Shown here: piece after piece, positions 1-64,000 of the stretch | How the letters are laid out: each line of letters begins with the position of its first letter | How positions within the stretch are numbered: position 1 is the stretch's first letter | NCBI GenBank assembly: GCA_017461565.1 | Contig: JAFTXQ010000015.1 | Location: forward strand, 22,825-86,824 | Length of the DNA: 64,000 nucleotides | DNA from: Oscillospiraceae bacterium | GTDB lineage: Bacteria > Bacillota > Clostridia > Oscillospirales > Ruminococcaceae | Direction of reading: 5' to 3' | Program-made: the position numbers and the translations under genes | Notes under the pieces: generated by a model | Databases searched by the model: none | Told to the model about the DNA's origin: nothing | The model's input: the letters and a program-made list of their open reading frames with translations, nothing else

Positions 1-624
1 CACTTCGACTACATCAAGAACGGCGCAGCTTTCTACCCCGCACAGGAGGAGTCCGCTGCAGGCGCAGTTATGGGCAAGACCGATGACGGCTATCTGTACA
101 TCCTCGTTCACACAAACGGCGCTGATTGCGAGGCAGCTCTTCTGAACAACCCTCCCGCTGAGATGCCCGGCGCAGACGCAGGTGATGAAGGCGGTGTTGA
201 TGACGGCTTCGGCGTAGACGGCGGCGATATGGGTATGCCCCTTTCCCTCACAATGGCTGATGCAGCTTACGCAGCAGTTGAGTGGCCCGCTATGATGCCC
301 GTTGACGATCCCGAGATGATCAACAGCTTCTTCGGTATCGACTCCACCATCTGCGAGGATTACTACATCGCAAACCAGCTCATCTCCGCACAGCTCAACG
401 AGATCATCTTCGTTAAGCCTCTCGAGGGCATGGAGAGCGAGATCCAGGCACAGCTTGACGCTCACTTCCAGTATATCAAGAACGACGCAGCTTTCTACCC
501 TGAGCAGGAGCCTTCCGCTGAGGGCGCTGTAATGGGCACACTTGACAACGGCTATATGTATATCATCGTTCACGAGAACGGCGCAGCAGTTGTTGATGCA
601 GTAGTTGCAGCACTTACAGCTTGA
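1..624 (+). CDS. DUF4358 repeat protein, C-terminal part (5' end outside window)
   Basis: The frame is open from the first base, so the start lies to the left. The visible 207 residues hold the end of one DUF4358-like unit and a whole second unit. The two units share near-identical stretches (HF-YIKN-AAFYP, GAVMG, GYLYI/GYMYI, VH-NGA). They are separated by an acidic Gly/Asp-rich linker (about residues 57-77). DUF4358 proteins of Clostridia are usually secreted lipoproteins of unknown function with one domain; this one has at least two. A strong hairpin terminator follows directly. Family assignment is from pattern similarity; the signal peptide cannot be checked here. Confidence 0.7.
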   Translation, partial: HFDYIKNGAAFYPAQEESAAGAVMGKTDDGYLYILVHTNGADCEAALLNNPPAEMPGADAGDEGGVDDGFGVDGGDMGMPLSLTMADAAYAAVEWPAMMPVDDPEMINSFFGIDSTICEDYYIANQLISAQLNEIIFVKPLEGMESEIQAQLDAHFQYIKNDAAFYPEQEPSAEGAVMGTLDNGYMYIIVHENGAAVVDAVVAALTA

Positions 625-645
625 TCGGCGAAAAAACCGCATAAT

Positions 646-677
646 AAAATCGGGGAGAATCATTCTCCCCGATTTTT
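646..677. terminator. Bidirectional terminator between DUF4358 gene and topB
   Basis: A 15-bp perfect stem (AAAATCGGGGAGAAT and its complement) with a one-base loop, A-rich on the left and T-rich on the right, lies between converging genes and can serve both. Confidence 0.85.
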
Positions 678-707
678 CTATATACTTTGACAGGCGGAGC
701 GTTCCGC

Positions 708-2798
708 TTATTTTTCTATCTCCACTTTTACACGCATATCCTCGCCGAGGACCAGCTTTCCGCTTACTGTGTCTCCACGCTTTGTGGTGAAGCCCTTGAG
801 GGTGATGGAGCTTCCCTTGTCGAGTATCCTCTTTGCCTGTGTCTCGGATATCTCCTTGCCCCACATCTCCTTCATGAAGAAGAAGCCGCAGGCGCCACGG
901 CTGTCCTCGCAGGAGTAGGACTTCTGGAACTCGTACACATTCTTGCCGCACTTCGGGCACTTTCCAATAACGGGTAGCCTTGAGAAACGGAAAGGATTGT
1001 TGTCCCTTGCGGTATCCGTCTTGTTATCACTGACGAGCTTCTTTGTGAATTCGATTATCTCGGACAGGAACTCCTCGTCGCTTGCCTGTCCTCTTGCGAT
1101 GCGCTGTAAGGTGGTCTCCCATTCGGCGGTCATCTTTGCGGATTTCACGTTGTCGGGTACTACATCTATAACACGTCTGCCCTTGTCGGTGGGGATGAGC
1201 TGCTTGCCCTTGCGCTCCACATACTGGCGCTTTACAAGTGTCTCGATGATGGCGGCACGGGTTGCGGGGGTGCCGAGACCCTTTTTCTCCACGTCCTCAT
1301 TTTCGTCATAGTCATCGTTACCTGCGTGCTCCATGGCGGAGAGCAGCATATCCTCGGTGTAACGCTTCGGGGGAGTGGTCTTGTGCTCGGCTAGCTTCGT
1401 GCCCTTTACCTTTACGGTCTTTCCGACTTCAAGCGGAGGCAGTGTGCCTGCTGCATCCTCCTCATCCTCGTCGGAAGCGTCGGCAACGATGCCCTTCATG
1501 CTGGCCTTGATATCAGCCTCAAGCTGCTTCCAGCCGCCCTGCACCACGGTCTTTCCCTTTGCGGTGAACAGGGTATCGCCGCACTGCATCTCGGCGGTTA
1601 CGGTGTCGTAGGTGTGCTTCGGAGCCACTGCGCACAGCAGTCTTGCTGCAACAAGACAAAGCACGTTGTAGCACTCCTCGGTGAGAGTATCGAAATTATA
1701 TCGGGATATCTCCTTTGTGGGGAGCAGCGCATGATGGTCGGACACCTTGTCGTTGTTGATGAGGCGCTTCACGTCTGCCTCGCAGGAGAGTGAGTCATAG
1801 CTCTCGCCAAAGGGGAACACCCTTGCGCACAGCTTCACCATCTCGGCAGCCTGCGCCTCCATATCCTCGGTTATGTAGTTGCTGTCGGTCCTGGGGTAGG
1901 TCATCAGCTTGTTCTCGTAAAGCTTCTGGGCGCAGTCCAGGGTCTGCTGTGCGGTGTAGCCGTACAGCTTGTTTGCGTCACGCTGGAGGGTAGTCAGGTC
2001 GTAAAGCTTGGGCGGATTTGCGTTCTTCTGCTCCTTTACCACGTTCTTCACTTCTGCCTCTGCGCCGCAGGCGGATACAGCCTTTTCCGCCTCGGTCTGA
2101 CCCTCTATCTTATCGCTCTCGGCGGTGAACTTTCCGCAGTTTAGCACCACGGAATAGTATTTTGCCGAGGCAAACTGCTCTATCTTCTTTTCACGCTCCA
2201 CCAGCATAGCGAGGGTGGGTGTCTGCACACGTCCCACGGACAGCATATTGCGGTATTTCACGGTAAAGAGCTGGGTAGCGTTCATGCCCACTATCCAGTC
2301 TGCCTTGTTTCTTGCAAGACCCGAGCGGTACAGGGCGTCGTACTCGCTGCCGTCACGCAGGTCACGGAAGCCGTCACGGATAGCCTCGTCCGTCATGGAG
2401 CTTATCCAAAGGCGCTTGAATGGCTTGGTGCAGCCTGCCTGATAGTATACGTATCTGAAGACGCACTCGCCCTCTCTGCCTGCGTCGGTGGCGCAGATAA
2501 GCTCGTCCACGTCGTCACGGAGCATAAGAGCTTTAAGTATCTCAAACTGCGGAGCGGTGCTTTCAGCGACTGTCCATCTGAACTCCTCGGGGAGTATGGG
2601 TAGGTTCTCGAACTTCCACGGCTTGCAGTAGCGCTTGTCGTACTCCTCGGGAGAGGAGAGCGCCACCAGATGTCCGAAGCACCACGACACTATATAACCG
2701 TTTCCCTCGGTGAAGCCGTCTCCACGGCGCTTATTTGCGCCGATGACCTTTGCTATGGAGTTTCCTACCGATGGTTTTTCTGCAATAACTAATTTCAT
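708..2798 (-). CDS. topB: DNA topoisomerase III
   Basis: Type IA topoisomerase of 696 residues that relaxes or decatenates DNA by single-strand passage in the cytoplasm. The N-terminal TOPRIM domain begins MKLVIAEKPS with Glu7 and carries the acidic DAGREGE motif at 105-111. SVGRVQTPTLA (187-197) and the active-site Tyr301 in LMTYPRTDS follow. The C-terminus has a Cys4-type zinc motif (CPKC...C...C) and a TopoIII C-terminal repeat. Length and motif order fit the TopB family. It is a single-gene unit with its own promoter and converges on the DUF4358 gene. TopB is also common on integrative elements, but nothing nearby suggests one here. Confidence 0.97.
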   Translation of the reverse strand: MKLVIAEKPSVGNSIAKVIGANKRRGDGFTEGNGYIVSWCFGHLVALSSPEEYDKRYCKPWKFENLPILPEEFRWTVAESTAPQFEILKALMLRDDVDELICATDAGREGECVFRYVYYQAGCTKPFKRLWISSMTDEAIRDGFRDLRDGSEYDALYRSGLARNKADWIVGMNATQLFTVKYRNMLSVGRVQTPTLAMLVEREKKIEQFASAKYYSVVLNCGKFTAESDKIEGQTEAEKAVSACGAEAEVKNVVKEQKNANPPKLYDLTTLQRDANKLYGYTAQQTLDCAQKLYENKLMTYPRTDSNYITEDMEAQAAEMVKLCARVFPFGESYDSLSCEADVKRLINNDKVSDHHALLPTKEISRYNFDTLTEECYNVLCLVAARLLCAVAPKHTYDTVTAEMQCGDTLFTAKGKTVVQGGWKQLEADIKASMKGIVADASDEDEEDAAGTLPPLEVGKTVKVKGTKLAEHKTTPPKRYTEDMLLSAMEHAGNDDYDENEDVEKKGLGTPATRAAIIETLVKRQYVERKGKQLIPTDKGRRVIDVVPDNVKSAKMTAEWETTLQRIARGQASDEEFLSEIIEFTKKLVSDNKTDTARDNNPFRFSRLPVIGKCPKCGKNVYEFQKSYSCEDSRGACGFFFMKEMWGKEISETQAKRILDKGSSITLKGFTTKRGDTVSGKLVLGEDMRVKVEIEK

Positions 2799-2823
2799 TT
2801 GTGTACCTTCCTGAATAAACTGA

Positions 2824-2847
2824 GTTGCTGCAAAGCAGCTTTTTTAT
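2824..2847 (+). terminator. Small hairpin with T-run in the topB leader region
   Basis: GTTGCTGC-AAA-GCAGC followed by six T reads as an intrinsic terminator on the plus strand. On the minus strand it is a hairpin in the topB 5' leader, just upstream of the start codon. Its role is unclear. Confidence 0.4.
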
Positions 2848-2874
2848 TTTAACATATTTTGCAGAAAATTTCAA
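2846..2874 (-). promoter_or_regulatory. Probable sigma-A promoter of topB
   Basis: On the minus strand TTGAAA, a 17-nt spacer and TAAAAT lie about 50 nt upstream of the topB start. Confidence 0.6.
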
Positions 2875-2966
2875 TAACAGAAAAGAGGGAAATCGGAATT
2901 GGACGCAATGTTAATAAAACCGTTGTAGGGGCATGACGTTGTGAAACATCCCTTCATATTCCAATT

Positions 2967-4103
2967 TTACATATTGACGAGTCCGTAAAGCACATTCAGA
3001 AAGCAGTACCAGAATGAGATGCGCTCGATGTCGTCAGCCGCAACGATGTCCGAACGGAATACCGAAACCCCGTCGGACAGCACCAGATATTCACCGAGGA
3101 ACTGTCCCTTTTTAACAGGAGCTTCCGCCTGCTCCACAAAGGAATATTCATATTCCACGGCAGAAGCGCTGCCTTTTTTTATTATACATTCGCTGCCGTT
3201 TTGTTGCACGATAGGAAGCACGCTGTTACTTGTGCCATGGGTCACGGGGATGGGAGCAAGCCTGCTGCTGTCCGTTTCGGGCGTGAACTTTTCAAAGCTG
3301 CCAAAGCCGTAGTCCAGAAGCGCTTCTGCGCTGTCGAAGCGGGCGTCGTCGTCCTCACATCCCAGCACCACGGCGATAAGCCGCATATCTCCACGCTCGG
3401 CACATACTGTAAGGCAGCAGCCTGCATTGTCAGTCGTGCCTGTTTTGCCTCCGATAATGCCGTCATAATAACGGACCATTTTGTTTGTGTTTACCAGCTG
3501 CGTTGCCCCGTCCCGAAGATAATCCATCCATGTCAGCATCCAGCCATGATACACCTCATGCTTCATCAGCTCTGCCGCAACAACAGCAATATCACGGGCA
3601 GTGGAATAGTGACCGTTGTCGTCATAACCTACGCAATTTGTGTAGTGTGTGTCGTTCATCCCAAGCTCTTTTGCACGTAAGTTCATGCGCCTGACAAACT
3701 GTGCTTCGCTGCCGTCAGTATGCTCAGCCAGTGCGATACAGGCGTCGTTTGCCGAGGCGATGATCACCGCTTCGAGAAGCTCTGCGGCGGTCATTTCCTC
3801 GCCGGGTTCAAGCCAGATTATCGAACCGTCGGCATCCTGCACTGCTGAAGTTGCCTTTACGGTATCCTCAAGTGCAAGCTTACCCGACTCTATATCCTCC
3901 GCCCAGAGCAGCAGCGACATCACCTTTGTGACAGACGCCATCGGCAGCTTGAGGTCGGATTGCGACGACGACAGCACCTGCATAGTATCGGCTTCAATGA
4001 GTATTTCTGCTCTCGCCCCGCCCTCGGCATGGCTTACAGGGCAGAGTGGAAAAAATAGTATCAATAGCGCTGTGACGATGATAAAACATACTGTTCTCCG
4101 CAT
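2967..4103 (-). CDS. D-alanyl-D-alanine carboxypeptidase (PBP5/DacF type)
   Basis: Serine-type D,D-carboxypeptidase of 378 residues that trims the terminal D-Ala from peptidoglycan stem peptides outside the membrane. It has a signal peptide (hydrophobic residues 4-22, then SHAEG). The three penicillin-binding motifs are SVTK (Ser57-Lys60), SAN (117-119) and KTG (220-222). A C-terminal beta domain and a final hydrophobic or amphipathic helix (about 360-378) would hold it at the membrane. A strong RBS (AGGAGGTG) precedes the start. It is divergent from cdd and shares its roughly 115-bp intergenic region. In spore formers such paralogues can act in spore cortex formation; this one could be vegetative. 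Confidence 0.93.
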   Translation of the reverse strand: MRRTVCFIIVTALLILFFPLCPVSHAEGGARAEILIEADTMQVLSSSQSDLKLPMASVTKVMSLLLWAEDIESGKLALEDTVKATSAVQDADGSIIWLEPGEEMTAAELLEAVIIASANDACIALAEHTDGSEAQFVRRMNLRAKELGMNDTHYTNCVGYDDNGHYSTARDIAVVAAELMKHEVYHGWMLTWMDYLRDGATQLVNTNKMVRYYDGIIGGKTGTTDNAGCCLTVCAERGDMRLIAVVLGCEDDDARFDSAEALLDYGFGSFEKFTPETDSSRLAPIPVTHGTSNSVLPIVQQNGSECIIKKGSASAVEYEYSFVEQAEAPVKKGQFLGEYLVLSDGVSVFRSDIVAADDIERISFWYCFLNVLYGLVNM

Positions 4104-4166
4104 AGAAACACCTCCTGTGGTCTGGTTAAAATATATGGGCTTATCCGTAAAATATGCCCTGCATAC

Positions 4167-4195
4167 TTGATTTTAACGGCGTGAGGAGTTATAAT
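4167..4195 (+). promoter_or_regulatory. Sigma-A promoter of cdd
   Basis: TTGATT, 17-nt spacer, TATAAT, followed by RBS AAGGGGAGG and the cdd start. Confidence 0.75.
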
Positions 4196-4218
4196 TGTAG
4201 CAAGGGGAGGGTCGAACG

Positions 4219-4641
4219 ATGAACGAAGACATTATCATCCAACTTATCGGAGAAGCGATACAGGCAAGGGAAAACTCATACGCTCCATACTCGGGCTATT
4301 GCGTGGGAGCGGCGCTTCTGTGCAGCGACGGCGGGATAATCACAGGCTGCAATGTGGAAAACGCATCCTACGGCGCAACTAACTGTGCGGAGCGCACCGC
4401 TGTATTCAAGGCTGTAAGCGAGGGCAGGAAGAGCTTCACTGCCATAGCCATAGCAGGCGGAAAAGAGGGGGCTGCGGAGCTTGACTATGCCTATCCCTGC
4501 GGAGTATGCCGACAGGTGCTGAGGGAATTCTGCGAGCCGTCAGCGTTTATTGTCATTGTATGCAGGAGCAGCACTGATTATAAGATCATGACCCTGGAGG
4601 AATTGCTGCCGTGCTCTTTCGGACCTGATAATCTCAAATGA
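4219..4641 (+). CDS. cdd: Cytidine deaminase
   Basis: Deaminates cytidine and deoxycytidine to uridine nucleosides in pyrimidine salvage. At 140 residues it has the length of the small tetrameric class. The zinc site is typical: Cys56-Ala-Glu58 (NCAERTA) and PCGVC with Cys94 and Cys97, giving three Cys ligands and the catalytic Glu58. The substrate-binding motif GCNVENASYG lies at 43-52. It has a single-gene layout with its own promoter and a shared downstream terminator. Confidence 0.96.
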   Translation: MNEDIIIQLIGEAIQARENSYAPYSGYCVGAALLCSDGGIITGCNVENASYGATNCAERTAVFKAVSEGRKSFTAIAIAGGKEGAAELDYAYPCGVCRQVLREFCEPSAFIVIVCRSSTDYKIMTLEELLPCSFGPDNLK

Positions 4642-4663
4642 AGCATGATGTGACGAAAACAGA

Positions 4664-4698
4664 AAAGCCGCTTCCGAAGCAATGTCGGAAGCGGCTTT
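4664..4698. terminator. Bidirectional terminator between cdd and the amino acid ABC operon
   Basis: A 14-bp perfect stem (AAAGCCGCTTCCGA with its complement) and a 7-nt loop between converging genes. Confidence 0.88.
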
Positions 4699-4705
4699 AA
4701 GCTTA

Positions 4706-5506
4706 TCATGCGAGAGGGTTTTCCAGCGATTTTTCAAGGAATGCCTTGGTCTTTTCGCTCTTAGGATCGCCGAACACCTCGTCGGGAGTTCCTATCTCTT
4801 CGATAACTCCGTCTGCCATGAAGATGACCTTATCTGCAACGCTGCGTGCAAAGTTCATCTCGTGGGTGACAACTATCATTGTGCGGTCGCTTGTTTTCAG
4901 CTCACGGATAACACGAAGCACCTCGCCCGTAAGCTCGGGGTCAAGCGCCGAGGTAGGCTCGTCAAAGCAGAGGATATCGGGCTTCATCGCAAGCGCACGA
5001 GCAATTGCCACACGCTGCTGCTGACCGCCCGAAAGCTCACAGGGATAGCTGTCTGTTTTTTCGGACAGTCCTACCATATCCAGCAGCTTACGGGAGTTTG
5101 CGTCGATATCCGCACGTATCTCCGCCTTTTCGGCGGCGGACAGCTTTTTCTCGCTGCCGTCTATACGCATAAGCTCTTGCGCAAGGGAAACATTCTTAAG
5201 CACTGTGTACTGTGGGAACAGATTGAAGCTCTGGAACACCATTCCGAAATGCAGGCGCTTTTCACGTATCTGCTTGTCGGTGTACGCCTTGTCCTCGGCG
5301 TTGAATATCTCCTCGCCGTCTATCAGGAACACGCCCCTGTCTGGTCTTTCAAGGAAGTTTATGCAGCGGCACAGGGTGGTCTTGCCGCTTCCTGAGGAGC
5401 CGATTATCGCCAGCACCTCGCCCTTTTCGAGTGTGAAATCTATGCCCTTCAGCACCTCTGTCTTGCCGAAGCTTTTGTAGATGTCTTTTATTTCAAGAAA
5501 TGCCAT
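4706..5506 (-). CDS. Polar amino acid ABC transporter, ATP-binding protein
   Basis: ATPase of a GlnQ/HisP-type importer, 266 residues. It shows Walker A GSSGSGKT (36-43), Q-loop FQSFNLFPQ, signature LSGGQQQR, Walker B with DEPTSALDPE, and the switch His in VVTHEM. It is the last gene of the binding protein-permease-ATPase operon, 9 bp behind the permease stop. An insert around residues 120-140 is rich in Lys and Glu. Exact substrate (glutamine, cystine, arginine or other) cannot be told from the ATPase. Confidence 0.95.
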   Translation of the reverse strand: MAFLEIKDIYKSFGKTEVLKGIDFTLEKGEVLAIIGSSGSGKTTLCRCINFLERPDRGVFLIDGEEIFNAEDKAYTDKQIREKRLHFGMVFQSFNLFPQYTVLKNVSLAQELMRIDGSEKKLSAAEKAEIRADIDANSRKLLDMVGLSEKTDSYPCELSGGQQQRVAIARALAMKPDILCFDEPTSALDPELTGEVLRVIRELKTSDRTMIVVTHEMNFARSVADKVIFMADGVIEEIGTPDEVFGDPKSEKTKAFLEKSLENPLA

Positions 5507-5515
5507 ATTCGCTCC

Positions 5516-6226
5516 TTATCCGCTGTAATAGTTCAGCTTTTTCTCCAGGAAATTCAGAAGTATCGTCAGCAGACCCGAGAACAGCAGGTAGAACACAGCT
5601 ATGTAGAACAGCGGCCAGATGATAGCCTTCTGTGCGATGATATCCTGTGCGGACTGCACAAGCTCCACCACCATTACGACACGTGCAAGGGAGGTGTCCT
5701 TTACCAGTGTGATTATCTCGTTGCCCATGGGTGCAACAATGCGTTTTATCACCTGGAACAGCACTATCTTGAAGAATATCTGGCTCTTTGTCATGCCGAG
5801 GACCTGTCCTGCCTCGTACTGACCCTTGGGGATGCTCTCGATACCGCCACGGTATATCTCGGAGAAATAGCAGGCATAGTTGATTATGAACGCAATGAGC
5901 ACGGCGGTTATTCTTGGCAGCGCCTTAGCGCCGAAGATAAGTCCCGGTCCGTAGAACACAAGGATTATCTGCACCATCAGCGGGGTTCCTCTGATTATCC
6001 AGACGAACAGCTTTGTAATGCAGCGTATGGGCTTGAAGTCTGCCAGCGTTTTAACGAATTTTGAGCTTGCTTCCGATGCCAGCCCTTTAAAGGGTGCAAA
6101 GTTTGACATAGAGCCAAAGGTGATGACAAGCCCCAGCGGTATTGAGCATAACAACGTCACGCCGAATATCAGCAGGGTGGTCATAAAGCCCTCGGCAAGC
6201 TGTAACGTTACATCGATAAATGACAT
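5516..6226 (-). CDS. Polar amino acid ABC transporter, permease
   Basis: HisM/GlnP-family inner-membrane subunit, 236 residues. It has about five hydrophobic helices and the EAA-type loop contacting the ATPase (EAGQVLGMTKSQ, about 140-151). The insert between the first and second helices (about 45-60) is charged. It sits between the binding protein and ATPase genes in one minus-strand operon. Confidence 0.94.
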   Translation of the reverse strand: MSFIDVTLQLAEGFMTTLLIFGVTLLCSIPLGLVITFGSMSNFAPFKGLASEASSKFVKTLADFKPIRCITKLFVWIIRGTPLMVQIILVFYGPGLIFGAKALPRITAVLIAFIINYACYFSEIYRGGIESIPKGQYEAGQVLGMTKSQIFFKIVLFQVIKRIVAPMGNEIITLVKDTSLARVVMVVELVQSAQDIIAQKAIIWPLFYIAVFYLLFSGLLTILLNFLEKKLNYYSG

Positions 6227-6282
6227 AAAAACTATCCTTTTCAGATTTTCTGATGTTTATTGGAGGGCTTTCGCCCGTATAT

Positions 6283-6308
6283 AAGAGCGGCACTAAGGTA
6301 CCGCTCTT
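6283..6308. terminator. Hairpin between binding-protein and permease genes
   Basis: An 8-bp stem AAGAGCGG/CCGCTCTT lies in the 89-bp gap. On the coding (minus) strand no T-run follows, so it more likely limits read-through or protects the 3' end of the binding-protein mRNA than ends transcription fully. Confidence 0.55.
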
Positions 6309-6315
6309 TTTTGTA

Positions 6316-7116
6316 TTACTGGAAAGCGTATACGTCAGCGAGGTCGTACTTCTCAGCAAGTGCCTTGAGTGTGCCGTCCTCTACCATCTCTGCGATTGCT
6401 GCGTTGATCTTCTCCTGAAGAACCTTGTCCTCAAGACGGATACCGATAGCGTATTCCTCGGGAGTAAGCTCGATGCTCTCAACGATCATCAGGTCGGCGT
6501 AGTCTGTGCCCTCGCCGATGGAAGCCTTAGCCATAACATAGTCGATTACACCGATCTCTGTTGTGCCTGCCTTGATCTCCATAAGAACGTCCTTCTGTGC
6601 CGAACAGGGAACATACTCGTTTGTCTTGAGGGTCTCGTTTGTTTCGATAGCTGTCTGACCTGCGGAGCCGTTCTCGGCAGCAATGGTAACGCCTGTGATG
6701 GAAGCGAGGTCTGCGTACTTCTCAGCGTTATCAGTCTTGATAACAACTACCTGCTTGTTTCTGATGTAGGGAGTAGAGAAGTTGATCTGCTCCTTGAACT
6801 CTTCCTTGACTGTCATGCCGTTCCAGATAACGTCGATAGTCTTGGACTGAAGCTCTGTGATCTTCTGGTTCCAGTCGATGACCTGGAACTCTGCCTTAAC
6901 GCCAAGCTTCTTGCATACTTCCTTTGTGAACTCTGTCTCGAAGCCTGTAAGCTCGCCGTTCTCGTCGAGGTAGTTCATGGGCTCGTAGTAGGTGATACCT
7001 GCAACGAGTGTGCCCTTGTCCTGGATGTAGTCCCAGTCGGTCTTGTTGCCGCCTGCACAGCCTGTCAGACCAAGCGCCATGACAGCTGCCATAAATAATG
7101 CTGCTACCTTTTTCAT
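6316..7116 (-). CDS. Amino acid ABC transporter substrate-binding lipoprotein
   Basis: Extracytoplasmic binding protein (SBP_bac_3, family 3), 266 residues. The signal sequence ends in a lipobox with the lipid-attached Cys20 (GLTGC). The amino-acid-binding fold is seen in GTLVAGITYYEPMNY, GFETEF and the WNGMT segment. It is the first gene of the operon, as is usual for the most abundantly needed subunit, with a hairpin separating it from the permease. Its long structured leader may regulate it. Confidence 0.95.
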   Translation of the reverse strand: MKKVAALFMAAVMALGLTGCAGGNKTDWDYIQDKGTLVAGITYYEPMNYLDENGELTGFETEFTKEVCKKLGVKAEFQVIDWNQKITELQSKTIDVIWNGMTVKEEFKEQINFSTPYIRNKQVVVIKTDNAEKYADLASITGVTIAAENGSAGQTAIETNETLKTNEYVPCSAQKDVLMEIKAGTTEIGVIDYVMAKASIGEGTDYADLMIVESIELTPEEYAIGIRLEDKVLQEKINAAIAEMVEDGTLKALAEKYDLADVYAFQ

Positions 7117-7153
7117 GATAATGTTCCTTCCTTTTGTCTGTTTTTGTTATTCG

Positions 7154-7224
7154 GGTATCATAGCATTGTGATACCTTGCTAAAGCGGAATGGGCATACCG
7201 TATCAAACGGCAATAAGCCATTCC
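7154..7224 (-). promoter_or_regulatory. Structured leader of the amino acid transporter operon
   Basis: The roughly 105-nt leader can form two stems: 7186-7192 with 7218-7224, containing CCGT/ACGG inside, and 7154-7160 with 7169-7175. The hexamer at 7169-7174 is complementary to two separate sites (7155-7160 and 7200-7205), so two exclusive folds are possible. It matches no riboswitch class I recognise. Confidence 0.4.
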
Positions 7225-7229
7225 ACATT

Positions 7230-7258
7230 ATCTTACCACAAAATATATGGTTTGTCAA
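7230..7258 (-). promoter_or_regulatory. Sigma-A promoter of the amino acid transporter operon
   Basis: On the minus strand TTGACA, 17 nt, TAAGAT, about 115 nt before the binding-protein start. Confidence 0.75.
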
Positions 7259-7339
7259 CCAAAGCCGCCAAAATCGGCACTTTTTCCAACCTCAGACATA
7301 TAATGAGGTAAAACTTTATGCAAACAGAGGTGAACGAAT

Positions 7340-7570
7340 ATGCTTAAACAGCGTACACTCAGCGATATAGACATCGGCGGGCGTGCTGTTGTGGAACGTC
7401 TGCGCATCCACGGAAGTATGCGGCGGCGTATGCTTGATCTGGGGCTTGTCCCGGGGACTGCGGTGGAATGTGTGGGCAAAAGTCCGTCAGGTGATCCCAA
7501 GGCGTTTCTGATACGTGGTGCGGTCATCGCCATACGCTCAGAGGACAGCCGTGAGATCATTGTAAGATAG
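7340..7570 (+). CDS. feoA: FeoA family ferrous iron transport protein
   Basis: Small SH3-like cytoplasmic protein (76 residues) that works with FeoB in ferrous iron uptake. The conserved core RRRMLDLGLVPGT and the closing IRGAVIAIR strand are present. RBS GAGGTG precedes the ATG. It lies 10 bp upstream of feoB, so the two are co-transcribed. Confidence 0.93.
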   Translation: MLKQRTLSDIDIGGRAVVERLRIHGSMRRRMLDLGLVPGTAVECVGKSPSGDPKAFLIRGAVIAIRSEDSREIIVR

Positions 7571-7580
7571 GGGGTGCGGC

Positions 7581-9701
7581 ATGGGACTTACCGCAGCATC
7601 GACAGGGGCGGCCGCACAGGACAAGGGTGCTTGTCTGCGCAGGCGCACGCCCGAGGAAAGGATAATAGCGATAGCAGGGAATCCTAACGTAGGAAAAAGC
7701 ACACTGTTCAACGCCCTGACGGGAATGAACCAGCACACAGGCAACTGGGCAGGAAAGACCGTAGCGCTTGCGCAGGGAAGGTATAAAGGTCATATCATGG
7801 TGGACCTGCCTGGAACATATTCGCTGCTGCCGCACTCCGCCGAAGAGGAGGTCGCCCGAAGCTTCATCTGCCTTGAAAAGCCCGACCTTTGTATTGTGGT
7901 GTGCGATGCTGCCTGCCTTGAGCGCAGCATGAACCTTGTGCTTCAGGTGACCGAGATATGCCCAAGGACGATCGTTTGCGTTAACCTTATGGACGAGGCG
8001 AAGCGAAAAGGCATACGCATCGATCTTGAGCTGCTGTCATATCGGCTGGGCGTGCCTGTCTGCGGCACCTCGGCAAGGGACAGAAAGACGCTTGCGGCAC
8101 TGACTGCGACAATAGACCGCAGTGCAGACAAAGACCTTTCGCCACGCAGGATACAATACACTGCGCCGATAGAAACGGCGGTGGCGGTGTTGGAGCCTGT
8201 AATAAAACGGGAGCTTCATCTGAAACAGGAGGCAAGGTTTCTGGCGCTGCGGCTTCTTGAGGGGGACGCAGCAATAGTGGAGGAGGCGGCGAAGAAAGCG
8301 GGAGCTTCTCGGTTGCCTGAAGAGGTGATACAAGCGGCGGAGCGTGGCCGTGAGATGCTTGCCGCCGAGGGACTCACCGCCGACAGGCTGCGTGACACGC
8401 TGGTATCCTGTATAATACGCAATGCGGAGGATGTATGCCGTGGCGCAGTGAACTATCACAGCACAGATCATTTGCAGCGTGACCGCCGTGCCGACAGGAT
8501 ACTTACGAGCCGTGCTTTCGGCTATCCGATAATGATACTGCTGCTTCTGGCGGTATTCTGGCTGACCATAACAGGGGCAAACTATCCGTCGCAGCTGCTT
8601 TCCGAGGGATTGTTCTTTCTGGGCGACAGGCTTTCTGAGCTTATCACAGCGGCGGGCGCTCCCGAATGGCTGAGGGGCATCATAGTTGACGGAGCATACA
8701 AAGTGCTTGCATGGGTGGTATCTGTCATGCTGCCGCCGATGGCGATATTCTTTCCGATGTTCACGCTGCTGGAGGATTCAGGCTATCTGCCACGCATAGC
8801 GTATAATCTCGACAGACCCTTTAAAAGGTGCAGCGCCTGCGGAAAACAGGCGCTGACGATGGCGATGGGCTTCGGCTGCAACGCCGCAGGAGTGGTCGGT
8901 TGCCGCATAATCGACAGCAGGCGTGAGCGGCTTATCGCTATGCTGACAAACAGCTTTGTCCCCTGCAACGGACGCTTTCCCACGATAATTTCACTGATAT
9001 CGATGTTTTTCATCGGTGCGGCAGGAGGTCTTTTCGGCTCTGTGATATCCGCACTGCTGCTAACTTCGGTGATACTTCTCGGTATCGGGATGACGTTTGT
9101 TACTTCGAAGCTGCTGTCGGCAACGATACTTAAAGGCGAGCCGTCCTCGTTCACTCTCGAGCTTCCACCGTACCGCCGTCCGCAGTTCGGCAAGGTGATA
9201 GTGCGGTCGATGCTGGACAGGACGCTGTTCGTACTGGGAAGAGCCGCTGCGGTCGCCGCACCTGCGGGAATAGTGATATGGCTGATGGCAAACGTTACAG
9301 TGGACGGAGCGACGCTCCTTGCCCACTGCACACAGTTTCTCGATCCGTTTGCACGGCTGCTGGGACTTGACGGCGTGATACTGATGGCGTTCATTCTGGG
9401 GCTTCCTGCGAACGAGATAGTTGTGCCTATAATCATCATGGCGTACATGGCGCAGGGCAGCATCACCGAGCTTGATATTGCGGGGATGAGAGAGCTGTTT
9501 GTGGATAACGGATGGACCTGGGTAACAGCAGCCTGCACTATCCTGTTTTCGCTGATGCACTGGCCCTGTTCCACCACCATCCTCACCGTGAAAAAGGAGG
9601 CAGGCGGAGTTAAATGGGCGGTGATCTCAGCGGTACTGCCGACGTTCATAGGAATGGCTGTGTGCTTCGTTTTTGCGCAGTTAGCGGGGATGTTTGTGTA
9701 A
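7581..9701 (+). CDS. feoB: Ferrous iron transport protein B
   Basis: Membrane Fe(II) transporter with an N-terminal G domain, 706 residues. G1 is GNPNVGKST (33-41), G3 DLPG (75-78) and G4 NLMD (near 136), then a helical insertion domain and about eight to eleven membrane helices from about residue 310. Both Gate regions are visible, with Cys-bearing segments GFGCNAAG and FVPCNGR. It forms an operon with feoA. The N-terminus before the G domain is about 25 residues longer than in many FeoB proteins, but no better internal start is seen. Confidence 0.96.
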   Translation: MGLTAASTGAAAQDKGACLRRRTPEERIIAIAGNPNVGKSTLFNALTGMNQHTGNWAGKTVALAQGRYKGHIMVDLPGTYSLLPHSAEEEVARSFICLEKPDLCIVVCDAACLERSMNLVLQVTEICPRTIVCVNLMDEAKRKGIRIDLELLSYRLGVPVCGTSARDRKTLAALTATIDRSADKDLSPRRIQYTAPIETAVAVLEPVIKRELHLKQEARFLALRLLEGDAAIVEEAAKKAGASRLPEEVIQAAERGREMLAAEGLTADRLRDTLVSCIIRNAEDVCRGAVNYHSTDHLQRDRRADRILTSRAFGYPIMILLLLAVFWLTITGANYPSQLLSEGLFFLGDRLSELITAAGAPEWLRGIIVDGAYKVLAWVVSVMLPPMAIFFPMFTLLEDSGYLPRIAYNLDRPFKRCSACGKQALTMAMGFGCNAAGVVGCRIIDSRRERLIAMLTNSFVPCNGRFPTIISLISMFFIGAAGGLFGSVISALLLTSVILLGIGMTFVTSKLLSATILKGEPSSFTLELPPYRRPQFGKVIVRSMLDRTLFVLGRAAAVAAPAGIVIWLMANVTVDGATLLAHCTQFLDPFARLLGLDGVILMAFILGLPANEIVVPIIIMAYMAQGSITELDIAGMRELFVDNGWTWVTAACTILFSLMHWPCSTTILTVKKEAGGVKWAVISAVLPTFIGMAVCFVFAQLAGMFV

Positions 9702-9708
9702 AAAACGC

Positions 9709-9737
9709 TTGACATCAGTGCTGTAATATGATATACT
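9709..9737 (+). promoter_or_regulatory. Sigma-A promoter of the leader peptide-GNAT unit
   Basis: TTGACA, 17-nt spacer, TATACT, only a few bases after the feoB stop. Confidence 0.85.
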
Positions 9738-9801
9738 ATATTATGGTATTTAAAACATCTGTTTTCAAACACCAAAATAACATGAAAGAGAGGTAATAAA
9801 G

Positions 9802-9864
9802 ATGACCTATACAACAAAAAACTCAAACACCATAAGCATTATTACCTCGGTAGTATTAAAGTGA
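9802..9864 (+). CDS. Leader peptide of 20 residues
   Basis: Short ORF (MTYTTKNSNT... ending SVVLK) with a purine-rich RBS just upstream and a stop 18 nt before an intrinsic terminator. It is Thr/Ser/Asn/Ile-rich and has no recognisable domain. Its nucleotides pair with its own RBS region, so translation itself would control folding. It is likely a regulatory leader rather than a functional protein, controlling the GNAT gene downstream. Confidence 0.6.
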   Translation: MTYTTKNSNTISIITSVVLK

Positions 9865-9882
9865 TCATATTATGATACTTTG

Positions 9883-9911
9883 AGCCGCGGCAGTTTTGCT
9901 GCGGCTTTTTT
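9883..9911 (+). terminator. Intrinsic terminator inside the attenuator
   Basis: A 9-bp GC-rich stem (AGCCGCGGC/GCTGCGGCT, one G-U), 6-nt loop and six T, placed between the leader peptide and the GNAT gene. Confidence 0.85.
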
Positions 9912-9991
9912 GCGCCCAAAATCGGGTTGGACGTGTTAAATCCTGCAGCCTCTGCGGTCGTATTACCGAGGAAAACACCAAGAGGAGGAAA

Positions 9992-10078
9992 ATGATCATG
10001 GATAACCAAGACTCACAATGCACATTTTTACAGCAAAACGGAACTGATCAAACCAACGAAAGGAATATCAAAAAATGA
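9992..10078 (+). CDS. Small ORF translationally coupled to the GNAT gene
   Basis: A 28-residue hydrophilic ORF with a strong AGGAGG RBS (9983-9988). Its stop overlaps the GNAT start as ATGA. It is rich in Asn, Gln and Thr and resembles no family I know. It may be a coupling peptide that delivers ribosomes to the GNAT gene. A weaker RBS (AAAGGA) also lies directly before the GNAT start. Confidence 0.45.
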   Translation: MIMDNQDSQCTFLQQNGTDQTNERNIKK

Positions 10079-11034
10079 ATATTACTATTGAAAAATTCAC
10101 TGAAAACCATATAGGCGAAGCACTCAGCCTTTTTGAATGCGAATTTCAGGAGGAAGCCAGACACTGCCCCGATCTGCCACAGGAGGATTTCACTGAACGG
10201 CTTACAGGAGTGCTTCACTGGCTATGCGGACAACCATACGGAAAAGCCGCTTTTGACAACGGAAGATTGATTGGATATCTTATTTTTGCAGGTCCATGGG
10301 AAGGTTTCTTCGGGGATGTCAGGGGTGTGTTCTCTCCTCTGGGCGGCAGTGCTTTTTCCTTTGATGCAAAGGACAGAGGCAGGATTGCTTCGTTGTTGTT
10401 CGAAAGCGTTTCTCAGGAATTCGTTGGCGACGGAGTATATAGCTGTGCACTGTCACGATTCGCCCACGATGCGGATATCACCCGTTCATTAGTGCTTAAC
10501 GGTTTCGGGATACGCTGTTCAGACGCTGTACGGAAAATTTCAGAACTTACTCTGTCATATAGTTCAGACGAAGTGCGTTTCAGTGAATTGCCCATAAGCG
10601 AGTTTGGACGAATAAGAAAATTAAGGCACGGTCTTGTGAAGCATCTTGAAAAAGCTCCGATATTCTATCCGACTGACATGGAGCGTTTCGATGAATGGTT
10701 TGCGAAAGAAGATATGCGAGTTTTTATCGCAGAGACAAAGGGTAAAACCGTGGGATTTATTTCATTGGATGATGATGCGGAAAACTTCATTACCGAACAC
10801 AGCGGAATGAAGAATATATGCGGCGCATATTTTGATGAAAAGTATCGCGGAAAAGGTATCGCACAGGATCTGCTTGCTTTTATCTGTGACACCTTGAGAA
10901 CAGAGGAAGTAACGCATCTGGGCGTTGACTGCGAAACACTTAACCCTACCGCACTTAACTTCTGGGGAAAGTACTTCACTCCATACACTTACTCTTTTGC
11001 AAGACGGATAGATGAGCGCATCGGGAAAAACTGA
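10075..11034 (+). CDS. GNAT family N-acetyltransferase, two-domain
   Basis: Protein of 319 residues that appears to hold two GNAT folds in tandem. The C-terminal one (about 165-310) has the acetyl-CoA motif A as DEKYRGKGIAQDLL. The N-terminal half (about 1-150) is more degenerate, lacks a clear Q/RxxGxG/A loop and probably has a structural or substrate-binding role. The substrate is unknown. Expression is likely controlled by the upstream leader peptide and terminator, an arrangement often seen for genes answering translation inhibitors. A role in drug modification is therefore possible but unproven. Confidence 0.85.
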   Translation: MNITIEKFTENHIGEALSLFECEFQEEARHCPDLPQEDFTERLTGVLHWLCGQPYGKAAFDNGRLIGYLIFAGPWEGFFGDVRGVFSPLGGSAFSFDAKDRGRIASLLFESVSQEFVGDGVYSCALSRFAHDADITRSLVLNGFGIRCSDAVRKISELTLSYSSDEVRFSELPISEFGRIRKLRHGLVKHLEKAPIFYPTDMERFDEWFAKEDMRVFIAETKGKTVGFISLDDDAENFITEHSGMKNICGAYFDEKYRGKGIAQDLLAFICDTLRTEEVTHLGVDCETLNPTALNFWGKYFTPYTYSFARRIDERIGKN

Positions 11035-11046
11035 ACTGCAAAACAA

Positions 11047-11070
11047 AAACTCCCCCTGACGGGGGAGTTT
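11047..11070. terminator. Bidirectional terminator between GNAT gene and gap
   Basis: A 10-bp perfect stem AAACTCCCCC/GGGGGAGTTT with a TGAC loop lies between converging genes. Confidence 0.88.
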
Positions 11071-11089
11071 AATGTTTTCCGTTTAAGGA

Positions 11090-12124
11090 TTAAAGCTCTG
11101 CGAAGTACTTGATTGTTCTTACCATCTGAGATGTGTAGGAATTCTCGTTGTCGTACCAGGAAACTACCTGTACCTCGTACAGATCGTCAGCGATCTTAGC
11201 TACCATTGTCTGAGTAGCATCGAACAGAGAACCGTATGTCATACCGATAACGTCGGAAGATACGATCTGATCCTCGTTGTAGCCGTAGGAAGCGGAAGCA
11301 GCAGCCTTCATAGCAGCGTTGATGCCGTCCTTTGTTACGTCTGTGCCCTTAACAACAGCTGTGAGGATTGTTGTGGAACCTGTGGGAACAGGAACTCTCT
11401 GTGCAGAACCGATCAGCTTGCCGTTCAGCTCAGGGATTACAAGGCCGATAGCCTTAGCAGCACCTGTGGAGTTGGGAACGATGTTAGCAGCGCCTGCACG
11501 TGCTCTTCTCAGGTCGCCCTTTCTGTGAGGACCGTCGAGGATCATCTGGTCGCCTGTGTAAGCGTGGATTGTGCTCATGATACCGGACTGGATGGGAGCA
11601 TAATCGTTCAGTGCCTTAGCCATGGGAGCGAGGCAGTTTGTTGTGCAGGAAGCAGCGGAGATGATTGTGTCATCCTTTGTAAGTGTGTTCTCGTTTACGG
11701 AGAATACGATTGTGGGGAGGTCGTTGCCTGCGGGAGCAGAGATAACAACCTTCTTAGCACCTGCGTCGATGTGAGCCTGTGCCTTGTCCTTGGAGCAGTA
11801 GAAGCCTGTGCACTCGAGAACTACGTCAACGCCGATCTCGCCCCAGGGGAGCTCAGCAGCGTTAGCCTTAGCATAGATCTTCAGTGTCTTGCCGTCAACT
11901 GTGATTGTACCAGCCTCGTCATCAGCGGAAACTGTGTGAAGGTTCTCACCCATCTTGCCGCAGTAGCCGCCCTGAGCGGTATCATACTTGAGCAGGTGAG
12001 CCAGCATAGAGGGCTTTGTCAGGTCGTTGATAGCTACTACATCGTAACCCTCAGCGCCGAACATCTGTCTGAACGCAAGGCGTCCGATACGGCCGAAACC
12101 ATTAATTGCAACTTTAACTGCCAT
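11090..12124 (-). CDS. gap: Glyceraldehyde-3-phosphate dehydrogenase
   Basis: Glycolytic enzyme that oxidises glyceraldehyde-3-phosphate with phosphate and NAD; 344 residues from the chosen start. The Rossmann motif INGFGRIGR is at 7-15 and the catalytic Cys160 lies in [12 protein letters not shown]. The segment [15 protein letters not shown] closes the catalytic domain. The start [11 protein letters not shown] is preferred over an upstream in-frame ATG because an AGGAGG RBS (12133-12138) precedes it. Biased, regular codon use suits high expression. It is a single-gene unit with its own promoter. Confidence 0.97.
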
Positions 12125-12204
12125 TGGAATATTCCTCCTGAATTTTCCGGAAGTGGGAGCGACCCACATTCCTAATAATATTTGATATATATCATATCAC
12201 AATT

Positions 12205-12233
12205 ATTATACTAAAAAAATCCGATTTAATCAA
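12205..12233 (-). promoter_or_regulatory. Sigma-A promoter of gap
   Basis: On the minus strand TTGATT, 17 nt, TATAAT, about 80 nt upstream of the gap start. Confidence 0.75.
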
Positions 12234-12376
12234 GATGTTTGTCTAAAATTTATCATAAAACTTAGTAAAAATCTTGCGAAAGTTTTTGTGCATCTTTCAC
12301 AATGAATTGCATTTTTAAATGTGCAATATACAAAAATATATCGAACAACGCCTATTTTATAAAAAGAAAAGTCAGG

Positions 12377-12405
12377 TCATACATCTGTGAAAGAGTGCAT
12401 ATACT
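12377..12405 (+). promoter_or_regulatory. Possible sigma-E-type sporulation promoter
   Basis: TCATACA, 14-nt spacer, CATATACT resembles the mother-cell sigma-E consensus in both boxes and spacing. It lies about 20 nt before the start of the SpoIIM-like gene, leaving a very short leader. Confidence 0.4.
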
Positions 12406-12424
12406 CCAACAAAGGAGTGATAAC

Positions 12425-13207
12425 ATGGAGGAACTGCTTGCAGAGAAAAAAACGGAGCACCCTATACTCACAGGGATACAAACGGTAAGCGATACCGAGG
12501 AGCTTCACAGCGGACGCATCTACATAATGGATAGGCGTAGCCCTGCGGCGGACAAGTCGGACGCTCCTGCCGAGGCAAACGATGAACGGTCCGACGAAAA
12601 TGCGCAGGAAGACGGGCCGCCGTCACAGATGGACGAGGCTCCACGTGCAGAGAGCCTTACAAGAGCCGCACAGATACATCATGAGGGCTGTACTGCGCTT
12701 TGTGCGGTGTTTGCGGTCATAGGGACTATTGCAGGGATTATTATTGCGCTGGCGTTTCCGCTGCACGGGAGCGACTTTACAGCTCTTGCGGAACCGTCTG
12801 ATATCGGCTTTGCGGCGGCGTTTTTCGAGAGGCTGCGGCAGTGCGGAGCTTTCCTGCTGGCGGCATACCTGCTGGGATATTTTGCGGCAGGCGGCGTGGT
12901 GGTATGGCTAGTTCCGCTGGTATATGGAATGGGCGCAGGGCTTTCGTGCGCAGGCGGTATTGCCGCAGGCGGCTCCGTTGCCGCAGTGCTTCCGTGGGTG
13001 GTATGTCTTGCACTTGTGGTCAGTGCCTCGGCGGCGTCATGGGAGTTCTCCTCGGTGCTGCTGCGGCTGATATCAGGGCGCAGCGGCAGCGTCATCACAC
13101 GTGGATCTGCGGCGTACAGCTATAACCTGCGCTTCGGAGTGTATATGCTTGTGCTGCTGGCTATTTCCATAGCTGAGGCTGCGGCAAGGACAGCGTTTCA
13201 GGGGTAA
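12425..13207 (+). CDS. Membrane protein, SpoIIM-like (DUF95 type)
   Basis: A 260-residue protein counted from an ATG behind AAAGGAGTG. The first 85 or so residues are charged and low in complexity (Glu/Asp/Ala). The remainder has about five hydrophobic helices (about 95-260), including a Gly-rich pair (GYFAAGGVVVW, VYGMGAGLSCAGG). Overall layout and the sigma-E-like promoter fit stage II sporulation protein M, which helps engulfment by working with SpoIID/SpoIIP. The cytoplasmic extension is unusual and sequence identity to SpoIIM is not obvious by eye, so this is a tentative call. Confidence 0.55.
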   Translation: MEELLAEKKTEHPILTGIQTVSDTEELHSGRIYIMDRRSPAADKSDAPAEANDERSDENAQEDGPPSQMDEAPRAESLTRAAQIHHEGCTALCAVFAVIGTIAGIIIALAFPLHGSDFTALAEPSDIGFAAAFFERLRQCGAFLLAAYLLGYFAAGGVVVWLVPLVYGMGAGLSCAGGIAAGGSVAAVLPWVVCLALVVSASAASWEFSSVLLRLISGRSGSVITRGSAAYSYNLRFGVYMLVLLAISIAEAAARTAFQG

Positions 13208-13277
13208 CTCTTTTCGGTATCCTGCATATAATAGGTATAAAGGCATTCTGCCCTGACTTATTTTCGGAGGTACTTAT

Positions 13278-14549
13278 ATGACGATCTATACAGTGGAGAG
13301 CGGCGACAGCATAAACAGCATTGCACGGCGCTTCGGAATATCGCCGCTGCGCATAGCTGCGGACAACGGTCTGCGTAATCCGTCACAGCTTGCTGTGGGA
13401 CAGAGCCTGTACATAGGTGCAGACAATATCAGATACGTATTGCAGCAGGGGCAGACCCTGTACTCGGTCTCGCAGGAATACGGCGTTCCGCTTGAAGCGC
13501 TGATAGAGGCAAATCCGACCCTTAATCCGCTGAATATCCGGGCAGGAACGACAGTTAACATCCCTGTTGAACAGCCCGAAAGGCGAACGGCGGTGGTGAA
13601 TGGCTATGCCTATCCCACTATAACCGACTCATCGCTTAATTGTGTGCTTCCGTTTCTCAGCTTCATCAGTCCTTTCAGCTATTCTATGACGCCGCAGGCA
13701 GATCTTATTGCGCCCGATGACAGCGACCTGCTTTATCGTGCCGTTAGCTCCGCCGTTATGCCTATGATGGTGATGACGAATATCTACGACGGCAGCTTCA
13801 GCACCGAAACGCTTTCGGCAGTGCTGGGCGATGAGGAGCTTCAGGAGAAGCTGATAGCTAATATCCTCGAAGAGGTACGCAACAAGAACTATTACGGCGT
13901 TAATATGGATATGGAATATATCTCGCCCGACGACCGTGAGCGCTACAACAGCTTTTTGCGTGAGTTGACCGATAGGCTACACTCGGCTGGATACATCCTT
14001 ACTGTCGCTCTTGCTCCGAAGATATCAGCCGACCAGCAGGGACTGCTGTACGAGGCACACGATTATGCGGTGCAGGGAGAGATTGCGGATTATGTGATCC
14101 TGATGACATACGAGTGGGGATTTACTTATGGCGAGCCGAGGGCGGTGTCGCCGATAGACGAGGTGCGCAAGGTGCTGGACTACGCCGTGACTGAGATACC
14201 GCCTGCAAAGCTTTTGATGAGTATGCCGAACTACGGTTATGACTGGACCCTTCCCTACACCCGCGGCACAGCGGCAAAGAGCATAGGCTTCACTGCGGCG
14301 ACAGAGCTTGCACTGCGGTACAAAGCGGAAATAATGTTCGATGAAAAGTCGCAGACGCCGTACTTCAACTATACCGACGCTGAAGGCGCCGCCCATGTCG
14401 TATGGTTCGACGATCCTCACAGCATATACGAAAAGCTTCTTCTTGTTGATGAGTATGACCTTGCAGGCGTAAGCTGGTGGACGGTGAACCGTTGCTATGT
14501 CCCTGCATGGCTCATCATGCAGGAGCTTTTTGAGATACAGAAGATATAA
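13278..14549 (+). CDS. LysM-GH18 protein, spore cortex-lytic/germination type (YaaH/SleL-like)
   Basis: A 423-residue protein without a signal peptide. Two LysM peptidoglycan-binding domains (about 2-46 and 51-96) are followed by a GH18 domain (about 105-420). The GH18 active-site strand reads GVNMDMEY, with Glu213 as the catalytic acid in the DxE pair. Such proteins cut cortex fragments as N-acetylglucosaminidases and coat-associate in spores of bacilli and clostridia. Absence of a signal peptide fits delivery to the spore coat rather than secretion. A GGAGG RBS precedes the start. Confidence 0.88.
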   Translation: MTIYTVESGDSINSIARRFGISPLRIAADNGLRNPSQLAVGQSLYIGADNIRYVLQQGQTLYSVSQEYGVPLEALIEANPTLNPLNIRAGTTVNIPVEQPERRTAVVNGYAYPTITDSSLNCVLPFLSFISPFSYSMTPQADLIAPDDSDLLYRAVSSAVMPMMVMTNIYDGSFSTETLSAVLGDEELQEKLIANILEEVRNKNYYGVNMDMEYISPDDRERYNSFLRELTDRLHSAGYILTVALAPKISADQQGLLYEAHDYAVQGEIADYVILMTYEWGFTYGEPRAVSPIDEVRKVLDYAVTEIPPAKLLMSMPNYGYDWTLPYTRGTAAKSIGFTAATELALRYKAEIMFDEKSQTPYFNYTDAEGAAHVVWFDDPHSIYEKLLLVDEYDLAGVSWWTVNRCYVPAWLIMQELFEIQKI

Positions 14550-14661
14550 GGAGATCTGCGCACGATCTCTATGCGGTATTGCCATAGTATTCCTCCATAA
14601 AAGAATAATCCCCCGTATATCTGTAATAATAAGGTAAAAAGATGATGCGGGGGAAAGTTCT

Positions 14662-15327
14662 ATGTCAATAAAAGCGATAGATATATGCAAGCACTATAAT
14701 GTAGGCGGTACGCTGGTCCGTGCGCTTGACGGGGTGAGCCTTGATATACTTAAGGGCGAATATGTTACCATCACGGGGGTCAGCGGCTCGGGAAAATCCA
14801 CGCTTATGAGCATCCTCGGATGCCTTGATACTCCCACCTCGGGGACATACCTGCTGGATGGCAGCGATGTTTCCTGCCTTACGGACAGGCAGCTCAGCGG
14901 AATACGCAGCAGGAAGATAGGTTTTGTGTTCCAGAGCTTCAATCTTGTGCCGTCGCTGACGGCGGCTGAAAACGTGGAGCTGCCGCTGATATACCGTGGC
15001 GTACCCAAAAATGAGCGCCGCCAACGGGCAAAGGAGGCGCTTGAGATAGTGGGACTTTCCGACCGTGCAAAGCATCGCCCCTCGGAGATGTCGGGCGGGC
15101 AGCAGCAGCGCACCGCCATTGCCCGTGCGATAGCCTCGGACCCATGCATGATACTTGCGGACGAGCCCTGCGGCAATCTGGACAGCAGGAACAGCTCAGA
15201 GGTGATGGAGATACTTTCGGAGCTTAACCGTCATGGAAAGACCATTGTGATGATAACCCATGACGAGCAGGCGGCAAAAAAAGCGCAGCGGCTGATACGT
15301 ATTGCGGACGGAAGAATAGTGACCTGA
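14662..15327 (+). CDS. ABC transporter ATP-binding protein, MacB/LolD type
   Basis: ATPase of 221 residues with Walker A GVSGSGKS, Q-loop FQSFNLVPSL, signature MSGGQQQR, Walker B ILADEPCGNLD and switch MITHD. Proteins of this class pair with FtsX-like permeases for extrusion or lipoprotein-type work. Unusually, no permease gene adjoins: the neighbours are the LysM-GH18 gene and copA. It may serve a permease elsewhere. It lies about 110 bp after the previous stop with no clear terminator between. Confidence 0.9.
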   Translation: MSIKAIDICKHYNVGGTLVRALDGVSLDILKGEYVTITGVSGSGKSTLMSILGCLDTPTSGTYLLDGSDVSCLTDRQLSGIRSRKIGFVFQSFNLVPSLTAAENVELPLIYRGVPKNERRQRAKEALEIVGLSDRAKHRPSEMSGGQQQRTAIARAIASDPCMILADEPCGNLDSRNSSEVMEILSELNRHGKTIVMITHDEQAAKKAQRLIRIADGRIVT

Positions 15328-15334
15328 CCACTGC

Positions 15335-15363
15335 TTGACAAACCCTTGAAGCCGCTGTATAAT
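15335..15363 (+). promoter_or_regulatory. Consensus sigma-A promoter of copA
   Basis: TTGACA, 17-nt spacer, TATAAT, just after the ABC ATPase stop. Confidence 0.88.
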
Positions 15364-15390
15364 AACATTCAGATAAAAAATTAGAATGTT
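15364..15390 (+). promoter_or_regulatory. Possible operator at the copA promoter
   Basis: The inverted repeat AACATTC-N13-GAATGTT begins directly after the -10 box and covers the expected start point, the position expected for a repressor site. Which regulator (CsoR, CopY or other) is unknown; no regulator gene is adjacent. Confidence 0.4.
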
Positions 15391-15437
15391 TACTGCGGCT
15401 TATTTTCTGCGGTATCAGACGTTCTGAAAGGGATAAG

Positions 15438-17990
15438 ATGAAAAGCAGATTCAATGTTACTGGCATGAGCTGCTCCGCCTGCTCGGCCCATGTGGAAAAG
15501 GCGGTAAAAAAGCTGTCGGGGGTATCTGATGTAAGCGTCAGCCTTATGTCAAACAGCATGACGGTGGAATACGACGGCATAACTGAAAAGGATATCACAG
15601 ACGCAGTGGTGAAAGCAGGCTACGGCTGCTCCGTCAAGGGCGAAAGCCCGGCGCCCACGGTGTCTTCGACAGACCGCAAAAAAGAGGAATCAAGGCAGAT
15701 GAAGCGCAGGCTGTTCCTGTCTGTGGGATTTCTTGCGGTGCTGATGTATGTTTCAATGGGGCACATGATGGGGGCGCCGCTCCCGGCGTTTATGACGGGA
15801 AACGAGGGCGCTGTTGCCTTCGGATTTACGCAGTTTCTGCTGGTGCTTCCGATAATGTATCTCAACCGCTCTTATTATTCAAGGGGTCTTAAAGCGCTGT
15901 GGCGCCGCTCGCCCAATATGGACACGCTTATTGCGGTAGGCTCGGCGGCGTCCGTTATCTATGGAATATTCGCAATATACATGATGAGCTACGGTATGGG
16001 CATCGGTGATACGGAGCTTGTCCACCGTTATCACATGGACCTTTATTTCGAGGGTGCAGGCACGATCCTAACGCTTATCACCGTAGGAAAATACCTTGAG
16101 AGCCGCTCCAAAGCAAAGACCGCCGAGGCGCTGGACAAGCTGACGGAGCTTGCCCCGGAAACGGCTGTGGTGGAGCGTGGCGGAGAGGAGCTTACCGTCC
16201 CTGCCTCCGAGATAGCCGTGGGAGATATCTGCATAGTACGCCCCGGTCAGCGCATCCCCGCCGACGGAGTGATAACCGAAGGCTCAGCGGCAATTGACGA
16301 GTCCGCACTCACGGGAGAGAGCGTGCCTGCCGAAAAGACGGTGGGCGACAGCGTGATGACAGCCTCGGTCAACAGCAGCGGATTTATTAAATTCCGTGCC
16401 GAAAAGGTGGGAGGAGAGACGACCCTTTCCCGCATCATTGAGCTTGTCAGCGACGCTTCTGCTTCAAAGGCGCCCATAGCACGCATAGCGGATAAGATCA
16501 GCGGTATCTTCGTGCCTGTTGTCATGTCGATAGCAGTGCTTACGTTTGCGATATGGCTTGTTGCAGGGTACGACTTCACCTTTGCATTGTCCTGTGGAAT
16601 TTCGGTGCTGGTGATCTCCTGCCCCTGTGCGCTGGGTCTTGCAACGCCCGTGGCTATCATGGCGGGCACAGGCAAGGGCGCAGAAAACGGAATACTTATC
16701 AAATCGGCGACCGCATTGGAAACGCTCCATAAAATAGATACCGTGGTGCTGGACAAGACAGGCACCCTCACCGAGGGCAGACCCGTCTGCACCGATATAA
16801 TAGAATACGAGGGCGGCGCATTTGCTGCGGCCTACTCCATCGAAAAGCTGTCGGAGCATCCCGTTTCCGCCGCCATAGTATCACAGGGCGGGAAGATGGG
16901 TCTTTCGCCCCGTACCGTGACAGGATTTGAGGCGCTTTTCGGCAGAGGAGTTACGGCAAAGCTCGGCGGTGCTTCGTGGTACGTCGGCAACGAGCGCCTG
17001 ATGAACGAGAAGAACATTGATATCTCAAAGGCGGCAGCCGATTTCGCACGGCTTTCGGACGAGGGCAAAACAGTGATGTACATTGCGGACGCATCTGAGG
17101 TAAAGGGCATAGTAGCCGCTGCGGATGTGATAAAGCCGACAAGTCCCGAGGCTGTGAAGCGCTTTAAGGACATGGGCATTGAGGTAGTGATGCTGACAGG
17201 CGACAATCATCGCACTGCCGAGGTCATCCGCAGACAGGCAGGCGTGGACAAAGCCATCGCAGAGGTGCTTCCGACGGGCAAGGCGGAGCATATTTCGCAG
17301 CTTAAGGCTCAGGGAAAGAGCGTTGCCATGGTAGGTGACGGAATAAACGACGCCCCTGCGCTTGCAGGCGCAGATGTGGGAATAGCTATCGGCGCAGGCG
17401 CTGACATCGCAATAGACTCGGCGGACATCGTGCTGATGAAGAGCGATCTGTGCGACGCAGCTTCTGCCATCGCTCTCGGACGTGCGACGATACGTAACAT
17501 AAAGCAGAATCTGTTCTGGGCGTTCTTCTACAACACGGTAGGAATACCGCTTGCGGCAGGAGTGCTGTTCATACCGTTCGGAATAAAGCTTGATCCTATG
17601 ATCGCCGCAGCGGCTATGAGCTTAAGCTCTTTCTGCGTGGTGACCAATGCGTTGCGCCTCAGATTTTTCAAAGCAAAGGGTGTGACAGCTTCCCTTGCTG
17701 CTGTCACAGAGATACATGAGTGCAGTGTGGATATGAAGCCATCGGCGCCTGTATCAGAGGAGCCTGCCGTATCGCAGGCAGTCACACGCACTATGCTGAT
17801 AGATGGTATGATGTGCGGAAAATGCAAGGCGCACGTTGAGCAGGCGCTTAACGCTGTAAGCGGAGTGAGCGCCGAGGTCATACTCCGTGACAAAAAGGCA
17901 GTGGTCACGCTTACGGAGGATGTATCTGACGAGGCGCTTGAAAAAGCCGTCACCGAGGCAGGCTATAAAGTGATTTCGATAGAAGCTTAA
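15438..17990 (+). CDS. copA: Copper-translocating P1B-type ATPase
   Basis: Membrane ATPase of 850 residues that exports Cu(I). One heavy-metal-associated domain is at each end: N-terminal GMSCSAC (Cys12, Cys15) and C-terminal GMMCGKC (Cys793, Cys796). Between them are eight expected helices, the actuator motif TGES, the metal site CPC (Cys395-Pro-Cys397), the phosphorylation motif DKTGT (Asp439), the HP motif (SEHPVS) and GDGIND. The C-terminal extra metal-binding domain is less usual than tandem N-terminal ones and may replace a separate chaperone. It has its own consensus promoter with a palindrome at the start site. Confidence 0.96.
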   Translation: MKSRFNVTGMSCSACSAHVEKAVKKLSGVSDVSVSLMSNSMTVEYDGITEKDITDAVVKAGYGCSVKGESPAPTVSSTDRKKEESRQMKRRLFLSVGFLAVLMYVSMGHMMGAPLPAFMTGNEGAVAFGFTQFLLVLPIMYLNRSYYSRGLKALWRRSPNMDTLIAVGSAASVIYGIFAIYMMSYGMGIGDTELVHRYHMDLYFEGAGTILTLITVGKYLESRSKAKTAEALDKLTELAPETAVVERGGEELTVPASEIAVGDICIVRPGQRIPADGVITEGSAAIDESALTGESVPAEKTVGDSVMTASVNSSGFIKFRAEKVGGETTLSRIIELVSDASASKAPIARIADKISGIFVPVVMSIAVLTFAIWLVAGYDFTFALSCGISVLVISCPCALGLATPVAIMAGTGKGAENGILIKSATALETLHKIDTVVLDKTGTLTEGRPVCTDIIEYEGGAFAAAYSIEKLSEHPVSAAIVSQGGKMGLSPRTVTGFEALFGRGVTAKLGGASWYVGNERLMNEKNIDISKAAADFARLSDEGKTVMYIADASEVKGIVAAADVIKPTSPEAVKRFKDMGIEVVMLTGDNHRTAEVIRRQAGVDKAIAEVLPTGKAEHISQLKAQGKSVAMVGDGINDAPALAGADVGIAIGAGADIAIDSADIVLMKSDLCDAASAIALGRATIRNIKQNLFWAFFYNTVGIPLAAGVLFIPFGIKLDPMIAAAAMSLSSFCVVTNALRLRFFKAKGVTASLAAVTEIHECSVDMKPSAPVSEEPAVSQAVTRTMLIDGMMCGKCKAHVEQALNAVSGVSAEVILRDKKAVVTLTEDVSDEALEKAVTEAGYKVISIEA

Positions 17991-18018
17991 AACTGATGAT
18001 TAAATTGGGTTACACACG

Positions 18019-18633
18019 ATGCAGACTTTTTATTATATCATTCTCGGCGGCAGCGGCATCTATCTTCTGGTGCAGCTGACTGCGTACATCTTTTACGGAA
18101 AGGTATTCTTCGCCAATGCGGGGATACTTTTTGAGCAGCGTAAAAATAAATTTGAGTGGCAGATGGTGTTCCCGAAGAATCTTGTGCTGCTTGTGGTGTT
18201 CCTTTTCAGCACCTCGCTCTTCGGACTTATGATGGATGCGCTGGGAGTAGTGGGCTGGCTCTCGCTGCCGCTTGCGGCTGTCGGAGGACTGGCAGTGAAC
18301 TTCATTATTAATATTGCTGTATCGCCGCTTCTGTGCAGACTCAGCAACAGCGGTAGTCCCACCGACGCACAGCTTGAAGGCGCTGAGGGGACTGCCCTCG
18401 AGGAGATAACGGAGGACAGCTACGGAAAGATAGAGGTAAGAAACGGCGGCAGGTGCTACTATTTTGATGCGCTTACAGCCAACGGAAACCCTATCAGCGC
18501 AGGCGAAAAGGTGATAGTGATATATGCGCAGGAGGGGCTGTGCTTTGTTGAGAGCGAGGCACGCTTCTGCGATGTGCTTTTCACCGAGGATATGACCTAT
18601 GCAGAGGTATTGGACGACCGAACGGAGCAATGA
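18019..18633 (+). CDS. NfeD-like membrane protein
   Basis: A 204-residue protein with three hydrophobic segments (about 5-27, 53-75, 78-103). A C-terminal soluble domain (about 120-195) follows with the pattern of an NfeD OB-fold: G-A-L-EI, YYFDALTANGNPISAGEKVIV. NfeD proteins usually assist SPFH/stomatin proteins in membrane domains; there is an SPFH gene far away in this window but not adjacent. The stop overlaps the next gene by 4 bp, so the two are translated together. Confidence 0.65.
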   Translation: MQTFYYIILGGSGIYLLVQLTAYIFYGKVFFANAGILFEQRKNKFEWQMVFPKNLVLLVVFLFSTSLFGLMMDALGVVGWLSLPLAAVGGLAVNFIINIAVSPLLCRLSNSGSPTDAQLEGAEGTALEEITEDSYGKIEVRNGGRCYYFDALTANGNPISAGEKVIVIYAQEGLCFVESEARFCDVLFTEDMTYAEVLDDRTEQ

Positions 18634-19196
18634 TGGAAATAATACAGAACATAGATCAGACGATACTTGATCTGATACATAAAGAGCTTACCTGTTGCTT
18701 TCTTGATGCGGTCATGCCTTTTGTGTCCGCACTTGCCAATGCAGGGATCATATTTTTCGCCGCTGCGGGAATCATGATGTTTTTCAGGAATTACCGCCGC
18801 TGCGCTGTCAATATACTTATGTGCATGGCAGTGGCTGCGGTGGTGGCTAATCTTATCCTTAAGCCGCTTATCGCAAGAGAGCGCCCCTGCTGGATCAACG
18901 AGGAGATACAGCTTCTTGTGGCTGTGCCGCAGGATTATTCGTTCCCATCGGGGCACACGCTGCACTCCTTTATGGTGGCGACTGTGATAATGATGTATGA
19001 CAAGCGGATCGGGATACCTTCGCTGGTGCTGGCGGCACTGATCGGTTTTTCAAGGCTGTATCTGTATGTGCATTTTCCGACCGATGTGCTGTGCGGTGCG
19101 CTTCTCGGAGTCGCATTTGCTGTGGGCGGTTATTATCTGCTGCGTTTTGCTCTTAAGAAACTCCCGAAGCTTTCACGCTATCTGCCCGAAAGATGA
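18630..19196 (+). CDS. PAP2 family phosphatase
   Basis: Integral membrane acid phosphatase of 188 residues. The three catalytic motifs are K78-x6-R85-P86, PSGH (106-109) and SR(141-142)-x5-H148-x3-D152. The active site faces outwards in family members that act on undecaprenyl pyrophosphate or phosphatidic acid; the substrate here is not determinable. Four to five helices are visible. Translationally coupled to the NfeD-like gene (ATGA overlap). Confidence 0.92.
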   Translation: MMEIIQNIDQTILDLIHKELTCCFLDAVMPFVSALANAGIIFFAAAGIMMFFRNYRRCAVNILMCMAVAAVVANLILKPLIARERPCWINEEIQLLVAVPQDYSFPSGHTLHSFMVATVIMMYDKRIGIPSLVLAALIGFSRLYLYVHFPTDVLCGALLGVAFAVGGYYLLRFALKKLPKLSRYLPER

Positions 19197-19233
19197 TCAA
19201 AGCTAAATCCGATGTGGTACATAATGTATAATG

Positions 19234-19273
19234 AAAAGCTGCTCCTTGTGGAAATTTCTCGGAGCAGCTTTTT
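19234..19273 (+). terminator. Terminator after the PAP2 gene
   Basis: A 12-bp perfect stem AAAAGCTGCTCC/GGAGCAGCTTTT followed by T residues. Confidence 0.88.
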
Positions 19274-19297
19274 CTAAAAAATTTTTAAAATAACCTA

Positions 19298-19326
19298 TTG
19301 ACAAATTTAAAAGCCTGTGTTATAAT
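19298..19326 (+). promoter_or_regulatory. Perfect consensus promoter of the rubrerythrin operon
   Basis: TTGACA, 17 nt, TATAAT. An A/T-rich leader of about 60 nt follows, with RBS CAGGAGGAAA. Confidence 0.9.
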
Positions 19327-19392
19327 AAGATCATCGGAAATCGATAATAATTACTATTTTTAAAATCAATAAATTTTCAGGAGGAAACAATC

Positions 19393-19944
19393 ATGGCAAA
19401 GTATGTATGTCCCGTATGCGGTTATGTTCACGAAGGTCCCGAGGCTCCCGAGAAGTGCCCTCAGTGTGGTGTTCCCGGCAGCAAGTTCAACGTGATGGAG
19501 GCTTCCGAGAAGCTGGTATTCGCTGACGAGCACAGGATCGGCGTAGCAAAGGCAGTAACAGACGCAGAGATCATCGAGGGTCTGCGTGCAAACTTCATGG
19601 GCGAGTGCACAGAGGTTGGTATGTATCTTGCGATGGCTAGAGCTGCGCACAGAGAGGGCTATCCCGAGGTAGGTCTCTACTACGAGAAGGCTGCATGGGA
19701 AGAGGCAGAGCACGCTGCAAAGTTTGCTGAGCTGCTGGGCGAGGTAGTATCCGAGTCCACAAAGGAGAACCTCACTGCAAGAGTTGCCGCTGAGCACGGC
19801 GCAACAGAGGGCAAGCTGATGCTGGCTAAGCGTGCAAAGGAGCTGAACCTCGACGCTATCCACGATACCGTTCACGAGATGGCAAAGGACGAAGCAAGAC
19901 ACGGCAAGGCATTTGAGGGTCTGCTGAACAGATACTTCAAGTGA
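19393..19944 (+). CDS. Reverse-type rubrerythrin
   Basis: Di-iron peroxidase of 183 residues that removes hydrogen peroxide and protects anaerobes from oxygen. Domain order is rubredoxin-like first (Cys6, Cys9, Cys22, Cys25) then a ferritin-like diiron domain with E/ExxH motifs ([17 protein letters not shown]). This is the reverse of classical rubrerythrin and is known from Clostridium acetobutylicum as a reverse rubrerythrin. It is followed after 21 bp by a rubredoxin, its plausible electron donor. Strong promoter and RBS suggest high expression. Confidence 0.94.
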
Positions 19945-19965
19945 TCGACGAAAGGAGACATAATT

Positions 19966-20121
19966 ATGGAAAGATACATCTGCCCCTGCGGCTATGTTTA
20001 TGACCCCGAGATAGGCGATCCCGACAGCGGTATCGCTCCGGGAACCAAGTGGGAAGACATCCCCGATGACTGGGTATGTCCCGTATGCGGTCTCGGCAAG
20101 AGCGATTTCACTGCTGAGTGA
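19966..20121 (+). CDS. Rubredoxin with a shortened first metal knuckle
   Basis: Electron carrier of 51 residues with one FeS4 site. The second knuckle CPVCG (Cys38, Cys41) and the core [18 protein letters not shown] are classic. The first knuckle reads ICPCGY, so Cys6 and Cys8 are separated by one residue instead of two. RBS AAAGGAG precedes the ATG. Co-transcribed with the rubrerythrin gene. The spacing could alter or weaken metal binding, or be a base-level sequencing error. Confidence 0.9.
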
Positions 20122-20137
20122 TAAATTGAATTGAAGT

Positions 20138-20178
20138 AAAGAGGGCATTTCTCGATGTGAGAGATGCCCTCTTTTTGT
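20138..20178 (+). terminator. Terminator of the rubrerythrin-rubredoxin operon
   Basis: A 16-bp stem (one G-U) followed by five T. Confidence 0.9.
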
Positions 20179-20277
20179 TTTTGTGGCAGATTTGTCTTGT
20201 AAATCGCCTTGTAAATGATCTCTGAAAACAGTTCTTTTCACAAGCACCTTGTAAATGCTTTTCTATCTAGTTATACA

Positions 20278-20937
20278 TTAATGATTTGCCTTTATACCAT
20301 CAACTGTTGCAAGCAGATTCAGCAATTCGGGATCGGGCTGCATTTTTGAACGCTCCCTGTAAGTGCAGCATTTGTCGATCAGGGTGTGGGTGCGTTCCCA
20401 GAAATCATCGCTGAATCCCGAAAAGTCAGTGACCTGTTTCAGTGCAGTTATGACAGCGTTTCTGCAAAGCTCACAGCAGCCTGTGATACCGCTGCGTGAG
20501 GCGCTGCCCTGTTCAGGAGCGGGGTTTTTCTTCCCGTTGTTCCTGTTCGCTCCGAAGCGTGGCGGCGCTTTGACCTCTGCTTGCGTTACAGGAATACATA
20601 ATGCGGCAATGTGATCTGATAATAATGTCATATATGTTATCATATCATAACAGAAATCGTAGTATGGCTGTGAGTCGCCGTATTTGTTGTGCTGTAATTC
20701 CAGTGCCGCTATTACCGCTGCGTTTGTTTCTTCGGTTCTGAACTCTTCTGCTGTACTCTGCATGGCAGACGAAAACGAACGATATAATATTGCGTGGGCG
20801 TTATGCGGTTCTGCCTTTAAAGCTTCGGAATACAGCTCAAACGTCTCTTTATAATTTTTTAAGCTGAATGCAGAATCTGCATTTTTCAGTATATTTGCGT
20901 TTGTGTCAGAGTGGTTGATCTCTATTGCTTTTTCCAT
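20278..20937 (-). CDS. TPR-like protein of unknown function
   Basis: A 219-residue soluble protein. About residues 10-55 fit a tetratricopeptide-type helical pair (ADSAFSLKNYKETFELYSEALKAEP). The rest is helical with a Gly/Asn/Lys/Pro-rich linker near 125-145 and four Cys (CCELC and CC) in the C-terminal half, which could bind metal or be coincidental. It stands alone on the minus strand with its own perfect promoter. I do not recognise the family beyond the TPR-like part. Confidence 0.7.
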   Translation of the reverse strand: MEKAIEINHSDTNANILKNADSAFSLKNYKETFELYSEALKAEPHNAHAILYRSFSSAMQSTAEEFRTEETNAAVIAALELQHNKYGDSQPYYDFCYDMITYMTLLSDHIAALCIPVTQAEVKAPPRFGANRNNGKKNPAPEQGSASRSGITGCCELCRNAVITALKQVTDFSGFSDDFWERTHTLIDKCCTYRERSKMQPDPELLNLLATVDGIKANH

Positions 20938-20988
20938 ATTACATACCTCAAAAAAATATATGTATTCACACTAAAAGGTTTCTTTCAT

Positions 20989-21017
20989 ATTATAACTCGA
21001 AATAAGTATTTTGTCAA
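20989..21017 (-). promoter_or_regulatory. Perfect consensus promoter of the TPR-like gene
   Basis: On the minus strand TTGACA, 17 nt, TATAAT, about 50 nt upstream of the start. Confidence 0.85.
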
Positions 21018-21085
21018 GTGAATTTCATCTTATAATATGTTTATTATACCTGTAAGGGATTGTAAAATAAACTGAGGTGATAAAA

Positions 21086-21418
21086 ATGTATGTTGATTAT
21101 AAAGAGCTTGGAAAGAGGATTGCAGCACGGCGCAGAGAACTGGGGCTTAAACAGTCGCAGGTAAACGAAATGGCAGGATTGAGCGACAAGTATCTTTCTA
21201 ATATCGAGCGTGCGACATCTGTGCTTAGTGTAGATGTGCTGATGAGATTGTGTTCGGTACTGGATACTACGCCCGATCATCTGCTTCTTGGGACGACAGC
21301 GAATGTCAGCCCTAAGGATTATCAGAAGAATATAATCTCAAAAACAGAAGCGATGTCACAGGAACAGTTGAAATTGCTTATGAGTCTTCTTGACTGGATC
21401 ATTTCTATGAAATTATAG
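21086..21418 (+). CDS. XRE-family helix-turn-helix regulator
   Basis: A 110-residue DNA-binding protein. The HTH spans about residues 6-62 (LGKRIAARRRELGLKQSQ, SDKYLSNIERA). The short helical tail is similar in plan to the regulator at 59520-59846. The chosen ATG lies 7 nt after GAGGTG; an in-frame GTG 9 nt upstream overlaps that RBS and is rejected. The target is unknown; it is upstream of the FecR genes, which have a separate promoter. Confidence 0.88.
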   Translation: MYVDYKELGKRIAARRRELGLKQSQVNEMAGLSDKYLSNIERATSVLSVDVLMRLCSVLDTTPDHLLLGTTANVSPKDYQKNIISKTEAMSQEQLKLLMSLLDWIISMKL

Positions 21419-21467
21419 CGTGCCGCTCCGCAGGGCGCACCCAACGTTCCGGGAAGCTCTGATGCTC

Positions 21468-21496
21468 TTGCTTTTTCTGATATGTTATGATATAAT
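21468..21496 (+). promoter_or_regulatory. Sigma-A promoter of the FecR-CHASE2 cluster
   Basis: TTGCTT, 17-nt spacer, TATAAT, about 35 nt before the first FecR start. Confidence 0.7.
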
Positions 21497-21529
21497 TTGT
21501 TGAATATAAAAAACAAAAGAGGACATATT

Positions 21530-23023
21530 ATGAAGAAATTTATCATACCCGCAGCAGCTGCAGCTGCTGCCATAATAGCTGCGGTAGTTATCATAGTTCT
21601 TGCGGTCGGCGGAAAAGAAGACGTGTACCGTCTTATCAAGGTCAACAGCTTTGAGGGCGCAGTCACCGTTCAGCGTGGGGAAAAGATGGACGCTTTCGAG
21701 GGGCTCCAGCTTGTTTCGGAGGATCTTGTAGAGGTCGGAAATCAGTCGCTTTTAGAGCTTCTTGCCGACAGCGACAAGCACATCGTGGCAGAAGCGGACA
21801 CCGCCTTCAGGCTTCATTCCACTGGCACCGAGACCAGCGGAAATATCACTATCGACCTGCTTTACGGAAAGTCCCTCTTCACTATCGAAAACAAGCTTCC
21901 TGAAGGCTCTGCCTTTGAGGTGAACACACCAAACGCTTCGCTCAGCGTCAGAGGAACGATCTTTTCTGTGGAATATATTATCAAAGAAAGAAAAACGATA
22001 GTCGAGGTTACAGAGGGAATCGTTGCCGTTACATATAGGGACGGTGTAAAAACGCTTGAAAAGGGCGATGTGATCGTAATCAAGGACGTTGACGGAGAAA
22101 TTGTTGTTGAAACGGAGAACGGCGCTGAAAATGCAGAGGCAACGCTCGATAGCTCGGAAATTTCCATAACGGAAACACAGGATACTTCAGATATGACTTC
22201 TGAAACGGCGAGCGGAATTACCGCAGAAACAGGTGGAGCGGTAGTTGATGAACCCGAGACCGACACTGCTGTAACCGAAACAGACACAACGGAAAGCGCT
22301 CCGACCGAAGCAGTAACAACGGAAAGCGCTTCAACCGAAACGGTCACAACGGAAAGCACTCCGACCGAAACGGTCACAACGGAAAGTGCTCCGACCGAAA
22401 CAGTCACAACGGAAGTTGCCGAAACCGAAACGGCAGAGGTAATGGATGAGGAAGATTGGAACACATACTGGAATCTGCTCTTTTCCATCGGCCGAGAATA
22501 TCAATTGACAGGCGATGACAGCTATGGGTCACTTGGCGCAAGAAACTGGTCTATGTTCATGGGACATCAAGAAAACCACATAACGTTGGGTATTTCACAT
22601 GAAGATGCACATTATCGTGAAGACAGAGATGCGGGTGATAATCCTTATCTGTGCGATACACTCAACGACCTTAAGCCTTATGTAGAGGCACATATCGATG
22701 AAGCAAATGCTTACTTTGAAAAGAACAGGAATGAAGCGATCCGAAGATATAAAGAAGGCGAAGATGGCTGGGCCATGGAAGAAGAGGTGGACTGGTTTCC
22801 TGAAACGATTACGATGAAGACCGAAGCCGGCACTTTTAGGCTGAATATATCGCACGTGGATATCAATTTGTCAATGAGCGGAACCAACACAAACGGCAGT
22901 ATATCAACAGACGACCTGATCTCCGATTATTTTATTGAAACGCTTGATACAGGCGAGGAAATGATCAATTACTGCAATGCGGTCAATTTTAATTTCTATG
23001 GCGCTATTGAAAAGATATCATAA
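21530..23023 (+). CDS. FecR-domain membrane protein 1
   Basis: A 497-residue protein with a single N-terminal membrane segment (about 4-24) and a FecR domain outside the membrane (about 30-195: SFEGAVTVQRG, LADSD, LYGKSLF, VRGTIFSVEY, VTEGIVAV). Next is a Thr/Glu-rich stalk with five 10-residue repeats (TTESAPTE type) and a C-terminal region of unknown fold. The domain is known from anti-sigma sensors and from surface proteins near CHASE2 genes. No cytoplasmic sigma-binding part is present, so it is probably a surface or ligand-presenting protein. The ATG is chosen by RBS AGAGGAC. It is 22 bp upstream of its paralogue. Confidence 0.85.
   Translation: MKKFIIPAAAAAAAIIAAVVIIVLAVGGKEDVYRLIKVNSFEGAVTVQRGEKMDAFEGLQLVSEDLVEVGNQSLLELLADSDKHIVAEADTAFRLHSTGTETSGNITIDLLYGKSLFTIENKLPEGSAFEVNTPNASLSVRGTIFSVEYIIKERKTIVEVTEGIVAVTYRDGVKTLEKGDVIVIKDVDGEIVVETENGAENAEATLDSSEISITETQDTSDMTSETASGITAETGGAVVDEPETDTAVTETDTTESAPTEAVTTESASTETVTTESTPTETVTTESAPTETVTTEVAETETAEVMDEEDWNTYWNLLFSIGREYQLTGDDSYGSLGARNWSMFMGHQENHITLGISHEDAHYREDRDAGDNPYLCDTLNDLKPYVEAHIDEANAYFEKNRNEAIRRYKEGEDGWAMEEEVDWFPETITMKTEAGTFRLNISHVDINLSMSGTNTNGSISTDDLISDYFIETLDTGEEMINYCNAVNFNFYGAIEKIS
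22286..22435 (+). repeat. Five 30-bp tandem units in the FecR protein stalk
   Basis: Each unit encodes ten residues of the pattern TTES-PTETV. Units 1-4 are close copies and unit 5 is diverged. It is a coding minisatellite, likely variable in number between strains. Confidence 0.85.
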
Positions 23024-23045
23024 ATCAACTTGAAAGGAATAAAAA

Positions 23046-24773
23046 ATGAAAAAATTCATCATCCCTGCCATTGCAGCAGGAGTGGTAGTTGTGGCTGTCG
23101 TAATAATTACAGTGATAGCCGTCAGCCAGAAAGACGTATATCGTCTTATCAAGGTCAACAGCTTTGAGGGTGCTGTCACTGTTCAGCGTGAGGAAAAAAT
23201 GGACGCTTTCGAGGGGCTCCAGCTTGTTTCGGAGGACCTTGTAGAGGTAGGAAACCAGTCGCTTTTGGAGCTTCTTGCAGACAGCGACAAGCATATCGTG
23301 GCTGAAGCGGATACCGCCTTCAGGCTTCATTCCACAGGTACCGAGACCAGTGGAAACATCACTATCGACCTGCTTTACGGAAAATCGCTCTTCACCATTG
23401 AAAACAAGCTTTCGGAGGAATCCTTCTTCTCTGTAAAGACTCCCAATGCGACCCTTTCTGTAAGGGGCACGACATTTGAGGTGTCCTATGACCCGCAGAC
23501 CGAAACCACTGTTGTTGAGGTCACAGAGGGCATTGTTGCGGTCGTTTCCGATGTGTTGACCGATGACCTTACGGCAGGCGAGTCTGCGGTCATCCGAAAT
23601 GAAGAAACCGTGGAAAGCACAGAACCGACCGAGGAAGTTACAGTTGAAACTCAGCAGGCGAACGCAGAAACAGCGGAAACAGCGGAGACCGCTGAATCCA
23701 TGCTTGAGCCGTTGTTTTTTGAACACACTGAAGATGTTGCGTTCAATATCAGATACAGTGATCTGACTACATATTCGGGACTGCACGCAAAGCACCTGAA
23801 TGGATGGATAACACCACTGGAAAACAATAATGTTCCCTTTCCCAGTTTCGATTCCCTTAATGACAAGTCGACCCTTATGTATATGGCTTTGACAGCGGAT
23901 GAAGCACAGCAGAAAAAAGCAGATCTGGAAAGTAAGGGTTATAAGATCCATACCCTTGTAAACGGTGATGGCGATACGATAGAGGTCGTGAAATTCAACT
24001 ACAGCGGTGTATCGCACACGCTTCCGATGCCGGACGGTTCACCGTCCATATCGGCGGTAGCTGTCAACGAACAGGGATACGAGTATTTCAAGAAAGTAAC
24101 CGATGATCTGTATCTGTCGATATCTGTTTCATTTGCCAACAAGGAACAGTTTGAAACCACCGATATCAATTCGTATATACAGCTTACGGAGGATGAGTTC
24201 TATATATTAGATCCTGATATAACAGATCAGGATACAGACGACTCAGAGGCGTCCGAACCTGTTACTCCGCCTCAGACGACTCATGTAATAGTACCGACTC
24301 CTGTTCCTGCACCTCAGACAACTCCTGCTCCCGTACTGGTTCCTGTCCCTGAAGAGGAGTATCCCGATGACAGCAGTACAGGTGGCCTTGTTACGATACC
24401 ACTGGCTGAGTTTGAATCCGACTATGTGGAGGAAATAATTGAGCTGACAGCAGAAAACGCCTCGGAGTATTTTGAGGCGGCCGAATATAACGGCTCTCTC
24501 TATTTTGCATTGAAACCTGGGTATGCATCTTATGGTGACGGTTATAATGTAGAGACCGACTATGTTTCTTTCAGCACTACAGCACTGGGTGGTAGCAGAT
24601 ATAATTTTACTCTGTCGGAGGATGAGGATATACAGAAGCAGATGAACATCAACAGAGCAAGTGGAAGCATTGTTAAATACAACATCCCTGATGATATGTG
24701 GTTTCTTTCAGGAAACGACTATATAGTATTCATAAAATATCCTGACAGCTCCATATATGTTCTCGAACGATGA
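23046..24773 (+). CDS. FecR-domain membrane protein 2
   Basis: A 575-residue paralogue of the preceding gene. The N-terminal 150 residues are almost identical (membrane segment, SFEGAVTVQRE, LADSD, LYGKSLFTIENKL), showing a tandem duplication. The stalk (Glu/Thr-rich, then Pro/Val/Thr-rich around residues 395-440) and the C-terminal region differ. The duplicated sensor base with divergent outer domains suggests two surface modules joined to one signalling partner, the CHASE2-HD-GYP protein downstream. Confidence 0.85.
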   Translation: MKKFIIPAIAAGVVVVAVVIITVIAVSQKDVYRLIKVNSFEGAVTVQREEKMDAFEGLQLVSEDLVEVGNQSLLELLADSDKHIVAEADTAFRLHSTGTETSGNITIDLLYGKSLFTIENKLSEESFFSVKTPNATLSVRGTTFEVSYDPQTETTVVEVTEGIVAVVSDVLTDDLTAGESAVIRNEETVESTEPTEEVTVETQQANAETAETAETAESMLEPLFFEHTEDVAFNIRYSDLTTYSGLHAKHLNGWITPLENNNVPFPSFDSLNDKSTLMYMALTADEAQQKKADLESKGYKIHTLVNGDGDTIEVVKFNYSGVSHTLPMPDGSPSISAVAVNEQGYEYFKKVTDDLYLSISVSFANKEQFETTDINSYIQLTEDEFYILDPDITDQDTDDSEASEPVTPPQTTHVIVPTPVPAPQTTPAPVLVPVPEEEYPDDSSTGGLVTIPLAEFESDYVEEIIELTAENASEYFEAAEYNGSLYFALKPGYASYGDGYNVETDYVSFSTTALGGSRYNFTLSEDEDIQKQMNINRASGSIVKYNIPDDMWFLSGNDYIVFIKYPDSSIYVLER

Positions 24774-24785
24774 TCTTTTATATAT

Positions 24786-24812
24786 GATACGGGCGGTAAG
24801 ACCGCCCGTATC
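24786..24812. terminator. Perfect hairpin after FecR gene 2
   Basis: A 12-bp stem GATACGGGCGGT/ACCGCCCGTATC with an AAG loop. There is no T-run, so termination may be weak. Confidence 0.6.
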
Positions 24813-24848
24813 AGGCTGTCGATAAAGTGCCATCTGCGTTGTCGCTCC

Positions 24849-24882
24849 GCACTGTGACAGGCACAAAGCCCGGTCACAGTGC
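24849..24882. repeat. Second perfect hairpin before the CHASE2 gene
   Basis: A 10-bp stem GCACTGTGAC/GTCACAGTGC with a 14-nt loop, about 90 nt upstream of the next start. Confidence 0.6.
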
Positions 24883-24974
24883 GGGCTTCTGGCATCTGGC
24901 ACATTCTCGTTCGCCTGAAAAATGGTTCTATCTGATATAATAAGACCAAGTAAAATTCCCCTACGGAGGCCATT

Positions 24975-27056
24975 ATGGATAATATAATCGGCTCAAAAAG
25001 ATCCGAAAAAATAAAATGCTTCATCAGAATAGCATTATCTCTGTTGCTTGGCATAGCATCGGGTATAATGTCGCTCTACAACTTTCCCGAAAGTCTTGAG
25101 AACATGACGGCAGACGCCATTTATCAGAACGCCGATGTGATCCCCGACAATATCAGGATAATCGCCATCGACGAGCAGACGCTGTCTGTCCTCGGACCGT
25201 ATTCCGACTGGGACAGGAGCTGCTTCGCAAGGCTTATCGAGGTGCTTAATGCAGACCCTGCAAAAGCCCCTGCCGTGATCGGTGTGGATGTGGTTTTTTC
25301 GGGAACGAATGATAGCGAGAGCGATCAGCTTCTTGTGGATACCGTTTCGGAGTATGATAATATCGTGCTTGCTTCTACCGCATCTCTTGATACCTATCTT
25401 CATAAGGACGACAGCGGAGAATATATGCTCGGAAGTCATATCCTGACGGACGGAAAGCCTTTCGATAAGCTTGCTGAGGTCTCGGAATACGGCTTCACAA
25501 ATGCTATTTACGACAACGACGGATATGTCCGTAAGGCATACACCCGCCTTACCTCGCAGAAGGACGATACAAGCTACGATTCCTTTGCCTATGCTGTCTC
25601 GAAAAAGCTTGGTGCAACATCAGACCTGCCCTCGGTGATAGAGATCGCATATACGGGAAATGCGGGCGAATTTGAGAATATCTCAATGCTTGATGTTCTT
25701 GAGGGCGCTGTTCCTGCGTCATATTTTGCAGACTCGGTCGTGCTTGTCGGCGCATACGAGGAGGGGCTTATGGACTCCTACCGTGTGCCGATCGATCGTT
25801 CAAGCGAAATGTACGGCGTTGAGCTTCAGGCGAATATAATCAACGCAATTCTTAACGACAGGATAATATATTCCGCCGATCCTGTGCTTCAGTTTATTGC
25901 CGCGGTGCTTATAGTGGGAATACTTGCGTATCTTTCGCTTGATACGAAGCTGCGGAACTCGGTTATATGCTATTTTGCGGCAGTGCCCGGATATATAGCC
26001 TTTGCGGTGGTATTCTTTAAGATCACTGCAATATCCGTGAATATCCTTGCTGTCCCGATCGGTCTGACGCTGGCATTTCTTGCCGCCCTTCTGTTCAGAT
26101 ACATCGATATGCAGAAGAAGCAGCTTATCGAAACACGTGGTATGCTGTTTTCGATGGCGGAAGCAATGGCGGAGGCTATCGACGGCAGAACGCCGTACAA
26201 CGCCAGCCATACCAAGAATGTTGCGAAAAGATGCGTGGAGATGCTTGAATATATAAATCAGCTCCACCGTGAAAAAAAGACGGAGCTTTGCTTTTCTGAG
26301 GACGACAAAAGGCAGCTCTATCTTGCGGCGATGCTCCACGATGTAGGAAAAATGGATACGCCGTTAGAGGTAATGGATAAGCCCACCAAGCTCGGCGACA
26401 GGGAAAAGGAGCTTCGGAGCAGGCTGGAGATAATCTCCCTGCACATAAGAAACGACGCACTGAGCGGAACGATAACTCAGGCGGAGGCTGACAGCCGTCT
26501 TGAGAGGATACAGGAGTTTATCGGCAAGCTGGACGACTTTAACTGCGGAAGACCGCTCAGGGACGATGAATGGGCGCTTATTAAGGAGATAGAAGAAAGC
26601 GTCTATAAAGCTCCCGACGGAAAGGAGATCGCCTATCTCTCAGCGGAGGAGCGTGACGATCTGCATATCAGGGCGGGCACGCTTTCCGATGCGGAGCGCA
26701 CGATCATGCAGGATCACGTTGTGTATACCGATAAGATCCTTTCGCACATGCAGTTCGGCGAAAAATTCAAGGATGTTCGCAGGATGGCGGCGGATCATCA
26801 CGAGCTTTTGAACGGCAAGGGCTATCCAAAAGGAATAGGCGGCGAAAAGCTGGATACCATGACAAGAATACTCACGATCATGGATATTTACGATGCGCTT
26901 ATTGCCGATGACAGACCCTACAAAAAGCCCAAGCCCAACGATATTGCCTTTAAGATCCTTGACGAAGAAGCGGAGTTCGGAAAGATCGACAAGGAGTTAC
27001 TGGAGTACGCCAAGGAGCTTTATCTGAATGCTTCGGATGACGGCACAAAGCGGTGA
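24975..27056 (+). CDS. CHASE2 sensor with HD-GYP-type phosphodiesterase domain
   Basis: A 693-residue membrane signalling protein. An N-terminal helix (about 16-35) is followed by an extracellular CHASE2 domain (about 40-290), three membrane helices (about 295-375) and a cytoplasmic HD domain. The latter shows HDVGK (His455-Asp456) and HHELLNGKGYP (His608-His609-Glu610), the hallmark of HD-GYP enzymes that break down cyclic di-GMP. There is an insert between the two halves (about 480-570). The GxGYP segment is intact although Asn replaces the usual Asp before it. Genes for FecR and CHASE2 proteins are known to be neighbours in other bacteria; here the output would be cyclic di-GMP rather than cAMP. 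Confidence 0.88.
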   Translation: MDNIIGSKRSEKIKCFIRIALSLLLGIASGIMSLYNFPESLENMTADAIYQNADVIPDNIRIIAIDEQTLSVLGPYSDWDRSCFARLIEVLNADPAKAPAVIGVDVVFSGTNDSESDQLLVDTVSEYDNIVLASTASLDTYLHKDDSGEYMLGSHILTDGKPFDKLAEVSEYGFTNAIYDNDGYVRKAYTRLTSQKDDTSYDSFAYAVSKKLGATSDLPSVIEIAYTGNAGEFENISMLDVLEGAVPASYFADSVVLVGAYEEGLMDSYRVPIDRSSEMYGVELQANIINAILNDRIIYSADPVLQFIAAVLIVGILAYLSLDTKLRNSVICYFAAVPGYIAFAVVFFKITAISVNILAVPIGLTLAFLAALLFRYIDMQKKQLIETRGMLFSMAEAMAEAIDGRTPYNASHTKNVAKRCVEMLEYINQLHREKKTELCFSEDDKRQLYLAAMLHDVGKMDTPLEVMDKPTKLGDREKELRSRLEIISLHIRNDALSGTITQAEADSRLERIQEFIGKLDDFNCGRPLRDDEWALIKEIEESVYKAPDGKEIAYLSAEERDDLHIRAGTLSDAERTIMQDHVVYTDKILSHMQFGEKFKDVRRMAADHHELLNGKGYPKGIGGEKLDTMTRILTIMDIYDALIADDRPYKKPKPNDIAFKILDEEAEFGKIDKELLEYAKELYLNASDDGTKR

Positions 27057-27114
27057 TACTCTGAAAGGTGAATGTTTTATTCTCTGTATGACACTTGCTT
27101 TATGTGATTTTACA

Positions 27115-27162
27115 AAAATACGGCTCTGTTTCGGTAAAATACCGTATAACGGAGCCGATTTT
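27115..27162. repeat. Dispersed inverted repeat element, copy 1 (terminator-like)
   Basis: CGGCTCTGTT...ATAACGGAGCCG with an inner CGGT/ACCG stem and flanking AAAAT/ATTTT. It is a diverged member of a four-copy family (others near 37386, 55745 and 59284) and probably ends the CHASE2 transcript. Confidence 0.7.
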
Positions 27163-27234
27163 GTTGTTGTGATGTTATTATATCGTGTGTTACATTACGT
27201 TGTTGTTGAAAAATTAGTTAGTATATGGTATAAT

Positions 27235-27422
27235 AAAAACAGCTCAAATCAATTGCTTTCGCAATTGCGCTGTTTTTATTGAACGGCAGTGTGTTTCGCT
27301 CGGCATTGCCGACCGAACCACCTTGCAATTTTTTCTTCAACGGCGGAGCGCCGTTGATTTCGCTGAGCGAAACCGAAAAAAATTGCCATTTGGATCGTAA
27401 TTGCGACGACGGCTTGCGCCGT
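27235..27422. repeat. Cluster of short perfect hairpins
   Basis: At least five small palindromes lie in under 200 nt: 27235-27277 (AAAAACAGC outer and CAATTGC inner stems), 27301-27311, 27338-27356 (CAACGGC), 27358-27372 (TTTCGC) and 27409-27422 (ACGGC). The third and fourth are enclosed by a longer stem 27325-27335/27375-27386. No coding sense is seen. Confidence 0.75.
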
Positions 27423-27475
27423 TTCCAAAAGCTTCGCATTTGCGTGGTATGATAAATACAGCTTAATACATATTA

Positions 27476-27775
27476 ATGAAGCGGTAAACACAGCGACAAT
27501 GTTCAGATCGTTACGCTGTGGCTTGATCTGTATTGGCTTGCGTGCGATGTGGGCGATAGGCAGTTCGCTTTGTATTGTGCGCAGAATGCGGCTGAAAAGC
27601 TACAAAAGGCAATACTAAGCAATGAGATCAGTAATCTGCAGATAAAATGCAGTTTAGCATTGACAGTAGCTCATTTTATGTTAAAATCAGGTAAGATGGA
27701 AGAGGTTTTTAGGTTTTTCGATATCGCTGCCGAGAGTACGGACGGCTCAGTAAAGATGCAGGATACACTTTAAAG
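27476..27775 (+). pseudogene. Possible gene remnant with helical TPR-like residue pattern
   Basis: An open frame with no ATG start encodes about 98 residues of amphipathic, Ala/Leu-rich helical sequence (LYCAQNAAEKLQKA, LALTVAHFMLKSGKMEEVF). It follows a stop codon and the hairpin cluster and has no RBS. It could be the end of a decayed gene or a GTG-started small protein from 27549. No family is recognised. The rest of the 27057-27865 interval holds only the repeat structures. Confidence 0.35.
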
Positions 27776-27865
27776 GAAAGTGCAGGAAAGATCACAGTAT
27801 AAGGATGTTATGACTTGATGGACATTGTTGGTGACAGTGCTTGTTTTATATCATTCCGAATATGC

Positions 27866-27894
27866 TTGACGTTTAGGTTGAAAAGTGCTAAACT
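27866..27894 (+). promoter_or_regulatory. Sigma-A promoter of the GGDEF-EAL gene
   Basis: TTGACG, 17-nt spacer, TAAACT, about 45 nt before the start codon. Confidence 0.6.
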
Positions 27895-27938
27895 GTACAG
27901 TGTAATATTATTTTTTGTCAAAATGTAGGGAGATCGTT

Positions 27939-29633
27939 ATGAGCAGCATTATATGCAGTGAGAATTTCAGGAGATTTTTTGAAAGTGTTGATACCGCAGG
28001 GCTTACTTTAGAGGAGCTTTCAAAGGTTATCAGCTCACAGATAGCCGCAGTAGCAGCTGATATCCGCCTCGGAAGCATGGCGTGTAAACTGGATATTCCG
28101 CCCTCTCCGTATAATCCAAGCAGAAGCATGATGGATATAGAGCTTTATCGCTCTGCATCCGGCGCAGGTGAAGCTTCTGTCGCTACGGAATTCCTTTCAG
28201 GTGAAAATGGAGGCGCCTCTATTATCTCGTATCCCGAAAAGGGCTATGTCTGGGATGATGAAGAGACGCAGGAGATAGGCTTTTTACATAATAGCATTGC
28301 GCTGCTTTATGACAGAGCCAATCTTCACAAAATAGTAAGGACCTCGCTTTCTGTCGATGCGCTTACAAAGCTTCCCAACGCCACGGGCTTTATTGCTATC
28401 GGAAAGCGTCTGTTCAAGCAGGGTACGCTGCACGAATACACCGCAATGTACCTCAATATCAAGAATTTCAGGAGCGTAAACACACAGGTAGGACGCAAGC
28501 ACAGCGATAAGGCTATCGTCGCTTTTGCAAGAACGCTGCGCTCAAAACTTTGCGAGGATGAATTTGTCGCACGCCTGGGAGGAGATAATTTCACTGTTCT
28601 TGTGAAAAAGGAGAACAGCAGTGCATTGCTTGATTTCCTTTCTCATGCGCTGATAGAGCTGGAGCTTGAAAGCACAAGTATCCACTTTGTGCTTTCTTCA
28701 CGTGTGGGAGTTTATAACATCGCACAGGGTGATGATATCGATCATGTTATGCTCTGTATCTCAACGGCAATAAACAATGTCCGCCGCAGTAATATGACCG
28801 ATGTGGTGTTCTTTACAACAGAAATACTGGACAGGATGGAGCGTGAGCAGAATCTCACCGCCTTGTTCTCGGGGGCGCTTGAAAACCGTGAGTTCGTGGC
28901 TTATTACCAGCCAAAAGTCGAGCTGACGAGCAGCAGCCTGTGCGGTTGCGAGGCGCTTGTGCGCTGGCGCCGTGGAGATAAGCTTGTATCTCCTGCGGAG
29001 TTTATTCCTGTGTTTGAGCGTGACGGAAATATCTGTGCACTTGATTTCTATATGCTGGACAGAGTATGCCATGATATCAAGCAATGGATAGAACAGGGGC
29101 TTCAGCCTGTGACGGTGTCGGTCAATTTCTCCAAGACGCATCTGCACGACCCCGACATTGCAGACAAGATCATCAGTATCATCAATAATTACGGTATAGA
29201 TCATCGTTATATCGAAATAGAAATGACAGAGATGTCTGATTTCAGTGATTACCAAGCGTTTAAGGCATTTGTGACAAAGCTTAAGGAAAATGACGTTATT
29301 ACCTCTATCGATGACTTTGGCACGGGATATTCCTCGCTTAATCTGCTTACAGACTTTATGTTTGATGTGGTGAAGCTGGACAAGTCCTTCCTTGACAACA
29401 TTTCCCGCAGCGCCAGCAAGACGGATGAAATAGTTGTGCGCAACATCGTAAAGATGATAAAGGAGCTTGGCATGAAGACCATTGCTGAGGGCGTTGAAAC
29501 TGTTGAACAGGCACATCTGCTGAAGGATATCGGATGCTTTATGGTGCAGGGATATCTTTACGACAAGCCGTTGTGCGTTGATGATTTTGTTGAAAGATTA
29601 AGGGCAAAGAGCTACTCAATAAAGGTAGAATGA
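27939..29633 (+). CDS. GGDEF-EAL protein, probable cyclic di-GMP phosphodiesterase
   Basis: A 564-residue cytoplasmic protein. The N-terminal 130 residues are an unrecognised sensor region, then a GGDEF-type domain (about 140-300) and an EAL domain (about 305-560). The GGDEF motif is degenerate (GGDNF, 214-218), so it is unlikely to make cyclic di-GMP and may bind GTP. The EAL domain keeps EAL (338-340), VNFSK, EMTE, DDFGTG, KLDK, EGVE and VQGY, all needed for catalysis. The ATG is chosen because GGGAG lies at a proper distance; an upstream TTG is less likely. It stands as its own unit between a remnant region and a terminator. Confidence 0.93.
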   Translation: MSSIICSENFRRFFESVDTAGLTLEELSKVISSQIAAVAADIRLGSMACKLDIPPSPYNPSRSMMDIELYRSASGAGEASVATEFLSGENGGASIISYPEKGYVWDDEETQEIGFLHNSIALLYDRANLHKIVRTSLSVDALTKLPNATGFIAIGKRLFKQGTLHEYTAMYLNIKNFRSVNTQVGRKHSDKAIVAFARTLRSKLCEDEFVARLGGDNFTVLVKKENSSALLDFLSHALIELELESTSIHFVLSSRVGVYNIAQGDDIDHVMLCISTAINNVRRSNMTDVVFFTTEILDRMEREQNLTALFSGALENREFVAYYQPKVELTSSSLCGCEALVRWRRGDKLVSPAEFIPVFERDGNICALDFYMLDRVCHDIKQWIEQGLQPVTVSVNFSKTHLHDPDIADKIISIINNYGIDHRYIEIEMTEMSDFSDYQAFKAFVTKLKENDVITSIDDFGTGYSSLNLLTDFMFDVVKLDKSFLDNISRSASKTDEIVVRNIVKMIKELGMKTIAEGVETVEQAHLLKDIGCFMVQGYLYDKPLCVDDFVERLRAKSYSIKVE

Positions 29634-29729
29634 TAAAACTTGTGTGTTAAGCTCAGAATATCACGTCATGTCAGTATAGTCGGACAGGTGCCCTCAGGCA
29701 TAACGCACAGAATATGATCAGGCAATGGA

Positions 29730-29764
29730 CGGCACCGTTTTTGAAACGGTGCCGATTTGGTTTT
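29730..29764 (+). terminator. Terminator after the GGDEF-EAL gene
   Basis: An 11-bp perfect stem CGGCACCGTTT/AAACGGTGCCG with a 3-nt loop, then a T-rich tail. The remaining 190 nt before the next gene are A/T-rich with a TATAAT box near 29922 but no clear -35 element. Confidence 0.8.
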
Positions 29765-29957
29765 ATGCGTCTCCTTATATTTCAGGTATGAGTGAGCCTT
29801 TTAAAATGATCCCTTTTTTCGACAGCGATGAGTATATAATATAACGCTGATAAACAAAGACAGCTTTTTTAATTTCTTTGTGAGCTTAAAAAGATTTAAG
29901 GATTATTTAATAATTTCCATGATATAATTAGGCCACAACGATGAAAGGGGAACTGAA

Positions 29958-32336
29958 ATGTATCTCAACATTCTTAAAAAAGACCTTAAACGGAAAAAGG
30001 CAATGAATATAATAGTGCTTGTATTCATCATACTTGCGACGATGTTCGTGGCCTCCAGTGTAAATAATATTTTAACTGTGACGACTGCGCTGGATGATTA
30101 TTTTGAAATGGCGGATGTGCCTGATTATGTTGCAGCAACGATGAATAAGTCGGTGTCGCCTGACCTTGATGAGGCGCTTGAAAATGCTGAAAGTATTGAT
30201 AATTATAAGTCTGAAGATATAATATATATGACTGATTCAAATATCTTGTATAAGAACGAGCCGTTAAATGCGTCTTCTAATACACAGCTGCTTCAGAGCG
30301 ATAAGGATATGTCGGTGAATTACTTCCTTGATGATAACAGTATCCTTGAACGAGTAGCCCCCGGTGAGCTGTATATGTTCAGTTCAGCTATGGAGAGCAC
30401 AGGGCTTGAAGTGGGTGATAAGCTTACTATCGTGATCGAAGGCTTAAGCCGTGAATTTACGATAGCAGGCGGTATCAAAGACGCCGTTCTCGGCTCGAAT
30501 ATGATGGGAATGGTAAGATACATAATAAATGCAGATGATTATGATGATTTTATTTCAGATGAAACAATAAGTGTTTTATACGGTGGCAGGCTCTATTACA
30601 TAAACACTTCCGATATGGGGAAGATGTTGTCTGAAATAGCTGATATAACTGATAGCTTTATTTTCACAATGGATCATGCGCTGCTTACTTTCAGCTATGT
30701 TTTTGATATGATACTAACAGGTCTGCTCCTTGTAATAAGTCTGATACTCATTGCGGTTGCATTTGTGGTTCTTCGCTTTACCATCGCCTTTACGCTTTCG
30801 GAGGAATTCCGTGAGATCGGTGTAATGAAGGCTATCGGTATAAGCAACTTTAAGATCCGTGGTCTTTACCTTGTAAAATACGCAGCGCTTTCCGTGATAG
30901 GTGCAGTTATCGGTCTGGCGCTCAGCTTCCCCTTCAACGAGATCCTTATGAGCGTTTCCTCAAAATCCGTTATCATCAATAATCAGAATCCCGTTTTTGT
31001 AAATATTCTATGTGTTATTTTCGTGATTGCCGTAATTCTATTGTTCTGTTACAGCTGTACGGGCAAGGTGAATAAGCTTACTCCCATTGATGCGATCCGG
31101 AACGGTCAGACAGGCGAACGCTTCCGCAAAAAGAGCCTTATGAGCCTCGGCAGATCAAAGCTTTCCGCTACTCCGTTCCTTGCACTCAACGATATTGTAA
31201 GCAGTCCGAAGCGTTTTGGTATAATCACCCTTACGTTTTTCCTCTGTCTTTCTCTTATGCTCATGCTTTCGACAACTATTACGACACTTTGCAGTGACAA
31301 GCTTTTCAAGAGCTTCGGCTTTGCGGAATGTCACATTTCACTTGATGCTAACGACAAGATAACGTCCTTTATGATCGAGGGTGGCAGAGAAACATTAGAA
31401 GTATATCTTGATGATCTTGAAGAGAAGCTTGCGGAAAACGGAATGCCTGCCGAGTGTTTCCAGGAGCTGGCGTTCAATTTTAAAGTTTCGCACGGCAATG
31501 AGACTGCCAAAATAATGGCATATCAGGGCACAGGAACAACAATGGATATGTATGAATACACGGCAGGAACCGCACCGCAGAGCTGTGATGAGATCGCCAT
31601 CACCCGAATTGCGGCAAATCTTATAAAGGCTGACCTCGGAGATACTGTGACGATAAAAACGGTTGACGGAGATAAGAAGTATATTATCACAGCCTTTTTC
31701 CAGTCAATGAACACACAGGGTTCAACCATAAGGTTTTTTACAGATGAAGAGATCAACTATGTTCAGGCAAGCGGCGGAATTTCCACTCAGGTCAGATTTA
31801 CCGATGATCCCGATAATGCGGAGATCATTAACAGAATGGATAAAATAAAGGAGCTTTATCCTGAATTGGACGAAGTAATAACCTGTGCCGAGTGGACAAA
31901 GAGAAATGTTGGAGTTGCAGATGCACTTGAGGCTGTAAAATCCCTTACAGCTATCCTTTCGATCGTCTTAGCCGCACTTGTTACAGTGCTTATGGAGCGT
32001 TCCTTTATCGCAAAGGAAACAGGCGAGATAGCGCTTATGAAGGCTATCGGCACACGCAACGGAAAGATCTGCGCTTATCATGCACTGAGATTTTTATTCG
32101 TAGGCATTATTGCGGTAACAGTTGCAGAAATCTGCGCAATGCCTCTGACTCACCTTTGTATCGACCCGCTCTTCAGGATGATGGGTATGGAGCTTGCGGC
32201 TGATTACATTATCGATCCTCTTGAGATGTTCCTCATTTTCCCGGCAATCATCCTTGCCACAACAGCTCTCAGCGCATTCCTTACATCACTTTACACAAGG
32301 AAGATAAACGCTTCCGATACTGCTAATATCGAATAA
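29958..32336 (+). CDS. ABC transporter permease with two FtsX domains
   Basis: A 792-residue membrane protein: an N-terminal helix (about 15-37), an extracytoplasmic domain, three helices with the FtsX pattern (about 245-370), a fourth near 420-445, a second extracellular region, and a second FtsX unit at the C-terminus (about 655-785). EEFREIGVMKAIG and ETGEIALMKAIGTRNGK mark the paired ATPase-contact loops. It is the permease of a MacB/Bce-like system encoded with the ATPase 15 bp downstream and a two-component system. Such modules typically sense and resist antimicrobial peptides, but the size of the extracellular part differs from BceB. Confidence 0.92.
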   Translation: MYLNILKKDLKRKKAMNIIVLVFIILATMFVASSVNNILTVTTALDDYFEMADVPDYVAATMNKSVSPDLDEALENAESIDNYKSEDIIYMTDSNILYKNEPLNASSNTQLLQSDKDMSVNYFLDDNSILERVAPGELYMFSSAMESTGLEVGDKLTIVIEGLSREFTIAGGIKDAVLGSNMMGMVRYIINADDYDDFISDETISVLYGGRLYYINTSDMGKMLSEIADITDSFIFTMDHALLTFSYVFDMILTGLLLVISLILIAVAFVVLRFTIAFTLSEEFREIGVMKAIGISNFKIRGLYLVKYAALSVIGAVIGLALSFPFNEILMSVSSKSVIINNQNPVFVNILCVIFVIAVILLFCYSCTGKVNKLTPIDAIRNGQTGERFRKKSLMSLGRSKLSATPFLALNDIVSSPKRFGIITLTFFLCLSLMLMLSTTITTLCSDKLFKSFGFAECHISLDANDKITSFMIEGGRETLEVYLDDLEEKLAENGMPAECFQELAFNFKVSHGNETAKIMAYQGTGTTMDMYEYTAGTAPQSCDEIAITRIAANLIKADLGDTVTIKTVDGDKKYIITAFFQSMNTQGSTIRFFTDEEINYVQASGGISTQVRFTDDPDNAEIINRMDKIKELYPELDEVITCAEWTKRNVGVADALEAVKSLTAILSIVLAALVTVLMERSFIAKETGEIALMKAIGTRNGKICAYHALRFLFVGIIAVTVAEICAMPLTHLCIDPLFRMMGMELAADYIIDPLEMFLIFPAIILATTALSAFLTSLYTRKINASDTANIE

Positions 32337-32350
32337 GAAAGGAAACTATC

Positions 32351-33115
32351 ATGAATATTCTCGAAGTAAAGGACCTCTGCAAAACATACATCGTAAACAA
32401 GCGTCAGAACAACGTTCTGAAGAACGTGAACTTCACCGTTTCCGAGGGGGAGATGGTTGCGATAATGGGACCCTCGGGCTCGGGCAAATCCACTCTGCTG
32501 TATGCTGTTTCGGGTATGGACAGCATCACCGCAGGCGAAGTGCTCTTCTGCGGAAAGAACATAGCAAAGATGGGTGAAAAGGAGCTTGCCGATCTGCGCC
32601 TTGATGAGATGGGCTTCATCTTCCAGCAGATGTATATGCTTAAAAACCTCACAGTGCTTGACAATATCATACTCCCTGCGGTACAGTCAGATAAGAATAC
32701 CGAAACACGCAAGGAGACCGTAGAGCGTGGTCATGAGCTAATGCGCAAGCTTGGCATCATTGACATCGCCGACAACGACATTAACGAGGTCTCGGGCGGT
32801 CAGCTACAGCGTGCGTGCATCTGCCGCAGTATGATAAACGATCCTAAGATGATATTCGCAGACGAGCCGACAGGCGCCCTCAACCGTACTTCATCTGACG
32901 AGGTAATGGAGGAGCTTGCAAAGCTCAACAACGACGGCACTACCATCATGCTTGTGACTCACGATGTAAAGGTAGCGGCAAAATGTACAAGAGTGCTGTA
33001 CATAGTTGACGGAAACATAAAAGGAGAGTATAATTTAGACAGGTGCGAAAACGCATCTCAGATGAGGGAGCGTGAAAGAGCGCTTAACAACTGGCTTTTA
33101 GAGCTTGGATGGTGA
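32351..33115 (+). CDS. ABC transporter ATP-binding protein (partner of FtsX permease)
   Basis: MacB/BceA-type ATPase of 254 residues with Walker A GPSGSGKS, Q-loop FQQMYMLKNL, signature VSGGQLQR, Walker B IFADEPTGALN and switch VTHD. The C-terminal 30 residues beyond the core (ASQMRERERALNNWLLELGW) are extra. RBS GAAAGGAAA precedes the start. It is in an operon with the permease upstream and a response regulator 52 bp downstream. Confidence 0.94.
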   Translation: MNILEVKDLCKTYIVNKRQNNVLKNVNFTVSEGEMVAIMGPSGSGKSTLLYAVSGMDSITAGEVLFCGKNIAKMGEKELADLRLDEMGFIFQQMYMLKNLTVLDNIILPAVQSDKNTETRKETVERGHELMRKLGIIDIADNDINEVSGGQLQRACICRSMINDPKMIFADEPTGALNRTSSDEVMEELAKLNNDGTTIMLVTHDVKVAAKCTRVLYIVDGNIKGEYNLDRCENASQMRERERALNNWLLELGW

Positions 33116-33124
33116 TTTCGGCAC

Positions 33125-33143
33125 GGGCGACCATTGGTCGCCC
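33125..33143. repeat. Perfect palindrome in the ABC-response regulator gap
   Basis: GGGCGACCA and its complement around a single T, followed by CCTACG. It resembles small mobile palindromes scattered through Clostridia genomes rather than a terminator, having no T-run. Confidence 0.55.
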
Positions 33144-33167
33144 CTACGCTGTCTGAAAGGATATATT

Positions 33168-33836
33168 ATGACCGACATTCTTATAGTTGAAGATAACCAC
33201 GAGCTTGCCGGCCTGCTGTGTGATTTTCTGCGTGCGGAGAATTACACAGTATCGGTGGCAGATACAGGGGAAAAAGCCTTGTCGCTGTACGAAAAGTATG
33301 GGGCAAGGCTTATCGTGCTTGATATAATGCTCCCCGGGACAGACGGATTTGCAGTTTGCAGGAAGATACGAGAGGACAGCAATACTCCTATCCTTATCGT
33401 AAGCGCAAGGACCGACAAGGAGGACAAGCTTAACGGACTTGTTCTAGGCGCTGACGACTATATCGAAAAGCCGTATGACATCGACATCATGCTGGCTAAG
33501 ATCGGTGGGATCTTCAAGCGCAGATATGCACTCGATGAGCTTGTCGACGGCGATCTCCGCATAAATAAGGTCAGCCGCACGGTCTGCAAAAACGATGTGC
33601 CGATAGAACTCACTGCAAAGGAGTTCGATCTGCTGTTGCTGCTTGTGGAAAACAAGGGGCAGGCTCTCAGCAAGGATTTTATTTTCAATCAGATCTGGGG
33701 CAGCGACAGCTTTTCCGAGCAGCAGACGCTTACGGTGCATATAAAATGGCTCCGTCAGAAGATAGAGGATGATCCTAAATCACCGAAACGGATACTGACT
33801 GTGTGGGGAGTAGGCTACAAATATGAAAGCATTTAA
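33168..33836 (+). CDS. OmpR-family response regulator
   Basis: A 222-residue transcription factor with a receiver domain (about 1-115, phospho-acceptor Asp52 in IVLDIMLPG, acidic pair Glu8-Asp9) and a winged-helix DNA-binding domain (about 125-220, LTAKEFDLLLLLVENKGQ). The start at MTDILIVEDN is set by RBS AAAGGA. It overlaps the kinase gene by 14 bp. It is expected to control the adjacent ABC transporter, as in Bce-type loci. Confidence 0.95.
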   Translation: MTDILIVEDNHELAGLLCDFLRAENYTVSVADTGEKALSLYEKYGARLIVLDIMLPGTDGFAVCRKIREDSNTPILIVSARTDKEDKLNGLVLGADDYIEKPYDIDIMLAKIGGIFKRRYALDELVDGDLRINKVSRTVCKNDVPIELTAKEFDLLLLLVENKGQALSKDFIFNQIWGSDSFSEQQTLTVHIKWLRQKIEDDPKSPKRILTVWGVGYKYESI

Positions 33837-35046
33837 CAGGATTTCAGCAGTAGTTATAGGTTTGATAGTTGCCGTTTTCGCCGTTGCAAATGCTGTATTG
33901 CTGACCGATAACTCCGACAGCGGCAGACCATATCGTGTGGAGATAAGCCGCCTTGCCCGTGAGATGGAAAACGGCTCTGTTCCTGATGTTTCGGAGTGCG
34001 AATATGTTACGGCGGTCACGGAATACGGCGAGGGCTTCTATGATTCCGACAGCGATCATGTTGTCAGAGAGATAAACGGCAAGCTGTATCGTTTTGATTA
34101 TGTTACAGGAGAGGATACGGATAAAACTGAGCTTGTCATAACGGTGAATGTCCTTCTCGGAGCCATGGCGGTAGCTGTAATTGGTGTTATGCTGTACATA
34201 CGGTTGGAGATACTGAAGCCGTTTGAACAGCTTTCCGATGTCCCGTATGAGCTTTCAAAAGGCAATCTTACTGCGCCTGTAAAGGAAAGCAAAAACCGAT
34301 TTTTCGGACGGTTTATCTGGGGCGTGGATATGCTGCGTGAGAATATGGAACAGCAGAAGGGACGTGAACTGGAGCTGCAAAGGGAAAAGAAGATGCTCCT
34401 GTTGTCGTTGTCACATGACATAAAAACTCCGCTGTCAGCAATAAAGCTGTACTCCAAGGCTCTTTCAAAGGGGCTTTACACAAGCGCAGAAAAACAGCTT
34501 GAGATAGCAGAAAACATCAACTCAAAGGCGGACGAGATAGAAAGCTATGTTTCGCAGATAATCACCGCATCGAGAGAGGATTTCCTCAGCCTTGATGTGA
34601 ATATGGGAGAGTTCTATCTGTCAGAGCTCATGACGAAGATAAGGCTGTATTACACCGAAAAGCTGTCGTTGATAAAAACGGGATTTTCGATTGAGAGCTA
34701 CACCGATCGCCTGCTGTGCGGTGACATTGACCGCAGCACCGAGGTCATCCAGAATATCATAGAGAATGCGATAAAATACGGCGACGGAAAGAGTATTGAT
34801 ATCGGCTTTTCCGAGGAGGATGGCTGTATCCTTATTGCTGTACGCAACAGCGGTTGTACACTGTCTGAAACTGATCTGCCGCATATATTCGACAGCTTCT
34901 GGAGAGGCTCAAATGCCGAAAACGAAAAGGGCAGCGGTCTGGGTCTTTATATATGCCGTCAGCTTATGCATAAGATGGAAGGCGATATCTTCGCCGTGAT
35001 AAACAACGGATTTATGTGCGTCACGGCAGTGTTCGTGAAAGTGTGA
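33823..35046 (+). CDS. Sensor histidine kinase
   Basis: A 407-residue membrane kinase. Helices at about 8-28 and 105-127 flank a small extracellular loop of about 75 residues. Then come a HAMP-like linker, the dimerisation H-box SHDIKTPLSAIK with His198, and the HATPase domain with N-box (IIENAIKYG), HIFDSFWRG and GSGLGLYI. The short sensing loop fits kinases that get their signal through a partner transporter. It is translationally linked to the response regulator. Confidence 0.94.
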   Translation: MKAFNRISAVVIGLIVAVFAVANAVLLTDNSDSGRPYRVEISRLAREMENGSVPDVSECEYVTAVTEYGEGFYDSDSDHVVREINGKLYRFDYVTGEDTDKTELVITVNVLLGAMAVAVIGVMLYIRLEILKPFEQLSDVPYELSKGNLTAPVKESKNRFFGRFIWGVDMLRENMEQQKGRELELQREKKMLLLSLSHDIKTPLSAIKLYSKALSKGLYTSAEKQLEIAENINSKADEIESYVSQIITASREDFLSLDVNMGEFYLSELMTKIRLYYTEKLSLIKTGFSIESYTDRLLCGDIDRSTEVIQNIIENAIKYGDGKSIDIGFSEEDGCILIAVRNSGCTLSETDLPHIFDSFWRGSNAENEKGSGLGLYICRQLMHKMEGDIFAVINNGFMCVTAVFVKV

Positions 35047-35480
35047 TCGAGCACCGCACTTGGATCGGTTTTTAATAAATGCAAGTTTGTCAATCATCCT
35101 GAATAGTAATGATCAAAGAACCGGATAAGTGAAAGCCAATTGAGAGGACGCATTATACGGTCAGCGCAGGAATAAATGCTGTGATGTGATCTTCACGATG
35201 GTTACATTCAGCTTTGTTGTGTCTGGGAGTATACGGACGAATATATTCCTCCCCCAGGCGACTATGCCAAAAAATATATGTAAGAGCGTGCTTTGTTTAC
35301 ACATTAATTTTCACCATATTTCATCAGGAATTGATGATCCTTCATTATAATACTCATTAAGGGATAGACCACCTTCTTCTGTCGAACTTTATTCTGTCAG
35401 GTTTTCGTCTATCTCTCTTCTTTTGTCTGATATCTATTGTAGCACTACACATAATCATTTCATAAAATTTTACAATCTCA

Positions 35481-35509
35481 TTGACAAATGTTACAAAATA
35501 TATTATAAT
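35481..35509 (+). promoter_or_regulatory. Perfect consensus promoter of the MCP gene
   Basis: TTGACA, 17 nt, TATAAT. A roughly 100-nt leader follows that contains a CTCCC-N6-GGGAG hairpin. The preceding 430 nt (35047-35480) are A/T-rich and I see no gene, terminator with a convincing T-run, or known RNA in them. Confidence 0.85.
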
Positions 35510-35616
35510 GTGATTATAAATTTTGAATATTATTACCGTTCGTGTTGTGAATTTGCTCCCTGTTCCGGGAGTTTCCGTATGGGTGGTGTAATATCAGCTT
35601 GTGGGAGGTAAAAATT

Positions 35617-37296
35617 ATGAAACGTATGGCGCAGTCCACAAAGGGCAGACTTCTGCTCATAATTGCGATGGTGATGCTTGTTATCGTTGCTGGATGTTCT
35701 CTGGTGGTGAGCAATGTCAACAATAGGCTTGAGGATGCTCTTAACGATAAGCATGATCTGTACATCGGCGCAGTCAACTACAAGTCTGCCTCGGAGTTTC
35801 TCACAAGGCAGGCAAGAATGTATGCAACGACAGGCGACGCCGCTTATTACGATGCATATATGAACGAGATAAATGTTACTAAATCCCGTGAAACGAATCT
35901 CGAGGCTATGAAGGCTATCGGTCTTGAGGCTGAAGAGCTTGAGTATATGGAAAAGATCGCCGCAAACTCTGCGGAGATGTGCCTTTATGAGGACAGATCC
36001 TTTGCTTTTGTTCAGTCAGGAGATCTGGCATCCGCTTCTGATGAGGTATACAGCGACGCATACAATGCTCTTGCTTCCGAGGTTTCCGAGTATACCGATA
36101 CATTCAACAGTCTCATTCAGGACAGAATGCAGGCAAGAGTGTCCGACTATCAAACGGCAATGCTGATATGCGACATCGGTCAGTACATAGCGATCGCAGT
36201 GACGATAATCATTCAGGTGATCGTTGTTCTGTTTGTGTTCAGAGAGCTTCTCAAGCCTATCATCGCTACCGAAAAGAAGATGCTGGACTTTGTGCGTGGC
36301 GATATCCACTCCGAGTTCAATATCAGGATCGACAATACCGAGGTAGGTCAGACAGCAAAGGCTATTGCTGATTTCCAGACATATCAGCAGGATATCATTT
36401 CCGATATCAACTATCTGCTTGGCGAGATGGCTAACGGAAATTTCGTGATCGAATCACGCTGTCCTGAGAATTACAGAGGCGATTATGAGGAGATCCTTGT
36501 TTCCATCAGAAACATCATAACAACACTGAGCGCTACACTGTCCGATATCTATGAGACAGCAAATCAGGTAGACAGCGGAGCTTCCCAGGTAGCTGCCGCT
36601 TCCATCAACCTTTCTCAGGGCGCTACCGAGCAGGCGGCTTCCATCGAGGAGCTTTCGGCTACGGTCAATGTTATTGCGGAAAAGATCAAGGCAAATGCTC
36701 AGGACGCTGTCACCGCAAACAATAAGACAAACGATGCGGGCGAAGAGCTTTCGCAGGTAAACGACAGAATGAGCGAGCTTGTAAAGGCTATGAACGATAT
36801 CGGCACAGCCTCCAACAAGACCAAGGATATCGTAAAGATCATTGATGATATCGCATTCCAGACCAATATCCTGGCGCTGAATGCCGCTGTTGAGGCAGCG
36901 AGAGCAGGCGACGCAGGCAAGGGCTTCGCAGTGGTTGCCGACGAGGTAAGGAACCTTGCTTCTAAATCTGCGGAGGCTGTACAGAACACCACTGAGCTTA
37001 TCGAGAGTATCGTTCAGCGTGTTGAACTTGGAACAGGACTTGTTGACGAGGTTGCCGACAAGATGAGCATCGTAGCTAATGCTGCTGAAGAAGCAGCTGA
37101 GCTCAACATGAGAATGGCAGACGCTTCTCAGGAGGCTTCCGATTCCGTTGCTCAGCTCACTATAGGTGTTGAGCAGATAGCCGATGTTGTCCAGACCAAC
37201 AGTGCAACATCCGAGGAGACTGCCGCAGCCAGCGAGCAGCTTTCCGCACAGGCAGACAACTGCAAGGATATGATCGCAAAGTTCAACCTCAGATGA
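35617..37296 (+). CDS. Methyl-accepting chemotaxis protein
   Basis: A 559-residue membrane receptor. Helix one (about 10-32) and helix two (about 185-210) enclose a four-helix-bundle sensing region, then a HAMP domain and a long cytoplasmic coiled coil. The hairpin tip [21 protein letters not shown] carries the CheA/CheW-contact glutamates. The ATG is chosen because GGGAGG is 7-12 nt upstream. No che or flagellar gene is near, so it is an orphan receptor; its neighbours handle cyclic di-GMP, but a link is speculative. Confidence 0.95.
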
Positions 37297-37305
37297 TCGT
37301 AAGAT

Positions 37306-37338
37306 ATGCGCCGTTACCGGATGTGACGGCGCATTTTT
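37306..37338 (+). terminator. Terminator of the MCP gene
   Basis: A 9-bp perfect stem ATGCGCCGT/ACGGCGCAT followed by five T. Confidence 0.88.
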
Positions 37339-37385
37339 GTCTGCTGATTTATGCAGAAAAACAATACTGTGGAGATATGACTGTC

Positions 37386-37432
37386 AAAACGGCTCTGTTA
37401 CGGTGATGGCGACTGTATAACAGAGCCGTTTT
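37386..37432. repeat. Dispersed inverted repeat element, copy 2
   Basis: A 15-bp perfect stem AAAACGGCTCTGTTA/TAACAGAGCCGTTTT with a 17-nt centre. The same arms occur in the elements near 27115, 55745 and 59284. The T-run makes it a possible second terminator. Confidence 0.85.
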
Positions 37433-37504
37433 GCAAATGCTGTGCTTTGTTGCGAAACAGCTAACGCCTCTTCAGTGTTCTGATGATCATCTTATAAATG
37501 TCGA

Positions 37505-37533
37505 TTGACAAATGGATAAATATGTGTTATAAT
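37505..37533 (+). promoter_or_regulatory. Perfect consensus promoter of the SPFH-bactofilin operon
   Basis: TTGACA, 17 nt, TATAAT. The leader is about 170 nt long and contains an imperfect hairpin (about 37637-37675, ACACATAGATGCCA with TTGGCGTCTGTGT). Confidence 0.88.
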
Positions 37534-37712
37534 AATGTCGGATTGTGTCGTTTTTCATAAAAGTTGCACTCAAACACAATGAAAAATGGTGGTAATGCAC
37601 AAAAAACATCTTGCTTTTTTGTCAGTTGTATGAAATGACACATAGATGCCAGCCCGATAAGCATTGGCGTCTGTGTTGTAATTATAGTATTCAGTTTATA
37701 GGAGGAAATAAC

Positions 37713-38912
37713 ATGGCTATAATTGATATGGTCGAATGGTCACCCCAAAACAATTCGGAATTTGCTTACCGTTTCCCGCACAGCAATCTCAGCACAGGCA
37801 CACAGCTTATAGTGCACGAGTCGCAGGAGGCGGTGTTTTTTTCAAAAGGGCAGATACTTGGCAAGTTTGGCCCCGGCTCACATACTCTTTCCACTCAGAA
37901 CTTACCGTTGCTGAGAAATCTCTTCGGTATCCCGTTCGGCGGTAAGAATCCATTTATGGCGGAGGTGTGGTTTGTCAATAAGACCGCTCCGCTGAATATC
38001 GACTGGGTAACTACTCCCATGCGTGTGCTGGATGCTGACTACGGTCAGATGCTCCCGCTGGTCGCAACGGGAAGATACGGACTTAAGGTGAGAGATGCCG
38101 AGCGCTTTCTTGTAAAGCTTGTAGGTACCATGCAGAGCTTTACGTCAAGAGAGCTTACAGACCATTTCAAGGGCGCTATGATAGCAAAGACAAACTCCTC
38201 TATCATGGCGTTTATGAATGCAAACCATGTGGGCATCAACAGTATCGCAATGCACCTTGACGATCTTTCCAGATTCATCAAGCAGCCCATGGCTGAGTTC
38301 TGGGAGGATTACGGCTTCAATCTTGAGGGCTTTTACATAACAGAGGTGAACCTTGATACATCCTCTGAAGAGGGCCGCAAGATCTCGGAGGCTATGTCTG
38401 AACGCTCCGCACAGGCGATCGCAGGCTACACATGGCAGCAGAAGCAGTCCTTTAATGTGGCTGAGCAGGCTGCAAACAGCAATGCCTCAATGGGAATTCT
38501 TGGCGTGGCAATGATGACAGGAGCATTTGCCGGCGGCAATTCAATGGGTGGTGCGATGATGCAGCCGCCTGCACAAAATCAGTATCAGTTCGGCGCTAAT
38601 AACCCGTATGGCGCCCAGGGCGGAATGGGCGGTTATGGCGCTTCTAACCCCAGAGTAGCACGAAAAGAAGTGTTCTGTTCCAATTGCAGCAAGAAGTTTT
38701 CGATAGATTCGGCATTCTGTCCTCACTGCGGAAACCGCTATAATCCTTGCCCTGCCTGTGGGGCTGACAATTCGCAGAACTCCACCCGATGCGTTACCTG
38801 CGGAACTACGCTGGCGTCGGAGGTTGCGGCAGACAATATCTGCTTCAAGTGTCATAATCCCGTGCCGTTCGGTACCAGATTCTGCCCGATCTGCGGCAAT
38901 AAGCTCCAGTAA
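37713..38912 (+). CDS. SPFH-domain protein with three C-terminal zinc ribbons (YdjI-like)
   Basis: A 399-residue protein. Residues about 20-250 fit the SPFH/stomatin-like family seen in B. subtilis YdjI (ESQEAVFFSKGQ, VRDAERFLVKLVG, YGFNLEGFYITEVNL). Then come a Gly/Gln/Asn/Met-rich flexible segment (about 270-310) and three CxxC-pair zinc ribbons (CSNC/CPHC, CPAC/CVTC, CFKC/CPIC). There is no transmembrane segment. YdjI-like proteins associate with membrane-stress proteins of the PspA type, but no PspA is present here. Start set by GGAGGAAATAAC. It is the first gene of a six-gene operon and probably the scaffold. Confidence 0.88.
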   Translation: MAIIDMVEWSPQNNSEFAYRFPHSNLSTGTQLIVHESQEAVFFSKGQILGKFGPGSHTLSTQNLPLLRNLFGIPFGGKNPFMAEVWFVNKTAPLNIDWVTTPMRVLDADYGQMLPLVATGRYGLKVRDAERFLVKLVGTMQSFTSRELTDHFKGAMIAKTNSSIMAFMNANHVGINSIAMHLDDLSRFIKQPMAEFWEDYGFNLEGFYITEVNLDTSSEEGRKISEAMSERSAQAIAGYTWQQKQSFNVAEQAANSNASMGILGVAMMTGAFAGGNSMGGAMMQPPAQNQYQFGANNPYGAQGGMGGYGASNPRVARKEVFCSNCSKKFSIDSAFCPHCGNRYNPCPACGADNSQNSTRCVTCGTTLASEVAADNICFKCHNPVPFGTRFCPICGNKLQ

Positions 38913-38927
38913 CAGAACGGAGGAAAT

Positions 38928-39635
38928 ATGAGAAAAAATGAATATATGATTCCTAGGCTCGTCATGTTCTTTTTGGGCTTAGCTGTGTTAGGCGTAATAG
39001 CAATGGTGACCGCTCCGTTATTCCTTGACAGGATAGGAGTGTATATCTTTACCTGTATCAGTGTCGTGTCGGTGTACGTAGCAGGCTTTCTGCCTGTGCT
39101 GGTCAGCAGGTTCCGTGGACAGGTGGCGTCGGTAGCCTCCGGTATGGCAGTGTACTATAAGGCTATGTCTACGTATGCATTCGTCACTGTTATCAATATC
39201 GTTCTTCTTCTGGTAATGATACTGCCTGTTGGCATTTCTATTGCAATACAGTGCGTGGCAGCGTTCGTGTTTCTGATATGGGTGATACTAGCCCTTGTAT
39301 CAAAGGATCATATCGATGCTGTACAACAGGAAGAAAACGAGAAAAAATCCTTTGTTGTTGAGCTCAGAAGCAAGGCTGACAGGCTTGTTGCCATGACAGC
39401 GAGGGTTGATAACAGCGGCGTCCGTGCTGCTGTAAACAACATCGCAGAGAATATGCGTTATCTCTCGCCCGGAAGCTCTGCCGAGGCACGTGATCTCGAG
39501 CGCAGGATGCTGGTGATACTTGACACCATCCTTATGGACAGTTATTTCAGCGGCGACGCAGGCAGTCTGGGCGGCCTGGAAAATAAGCTTGGCAATTTCA
39601 ATGCGCTGTATCTTGAGCGCAAAAATATGTATTAA
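38928..39635 (+). CDS. Membrane protein of the SPFH operon
   Basis: A 235-residue protein with four hydrophobic helices arranged as two hairpins (about 10-30, 35-55, 78-100, 104-122). A soluble helical domain (about 125-235) follows, containing SKADRLVAMTARV and a Gly/Ser-rich stretch. No family is recognised. It lies 15 bp after the SPFH gene with RBS GGAGG. It may anchor the soluble SPFH protein at the membrane; this is inferred from context only. Confidence 0.8.
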   Translation: MRKNEYMIPRLVMFFLGLAVLGVIAMVTAPLFLDRIGVYIFTCISVVSVYVAGFLPVLVSRFRGQVASVASGMAVYYKAMSTYAFVTVINIVLLLVMILPVGISIAIQCVAAFVFLIWVILALVSKDHIDAVQQEENEKKSFVVELRSKADRLVAMTARVDNSGVRAAVNNIAENMRYLSPGSSAEARDLERRMLVILDTILMDSYFSGDAGSLGGLENKLGNFNALYLERKNMY

Positions 39636-39652
39636 GAAAGAGGACAGACGCT

Positions 39653-41623
39653 ATGACAGGAAAGATCTTTGAAAATTCCTCCAATATATATCAGGATCAG
39701 GCGAAAATACTTTTTGACTATTACAAGACCGCAGCGGAGACTATCGTTGCGGCGGAGATGGAAGAGGAGCAGAACAAGGCTGATCTTATCAAACAACGTG
39801 ACTCGATGATAGCCGAAAGAGATAAGGCAAAGATGATATCTACGGTCTGCTTTGTGCTGTTCATTCTGGTCATCACTCTCATTGTCGGACTTGTGTATAT
39901 GTTCAAGCAGAAGAAATATCAGGCTGAAGTAGAAAGATTTGAACGAATGATCGCAGAATGCGATGAAAGACACCGCAATATCCGCCGTGAATACAAGGTC
40001 GATAAGATCGGCGTGGTATATGTTCCTGTTGCAACTAAGGTACCTTTCGAGGATAAGAGCATCGTGCTTGACCACACAGGAACAGTGGATGATACGGACT
40101 TCAACCTTACCCTGCTTAATCAGCCTGAAGATTTCCAGGATTCCGTGCAGCAGCTTTCCGATATGCTGGACAAGCTCCCCGTGGTGGAAGACAACACAAT
40201 GACGGAAACGGTAAACACATCCGAGTATTCTACATCTATTCAGAGTATCACGCTGTACGATTATATGGGCAGTCTTGACAGACAGGTAAGAAATATCAGC
40301 TACCTGCTCGGAGATAACCGCAATGCGTCTGTAAAGATACCTGTTATCGCTCCGGATGGTCAGACCGCTCAGTATCTGAATGAGTATGCAACTACCGAGA
40401 CAGGCTCTCACAATGTTGTGAAGGTGTTTGATGTTTCCTTTGATGAGCGCCTTGAGAAATTCGCTTCTCTCAACGCCCTCAAGGATCAGGTAAAGACAAC
40501 GGGCGACTCGGACAGCAACGAGTACATAAGACGTCTTATGCGCCGTCTTGCAGAGTCCGTACAGCTTCTTACAAAGACAAAGATATCTTCTCAGAGCAAG
40601 CTTATCAACTATACATCATCTATCTTTAATCTCGTGCTAAAGTCCGGCTACACACAGTATTCGCCTTCACTTGAGGCGGAAGAGATCGAGAGAGCACGCT
40701 CCGAGAGCTTTTTTGATTACCGCACAGCTGTCAATGACTACACTCCGTTCTCTCTGAAATCCAGCTCCATCGTGAGATATGAGCTGCTTTCAAGCAGCTG
40801 GATAGCTGAGGATGGTTCCAGAACATCGATGCCTTTCGGTATGCATCAGATTGATGAAGAGATCTTCATGCCCGTTATCGCTTCACTCATGGAGGAGAAC
40901 AGGATCGAAAGACTCAAGATCTACAACAACATCGACGATCAGAAGAGAATGTATGTTGACAGATGGAAGACCGAGATCGGCAACTATTTCAGAGATAACC
41001 GAAAGACTGCCGATGAGCTTATCACCCACATGCGTGAGACCTATTCCGATTACATGAATGCTTACAATATGTACAAATCGCTGCTTGACACCAGCAACTC
41101 CATGAAGAGCAGCGGAAGCATCGAGAACAGTGAGGTCAAGGAGATCGAGTCCCAGGCTGAGATGATCGCCGGCTTTGAGGCACAGGCTTCTCAGTGCAAT
41201 CAGCAGCAGGAGGCGTTTGCCGAGTTTATGGACAGGATCAACGACAGCATCGACGAAAGCACAAAGAAGTTCGAGTTTATCGAATACTTCGAAGGCTCGC
41301 TCAGAGATACGATGGCGCATGATACTGCGATCGCATTCTCCGATCTGCAGTCGCTTGATAACCGCCGCAGAAGTCTGGTCGGCGTCAGCCCGTATGTAGC
41401 AAACAAGGCTGTGCTCCTTCCCGAGCCCACTATCAGCCCGGATGTATTTGAGGGTATCCACATGGATCTGATGCAGAAGGTCAACAATTCCATCGGTGCG
41501 GCAGAGCCTTTCATCGCTTCCGACGAAGCGGTCATGGCTGCTATGCAGGCGGAGGATACAGCTGCGATGCCGGTCACGGATGAAGCCGTGGCAAGCGCCC
41601 AGCCTGTTGATTGTGGGGTGTGA
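39653..41623 (+). CDS. Large membrane-anchored coiled-coil protein of the SPFH operon
   Basis: A 656-residue protein. An N-terminal charged coiled coil (about 1-58) precedes one strong membrane helix (about 62-86), a second charged coil (88-110), a compact region with YVPVATKVPFEDKSI, and a long helical body (about 220-600). The C-terminal 50 residues are Ala/Pro/Val-rich. The whole is Glu/Lys/Arg-rich with few Cys. No known domain can be named. It starts 17 bp after the previous gene and ends 3 bp before the next. Confidence 0.8.
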   Translation: MTGKIFENSSNIYQDQAKILFDYYKTAAETIVAAEMEEEQNKADLIKQRDSMIAERDKAKMISTVCFVLFILVITLIVGLVYMFKQKKYQAEVERFERMIAECDERHRNIRREYKVDKIGVVYVPVATKVPFEDKSIVLDHTGTVDDTDFNLTLLNQPEDFQDSVQQLSDMLDKLPVVEDNTMTETVNTSEYSTSIQSITLYDYMGSLDRQVRNISYLLGDNRNASVKIPVIAPDGQTAQYLNEYATTETGSHNVVKVFDVSFDERLEKFASLNALKDQVKTTGDSDSNEYIRRLMRRLAESVQLLTKTKISSQSKLINYTSSIFNLVLKSGYTQYSPSLEAEEIERARSESFFDYRTAVNDYTPFSLKSSSIVRYELLSSSWIAEDGSRTSMPFGMHQIDEEIFMPVIASLMEENRIERLKIYNNIDDQKRMYVDRWKTEIGNYFRDNRKTADELITHMRETYSDYMNAYNMYKSLLDTSNSMKSSGSIENSEVKEIESQAEMIAGFEAQASQCNQQQEAFAEFMDRINDSIDESTKKFEFIEYFEGSLRDTMAHDTAIAFSDLQSLDNRRRSLVGVSPYVANKAVLLPEPTISPDVFEGIHMDLMQKVNNSIGAAEPFIASDEAVMAAMQAEDTAAMPVTDEAVASAQPVDCGV

Positions 41624-41626
41624 TCT

Positions 41627-42532
41627 ATGCCGAGTTTTGATTTTGTAGTAGATACCAAGCCGATGGCTGAATCGGTTTCGACTGTTTCTGATAATGTCAA
41701 GCTTACAACCGCAGCAGTTGTTGCGATGGAGGCGGCTGTTATTCTTGCGGAGAAGAACGCAGCAGACAAGATATGCGACAATGTGGACAGGGGCTTTTTC
41801 AGCCTTATCCGCTCACAGGTATCAATGAAGTTGTCCACCTGCTACACTGAAATGCAGGCAAAGCTCTCTCTGCTCATGGAGTACAGCAAAACTCTGGGAA
41901 AGACCCAGGAGCGTATGGAGGGTGACTACAACCGAGTAAAGGGACAGTACAGGCAGATATTCAAGGGACTTGACAAAGCGCTTTCCAACAGAATAGCTCA
42001 GCTTGACAAGGATGCGGTAGGCATCTCGGAAACAAGGAAAAGAGTCATTCTCAGTATGTTTGAGAGACAGATACCCGAAACGGTGGTTACTTCGACTGAG
42101 GTCGAGCTTGACGATCAGAAGATCGTTTCCACAAGAATAAAGAACAAGACAGATCGTTCTCTTGATGTTCTTGCAGGTAAGGTAAGAGAAAATCTGACCT
42201 ACAAGAAGCTCATGGATGATATGCTGGACAGCTCAACGACTGAGAAGCGTGTAGAGGAGTACATCCCTGTCGTTTACGCAAACAAGCAGAGTAATCTTGT
42301 GACCGATACGTATGTCCTCAGCCTGCATTATCCCGAGTACCTTTCTGATAAGGTCAGGAACAACATCGACCTCAGCATACTCAATCAGGAGGAGCTTTGT
42401 ATAAACGATCAGAAGGATGACTTCGAGAGAAAGAGCGTTTCGGATGAATTCCAGAATCTTGTTGCGGCATCCAGACTTGATCCTCGTGTTGCTGAAAGAA
42501 TGATGTATCTGTTTCAACAGGGAGGCTGCTGA
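41627..42532 (+). CDS. Helical protein A of the SPFH operon (paralogue of the next gene)
   Basis: A 301-residue soluble protein, mainly helical. It has an Ala-rich first helix (TTAAVVAMEAAVILAEKNAADKI), a coiled-coil middle with a conserved pattern F-x-LD-A/E-L-x-R (GLDKALSNRIAQLDK), and a C-terminal half with YIPVVYANKQ. It aligns along its whole length with the next protein: DxGFF/YGLI, the coil, LDK, LSYRQMM/LTYKKLM and YIPV. Function unknown. Its stop overlaps the next start by one base. Confidence 0.8.
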   Translation: MPSFDFVVDTKPMAESVSTVSDNVKLTTAAVVAMEAAVILAEKNAADKICDNVDRGFFSLIRSQVSMKLSTCYTEMQAKLSLLMEYSKTLGKTQERMEGDYNRVKGQYRQIFKGLDKALSNRIAQLDKDAVGISETRKRVILSMFERQIPETVVTSTEVELDDQKIVSTRIKNKTDRSLDVLAGKVRENLTYKKLMDDMLDSSTTEKRVEEYIPVVYANKQSNLVTDTYVLSLHYPEYLSDKVRNNIDLSILNQEELCINDQKDDFERKSVSDEFQNLVAASRLDPRVAERMMYLFQQGGC

Positions 42533-43587
42533 TGAGTTATACCAGAACATATAACGGATCGGTAACCGTTACCGGTGATGTGACGGTGAATTATCCTGCA
42601 AGTCAGTACGGCGGTTCCAAGACAGTGTCGTATTCACAGACAGTGCCGCTTAGTTTCAATGTCACTGTTGAGACTACACCGTTTGATCAGAGCATCAATA
42701 GCGCTTCCAATCAGGTCAACGGTCTTACTGCCGCAGTTGCAGCTATGAACACCGCTAACTGTGCGGCTATCACGGCAAATGCAAATCGTATCTCGGATTC
42801 GATAATCGACGGATTCTATGGATTGATCCAGAATGATATCACCACCAAAAAAGCTGAATGCAGCACGTTGATACAGACAAAATCCGCACTGCTGTTAGCA
42901 CATTCGGAGGCTGTCAGGGATAAGCATGACCGTATGCTCAATGATGTTGAGAGAGAACGTGCAAAGTTCGGTATGGTATTTGCAGAGCTTGACAAAGAGC
43001 TTGAAAGACGTGTTACCGAGCTTGATAAGCCTGCATTCAAGCTCAGTAAAAAGGTGCGTGACGAGATCGTACTCAAGCCCTTCCTGACGTCAGCTGCAAT
43101 GACGACGGATCAGATCAGCACGGGCGGAGATGATACCAGAATAGCTATTGCAGGTCTTCGCCAGAAGATATCTACGGTTCTTCAGCATCTTGTCAACTCG
43201 TTAAAAAACAACCTGAGCTACCGCCAGATGATGCATGATATCCTCTGGAAGAAGGATACTGAGGAAGAACAGCTGTCATATATTCCTGTGGCATACTGCA
43301 TATCTCAGGATCTTCAAAGCGCAAACAAACGATGCAATTGCTTTGTGTCTGACAACGCCAACAAGCAACAGATACTTGAATCGGTTTTCGCATATATCAA
43401 TGAAAGCAGCGTCAATCCGCCAAGAGCGGTTCATGAGGACGATATGAAGCTTATACAGCAGGCGTTTTCCAGCATGGTGCAGGATGAATATACAAGCTTT
43501 GATGGCCACGATGAATACAGAGAGCGTGTATATACTGAGATATTCAGATTGTGGAAAGAAGATTCGGGATGCATTAAGCAGATATAA
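42532..43587 (+). CDS. Helical protein B of the SPFH operon (paralogue of the preceding gene)
   Basis: A 351-residue protein related to its neighbour but with an additional N-terminal beta-rich segment (about 1-55: alternating Thr/Val/Tyr such as GSVTVTGDVTVNY). The Ala-rich helix, coiled-coil core (ERAKFGMVFAELDKELERRVTELDK) and YIPVAY region match protein A. The added strand-rich head could contact the bactofilin-like protein encoded next. Two paralogues translated by one-base stop-start overlap suggest equal amounts and a heteromeric complex. Confidence 0.8.
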   Translation: MSYTRTYNGSVTVTGDVTVNYPASQYGGSKTVSYSQTVPLSFNVTVETTPFDQSINSASNQVNGLTAAVAAMNTANCAAITANANRISDSIIDGFYGLIQNDITTKKAECSTLIQTKSALLLAHSEAVRDKHDRMLNDVERERAKFGMVFAELDKELERRVTELDKPAFKLSKKVRDEIVLKPFLTSAAMTTDQISTGGDDTRIAIAGLRQKISTVLQHLVNSLKNNLSYRQMMHDILWKKDTEEEQLSYIPVAYCISQDLQSANKRCNCFVSDNANKQQILESVFAYINESSVNPPRAVHEDDMKLIQQAFSSMVQDEYTSFDGHDEYRERVYTEIFRLWKEDSGCIKQI

Positions 43588-43659
43588 GCTGCTTACAAAA
43601 ATGACTGCTATGCATACATATCCTGTTATCATGCGGTCAATATCACCAAGGAGGAAATC

Positions 43660-44637
43660 ATGGAAACTCTAAATGAAATCAGGTTAGATGATAAAGACCT
43701 TTTTTTCAAAGACAATATAGTAAAAACAAGCGTTCTCCCACAGAATTCAAAGGAACTCGGCCGTAACATCAAAATCGAGGCCAATACATTTTTTGAAGGC
43801 AGCGTGTTTGGTAATACGATAAATGTTGATGGCGGAGGAGTAGTATTCAAGGGTGCCGTTTTCGCAAATAAGGAGCTGCATATCGCAACTACCATGACCG
43901 GAAGAGTGAGATTTAACAAGGCGGTTGCCAGTACAGAAAGCATTGCGGCGCTTGTTACTTCAGGAAGGGTCATCTTCGGCTCCGATGTCAACGCTCCCTC
44001 GGTAAGGCTCAAGAACTGCTATATTGGCGGAAGCGTGTTCGGTGCGGAGGTGTATCTTGAAAACTGCGTTGTGCTGGGCGGCGTGTTTGCAACTAAGAAC
44101 CAGACCATAACAAATTGTGTGTTCGGTACATTCAATGCTCCCAGTGTACAGCTTTCCGGCGTGAATTATATGCTGTATCCTGCGGCTTTTTCAGTTGAGC
44201 CGCTGGCATTACTGCCGCACACGGAGCTGTACAATATCTCTATGGCACATCTCGGCGCACTGTATAAGGGCGAGCCTGAAAGTCCGAATACAGGTAAGAT
44301 CAGAATGGACATCGATGATGACCATCAGAGAACGGTCCTCCTGGATGACGATGGCTCCACTACCACAGTAAACAGCTATTCTGTATCGGGAAGACTGCTT
44401 GTTGCAGATATGATAGATTTTGATAAGCTTGAAAATCATTTCCTGATAGGCGCAGGCGCACTTAACAGTCAGATACTCAAAGTATATTCATTGCCCAAAG
44501 CAGACGGTGAGCGTTCGGAAGAGCTTAATCTTGAGAACATTTCGGATTTCTTCTTTAAGATAATCTCGGGTGTCGTAACCATTCAGGATATCTCGGGCGA
44601 TATCAGTTTCAACGATCTCAAAAAAGCATTCGAATAA
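43660..44637 (+). CDS. Bactofilin-like beta-helix protein of the SPFH operon
   Basis: A 325-residue protein. From about residue 30 to 165 it shows the short-strand turns of a right-handed beta-helix as in bactofilin/polymer-forming proteins (FFEGSVFGNTINVDGGGVVFKGAVFA, YIGGSVFGAEVYLENCVVLGGVFA). A mixed C-terminal domain (about 170-325) is not recognised. Bactofilins form membrane-bound non-polar filaments. RBS GGAGG. It is the last gene of the operon, 72 bp after the previous one and followed by a terminator. Confidence 0.75.
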   Translation: METLNEIRLDDKDLFFKDNIVKTSVLPQNSKELGRNIKIEANTFFEGSVFGNTINVDGGGVVFKGAVFANKELHIATTMTGRVRFNKAVASTESIAALVTSGRVIFGSDVNAPSVRLKNCYIGGSVFGAEVYLENCVVLGGVFATKNQTITNCVFGTFNAPSVQLSGVNYMLYPAAFSVEPLALLPHTELYNISMAHLGALYKGEPESPNTGKIRMDIDDDHQRTVLLDDDGSTTTVNSYSVSGRLLVADMIDFDKLENHFLIGAGALNSQILKVYSLPKADGERSEELNLENISDFFFKIISGVVTIQDISGDISFNDLKKAFE

Positions 44638-44650
44638 GCAGTAATATACT

Positions 44651-44684
44651 AAAACGGCGGAAGATCTCGGTTTTCTGCCGTTTT
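44651..44684 (+). terminator. Terminator of the SPFH-bactofilin operon
   Basis: A 12-bp stem AAAACGGCGGAA/TTCTGCCGTTTT (one G-U) with T-rich tail. Confidence 0.85.
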
Positions 44685-44915
44685 GTTATGCTGCTTTATC
44701 GTAAATGATCCCCCTGCTGAGATGAAAGCTCAGTTAGTACAGCTGTGAGGATTAAAGATTTTTTGGGTGTGGCAGAGCCTCACACGGAAAATGTTGTTTC
44801 AAATGCCCGTTTTGCAGGAAAAAGCCTGATTTTAATGTTCAGTTAATGTTCTCCTATTTCTGATGTAAGATTTTCGGTGTATGATATATCCGAAATCATT
44901 AAAGGAGAGAATACT

Positions 44916-45671
44916 ATGTCGGATATTCAATACACCAACGCAATTGAAATTAAGAATGTAACCAAACGATACAGCAGTGGATTTACGCTGGACAACATCA
45001 GTTTTAATGTGCCTAAGGGCAGTGTGATGGGCTTTATAGGTCAGAACGGCGCAGGTAAGACCACTACGCTCCGTTGCCTGCTGAACATCATCAAGGCAGA
45101 CAGCGGCGAGATAAAGCTCCTCGGGCTTGACCACATCAAGGACGAACAGCAGATAAAGGAGCGCATCGCGGTCGTTTTCGATGAGCTTCCTTTCCACGAT
45201 ATCTTCAACGCAAAGGACATGGCGAGGATATTTGAAGGACTGTACCCCAAGTGGAGCAACGCCGTGTACAACCAGTATCTCGAGCGTTTTCAGCTTCCCT
45301 CCAACAAGAAGATAGGCGAGTTTTCAAAGGGCATGAAGATGAAGCTCCAGATAGCCTGTGCGCTGTCACATGAGGCGGAGCTTCTCGTCATGGACGAGGC
45401 TACAACAGGTCTCGATCCTGTCGTGCGTGACGATATCCTGCACATCTTCCTCGAGTATATGCAGGCAGGTGAGCGCAGTATCCTGCTGTCCTCCCACATC
45501 ACAAGCGACCTTGAGAAGATCGCTGACAGCGTGACGTTCATCGACCGTGGAAAGCTGCTTGTTTCGGGCAGAAAGGCGGATATCATCGAGAGCCACAGCA
45601 CAACAGAGCAAGCAAGCCTCGAGGACATCATGCTCTATTATGTAAATCGTGACAGAAAGGAGCTGTCGTGA
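44916..45671 (+). CDS. ABC-2 type transporter ATP-binding protein
   Basis: ATPase of 251 residues with Walker A GQNGAGKT, a Q-loop region VVFDELPFHD, signature FSKGMKMKLQ, Walker B LLVMDEATTGLDP and switch SSH. This resembles the YtrB/EcsA/BcrA group that powers two-permease ABC-2 exporters. The start follows AAAGGAGAG. It begins a six-gene operon with two permeases, a CPBP protease and a two-component system, and overlaps the first permease gene by one base. Confidence 0.94.
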   Translation: MSDIQYTNAIEIKNVTKRYSSGFTLDNISFNVPKGSVMGFIGQNGAGKTTTLRCLLNIIKADSGEIKLLGLDHIKDEQQIKERIAVVFDELPFHDIFNAKDMARIFEGLYPKWSNAVYNQYLERFQLPSNKKIGEFSKGMKMKLQIACALSHEAELLVMDEATTGLDPVVRDDILHIFLEYMQAGERSILLSSHITSDLEKIADSVTFIDRGKLLVSGRKADIIESHSTTEQASLEDIMLYYVNRDRKELS

Positions 45672-46435
45672 TGAAAAGTATTCGCTCTTTATTCTATCGT
45701 GAGATGAGGCTCTCCGCAAGGCACTACATAATACGTTTTCTTCTGTTGGTGCTGGTGGTAGGATTTGCGGCACTCTCGCTGCTTGTAACAGGGCAGAACA
45801 GCGCACATACAGGTGAGGATATGTCGGGATTTACGGTAATGCTGACATACATCATAGCGGTCGTTGCAGGCGTGGTCATTTCAGAGGACAACGGTGTTTT
45901 CAAGGCTGATATGGATGCAGGCTGGCTGAGATACTCCTACGCTCTGCCCATGAGCGCCGCTAAGAAAGCGCTCACGAGAACGCTCGTGAAGCTGCTCTCT
46001 GTCGCTGTCGGAATGGCTGTTACTGTCGCAGGGGCGGCGGCTGTCTGTGCAATGAACGGAAGTTCTCTTGATCTCACAACTATACTTAACTTCGTGCTGA
46101 TACTGGATATCTTCCTGCTTTATGACATGGTTCAGCAGATATTTATCCTGCGTGCAACGGATGCGGACGAGTTAAAGCGCAACAAGCTCATTGGCGGTGT
46201 TGTGGGAGTCGGTGCGATCCTGCTCGTCACGGAATTTCTTCCTATCGACATAAGCGGCCTTGAAAAAGCGATGGAGCTCATCCCCGAAATGAAGTCCCCT
46301 GCTGAGATGTCGCAGCTTGGCGAGCTGTTTGAGCTCCCTGAGATAGTAGGCTATTTCGGAATTCCTGCTATGCTCGTGATACTCGGAGTCGGCTTTTTTG
46401 CCTCTTGGAAAGCCCTTGAAAGGAGACCCGACTGA
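45671..46435 (+). CDS. ABC-2 transporter permease 1
   Basis: A 254-residue membrane protein with about six hydrophobic helices (around 20-40, 52-72, 100-125, 135-160, 175-195, 228-248). RMFF-like start KSIRSLFYREMRLSAR is a cytoplasmic head typical of ABC-2 permeases. ATG is taken at the TGATG overlap with the ATPase gene. It forms a pair with the next permease. Confidence 0.88.
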   Translation: MKSIRSLFYREMRLSARHYIIRFLLLVLVVGFAALSLLVTGQNSAHTGEDMSGFTVMLTYIIAVVAGVVISEDNGVFKADMDAGWLRYSYALPMSAAKKALTRTLVKLLSVAVGMAVTVAGAAAVCAMNGSSLDLTTILNFVLILDIFLLYDMVQQIFILRATDADELKRNKLIGGVVGVGAILLVTEFLPIDISGLEKAMELIPEMKSPAEMSQLGELFELPEIVGYFGIPAMLVILGVGFFASWKALERRPD

Positions 46436-47175
46436 TGAAAGGTCTGCTGTATAAGGAGTGCAAACAGAATCGGCTGTATCTTCTGCTGACGGCGGCTGCG
46501 GCGGTCGCTGCGATATTCCTGCCTGTTGCACTCTGCTTTGCCGACGAGGTAGAGCCTATGGAGAGCTACAGACTGCTCCTCAGTGAGGGTGAGACGCTAA
46601 GGCTTATATTCCTGCTTCTCGGCTTTGTGGCAGTGGGAATGATGCAGGGGCTCACCATGATGGGCGACGACACAAAAAAATGGGCGCTGTTCACCGCCTC
46701 AAATCCAAAGGGTGTGAGCGGTTTTGTCTACACGAAATATCTCCTGGTTTTCGCTATGAGCGGTATCATGCTCATCGGCTGTTATTCGGCTGAACAGGCT
46801 TTCACAACGCTCGGATACTGCGTTGCAAAGCTCGATGCTATGCCTATAATGAGTTTTGCTATCCTGCTGTTTTATGCGCAGCTGCTTCTGCGTGCTGTTG
46901 AGCTTCCTTTTCTCATCCGCTTCGGAGTTAAGACGGGCAGTATGATAAAGGTCATCATGCTCGTGGCGGCGGTCATCCTGTTTATCCTGCTGACTTTATT
47001 CGGATTGATGAATGGTTTTTTCTTGGTACTGAATGAACTCATCAGCGGTCAGATGAACGACGCTCTCTCGCTTGCGATATCTGCTATGCCGTTTGTTGCA
47101 GTGGGAGCGTACTGTCTCTCGTACAGGATATCCTGCAAACTCTATCTGAAAGGAGCGGAGTATTATGTCAAGTAA
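46435..47175 (+). CDS. ABC-2 transporter permease 2
   Basis: A 246-residue membrane protein with about six helices and the usual cytoplasmic head (MKGLLYKECKQNR). It contains TMMGDDTKKWALFTASNPKG, a segment often seen in ABC-2 permeases of this class. One-base overlap with permease 1, 11-bp overlap with the CPBP gene, so translation is linked throughout. Confidence 0.88.
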   Translation: MKGLLYKECKQNRLYLLLTAAAAVAAIFLPVALCFADEVEPMESYRLLLSEGETLRLIFLLLGFVAVGMMQGLTMMGDDTKKWALFTASNPKGVSGFVYTKYLLVFAMSGIMLIGCYSAEQAFTTLGYCVAKLDAMPIMSFAILLFYAQLLLRAVELPFLIRFGVKTGSMIKVIMLVAAVILFILLTLFGLMNGFFLVLNELISGQMNDALSLAISAMPFVAVGAYCLSYRISCKLYLKGAEYYVK

Positions 47176-48034
47176 AAAAGCTGATCTCAAAAGGCTCGTG
47201 ATATTCCTGCTTCTCGCTTTCGGATCGACGTGGATTCCGTGGATAGCGTTCAATATCATTTTCGGCTACTCGGAGTGGTTTGAGAGCGGTCATTATGGGC
47301 TTCTTGTGCTGTTGTCGGGCTTCGGACCTGCGCTTGCAAATGTGCTGACAAGAAAGCTCACGAATGAGGGCTGGGAGGACAGCAAGCTTCACTTAAACCT
47401 CAAGGGAAACCTGAAATATTACCTCGTCGCATTAGTAATAATGAGCGCTGTGGGAGTGCTCTCGGGACTTCAGATAACATTCACCTACGGAAGCTGGGAC
47501 TTTGCTGAAATAAGCGAAAATGCTCCGCTGACGGCGGTGCTGAATACAGTGCTCGGAACATTCGCCTCTGCTCCGCTGTTTGCGTTCATCACATTCGGCG
47601 AGGAATTCGGTTGGCGTGGCTACATGAACGACAAAATGGAGCCTCTACTCGGTACGGTCGGCACCTGTATCGTCGGCGGAATGATCTGGGGAGTATGGCA
47701 CGCTCCGCTGACGTTGTGCGGTCACAACTACGGCACAGAACAGCCGTTTGTCGGAGTTCTGCTGATGTGTCTGAACTGCATTTCAAGCGGAATCATACTC
47801 ATGTGGCTGACGAAAAAGACAGGCTCGGTATTTCCTGCCTGCATAATGCACTCGATGAACAACAACGGCGGCACGCTCGTGGGAAATTTCCTCGTGAGCG
47901 GAGTTCCCGAAACGCTTGAAACAACGCTCCTAGATGAGCTTTATCTGATGCTGCCGCAGGTGGTGGTCGGAGCAGTTTTCCTGATACTCATGCTGAGGGA
48001 AAAGCGACTTGAAAAAACATTGGCTTTATGTTAG
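47165..48034 (+). CDS. CPBP-family intramembrane protease
   Basis: A 289-residue membrane protein of the CAAX protease/bacteriocin-processing (ABI) family. The metal-binding motifs are seen: EE146-147xxxR (GEEFGWRGYM), a later W-H-A-P and the C-terminal HSMNN. About eight helices. In Gram-positive bacteria such proteins accompany peptide export and immunity genes, which fits the ABC-2 operon here. It does not by itself show what peptide, if any, is processed; no precursor gene was seen. Confidence 0.92.
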   Translation: MSSKKADLKRLVIFLLLAFGSTWIPWIAFNIIFGYSEWFESGHYGLLVLLSGFGPALANVLTRKLTNEGWEDSKLHLNLKGNLKYYLVALVIMSAVGVLSGLQITFTYGSWDFAEISENAPLTAVLNTVLGTFASAPLFAFITFGEEFGWRGYMNDKMEPLLGTVGTCIVGGMIWGVWHAPLTLCGHNYGTEQPFVGVLLMCLNCISSGIILMWLTKKTGSVFPACIMHSMNNNGGTLVGNFLVSGVPETLETTLLDELYLMLPQVVVGAVFLILMLREKRLEKTLALC

Positions 48035-48058
48035 AATTGATATTGAGGAAGTGATGAA

Positions 48059-48733
48059 ATGCCGAATATCCTTATCGCAGACGATGAGAAAGAGATAGTC
48101 CGTCTGCTGAAGATATACCTCGAAACGGACAACATAAAGGTGCTTGAAGCGTATGACGGACAGCAGGCACTTGAGCTCATTCAGCAGAATGACGTTGACC
48201 TCGCAATAGTTGACATAATGATGCCGAAAATTGACGGCTATCAGGTGATAAAAAAGATACGGGAGCGCAAAAATTACGTCCCGATAATGGTTATATCGGC
48301 GAGGATCACGCTGTCGGACAGGGTGCTTGGAATAGATCTCGGTGCGGATGATTACATCACAAAGCCGTTTGAGCCGTTAGAGGTCGCCGCAAAGGTCAGG
48401 GCACAGCTTCGCAGGCTTAACATGGCAGTGCCGCAGAAGTCTGAAGCTCACGCCATAACGGTAGGGGATATCTCCCTTGACCTTGCCGAATGTACCGCTC
48501 ACAAAAACGGTGAAACTATTGAGCTCACCAAAGCGGAGTTCAAGGTGCTGGAGCTTCTTATGGGAAGCCCGAAACGGGTATTCACCAAGGAGCAGATATA
48601 CGAAAGCGCATGGTACGACAGCGGTGCGGTGGACGACAACACGATAAGGGTGATCATAAGCCGCCTGCGTGACAAGATAGGTACGGAGCATATAAAGACT
48701 ATCAGAGGATTGGGGTATCGTTTTGAAGGATAA
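48059..48733 (+). CDS. OmpR-family response regulator 2
   Basis: A 224-residue regulator. Receiver: Asp8-Asp9, phospho-acceptor Asp52 (IVDIMMPKIDG), Lys in TKPFEP. Winged helix: LTKAEFKVLELLMGSPKRVFTKEQIYESAW. GTGAtgaa RBS region. It follows the CPBP gene by 24 bp and overlaps the kinase by 11 bp, so it is part of the exporter operon and likely controls it. Confidence 0.95.
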   Translation: MPNILIADDEKEIVRLLKIYLETDNIKVLEAYDGQQALELIQQNDVDLAIVDIMMPKIDGYQVIKKIRERKNYVPIMVISARITLSDRVLGIDLGADDYITKPFEPLEVAAKVRAQLRRLNMAVPQKSEAHAITVGDISLDLAECTAHKNGETIELTKAEFKVLELLMGSPKRVFTKEQIYESAWYDSGAVDDNTIRVIISRLRDKIGTEHIKTIRGLGYRFEG

Positions 48734-49658
48734 GCGTGAAGCGGAATTAAGAAAGAAGATAATCGTCTACTTCGTCAACTGCACGTTTGTGATATTCGTC
48801 GTGGGGGAGCTGTTTTACTTCCTCGTTGAGCCTTTCATTGAGGAGCTTGAAACAGACTCCCCGAGCGTGACTGCGGTCGTAGTTTCGCTGGTCGCTGTGG
48901 TAGTCTCTGCGGGAATATATTTTGCGGGAGCGTATGTGTTCTATAGGCTCACAAAAAAGGCTCTCCGAGAGGAGAGCGAGCGTCGAGTGAACGAGCAGAA
49001 CATGATATACGCTGCAATAGTACACGACCTGAAAACTCCCATGACTTCGGTGCAGGGCTTCGCAAAGGCTCTTGCAGAGGGGCGCATCAGACCCGAGGAA
49101 CAGCAGGAGATATACGACATAATCCACCGCAAATCAGACAGCATGAACGAGCTTGTGAACACGCTGTTCTCCTATGCAAAGCTAGGCACAGAGGAGTATC
49201 CGCTGAATTTACAGCAACTTGATCTGTGCACACTGGTGAGGGATATCGTGGCGGAGAACTACTGCGACCTGGAGGAGCACGGAATCGAGCCTGAAATCGA
49301 AATCCCTGATGAGCCGATAATGATATCCGCTGACAAAACAGAGCTTAAACGAGCCGTTACGAACCTCGTTGTGAACACTTACAAGCACAATCCCTGTGAC
49401 ATCAAGGTGCTGATAAGGGTCACGAGCAACGGGCAGAACGCATATATCTCAGTTGCCGACACAGGCGAAGTAATTCCGCACGACATGGACATCTTCGAGC
49501 CGTTTGTCACTGAGAACTCCTCCCGAATGAGCGGAAAGGGAAGCGGTCTGGGGCTCCCCATAACCAAGCGGATAATCGAGCGGCATGGGGGCTCAATATC
49601 AGTAGGCCCGACATTTAATGGCTATACGAAGGAGTTTACTGTGACGCTTAAAGTATGA
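48723..49658 (+). CDS. Sensor histidine kinase 2
   Basis: A 311-residue kinase with two N-terminal helices (about 13-37 and 48-75) separated by a loop of about 10 residues, so it has no real extracellular domain. H-box VHDLKTPMTSVQG with His101; HATPase motifs NLVVNTYKHN, DIFEPFVTENS and GSGLGLPI. The start is a TTG inside the end of the regulator gene. No in-frame ATG lies nearby upstream of the first helix. Intramembrane sensing kinases of this size often serve with ABC exporters. Confidence 0.92.
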   Translation: MKDKREAELRKKIIVYFVNCTFVIFVVGELFYFLVEPFIEELETDSPSVTAVVVSLVAVVVSAGIYFAGAYVFYRLTKKALREESERRVNEQNMIYAAIVHDLKTPMTSVQGFAKALAEGRIRPEEQQEIYDIIHRKSDSMNELVNTLFSYAKLGTEEYPLNLQQLDLCTLVRDIVAENYCDLEEHGIEPEIEIPDEPIMISADKTELKRAVTNLVVNTYKHNPCDIKVLIRVTSNGQNAYISVADTGEVIPHDMDIFEPFVTENSSRMSGKGSGLGLPITKRIIERHGGSISVGPTFNGYTKEFTVTLKV

Positions 49659-49659
49659 T

Positions 49660-49824
49660 CTCACGAATAAAATAATATCTCCACTCTGTGAACTGAACCA
49701 CATTGTGCAGACAGCACAAAAAAGCCCCTACGGGCATTCGCTGTGCTCGGTGGAGGATATCGCAGCGGACAAGCTTGAGGCTATGCTGGAGCCTGTGGCG
49801 TTGATAAGAGAAGGGCAGGAATAA
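49660..49824 (+). pseudogene. Possible gene remnant after the kinase gene
   Basis: An open frame of 54 residues without a start codon ends KLEAMLEPVALIREGQE. The protein-like composition (HSLCSVEDIAADKLEAM) suggests the tail of a lost gene. There is no RBS and it is followed by a terminator. Family not recognised. Confidence 0.3.
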
Positions 49825-49830
49825 TAATAT

Positions 49831-49863
49831 CACCGAGGATTTAATGTCCTCGGTGAGTTTTTG
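49831..49863 (+). terminator. Terminator of the exporter-two-component operon
   Basis: A 9-bp perfect stem CACCGAGGA/TCCTCGGTG followed by AGTTTTT. Confidence 0.85.
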
Positions 49864-49875
49864 CTGTTCAGAAGC

Positions 49876-49904
49876 TTGCATATAATTATGAATAATGATA
49901 TAAT
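49876..49904 (+). promoter_or_regulatory. Sigma-A promoter of the CPCC gene
   Basis: TTGCAT, 17-nt spacer, TATAAT. Confidence 0.65.
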
Positions 49905-49950
49905 AGTAGCGATAAAATGTAAACAGGCAGTATGTTGTGGGGGTAGAATT

Positions 49951-50229
49951 ATGAGTGTTAAATGTGCGGTATGTGGTATGGTAGAGTTTGAAAACGACAA
50001 TACGCTTGAGGGATGCGAAGTGTGCGGATGGTTCAACGATGGCGTTCAGTTAGATGAACCAGATCTTCGTGGCGGTTGTAACGAGATGAGCCTGAATGAG
50101 TATAAGGCATTATGGAACAAGCATTACATTTCCGTCTGCGTCGAGCTTTGCGTTATCAACGAATACCAGCTTGTCGCCGTCCTTCTTGTAGAGGTTTGCA
50201 AACTTGCCTGCGTTCTCTTTTGCTTCTGA
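49951..50229 (+). CDS. CPCC-type cysteine-rich protein with an aberrant C-terminus
   Basis: A 92-residue protein. Residues 1-52 match the small CPCC family: CAVCG, CEVCGWFNDGVQ and the following GGCNEMSLNEYK. This probably binds zinc. From about residue 57 on, the reading runs through DNA whose opposite strand encodes a different, plausible protein segment. The true CPCC end has therefore probably been lost by a junction near 50110-50125. Known members are associated with immunity or are of unknown function. Confidence 0.6.
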   Translation: MSVKCAVCGMVEFENDNTLEGCEVCGWFNDGVQLDEPDLRGGCNEMSLNEYKALWNKHYISVCVELCVINEYQLVAVLLVEVCKLACVLFCF

Positions 50230-50232
50230 CAT
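50110..50232 (-). pseudogene. N-terminal gene fragment on the minus strand
   Basis: A 40-residue frame begins MSEAKENAGKFANLYKKDG and continues KLVFVDNAKLDADGN, then breaks at a stop. The segment is typical of a repeat in ruminococcal secreted proteins (KLVFVDNAKLD-G). It is antisense to the end of the CPCC gene, marking a rearrangement junction. Confidence 0.45.
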
Positions 50233-50340
50233 TTAGCAGAAGTTGTTACAAAGCAATTATACCACTTATTCCCTTAAAATGTTGTAAAACAGGGCAAAAT
50301 CGTCACTATGCACAAATGGAAATATGAATTTTACACAAAA

Positions 50341-50365
50341 ACGGCGCAGGGGGTTCCTGCGCCGT
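50341..50365 (-). terminator. Terminator of the large FN3 protein gene
   Basis: A 10-bp perfect stem ACGGCGCAGG/CCTGCGCCGT. On the minus strand it is followed by TTTTT. Confidence 0.88.
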
Positions 50366-50377
50366 CTGTATTATCCG

Positions 50378-53300
50378 TTATGCCACGGGAGTTCCGTAAA
50401 CTGTGCCCGATGCCGTCTGCCATGCACCGTTCACGTAAGCCTTAACTCGGAAGCTGTACTTCGTGCCGTTGGTAAGACCTGTGAATGTGTATGATGTTCC
50501 TGCAACAGCGTTGGACTTGCATACGTAGGAGCCGTTTTCGAGCATATATACCGCGTACTTTGTCGCGCCGTTTACTGCACTCCATGTCATGGTGACCTTA
50601 CCGTTGCCGCCTGTTGTCTTGATATTGGTGGGTACAGGAGCCACGGGAGTTCCGTAAACAGTGCCCGATGCTGTCTGCCATGCACCGTCAACATAAGCCT
50701 TAACGCGGAAGCTGTACTTCGTTCCGTTTACAAGACCTGTGAATGTGTAGGATGTTCCTGCAACAGCGTTGGACTTGCATACGTAGGAGCCATTTTCGAG
50801 CATATATACCGCGTACTTTGTCGCGCCGTTTACTGCACTCCATGTCATGGTGACCTTACCGTTGTCGCCTGTTGTGCTGATATTGGTGGGTACAGGAGCC
50901 ACGGGAGTTCCGTAAACTGTGCCCGATGCTGTCTGCCATGCACCGTTCACGTAAGCCTTAACGCGGAAGCTGTACTTCGTTCCGTTTACAAGACCTGTGA
51001 ATGTGTAGGATGTTCCTGCAACTGCGTTGGACTTGCATACGTAGGAGCCGTTTTCGAGCATATATACCGCGTACTTTGTTGCACCTGCTACCTTGCCCCA
51101 TGTCATGGTCACCTTACCGTTGCCGCCTGTTGTGCTGATATCAGCGGGGACAGGAGAAGTGGGAGTTGCGCTCACAGTTACCGAAGCTGTCCTCCATGCG
51201 CCGTAAGCACAGGGCTTTACTCTGAACGAGTATTTTGTGCCGTTTTTAAGACCTGTAAAGGTGTAGGATGTGCCTGTTACGTTATTGCTCTTGCATACAT
51301 AGGAGCCGTTTTCAAGGATATATACTGCGTACTTTGACGCACCGTAAACCTCGTCCCATGTAAGGGTTATCTTTCCGTTCCTTGCGGTCGCTGTGATCTT
51401 TCCCATAACGGGCTCAGTAACGCACACAGGCTCTGAGAAAGGACCTTCACTGCCTGTTTCTGTGTCAATGGCTTCTACGATCAGGTAGTGACCCTTCGGC
51501 AGACCTTCAAGAGTGATCGTCGTTGCGGAGACAGTATCACAGACTGTCATTGTCGTATAACCGATGGAATCCGCATGATACACTATGTAAGAATCCGCAC
51601 CGGGAACCTCGTCCCAGACGAGAGTTACAGTTCCGTCGCCGTAGGTCGCCTTTGTGATAACGGGAGCATCGAGAACAGTAACTCTTTCGATATCGGATAC
51701 GACGTATACATCGTATTCGCTGTAGTAAGCCTTGATCTGATAGTAGTATCTGTTGCCTGCAACTACATTTGTATCGCTGTAGGAAGTTCCGTCTGCCGTA
51801 GCTATCTTAACAAAGTCAGAGCCTGTAGCAGAGCGGTAGACCTCATAGCTTACCGTATCGCCTAAGTCGTTCCAGGACAATCCGACAGACTTACCTGTAG
51901 TTGTGGGAACTTTCAGTGTCGGAGCCTTAACCTCATCTTCAAAAGCGAAACTGCCATCGCTGAATACATATAAATATGCGGTATCGTTAAACTTTACGAT
52001 ATGGTTTTTACCTGTGACGTATGCGTAGATCTTTTTCTCGTCGCCGTGCTTGTCGGGGAAGTCAACGCCGTCGATGGAGATGTCTTCGCCGTTCGGGTTG
52101 TCCAGCTCTAACAGGTATACAGGTGTTGTGCCGTCTGCAAGTGTGGGGGTAACAGGAGCGCCTTCTTCAGGTTCGGAATACGGATCTGGAGGAAGTATCA
52201 CACCGCCACCGATATTTGCACCGTCTGCCCCGCCAACAGTTTCTTCATAATAATATGAACCGATCGCATTTACAGAGCCGCCATTGATGATAATATCTTC
52301 AAGCGTGCCGTCAACACCGCCACCGATACCTGCGCCGCCGTCTTTGCCTGATGCTGTTACGACAGCTTTATCTGTTATTTTAATATCTGTGGCTGAACCT
52401 CTTTTTCCGCCACCGATACCTGCGCCGCCTGTTGCTGTAACGACAGCGTTATCTGTAATTGTGATATCTTCGGCTGAACCCATATATCCGCCGCCTATGC
52501 CTGCGGCTATATCGCCGCCTGTTGCTGTGATGACAACTCCACCGCTTATCGTTATATTTCCGGTGGAACACCGATTTCCGCCGCCTATGCCTGCGCTGTC
52601 GATGCCGCCCTGTGCAGAAAGAGAGCCTGTGCCGCAGATAGTCAGCGTTCCGACGTTTTCGTCTGCGCCGTTCTTCTGCAGACCTGCATAGTTATTGCCG
52701 CTTACCAGAGTATTCACCGAGCCATCGGCAAGGGTGACAGTAACATCGCCTGTGCTGTTGTCTGCTATTGCGAATGCCGCACCGCTGCTTGTGTTGATAT
52801 TAACTCCTGCAAGCGTGATGTCTGCGTCAATGCCGTCCGCTACGAATATGCGGTCATCTGTCTCGTCAACGCCGTCTGCGTTAGCTATAGTTATAGCCTT
52901 GTCGGTAAGTACAGTCAGAATGCCTGTTGCGGAAGAATAGGTGTAATCAACGCCGTGTTCCAGCGTTTCGCCGCTGTTTGTTGCGCTTACGCTGAGATCT
53001 GTGCCATGCACCATCTCTGTGAACGCACCATTATAGTATTCGTATACTGTGGATGTGTCGCCAACCTTTACAGTGTGGAAAGTGCCTGCGACGTATGCGT
53101 AGATCTTTGTCTCGCTGCCGTGACTGTCGGGGAAGTCAACGCCGTTGATCACGATGTCCTCGCCGTTCGGGTTGGATATCTCTAACAGATATCCGAGTGT
53201 TCTGCCGTCTGCAAGTCTGGGTATGACATACGCGCCGTCGTAATAGTAACCATCTTCACTCGTCACGCCGGAACCGATGGCAGGGGCATAATATCCGCCC

Positions 53301-54967
53301 TTGGTCGAACCTACAGCCTTAACAGAGCCGCCGCTGATGATGATATCTTCAAGATCGCCATTTCGTCCGCCGCCGATACCTGCGCCGCCATCACCGCCTG
53401 TTGCTGTAACGACAGCTTTATCTGTTATTGTAATATTTGCGGCTGAACCATAAGATCCGCCGCCTATGCCTGCGGCTATATCGCCGCCTGTTGCGGTAAC
53501 CACGCCGCCGCTGATTTCAATATAGCTGCCGTTACCACCATTACCGCCGCCTATGCCTGCGCCGCCTATGCCGCCTGTTGCGGTAAGCGTACCTGTACCT
53601 GTGATGGTGAGCTTACCGAGGGTTTCGGAATATTCGCCGTTCTTCTGCAAGCCTGCGCAGCCACCTCCGCTTTTCAGCGTATTTGTCGTGCCGTCTGCAA
53701 GAGTGATTGTTACATTTCCCGTGCTGTTTTCAGCTATTTGGAATGCCGCTGTATAATCCTGCTCGAAAACATCAATATTTACCCCTGCAAGGGTGATGTT
53801 TGCGGAAACGCCGTCAGCTACGACGATGCAGTTATCAGTCACGTCAACGCCCTGTGCATTTGCTATAGTGATCGCCTTATCCGAAAGAACAGTAAGCACA
53901 TCCGTATAGGTGTAGTCTGTGCCGAACACCAGCGTTTCGCCGCTGTTTGTCGCAGTTACAACGAAGTCCGTTCCCTCGGTCACTTTGGAAAATGCTCCGT
54001 CAATGTAGCCATACAAAGTGGAAGTATCACCAATCTGTACAGTATGGTACGCGGCTGAAAGATATGCGTATATCTTCTTCTCATCGCCGTGCTTGTCGGG
54101 GAAGTCAACACCGTCGATCACGATGTCTGCACCGCTCTCGTTGGCTATCTCGAACAGATATACGGGTGTAGTGCCGTCTTCGAGAGTGGGTGTGACAGGT
54201 GTACCGTTGGCTGTTATAGGGTTGATAACATCGCCCGACTTTCCGCCTCCGCCTATATCAGCACCGTAATAGCCGTAGAATTCGCCGCCGACAGCCTTTA
54301 CAGAACCGCCTGTGATAATGATATCGCTTGCGGAGCCGTTCAGACCGCCACCGATGCCTGCACCGCATTCGAAGCCGCCTTGTGCTGTGATATTGCCGCC
54401 TTTTATAACGATATTACGGGCGCCGTTCATATAACTGCCACCGATGCCTGCGCTGCTTTCACCGCCAATCGCGGTAAGAGAGCCTGTGCCCTGAATGGTG
54501 AGCGTGCCTGCATTATCGGAAATACCGCTCTTATTAAGTCCTGCGGAACTCTGGCCGCTTTTCAGGATATTCTCGGTGCCCTCTGCAAGGGTTATCGTAA
54601 CATCCCCCGTGCTGTTACTTGAAATATAGAACGCCGCACTACTGCTATCTATATTTACCCCATTGAATGTGATGTTTGCATCAACGCCTGAATCTACAAA
54701 AATGCGGTCAGATGTTGGTGCGGTCGGGTCACTGTTTGCTATAGTGACCGCCTTATCCGACAGGATAGTAAGACCTGTGTTCGCAGGGTAGGTGTAATCC
54801 TCCCCGTAGATAAGCGTCTCGCCGCTGTTGGTCGCAGTCACGATAAGTCCCGTGCCCAGGACTTCTTCCTCGGCATTCGCCGAAATGCCAAAGCCCATCG
54901 CCATCGTCAGCAGCGCGATAAGCAGCACCCCCAACAACAGCAGTCTGTTAGTTTTTGCTTTTGTCAT
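50378..54967 (-). CDS. Secreted repeat protein: three beta-helix-like blocks and six FN3 domains
   Basis: A 1529-residue surface or secreted protein. The signal peptide (about 5-32, LLLLGVLLIALLTMAMG, ANAEE) follows a start set by AAAGGAGGAAACC. Three homologous blocks of about 300 residues (about 35-325, 325-650, 650-1000) each contain SATNSGETL-YGxDYTY, VTITLADG and several AGIGGG/GGGAGIGGG turns alternating with short strands. This resembles right-handed beta-helix carbohydrate-binding proteins of the Cthe_2159 type. Six FN3 domains follow (about 1015-1529), the last three nearly identical. No LPXTG motif, SLH or dockerin is seen, so it is probably released or held non-covalently. A plant-polysaccharide or adhesin role is inferred. 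Confidence 0.85.
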   Translation of the reverse strand: MTKAKTNRLLLLGVLLIALLTMAMGFGISANAEEEVLGTGLIVTATNSGETLIYGEDYTYPANTGLTILSDKAVTIANSDPTAPTSDRIFVDSGVDANITFNGVNIDSSSAAFYISSNSTGDVTITLAEGTENILKSGQSSAGLNKSGISDNAGTLTIQGTGSLTAIGGESSAGIGGSYMNGARNIVIKGGNITAQGGFECGAGIGGGLNGSASDIIITGGSVKAVGGEFYGYYGADIGGGGKSGDVINPITANGTPVTPTLEDGTTPVYLFEIANESGADIVIDGVDFPDKHGDEKKIYAYLSAAYHTVQIGDTSTLYGYIDGAFSKVTEGTDFVVTATNSGETLVFGTDYTYTDVLTVLSDKAITIANAQGVDVTDNCIVVADGVSANITLAGVNIDVFEQDYTAAFQIAENSTGNVTITLADGTTNTLKSGGGCAGLQKNGEYSETLGKLTITGTGTLTATGGIGGAGIGGGNGGNGSYIEISGGVVTATGGDIAAGIGGGSYGSAANITITDKAVVTATGGDGGAGIGGGRNGDLEDIIISGGSVKAVGSTKGGYYAPAIGSGVTSEDGYYYDGAYVIPRLADGRTLGYLLEISNPNGEDIVINGVDFPDSHGSETKIYAYVAGTFHTVKVGDTSTVYEYYNGAFTEMVHGTDLSVSATNSGETLEHGVDYTYSSATGILTVLTDKAITIANADGVDETDDRIFVADGIDADITLAGVNINTSSGAAFAIADNSTGDVTVTLADGSVNTLVSGNNYAGLQKNGADENVGTLTICGTGSLSAQGGIDSAGIGGGNRCSTGNITISGGVVITATGGDIAAGIGGGYMGSAEDITITDNAVVTATGGAGIGGGKRGSATDIKITDKAVVTASGKDGGAGIGGGVDGTLEDIIINGGSVNAIGSYYYEETVGGADGANIGGGVILPPDPYSEPEEGAPVTPTLADGTTPVYLLELDNPNGEDISIDGVDFPDKHGDEKKIYAYVTGKNHIVKFNDTAYLYVFSDGSFAFEDEVKAPTLKVPTTTGKSVGLSWNDLGDTVSYEVYRSATGSDFVKIATADGTSYSDTNVVAGNRYYYQIKAYYSEYDVYVVSDIERVTVLDAPVITKATYGDGTVTLVWDEVPGADSYIVYHADSIGYTTMTVCDTVSATTITLEGLPKGHYLIVEAIDTETGSEGPFSEPVCVTEPVMGKITATARNGKITLTWDEVYGASKYAVYILENGSYVCKSNNVTGTSYTFTGLKNGTKYSFRVKPCAYGAWRTASVTVSATPTSPVPADISTTGGNGKVTMTWGKVAGATKYAVYMLENGSYVCKSNAVAGTSYTFTGLVNGTKYSFRVKAYVNGAWQTASGTVYGTPVAPVPTNISTTGDNGKVTMTWSAVNGATKYAVYMLENGSYVCKSNAVAGTSYTFTGLVNGTKYSFRVKAYVDGAWQTASGTVYGTPVAPVPTNIKTTGGNGKVTMTWSAVNGATKYAVYMLENGSYVCKSNAVAGTSYTFTGLTNGTKYSFRVKAYVNGAWQTASGTVYGTPVA
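50383..51156. repeat. Three 258-bp tandem repeats encoding FN3 domains
   Basis: The sequence CCACGGGAGTTCCGTAAAC recurs at 50383, 50641 and 50899, spaced by exactly 258 bp. The units between are near-identical at DNA level, indicating recent duplication. The preceding FN3 units are older and diverged. Confidence 0.88.
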
Positions 54968-55325
54968 GGTTTCCTCCTTTGGTAATTTCTGAGATATAGT
55001 TTTACTCATACATTATAGCACAATTATTGAGTGAAGACACAAGCAACGGCATATTTTTCCTGATTTTTAAAACAATTTTTTCTTTCAAATCAAATATCAG
55101 TTTCGTATATCAAAATATTTTGTGCGTATTGCATAATTGCCGTGCTATAAATACAGGCTCCAAAGTACAAAAGTTGTCTTGAAAGAATATATCGCATTAA
55201 ATGTCTTTCTGATGAAACGGTTATATGGCATAGCAATCATGCGCCTCCTGCAAAAGCAGAGCGGTTTCCGAGGTTTGCGTATGAAATCGCTGTCGCTCCA
55301 AAAGTTGACGGAATGTGCAGGACAT

Positions 55326-55677
55326 AAAAACCGTTCCTTTACGGAACGGTTTTTGTTGCTCCAGATGTGAGCGTTTTTGCAAAGCAAAAATGAAATGCCA
55401 TAAGGGCATTTCAAGCCGAACATTTGCAAGTTAAAAAGCCATTCCAAACGGAATGGCTTGAGACCGTCGAAAAAGTCCCGTTGGGACTTTTCCGCCGAAA
55501 CATCCGCACTGCCCGCACTCGTTGGCGGTGATACCGCCAACTTGCACAGTTGTGCGGATAGAAGTGTTTTTTGGCGTGGCAAAGCCACACCAAAAAAGCA
55601 ATAAAAAATGCCCGCTGTGCGGGCATCAACCAGGTTTTTCGACAGGCAGAAGCCATTCCAAACGGAATGGCTTTTTA
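55326..55677. repeat. Dense cluster of short perfect hairpins
   Basis: Ten palindromes with 5-14-bp arms and loops of 2-5 nt lie in 350 nt. Their positions are 55326-55354, 55374-55390, 55391-55413, 55436-55459, 55471-55491, 55522-55540, 55544-55555, 55567-55597, 55608-55626 and 55650-55673. The units at 55436 and 55650 are identical (AAGCCATTCC-AAAC-GGAATGGCTT). Translations on either strand are not protein-like. The rest of 54968-55325 holds no feature I can support. Confidence 0.85.
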
Positions 55678-55684
55678 ATCTATG

Positions 55685-55731
55685 TGGCACGCCAGAAGGG
55701 ATTCGAACCCCTGACCCCTTGGTTCGTAGAA
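55685..55731 (-). pseudogene. 3' fragment of a tRNA gene
   Basis: On the minus strand the sequence reads from a CTACGAA anticodon-loop-like segment through a variable loop, the T-arm AGGGG-TTCGAAT-CCCTT, an acceptor strand CTGGCGT, a discriminator G and encoded CCA. The 5' half is absent: the bases beyond 55731 do not pair with it. The loop would fit an ACG (Arg) anticodon but this is tentative. Such fragments mark ends of elements that integrate in tRNA genes. Confidence 0.7.
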
Positions 55732-55848
55732 ATGTAACTCAGGGAACGGCTCTGTTGTGACGATGAGAAATCGCATAACAGAGCCGTTTCGTATTATGAT
55801 CGTGCTGTCAGAAATCGTCCGTAAAACGTGTCCGAAAACTCAGGTGTG
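55723..55848. repeat. 126-bp direct repeat, left copy
   Basis: It matches 59262-59387 with seven differences by hand alignment. It overlaps the tRNA fragment by a few bases and contains copy 3 of the dispersed inverted repeat (55745-55756/55777-55788, AACGGCTCTGTT arms). Confidence 0.9.
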
Positions 55849-55894
55849 GCCAAAGTGTGACCAGGATGTGGCCGTGGAAATGGCTGATTAAGTG

Positions 55895-55923
55895 TTGACA
55901 AACAATATATATCATGATATAAT
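55895..55923 (+). promoter_or_regulatory. Perfect consensus promoter of the nuclease-MBL cassette
   Basis: TTGACA, 17 nt, TATAAT, 38 nt before the first start codon. Confidence 0.9.
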
Positions 55924-55946
55924 ACATATATGAAATTCATATATGT
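55924..55946. promoter_or_regulatory. Palindromic operator at the cassette promoter
   Basis: Perfect inverted repeat ACATATATGAA-A-TTCATATATGT starting directly after the -10 box and covering the transcription start. This position predicts repression by a dimeric regulator. The nearby XRE protein is a candidate. Confidence 0.75.
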
Positions 55947-55960
55947 AAAAAGGCGGTTAT

Positions 55961-56347
55961 ATGAGAGAATATATAGAGATAAACTTTCCTGAAATCTATA
56001 CTCATTTCAGAGAGTTTCAGGAAAATAAAGAGTATAAGGCGTATTGGAACAAATGTATAGAGGCAATTTGTGATGAACAGCTATTGTCAAACATTATTTT
56101 CTGTAACGACATTTTCTGCATTCCTCCTGTAAAGACTTTCCTGACTTATTACAAAGATGACTTTATAGTTATGACGGGCAGACCTGATGCGGAGCTTCCG
56201 ATATTCGTCAAAAAGAGTATCGGTGCATTCTGGGGTATGGTGTTTAAGTTCGGACTGCATTATAAGGGACAGAAAAATGTCTCTATATCAATGAACGAGT
56301 ATTTTAAGGTAAGAACAGCAACTTATTACACAAAGGAGGAAATGTAG
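55961..56347 (+). CDS. Cassette protein 1, unknown function
   Basis: A 128-residue soluble protein, acidic and aromatic-rich (EYKAYWNKC, FKFGLHYKGQKNVSI), with five Cys scattered without a metal motif. No signal or membrane segment. RBS is weak (AAGGCGG). The next gene starts one base after its stop, so the two are coupled. Family not recognised; partner or regulator of the nuclease is a guess from position. Confidence 0.7.
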   Translation: MREYIEINFPEIYTHFREFQENKEYKAYWNKCIEAICDEQLLSNIIFCNDIFCIPPVKTFLTYYKDDFIVMTGRPDAELPIFVKKSIGAFWGMVFKFGLHYKGQKNVSISMNEYFKVRTATYYTKEEM

Positions 56348-56348
56348 T

Positions 56349-57029
56349 ATGGGTTACACAAGAGATCGTATTCTTGCTAAATGCACAGAGGCTTTCAATG
56401 ACAAAAAGACATTTTATAAACAGCCTTTTATCAATTACAGAGGCAAGACCGAGGATACCGATGAATATTATACAGAAGTGATAGCAGAGTTTTTGTGCAA
56501 TAACATATCTGCATATATAGGCGGAATGCCTGTAATTACAAGGCAATACTCTTACAAAACCACCAGTCATGACGGAAAAGTGCATAATCCTAATAGTGGT
56601 CGAGATGAAGAAAATATCGCAAAGAGAATGTATGGTCATCAGTATAGTTGTGTCGGAGAGATGCTTGACTATCAGACACCGTTGAATAGTAATGACAGTG
56701 ACCATGCTGGCAAGATAGATCTGCTCGCTTATGACGGAAAAACGCTACGCATTCTTGAACTGAAAAAGCCTGACAGCGATGAAACGATGCTTCGCTGTGT
56801 GCTTGAAGCCTTTACATATTGGAAAACAGTTGACAAACCCAAATTGCTTTCAGATTTTAATTTGCCTGCTGATACGGTTGTCAAGGCTTGTCCGTTTGTA
56901 TTCAAAGACGGTAAACAGTACAAAGAAATGGAAAAACCACGCCCACATTTGAAACGACTTATGGATTTGCTCTACAGTAAGCCTTATTATATAAGCGGCA
57001 CTGATAATTATATTGTAACGGAGGATTAA
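56349..57029 (+). CDS. PD-(D/E)XK-fold nuclease-like protein
   Basis: A 226-residue protein. The core D124-x12-E137-L-K139 (GKIDLLAYDG...LRILELKKP) is the catalytic signature of PD-(D/E)XK nucleases. Upstream are Glu87/Glu88 and a helix, downstream the helix ETMLRCVLEAFTYWK. Such proteins cut or bind DNA in repair, restriction and phage defence. The N-terminal half is unrecognised. It is the second gene of the cassette with RBS GGAGGAAATGT. Confidence 0.75.
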   Translation: MGYTRDRILAKCTEAFNDKKTFYKQPFINYRGKTEDTDEYYTEVIAEFLCNNISAYIGGMPVITRQYSYKTTSHDGKVHNPNSGRDEENIAKRMYGHQYSCVGEMLDYQTPLNSNDSDHAGKIDLLAYDGKTLRILELKKPDSDETMLRCVLEAFTYWKTVDKPKLLSDFNLPADTVVKACPFVFKDGKQYKEMEKPRPHLKRLMDLLYSKPYYISGTDNYIVTED

Positions 57030-57033
57030 AACA

Positions 57034-57696
57034 ATGAAAAAGATTGATAGAGAAACTTTAATAGCGGGAATAATTGCTATAGTTGCATTTATAGCTATCA
57101 TATGCGAAGTAGTATTTGGCGGTATTTCAACTGTATCCATTGCAGCAGCCGTAAAGGACATTGCTGGAATAATTGTAGATATGATGGTACTCTTCATTGC
57201 GTTTAAGGCTTTGGTCAAAAAAGATGTTGTTACTTTTAGAGGAAAGCTTGAAACAGCCATGGAAGATATAGAAAAGTCCTATGCACCGCTTATTCAAGAG
57301 CACAAGGCAAAGGAAACAAACGAAAACGATGTGCTAAAAAATCAGGAGTTTATCAGGTATGACCTTGCCAAAAATGTTGACGCATTATTTGGTGTTGAAT
57401 GCAAGGATTATATGCGATTTTTCGAAATAAAAGCTCAATCTCCTGATAAAATTACATTCTATGTAAGAAAAAAGTTTTTTGGCGAACCATTCACCCCCGA
57501 TATAATAGCTGGACACATTAAAGGTTTTTGCGAAAAGAAATATAATCATTATTCCACATCCTATTCTCTTGATAAAGATGGAGCAAATATTACAGTGTCA
57601 TTTGGGAAAGTTTTGGAAACAAATGATGACATAGAGAATCTTATTTCAATAGTAGATGATGTATTGCTCTTATATATTGCTGAATATAAAAAGTGA
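57034..57696 (+). CDS. Cassette membrane protein
   Basis: A 220-residue protein with two N-terminal helices (about 9-30 and 38-60) and a cytoplasmic domain of about 155 residues rich in charged residues and Phe/Tyr. No domain is recognised. It follows the nuclease by 4 bp (RBS GGAGG). A membrane component next to a nuclease is common in two-part defence modules, but this may equally be housekeeping of the element. Confidence 0.75.
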   Translation: MKKIDRETLIAGIIAIVAFIAIICEVVFGGISTVSIAAAVKDIAGIIVDMMVLFIAFKALVKKDVVTFRGKLETAMEDIEKSYAPLIQEHKAKETNENDVLKNQEFIRYDLAKNVDALFGVECKDYMRFFEIKAQSPDKITFYVRKKFFGEPFTPDIIAGHIKGFCEKKYNHYSTSYSLDKDGANITVSFGKVLETNDDIENLISIVDDVLLLYIAEYKK

Positions 57697-57732
57697 TATT
57701 TGAATTACTTGTAATTTGTTTCGAGGTAAAAA

Positions 57733-57993
57733 ATGAAAATACTTCTTGTTTTCCTTGTCGTAGGAGAATTGTTTGTTATGATCGGAACGGCAATCGGACA
57801 TTTGTTCCAACCTAAAGCAAAATCAAGAACGGCAACACCAGTATCAGACAGCTGGTATGGTATCTGCGAAAAATGCGGAAGAAAAGACGGATTGCACCGA
57901 TTTGAAGGGAAAAAGTATTGTGCTGTATGTCATGCCAGACTTGTCGCTGAGAAAAAACTCAGAGCAAAGAAGAATGGTAAAAATGAAAGTTAA
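57733..57993 (+). CDS. Small membrane protein with a zinc ribbon
   Basis: An 86-residue protein: N-terminal hydrophobic helix (about 2-26) then a zinc ribbon CEKC-x16-CAVC and a Lys/Arg-rich tail. It could act as a membrane-tethered nucleic acid binder. Its stop lies 11 bases inside the next gene. Confidence 0.75.
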   Translation: MKILLVFLVVGELFVMIGTAIGHLFQPKAKSRTATPVSDSWYGICEKCGRKDGLHRFEGKKYCAVCHARLVAEKKLRAKKNGKNES

Positions 57994-59155
57994 TGTAATC
58001 CGTGGTAAAAACCAGATCGGCGGAAACATCATAGAAATCTCCACCGATAACACAAAAATCCTGCTTGACGCAGGACTTGAGCTTGATAATGATAAGCAAG
58101 ATGAACTGCCTGATATTCCTGCTCTGTTTGAATATGCAGGCTATGATGCAGTGTTCGTTTCTCATTATCACGGCGACCATTTAGGGCTTGTATATAAAGC
58201 ACACAGGGATATTTCTGTTTACATAGGCGAAAGTAGCTACAACATAATCAAAACAACGGATAATTACAAGGGGAACGAAACGATAACTCCGAAAGGATTT
58301 CTGCATCACAAGGAAGAGATCGTTGTAGGAGATATAACGGTAACACCGTTTCTATGCGATCATTCCGCCTTTGACAGCTATATGCTGCTTTGCAGTTCGG
58401 GAGGAGAAAGCGTTCTGTACACAGGTGATTTTCGTTCTAACGGAAGAAAGCCGTTCAGTATGCTCCTCAACTCATTGCCGAAGAAGATCGACAAGCTGAT
58501 ATGTGAGGGAACGACTTTTTCAAGAGAGGGATATTTCGCTGTAACAGAAAAGACTCTTGAAGAAAAAGCCGTCAAGCTGTTTTCTGAAAACAAGGGACCG
58601 GTTTTTATCCTGCAGTCCTCGATGAATATAGACAGAGCAGTAACTATGTATCGTGCTGCGAAACGTACGGACCGAGTTTTCCTAGAGGACGCATATATGT
58701 CAGGAATCACAACTGCCGCAGGTGAGCACATTCCCAATCCGAAGTTCAGCGATGTTTACGCTTTTATAACAAGTCCGTCAAAATATAGATTTGTTTCGGA
58801 ATATAAAAGAAAAGTCGGTAAGGACAGAATATCGAAAATGCGCTTTGCGATGTGCGTAAGAACTACTATGCTTCCGTACCTGAAATCGCTTTCAGAAAAA
58901 ATGTCTTTTGAAGATGGATTGCTCATCTATTCATTCTGGAGCGGATATAAAAACGATGAGAAGATGAAAGAGTTTTTATCAGAGTGTGAGGCTATGGGGC
59001 TGAAAATCGAAACGCTCCACACAAGCGGTCACGCAGATGAAAATGCTGTCAGAAAGTTTATCGACACTGTAAATCCCGATGTTATAATTCCTGTTCATAC
59101 AGAAAACGCAGAGAGATTCAGGGAGATCGCTCCTGAAATTTTAGTAGAGATATAA
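57983..59155 (+). CDS. RNase J-like metallo-beta-lactamase fold hydrolase
   Basis: A 390-residue protein with a metallo-beta-lactamase fold. It has the metal motif HYHGDH (His61, His63, Asp65, His66), His127 (CDHSAF), Asp149 (YTGDF) and a C-terminal region HTSGHAD then IPVHTENAE, as in RNase J/beta-CASP exonucleases. The N-terminal GKNQIGGN recalls the EIGKN of RNase J. It is shorter than RNase J (about 550) and lacks its C-terminal domain. It likely hydrolyses RNA or DNA ends. The ATG at 57983 is chosen by spacing to AGAAG; one 9 nt earlier is possible. Confidence 0.85.
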   Translation: MKVNVIRGKNQIGGNIIEISTDNTKILLDAGLELDNDKQDELPDIPALFEYAGYDAVFVSHYHGDHLGLVYKAHRDISVYIGESSYNIIKTTDNYKGNETITPKGFLHHKEEIVVGDITVTPFLCDHSAFDSYMLLCSSGGESVLYTGDFRSNGRKPFSMLLNSLPKKIDKLICEGTTFSREGYFAVTEKTLEEKAVKLFSENKGPVFILQSSMNIDRAVTMYRAAKRTDRVFLEDAYMSGITTAAGEHIPNPKFSDVYAFITSPSKYRFVSEYKRKVGKDRISKMRFAMCVRTTMLPYLKSLSEKMSFEDGLLIYSFWSGYKNDEKMKEFLSECEAMGLKIETLHTSGHADENAVRKFIDTVNPDVIIPVHTENAERFREIAPEILVEI

Positions 59156-59205
59156 AAATAACCGTCTGAATTACCGTTGTTGATAATGCTTCAGACGGTT
59201 ATTTT
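59155..59205 (+). terminator. Terminator of the nuclease-MBL cassette
   Basis: A 16-bp perfect stem AAAATAACCGTCTGAA with its complement, ending in TTTT. Confidence 0.9.
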
Positions 59206-59261
59206 CATTGTAAGTGTGGGCACGCCTCAGTAGAATACAAGCCTCGTATGCCATCTTCTGT

Positions 59262-59387
59262 TTCGTAGAAATGTAACTCAGGGAACGGCTCTGTTGTGAC
59301 GATGAAAAATCGCATAACAGAGCCGTTCTGTGTTGTGAACGTGCTGTCAGAAATCGTCCGTAAAACGTGTACGAAAACTCAGGTGTG
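59262..59387. repeat. 126-bp direct repeat, right copy
   Basis: Same orientation and content as the copy at 55723-55848, including the dispersed inverted repeat (59284-59295/59316-59327). No tRNA sequence accompanies this copy. The 3.4 kb between the copies is exactly the cassette with its promoter and terminator. Confidence 0.9.
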
Positions 59388-59464
59388 AACCAAAATTATT
59401 CCCCCGACCGAAAGAGGGCATTCACTACAGAAAAAGTTATTAAGACAAACTAGCGGAATATGAC

Positions 59465-59496
59465 AAAGAGGTATCGTCATCAGATGATACCTCTTT
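59465..59496. terminator. Terminator of the XRE regulator gene
   Basis: An 11-bp perfect stem AAAGAGGTATC/GATACCTCTTT just past the stop of the minus-strand gene. Confidence 0.8.
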
Positions 59497-59519
59497 AAAT
59501 TTATAGTACATTAATCTTC

Positions 59520-59846
59520 CTAATCCGAATTGACCGCCTCAGCAAAAACAGTCAGGATCTTCTCTGCCTGCTTTTTGTTCTTATCGGAAAGGGTGTTTAG
59601 GATTGAAATGATCCCATCGTTATCGTTAGTATCCGTTGTACCGTTTACGATATGATCCGTCGGCACAAGCAAAGCGGCGGCAATTCTTTTAAGAGTAGCA
59701 ACGGTCATAGATTTGCGCCCTTTTTCGATATCCGCAAGGAACTGTACCGAAACATCGGCAAGCTCTGACAGCTTTTCACGGGTATATCCACGTTGTTTGC
59801 GCAGTTCGGTTATTCTCGCACCTACTTCTATATTAAGTTCATTCAT
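59520..59846 (-). CDS. XRE-family helix-turn-helix regulator
   Basis: A 108-residue DNA-binding protein with HTH at about 6-60 (RITELRKQRGYTREKLSELADVS, FLADIEKGRKSM) and a helical tail (SDKNKKQAEKILTVF). Start MNELNIEVG is chosen by RBS AAAGAGGTGATC; longer versions would add an unlikely hydrophobic extension. It faces the cassette's end and is divergent from the attenuator operon, sharing the promoter region, so it may regulate either. Confidence 0.9.
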   Translation of the reverse strand: MNELNIEVGARITELRKQRGYTREKLSELADVSVQFLADIEKGRKSMTVATLKRIAAALLVPTDHIVNGTTDTNDNDGIISILNTLSDKNKKQAEKILTVFAEAVNSD

Positions 59847-59909
59847 TCTGATCACCTCTTTAGAAATAGTATAAACCAATCTAAAGATTATATAAATCAT
59901 CGATAGATA

Positions 59910-59938
59910 TTGACAAACTATTGCTATTGATGTATAAT
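59910..59938 (+). promoter_or_regulatory. Upstream promoter of the attenuator operon
   Basis: TTGACA, 17 nt, TATAAT, a perfect consensus on the plus strand within the XRE divergent region. Confidence 0.8.
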
Positions 59939-59982
59939 AAAGCTGTGATCCTGATAATATGAGCATATTTTTACGGAACATC

Positions 59983-60011
59983 TTGACAAATTCAATTAGC
60001 AGTGCTATACT
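59983..60011 (+). promoter_or_regulatory. Downstream promoter of the attenuator operon
   Basis: TTGACA, 17 nt, TATACT, about 36 nt before the leader peptide start. Confidence 0.85.
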
Positions 60012-60046
60012 AAAGGAACATTATTTTTGAAAAGGAGGCAGACAAT

Positions 60047-60127
60047 ATGTTTAAGCGTTATCATCACACATCAGCTATGCTCATATTCAGAGATGAACAC
60101 TTGTCTGCCGTTGATCGCATTATCTGA
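60047..60127 (+). CDS. Leader peptide of 26 residues
   Basis: Short ORF (MFKRYHHTSAMLIF... ending DRII) with a strong AAAGGAGG RBS 8 nt upstream. It is basic and His-containing at its start and matches no protein domain. The stop lies inside a hairpin just before the terminator. It most likely senses ribosome speed or stalling, for example under translation inhibitors, and controls the acetyltransferase and exporter genes. Confidence 0.7.
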   Translation: MFKRYHHTSAMLIFRDEHLSAVDRII

Positions 60128-60150
60128 TAATGCGTTATTATTGGTATTTC

Positions 60151-60185
60151 AAGGCGTGCATTTCTGTATGAAGTGCACGCTTTTT
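60151..60185 (+). terminator. Intrinsic terminator inside the second attenuator
   Basis: A 10-bp stem AAGGCGTGCA/TGCACGCTTT (one G-U) with a 13-nt loop and a T-run, 26 nt before the first GNAT gene. Confidence 0.85.
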
Positions 60186-60210
60186 GCTTTAGATAAAGGA
60201 GAAAATTACG

Positions 60211-60723
60211 ATGAATTTAAAACTGATAAAGGCAAGTGCTGAATATAAAAAGCAGATTTCCGATATGCTGGATGAATGGTACGGCACGGGCGAAAAAATA
60301 ATACCCTACTCTATCCGCAGAATTGATTATCACGATTTTGAATATTATTGCGATAATCTGGAAATAAAGGATGCAAGCGGTAGTCTGGTGCCTGATTCAA
60401 CTTTTTTCTGCCTTGATACAGACAGAAATATTGTGGTAGGTGCGGTAAATATACGACATTTCTTAAATGAATCACTTTTACTTAACGGTGGTCACATAGG
60501 CGATGGTGTAGTTCCCTCGGAAAGAAGAAAAGGTATTGCAACTGCTATGATTGGTCTTGCGCTTCAGGAATGCAGAAAGCTTGGCATAGAAAGAGTACTT
60601 ATGGTATGTGATAAGGATAACATCGGATCTGCTAAAAGCATTATCAATAACGGTGGTGTGCTGGAAAATGAAATTTGTGTAGACGGCGTAATAGAACAAA
60701 GATACTGGATCGATATAAAATGA
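60211..60723 (+). CDS. GNAT family N-acetyltransferase
   Basis: A 170-residue acetyltransferase. The acetyl-CoA pyrophosphate loop is VPSERRKGIATAMIGLAL (RRKGIA = Q/RxxGxA). Motif B contains NIGSAKSIINNGG. The pattern GGHIGDGVVPSERRKG matches a common group of predicted acetyltransferases in Firmicutes, whose substrates are mostly unknown. RBS AAAGGAG. It is the first gene behind the attenuator and 13 bp before a second GNAT. Confidence 0.9.
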   Translation: MNLKLIKASAEYKKQISDMLDEWYGTGEKIIPYSIRRIDYHDFEYYCDNLEIKDASGSLVPDSTFFCLDTDRNIVVGAVNIRHFLNESLLLNGGHIGDGVVPSERRKGIATAMIGLALQECRKLGIERVLMVCDKDNIGSAKSIINNGGVLENEICVDGVIEQRYWIDIK

Positions 60724-60736
60724 AAAGGAGAATAAC

Positions 60737-61495
60737 ATGAATGATACAAATCTTGTGAATAGCATAAAACAGGAAGAAATCGACTTCCCGAAGCGTTTTG
60801 CCTCATACGAAGAAAAGGAATACGGAATCCTTTTCTATATGGCTGACAACAAGGATTCTTATGACGGAAACCACGCCTGCATTTACCCTGACAAAATTAC
60901 TGATCTTGGTGCAGTTCTTGATGATATTACAGAGTTTTATAGCAGGCTCGGAACAAATGCGTCGATATATCATCCCTTTGAAAAGGGCTACTTCAAAAAT
61001 AACCTTGAAACGCTGAAGGCTCACGGCTATTACTACACCGCCGAGGACGACCACAGGGTAATGCTCCTGACAGCGGAGAACAGCATCGTTACTCCGAAGC
61101 GACTGGATATCCGTGTCCTGAACGAGTGGGACGAGCGTGTCGCAACTGACATTCTTATACCAAGCGGCGAGCCTTGGGAGATAGAGGTCACCAAAAAACG
61201 CACCGAACAGGACGGTACTTATCTTTTTGTTGGTTACCTCGACGGCAAGGCGGTCGTGTATTCAGATATTCACAAGTCAGAACATGGCAACACCCGTTTT
61301 GATTACATTGTTACCGCAAAGGAGCACCGTGGAAACGGCTATGCAAGCGAGCTACTCAGCTTTATGGTAGAATACTGCAAGGATAATAAATTCCCAATGT
61401 GCTGGCAGTGGGCGGGCCCGTCTGAACATATCTGTTACAGAGCGGGATTTCGTGAAGCATTTACTATGGAAGCAGGCTTTGCGTCAAAAGCATAG
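60737..61495 (+). CDS. GNAT family N-acetyltransferase 2
   Basis: A 252-residue protein. The C-terminal GNAT domain (about 125-245) has VTAKEHRGNGYASELLSFM as the acetyl-CoA motif. The N-terminal 120 residues (FPKRFASYEEKEYGILFYM) form a separate domain of unknown type. RBS AAAAGGAG. It is between GNAT 1 and the exporter genes in one operon. Codon use changes towards richer G/C from about 61010, which may mark a mosaic origin. Confidence 0.85.
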   Translation: MNDTNLVNSIKQEEIDFPKRFASYEEKEYGILFYMADNKDSYDGNHACIYPDKITDLGAVLDDITEFYSRLGTNASIYHPFEKGYFKNNLETLKAHGYYYTAEDDHRVMLLTAENSIVTPKRLDIRVLNEWDERVATDILIPSGEPWEIEVTKKRTEQDGTYLFVGYLDGKAVVYSDIHKSEHGNTRFDYIVTAKEHRGNGYASELLSFMVEYCKDNKFPMCWQWAGPSEHICYRAGFREAFTMEAGFASKA

Positions 61496-61527
61496 CTTGT
61501 AATATACAAAAGAAAGGACTGATCAAA

Positions 61528-63354
61528 ATGAAGGAGAAAAAAGAAAGCAAGGTCCGCATATTTGCCAACAACTTCTATGCGCTGAAAACTGTATGGCAGA
61601 TAAGCAAGCGTCAGGTAATACATCTGGCAGTGGGCAATATCATCCACTATGTGGAATGGATATTCATGAGCATTTTCTTCCTGCGTTACGTTATCGGTGC
61701 GATAGAAAGAGAAGCTCCCTTTGAGGAGATAATGCTGTTTATCGGAATCTGCTTTGCGGTGTGCTGTTCCATTGCGATATATTCAAGCTATCGCAAGGCG
61801 GTCGTATATCCCAGCACAGAGAATAAGGTCTACCGCTGTCTGTACAGGAAGCTCTATGCAAAGGCGAGAAATGTGGAGCTTCGCTGCTTTGAGGACGCAG
61901 ACTTTTACAACAAGTACACGATGGCACTGGAGAACTCCGCTGATAAGATGATATCCTCGGTTAGAATGCTGTTCGAGGTGCTTTTCGGTGCTGTTGCGGC
62001 GCTGGCGGCGTTCTGGTCGATGTTTACTATCGACCCGTGGTCGGTGCTGTTCGTAATTTCGCCCATTATCGGAAACTTCGTTTTCGGTCGGCTTATGAAC
62101 AAGATATGGGGCGGCAGATATGTCGATACCGTCAAGAATAACCGTATCGCAGAGTATGTCAACCGTGTGATGCACCTTGCTGAATACGCAAAGGAGATAC
62201 GCTATTCAAGTATTCACGAGCTTATGATGAGCCGCTACAACAAGGCGATGGACGGAAATGTAAAGGTCGCTGACAAGTACGCAAAGAAAGCCATCGTCTA
62301 CAACTGGGCACAGAACGTTACAACCTTCGCCCTTGTTTTCGAGGGAATTATGATTTATTCCGCTTACCGCACCATCGTTTCGCAGACGATGGATCTTGCG
62401 GAGCTTGCCATCATGTTCTCGGCTATGAATACATCCTCGTGGATGCTGTTCTGTATGTTCAATAACATCACAGAGGCTATGAAGAACGGTCAGTTCCTTG
62501 AATATTTCCGCACTTTCATGGAGTACAAGGAGAAGATCCCCGAGGATCAGGACGGAATCATTCCCGAAAAGATACGCTCCATCGAGTTCAAGAACGTGTG
62601 CTTTGAATACAAGGAAAACGAGCCTGTTATCAACGACCTTTCTTTCAAAATTGAGGGCGATAAGGTCTGCGCTCTTGTAGGTCACAACGGCGCAGGTAAG
62701 TCAACTATCATCAAGCTGTTGTTCAGACTTTACGACCCAACAAGCGGCGAAATTTTTGTCAACGGCATAAACATAAAGGAATACAACCTCAAAGCTTATC
62801 GCAAGCAGTTCTCTGCGGCATTTCAAGATTATAAGGTCATGGCTATGTCGGTGAGAGATAACGTGCTTATGGGCGAGAGTTTCGACAACCCCGATGAAAC
62901 AGCCGAGCGTGCGCTTAAATGTGCGGGAGTATGGGACAAGGTTTCGAGCCTCTCGAATGGAATGAACACCATCATGACAAAAGAGTTTGACAATGACGGC
63001 GCTGTGCTTTCAGGCGGCGAACAGCAGAAGATAGTCGTTGCGAGAGCCTTTGCACAGCAGGCGAGCGTGAAAGTCTTTGACGAGCCATCGTCCGCTCTCG
63101 ACCCCATCGCAGAGTATGACCTGTACAAGGGAATTATGGACGAGAGCAAGGGACACATCACGCTGTTTATCTCGCACCGTCTGTCCTCAGTAAAGGACGC
63201 AGACGAGGTGTTTATGCTTGAAAACGGTGCTGTTATCGAGCAGGGCACTCACCGTCAGCTTATGGATATGGGCGGTAAATACTGCGAGATGTTCACAAAG
63301 CAGGCACAGAATTATCTTGCGGATGAAACTTACAGAGAGGGGGTTACAGCATGA
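61528..63354 (+). CDS. ABC exporter half-transporter 1 (membrane plus ATPase)
   Basis: A 608-residue type IV ABC exporter subunit. Six membrane helices lie in residues 25-330, and the ATPase domain is at about 350-600. Motifs: Walker A GHNGAGKS (from about 385), Q-loop FQDYKVM, signature LSGGEQQK, Walker B VKVFDEPSSALDP and switch ISHR. The next gene encodes a second half-transporter with a 4-bp overlap, so they probably form a heterodimer as BmrC-BmrD does. Likely role: drug or peptide export. Confidence 0.94.
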   Translation: MKEKKESKVRIFANNFYALKTVWQISKRQVIHLAVGNIIHYVEWIFMSIFFLRYVIGAIEREAPFEEIMLFIGICFAVCCSIAIYSSYRKAVVYPSTENKVYRCLYRKLYAKARNVELRCFEDADFYNKYTMALENSADKMISSVRMLFEVLFGAVAALAAFWSMFTIDPWSVLFVISPIIGNFVFGRLMNKIWGGRYVDTVKNNRIAEYVNRVMHLAEYAKEIRYSSIHELMMSRYNKAMDGNVKVADKYAKKAIVYNWAQNVTTFALVFEGIMIYSAYRTIVSQTMDLAELAIMFSAMNTSSWMLFCMFNNITEAMKNGQFLEYFRTFMEYKEKIPEDQDGIIPEKIRSIEFKNVCFEYKENEPVINDLSFKIEGDKVCALVGHNGAGKSTIIKLLFRLYDPTSGEIFVNGINIKEYNLKAYRKQFSAAFQDYKVMAMSVRDNVLMGESFDNPDETAERALKCAGVWDKVSSLSNGMNTIMTKEFDNDGAVLSGGEQQKIVVARAFAQQASVKVFDEPSSALDPIAEYDLYKGIMDESKGHITLFISHRLSSVKDADEVFMLENGAVIEQGTHRQLMDMGGKYCEMFTKQAQNYLADETYREGVTA

Positions 63355-64000
63355 AAAAATACAAAAAGCTGTTATCCGACAATCTGTGGCTGTTCAAGAT
63401 ATGCTACAAAGCCGCTCCGGGATATATGATATGCTACATAATCGAGGCAATACGAAACGAGCTTGTGGTGTTCTTAGAGTTTACGCTTGCGCTGAATTTC
63501 GTGCTGGAGTGCGCGGAGTTCGGCAGACCCTTTGAGGTAGCGGCAACGTTCCTTTTAGCGCTTCTGGCATTCGTTGTCTTAGGCTTGCTTTTCAATGCTT
63601 TCCTCTATCAGAAATTACAGCAGAAAGCACAGCCGAAGATCAAACAGGCTATCAAGGAAATGATGTTCAACAAGGCTAAGGAGATCGACCTTGAATGTTA
63701 CGACAACCCCGAATTCTACAACGATTATGTGCTGTCGGTTTCCGAGGTGGATAATCAGATAGGACGTATCTTTACGCTTATAACGAACCTCTGCACTGGA
63801 CTTGTTTCCATCGTGCTGTCGGGTGCGTTCTTTATCGGCACTGACCCTATCTCGTTCATATTTATTGCGGTATCATTTGCGGCATCTTTATGGTCTGGTA
63901 AGGCTCTCAATAAGCTGAATTTCAGAATACGCACCGAGAAAAATCCTCACGAAAGAAAGCTCGGCTATGTAAACCGTGTGTTCTATCTCAACGACTACGC
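63351..64000 (+). CDS. ABC exporter half-transporter 2, N-terminal part (runs off window)
   Basis: The first 216 residues are visible and the gene continues to the right. They show four membrane helices (about 23-45, 56-80, 136-155, 160-180) and the cytoplasmic loop IDLECYDNPEFYNDYVLS. This matches LRCFEDADFYNKYTMAL in half-transporter 1. The start overlaps the previous stop (ATGA) behind AGAGGGGG. The ATPase domain should lie just outside. Confidence 0.88.
   Translation, partial: MKKYKKLLSDNLWLFKICYKAAPGYMICYIIEAIRNELVVFLEFTLALNFVLECAEFGRPFEVAATFLLALLAFVVLGLLFNAFLYQKLQQKAQPKIKQAIKEMMFNKAKEIDLECYDNPEFYNDYVLSVSEVDNQIGRIFTLITNLCTGLVSIVLSGAFFIGTDPISFIFIAVSFAASLWSGKALNKLNFRIRTEKNPHERKLGYVNRVFYLNDY

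Follow-up and report, generated by a model that had tools for sequence, protein, structure and literature searches.

This locus raises the question of whether six closely spaced genes form a single functional unit and, if so, what they might build at the bacterial membrane. Within the window, the whole 64,000-nucleotide stretch of Oscillospiraceae DNA that was analysed, six forward-strand ORFs span 37713-44637, with a promoter 5' and a strong hairpin 3' of them (Table 1). Successive intergenic gaps, from gene 1 to gene 6, are 15, 17, 3, -1 and 72 nt. The description given in the first-pass annotation, of one perfect promoter and one terminator bracketing six tightly packed genes, is upheld by the 12/12 promoter site, the 15-bp hairpin and these gaps of -1 to 72 nt.

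Table 1. Features of the six-gene operon and its boundaries (window coordinates)
Feature	Position	Strand	Description
Upstream boundary	37306-37334	+	12-pair terminator-like hairpin
Upstream boundary	37385-37433	+	perfect 16-bp inverted repeat
Promoter	37505-37533	+	TTGACA-17-TATAAT, 12/12 consensus, sigma-70-type
Gene 1 (P0006, 399 aa)	37713-38912	+	SPFH/Band_7_1 and three C-terminal zinc ribbons
Gene 2 (P0001, 235 aa)	38928-39635	+	membrane protein, about four hydrophobic helices, then soluble tail
Gene 3 (P0002, 656 aa)	39653-41623	+	one hydrophobic segment near residues 57-87; long conserved soluble part
Gene 4 (P0003, 301 aa)	41627-42532	+	gene 5 paralogue; without hydrophobic segment
Gene 5 (P0004, 351 aa)	42532-43587	+	gene 4 paralogue; N-terminal extension of about 40 residues
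Gene 6 (P0005, 325 aa)	43660-44637	+	beta-repeat-like N-terminal half; own conserved C-terminal half
Terminator	44651-44684	+	15-bp hairpin

The hairpin and the inverted repeat at the upstream boundary set the operon apart from a preceding chemotaxis receptor gene. Among 17 promoter-like sites in 36000-46000, the one before gene 1 is alone in matching the consensus at all twelve positions, and an equally perfect site precedes the operon in both congeners that carry it (L050 and L051), and hence in 3 of 3 clostridial operons; a promoter of this kind suggests that expression is constitutive. The start of gene 1 was placed at the ATG at 37713, which lies behind a GGAGG motif and is conserved in both congeneric operons, while the ORF list has a TTG at 37611. 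At the 3' end, the region 44638-44700 folds at -27.5 kcal/mol (z -6.55); the hairpin it contains was missing from the output of a simple terminator scan. No RNA element reached its gathering threshold in 36500-46000. The window contains no tRNA, so that insertion at such a gene is not supported, and the GC content of the operon (0.473) is close enough to that of the window (0.478) that base composition does not mark it as foreign.

Only gene 1 reaches a curated family, with matches to Pfam PF13421 (E = 1.2e-38, 133 bits) and DZR (E = 8.3e-15, 55 bits). Together with the 12 cysteines of its ribbons, which all 11 aligned orthologues retain without change, these matches bear out its earlier identification as a YdjI-like SPFH protein with three zinc ribbons; the same family is also matched in Bacillus subtilis. 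No product of genes 2-6 exceeds a Pfam or NCBIfam cut-off or has a credible PHROG match, and profiles of genes 1, 3, 4, 4+5 and 6 likewise found nothing credible among PDB sequences. None of the six proteins contains a recognisable enzyme or toxic effector domain. Of the membrane-anchored coiled-coil description that the first-pass annotation gave gene 3, the hydrophobic segment at 57-87 is seen and the coiled coil stays putative. Genes 4 and 5, previously described as paralogues, are indeed homologous (hhalign 100%, E = 1.4e-52), and no credible sequence match in Pfam or the PDB points to a PspA/ESCRT-III fold for them. Comparison of gene 3 with this paralogous family detected no homology (hhalign 0.4% and 0.2%), and a common ancestry was rejected.

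Carriers of the operon were found in 19 genomes of Clostridia, spirochaetes and Bacteroidota, among them the named strain Treponema zioleckii kT3, which has all six genes. A hit from the class search, G663 (E = 5.2e-4, profile positions 45-105, 174-aa frame), was treated as chance and excluded from this count. In 17 of the 19 carriers, across the three phyla, all six genes are present and identically ordered, and the co-occurrence that had been proposed as a check on the unit therefore extends beyond Clostridia. Flanking genes are mostly unrelated between carriers, and the trees of the six proteins are broadly congruent, with the same major groups in each; the genes are inherited jointly. The window by itself would be compatible with independent genes standing together by chance, but the order conserved across three phyla, the unrelated flanks and the shared groups in all six trees refute this reading, which retains practically no probability. 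Comparison with both congeners indicates purifying selection (pN 0.08-0.32, pS 0.70-0.81). Genes 1, 3 and 6 evolve slowly and genes 2 and 5 fastest, and tight contacts of every subunit are consequently not implied. Within the genus the operon is present in 3 of 43 genomes, a sporadic occurrence that makes horizontal spread probable. The downstream ABC permease gene (46435) has matches in 20 of the 43 genus genomes, the best of which outside its own genome is 33% identical, and with relatives no closer than this an empty insertion site cannot be defined.

A second type of operon in the same genus (L042-L046) encodes an SPFH protein, a four-helix membrane protein and a zinc-ribbon-TIR protein. 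The SPFH proteins of the two operon types are homologous (hhalign 100%, E = 1.3e-45; 35% identity over 205 columns), and so are gene 2 and the membrane protein adjoining SPFH in the TIR operons (hhalign 97.7%, E = 2.2e-12). Against gene 2, the five TIR-operon membrane proteins score 89.8-97.1%, whereas 31 control membrane ORFs score at most 4.7%. This homology of gene 2 had been missed in the first-pass annotation. The three proteins scanned from the TIR operons match TIR_2 above its own cut-off, and no TIR match was found in genes 1-6. The SPFH and four-helix pair common to the window operon and the TIR operons of the genus is new here, and suggests a membrane platform that is reused with different payloads.

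Given the type of gene 1, one interpretation is that the operon is a variant of the Psp/Lia envelope-stress response with PspA encoded elsewhere. YdjI acts with PspA, which it recruits, in the B. subtilis system as described in PMC8581546; PspB is the lone Pfam family listed for gene 2, although far below its cut-off (E = 0.16, 12.5 against 25.6 bits); and the window operon sits between two ABC/VanRS-like clusters. This flank context is not kept in other carriers, however, and no PspA match was found among the six operon proteins or a YdjG zinc-ribbon/NTF2 or YdjH TPM Pfam match at E <= 1 in genes 2-6. PspA (PF04012) exceeds the cut-off in 3 of the 19 carriers, with any match at E <= 0.001 in 4 of 19, and was not found in the window's own genome, although some of the genomes behind this absence are incomplete; the same search was positive in 9 of 14 control genomes. 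Identity with a Psp/Lia variant, which the first-pass annotation had named as grounds for abandoning its proposal, is largely refuted by this survey, and membership was rejected on the PspA distribution and the domain content of genes 2-6; we regard it as very unlikely. A structural role, in which the beta-repeat protein underlies a cytoskeletal or organelle-like device affecting cell shape or a polar domain, starts from the resemblance of gene 6 to bactofilins, which polymerise without nucleotide. PF04519 ranks first or second among the Pfam matches of 7 of the 8 gene 6 orthologues scanned, and gene 6, like gene 3, is one of the most conserved in the operon. All of these matches nevertheless fall below the curated cut-off (at best 22.8 against 27.9 bits), none is seen at E <= 1 for the window protein, and in a second comparison the left-handed beta-helix family LbH_EIF2B matched, weakly and below threshold, 5 of 8 orthologues and bactofilin 4 of 8. 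The C-terminal half of gene 6, about 150 residues, is conserved within its own family and has no match outside it. For this end of the operon, whose family the first-pass annotation took as established, bactofilin is a resemblance below threshold, and as the patchy distribution also argues against a general shape function, a cytoskeletal device seems improbable.

More serious, if still on the unlikely side, is the suggestion that this is a dedicated anti-phage (conflict) system, in which the platform senses phage membrane damage and the response arm consists of genes 3-6 in place of TIR. The SPFH and four-helix platform shared with TIR operons is consistent with this, as are the sporadic distribution and the constitutive-type promoter. 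One TIR operon (L042) additionally has a kinase gene, the kinase domain of which matches PD-T4-6 and other PADLOC kinase models. Defence genes also lie near the operon in three carriers, encoding Cas4 and Cas1 (L052), a type I specificity subunit and a PDC-S02 protein (L076), and a protein matching type IIG restriction enzymes (L081), although the eight flanking ORFs considered, from six loci, were picked by eye and without a background rate. Against this, no credible match to PADLOC 2.0.0 was obtained for the six proteins (best E = 0.021) and no effector domain was recognised. Nor was the operon found in phages (one query, a single gene 3 sequence), plasmids (two queries, single gene 3 and gene 4 sequences) or viral contigs (three pattern scans).

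In the explanation we prefer, which appears about evenly poised between right and wrong, the six genes work as a single unit that has probably spread horizontally and builds a PspA-free, membrane-tethered assembly with an accessory protective role. The four-helix gene 2 protein would tether the gene 1 protein to the membrane's inner face, on the model of YdjI, which YdjG/YdjH hold in B. subtilis. This pair would form the platform that other operons use with a TIR protein, and its payload here, comprising the single-pass gene 3 protein, the paralogous products of genes 4 and 5 and the beta-repeat gene 6 protein, would probably co-assemble. The unit might then give accessory protection at the membrane from phage or from agents that attack the membrane. 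As no effector or enzyme domain is recognised, a protective role is suggested by analogy and patchiness; counting against it, genes 1, 3 and 6 evolve slowly, which is not typical of arms-race proteins.

That five of the six proteins fall under curated cut-offs, yet are kept together in three phyla, is strong evidence for a device of several proteins, as yet undescribed, at the membrane of bacteria. The earlier proposal of an undescribed membrane-associated machine accordingly fits as regards a conserved six-gene unit distinct from Psp, while its bactofilin component is reduced to a sub-threshold resemblance; the proteins may polymerise or form a joint complex. Tentatively, and with more doubt than belief, the SPFH and four-helix pair could be a general bacterial membrane-surveillance platform with exchangeable response arms. 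One arm would be a TIR protein; the other, a wholly new one of four proteins, would take over from PspA in coating or resealing the membrane, and the unit as a whole would spread between Clostridia, spirochaetes and Bacteroidota. If so, bacterial SPFH proteins would be adaptable bases for immune (TIR) and non-TIR arms, and the role of an SPFH-zinc ribbon protein without PspA would become testable with a single 7-kb operon.

Among known systems, the B. subtilis operon pspA-ydjG-ydjH-ydjI (so given in PMC8581546, and printed as ydjFGHL in PMC11237479) is alike in placing an SPFH protein with a C-terminal zinc ribbon beside membrane protein genes. According to PMC8581546, YdjI depends on YdjG and YdjH to localise to the membrane, and the SPFH protein is needed to organise a membrane complex. 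The window operon differs from the system so described in being without PspA, a YdjG-type zinc-ribbon/NTF2-like protein and a TPM-domain YdjH, in having its SPFH gene first rather than last, alongside five other gene families, and apparently also in its promoter, a consensus sigma-70-type one, where a sigma-W promoter is reported for B. subtilis. CesT/Tir-PspA/band-7 operons share the multi-gene organisation with a band-7 protein, and are thought to assemble membrane-linked complexes (PMC11237479); the partners with which they are described there, PspA, AAA+ ATPase, CesT/Tir or polyamine genes, are not matched by window genes 2-6. Bactofilins (PF04519) resemble gene 6 in ranking high among the Pfam matches of most orthologues, from which they are distinguished by the sub-threshold scores, the equal or greater frequency of LbH_EIF2B and the separate C-terminal half. 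The SPFH-TIR operons of the genus have in common with the window operon both the SPFH domain and the homologous adjoining four-helix membrane protein; their SPFH protein exceeds gene 1 in length and carries cysteine motifs at each end, and their zinc-ribbon-TIR partner stands where the window operon has genes 3-6.

The six genes form a real unit, which is inherited and patchily distributed. If two Clostridia MAGs are taken to be the two other carriers in the genus, it is found in 19 genomes including that of the window, and in 17 of these all six genes lie in the same order and on the same strand. The joint occurrence proposed as a test in the first-pass annotation is borne out, and it reaches beyond the Clostridia to spirochaetes and Bacteroidota. 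The genes lie on one contig in 16 cases; in the seventeenth, locus L053 is interrupted by a contig end and the last genes are on L084, another contig of the same genome. Locus L052 lacks gene 6, which is missing across the entire draft genome, and L059 stops after gene 3. Overlapping frames mask gene 1 of L053, gene 4 of L078 and gene 6 of both L080 and L084, all of which tblastn showed to be present.

A pattern-based scan with an SPFH alignment over 84,980 species, each represented by a single genome, matched 52 stretches, 10 of which encode relatives: two Clostridia MAGs, five Treponema (T. zioleckii kT3 and four MAGs), two Bacteroidaceae MAGs and one Paludibacteraceae MAG. Genome searches with a gene 3 profile revealed eight further carriers, two in the T. 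zioleckii family and six in the order (Bacteroidales) to which a Bacteroidaceae MAG belongs. The carrier counts are lower bounds, because the SPFH scan missed these eight. When 125 flank ORFs of at least 120 aa were compared at 18 loci (L059 contributed none and L084 was excluded), most were unrelated, hence the operon sits at different places. Loci L057 and L058 have one upstream gene in common (73% identity); other between-locus matches are weak (22-31% identity) and mostly involve two-component or chemotaxis proteins (window, L054, L055), with one further weak pair between L079 and L083. Signalling genes recur near the operon in a few loci, a count made without a background rate.

The perfect promoter and closing terminator described in the first-pass annotation were confirmed, the latter as a 15-bp hairpin at the operon end (z -6.55). 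The first promoter hexamer starts 208 nt 5' of the start codon; the 12/12 promoters of the two congeneric operons begin approximately 132 and 124 nt upstream of theirs. The intergenic gaps are, in order, 15, 17, 3, -1 and 72 nt. A terminator-like hairpin and a perfect inverted repeat separate the operon from the upstream chemotaxis receptor gene, and its base composition does not stand out in the window. Clusters resembling ABC transporters with VanRS-like two-component systems, with matches under NCBIfam cut-offs, lie on both sides, a context not kept at other operon loci. Further along is a probable surface protein of 1543 aa, with matches to fibronectin III, beta-helix repeat and Cthe_2159-like carbohydrate-binding families.

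Positions of features (window coordinates unless a locus or genome handle is given)
Feature	Position	Strand	Remark
Six-gene operon	37713-44637	+	ORFs
Sigma-70-type promoter	37505-37533	+	12/12 consensus; precedes gene 1
ABC/VanRS-like cluster	29958-35046
ABC/VanRS-like cluster	44877-49658		also a CPBP protease-like gene
Probable surface protein	50381-55009	-
SPFH-TIR operon	L042:5413-10456
SPFH-TIR operon	L043:6082-10489
SPFH-TIR operon	L044:1424-6254
SPFH-TIR operon	L045:3928-9575
SPFH-TIR operon	L046:5277-9672
SPFH-TIR operon parts			zinc-ribbon-TIR protein; SPFH with cysteine motifs at both ends; four-helix protein (gene 2 homologue)
SPFH protein with ribbon-like neighbour	L047:1696-4164
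Ordinary Band_7_1 protein (example)	G000:C9:37622-38284
Short gene 2	L058:11369-11812
Cas4 and Cas1	L052:11473-12621
Type I specificity subunit and PDC-S02 protein	L076:16505-19503
Type IIG-like protein	L081:336-5288

The Clostridia, the Bacteroidota and two subgroups of spirochaetes come out in all six protein trees, some of the deeper branches being long or left open. The gene 3 tree places the Clostridia within the spirochaetes at modest support (91/90), and the tool gives a long-branch warning there. All six genes are under purifying selection, gene 2 being the most relaxed: between the window and its congeners pS lies at 0.70-0.81, close to saturation, and pN rises from 0.08-0.11 (genes 1 and 6) through 0.11-0.13 (gene 3), 0.16-0.17 (gene 4) and 0.23-0.25 (gene 5) to 0.31-0.32 (gene 2). 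Within the genus, 3 of 43 genomes carry the operon. The family (247 genomes, searched with one gene 4 sequence), the class sample (391 genomes, one clear case) and the phylum sample (398 genomes) each yielded a single carrier, the window's own genome; within the phylum the operon was seen only in this genus among the samples searched, despite the closeness of gene 1 to spirochaete proteins. Counting the seed genome each time, carriers number 3 of 175 in the T. zioleckii family, 7 of 247 in the order to which the Bacteroidaceae MAG belongs and 1 of 375 in that MAG's phylum; these samples overlap, and the queries used first were narrow. This distribution is most simply read as horizontal spread.

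Gene 1 encodes an SPFH/Band_7_1 domain (E 1.2e-38) followed by C-terminal zinc ribbons. All 12 cysteines of its three ribbons are conserved without exception across the 11 orthologues aligned, Bacteroidota versions have additional cysteine pairs, and identity to the five aligned spirochaete proteins is 60-64%. The ribbon part also matches an uncharacterised PHROG (E 1.9e-4). Gene 2 encodes about four hydrophobic helices followed by a soluble tail; in the MAG locus L058 a short frame (147 aa) lacks this tail. A single hydrophobic segment is found in gene 3 (residues ~57-87), and none above the threshold used in genes 1, 4, 5 and 6 of the window. In several carriers among Treponema and the Bacteroidota (L053, L054, L056, L057, L059) the gene 3 protein has an acidic C-terminal tail, which clostridial versions lack. 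Genes 4 and 5 are paralogous to each other (hhalign E 1.4e-52), and gene 3 has no detectable relation to them. Genes 2-6 match nothing above curated cut-offs in Pfam or NCBIfam and nothing credible in PADLOC or PHROGs (best E 0.021 and 0.022, respectively), and a search of PDB sequences with profiles of genes 1, 3, 4, 4+5 and 6 turned up no credible relative. The product of gene 6, previously annotated as bactofilin-like, is a predicted beta-repeat protein and is not termed a bactofilin, because bactofilin matches stay below cut-off (in 7 of 8 orthologues scanned, out of 17 collected, and in 4 of 8 members of a second scan, the window protein not among these four) and the left-handed-helix family LbH_EIF2B matched more members of that second scan (5 of 8).

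The most informative new fact on mechanism is the sharing of the SPFH and four-helix proteins with a second operon type of the genus. Band_7_1 matches occur in 40 of the 43 genomes, each of which has a separate ordinary, lower-scoring protein (57-76 bits). At five loci, L042-L046, each in a different genome, are long SPFH proteins scoring 133-134 bits in four and 104 bits, in two pieces, in one; the six-gene type scores 135-136 bits. The adjoining gene at all five encodes a gene 2 homologue of 230-234 aa: the two families' profiles align at 97.7% (hhalign, E 2.2e-12), and the five single proteins reach 89.8-97.1%, whereas 31 control membrane ORFs, picked mechanically at the loci, do not exceed 4.7%. 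The protein on the other flank carries a zinc-ribbon motif at its N-terminus. In the three scanned (L042, L045, L046) TIR_2 is over cut-off, with TPR repeats over cut-off in two; those of L043 and L044 have a similar ribbon start by reading of the sequence, and a second frame follows in L043. The L042 operon also contains an HTH gene and a protein kinase gene with PADLOC kinase matches, and the neighbours in L043 and L045 look similar by reading. In one genome of the genus, at L047, an SPFH protein of 455 aa (Band_7_1, 90 bits) lies beside a 361-aa protein with a zinc-ribbon-like cysteine start. The pair shared between the TIR and six-gene operons is therefore a module with two quite different partner sets, which marks it as a putative platform and genes 3-6 as its predicted payload.

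This payload would co-assemble, and the favoured reading is that the six-gene unit is a membrane-tethered assembly that works without PspA and whose role would be accessory and protective. The strongest rival, a dedicated anti-phage system, seems rather unlikely. It would account for a platform shared with TIR proteins and for Cas, restriction or related genes near the operon in three carriers (L052, L076, L081), a pattern drawn from eight ORFs at six loci picked by eye without a background rate; of the other three loci, L054 shows a single PADLOC match, a weak one, and neither L055 nor L082 shows any. However, no effector is recognisable and most parts evolve slowly. A literature search on combinations of SPFH with bactofilin, zinc-ribbon or TIR proteins found no description of this gene set, for part of it among the titles and abstract openings listed, which is not proof of absence as most subscription papers were outside its reach; SPFH passages of one paper deal with archaeal ESCRT-related systems and cite YdjI (PMC10936438), and in another SPFH and band-7 occur in the reference list (PMC7159879).

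The possibility of a Psp/Lia variant, raised in the earlier annotation, was rejected on PspA occurrence and protein-family matches. PspA is over cut-off in only 3 of the 19 carriers, plus a fourth weak match, against 9 of 14 control genomes; as some carriers are incomplete genomes, single absences are weak, and 16 of 19 is not. The sole Pfam line of gene 2 is PspB (E 0.16), at half its cut-off. In B. subtilis the SPFH protein YdjI depends on YdjG and YdjH at the membrane, and PspA in turn depends on YdjI (PMC8581546), YdjG having zinc ribbons and YdjH a TPM domain (PMC11237479). The six-gene operon differs from this system in that Pfam recognises no counterpart of PspA, YdjG or YdjH in it, and would resemble it in that its SPFH protein, by analogy with YdjI and YdjGH, may be tethered at the membrane.
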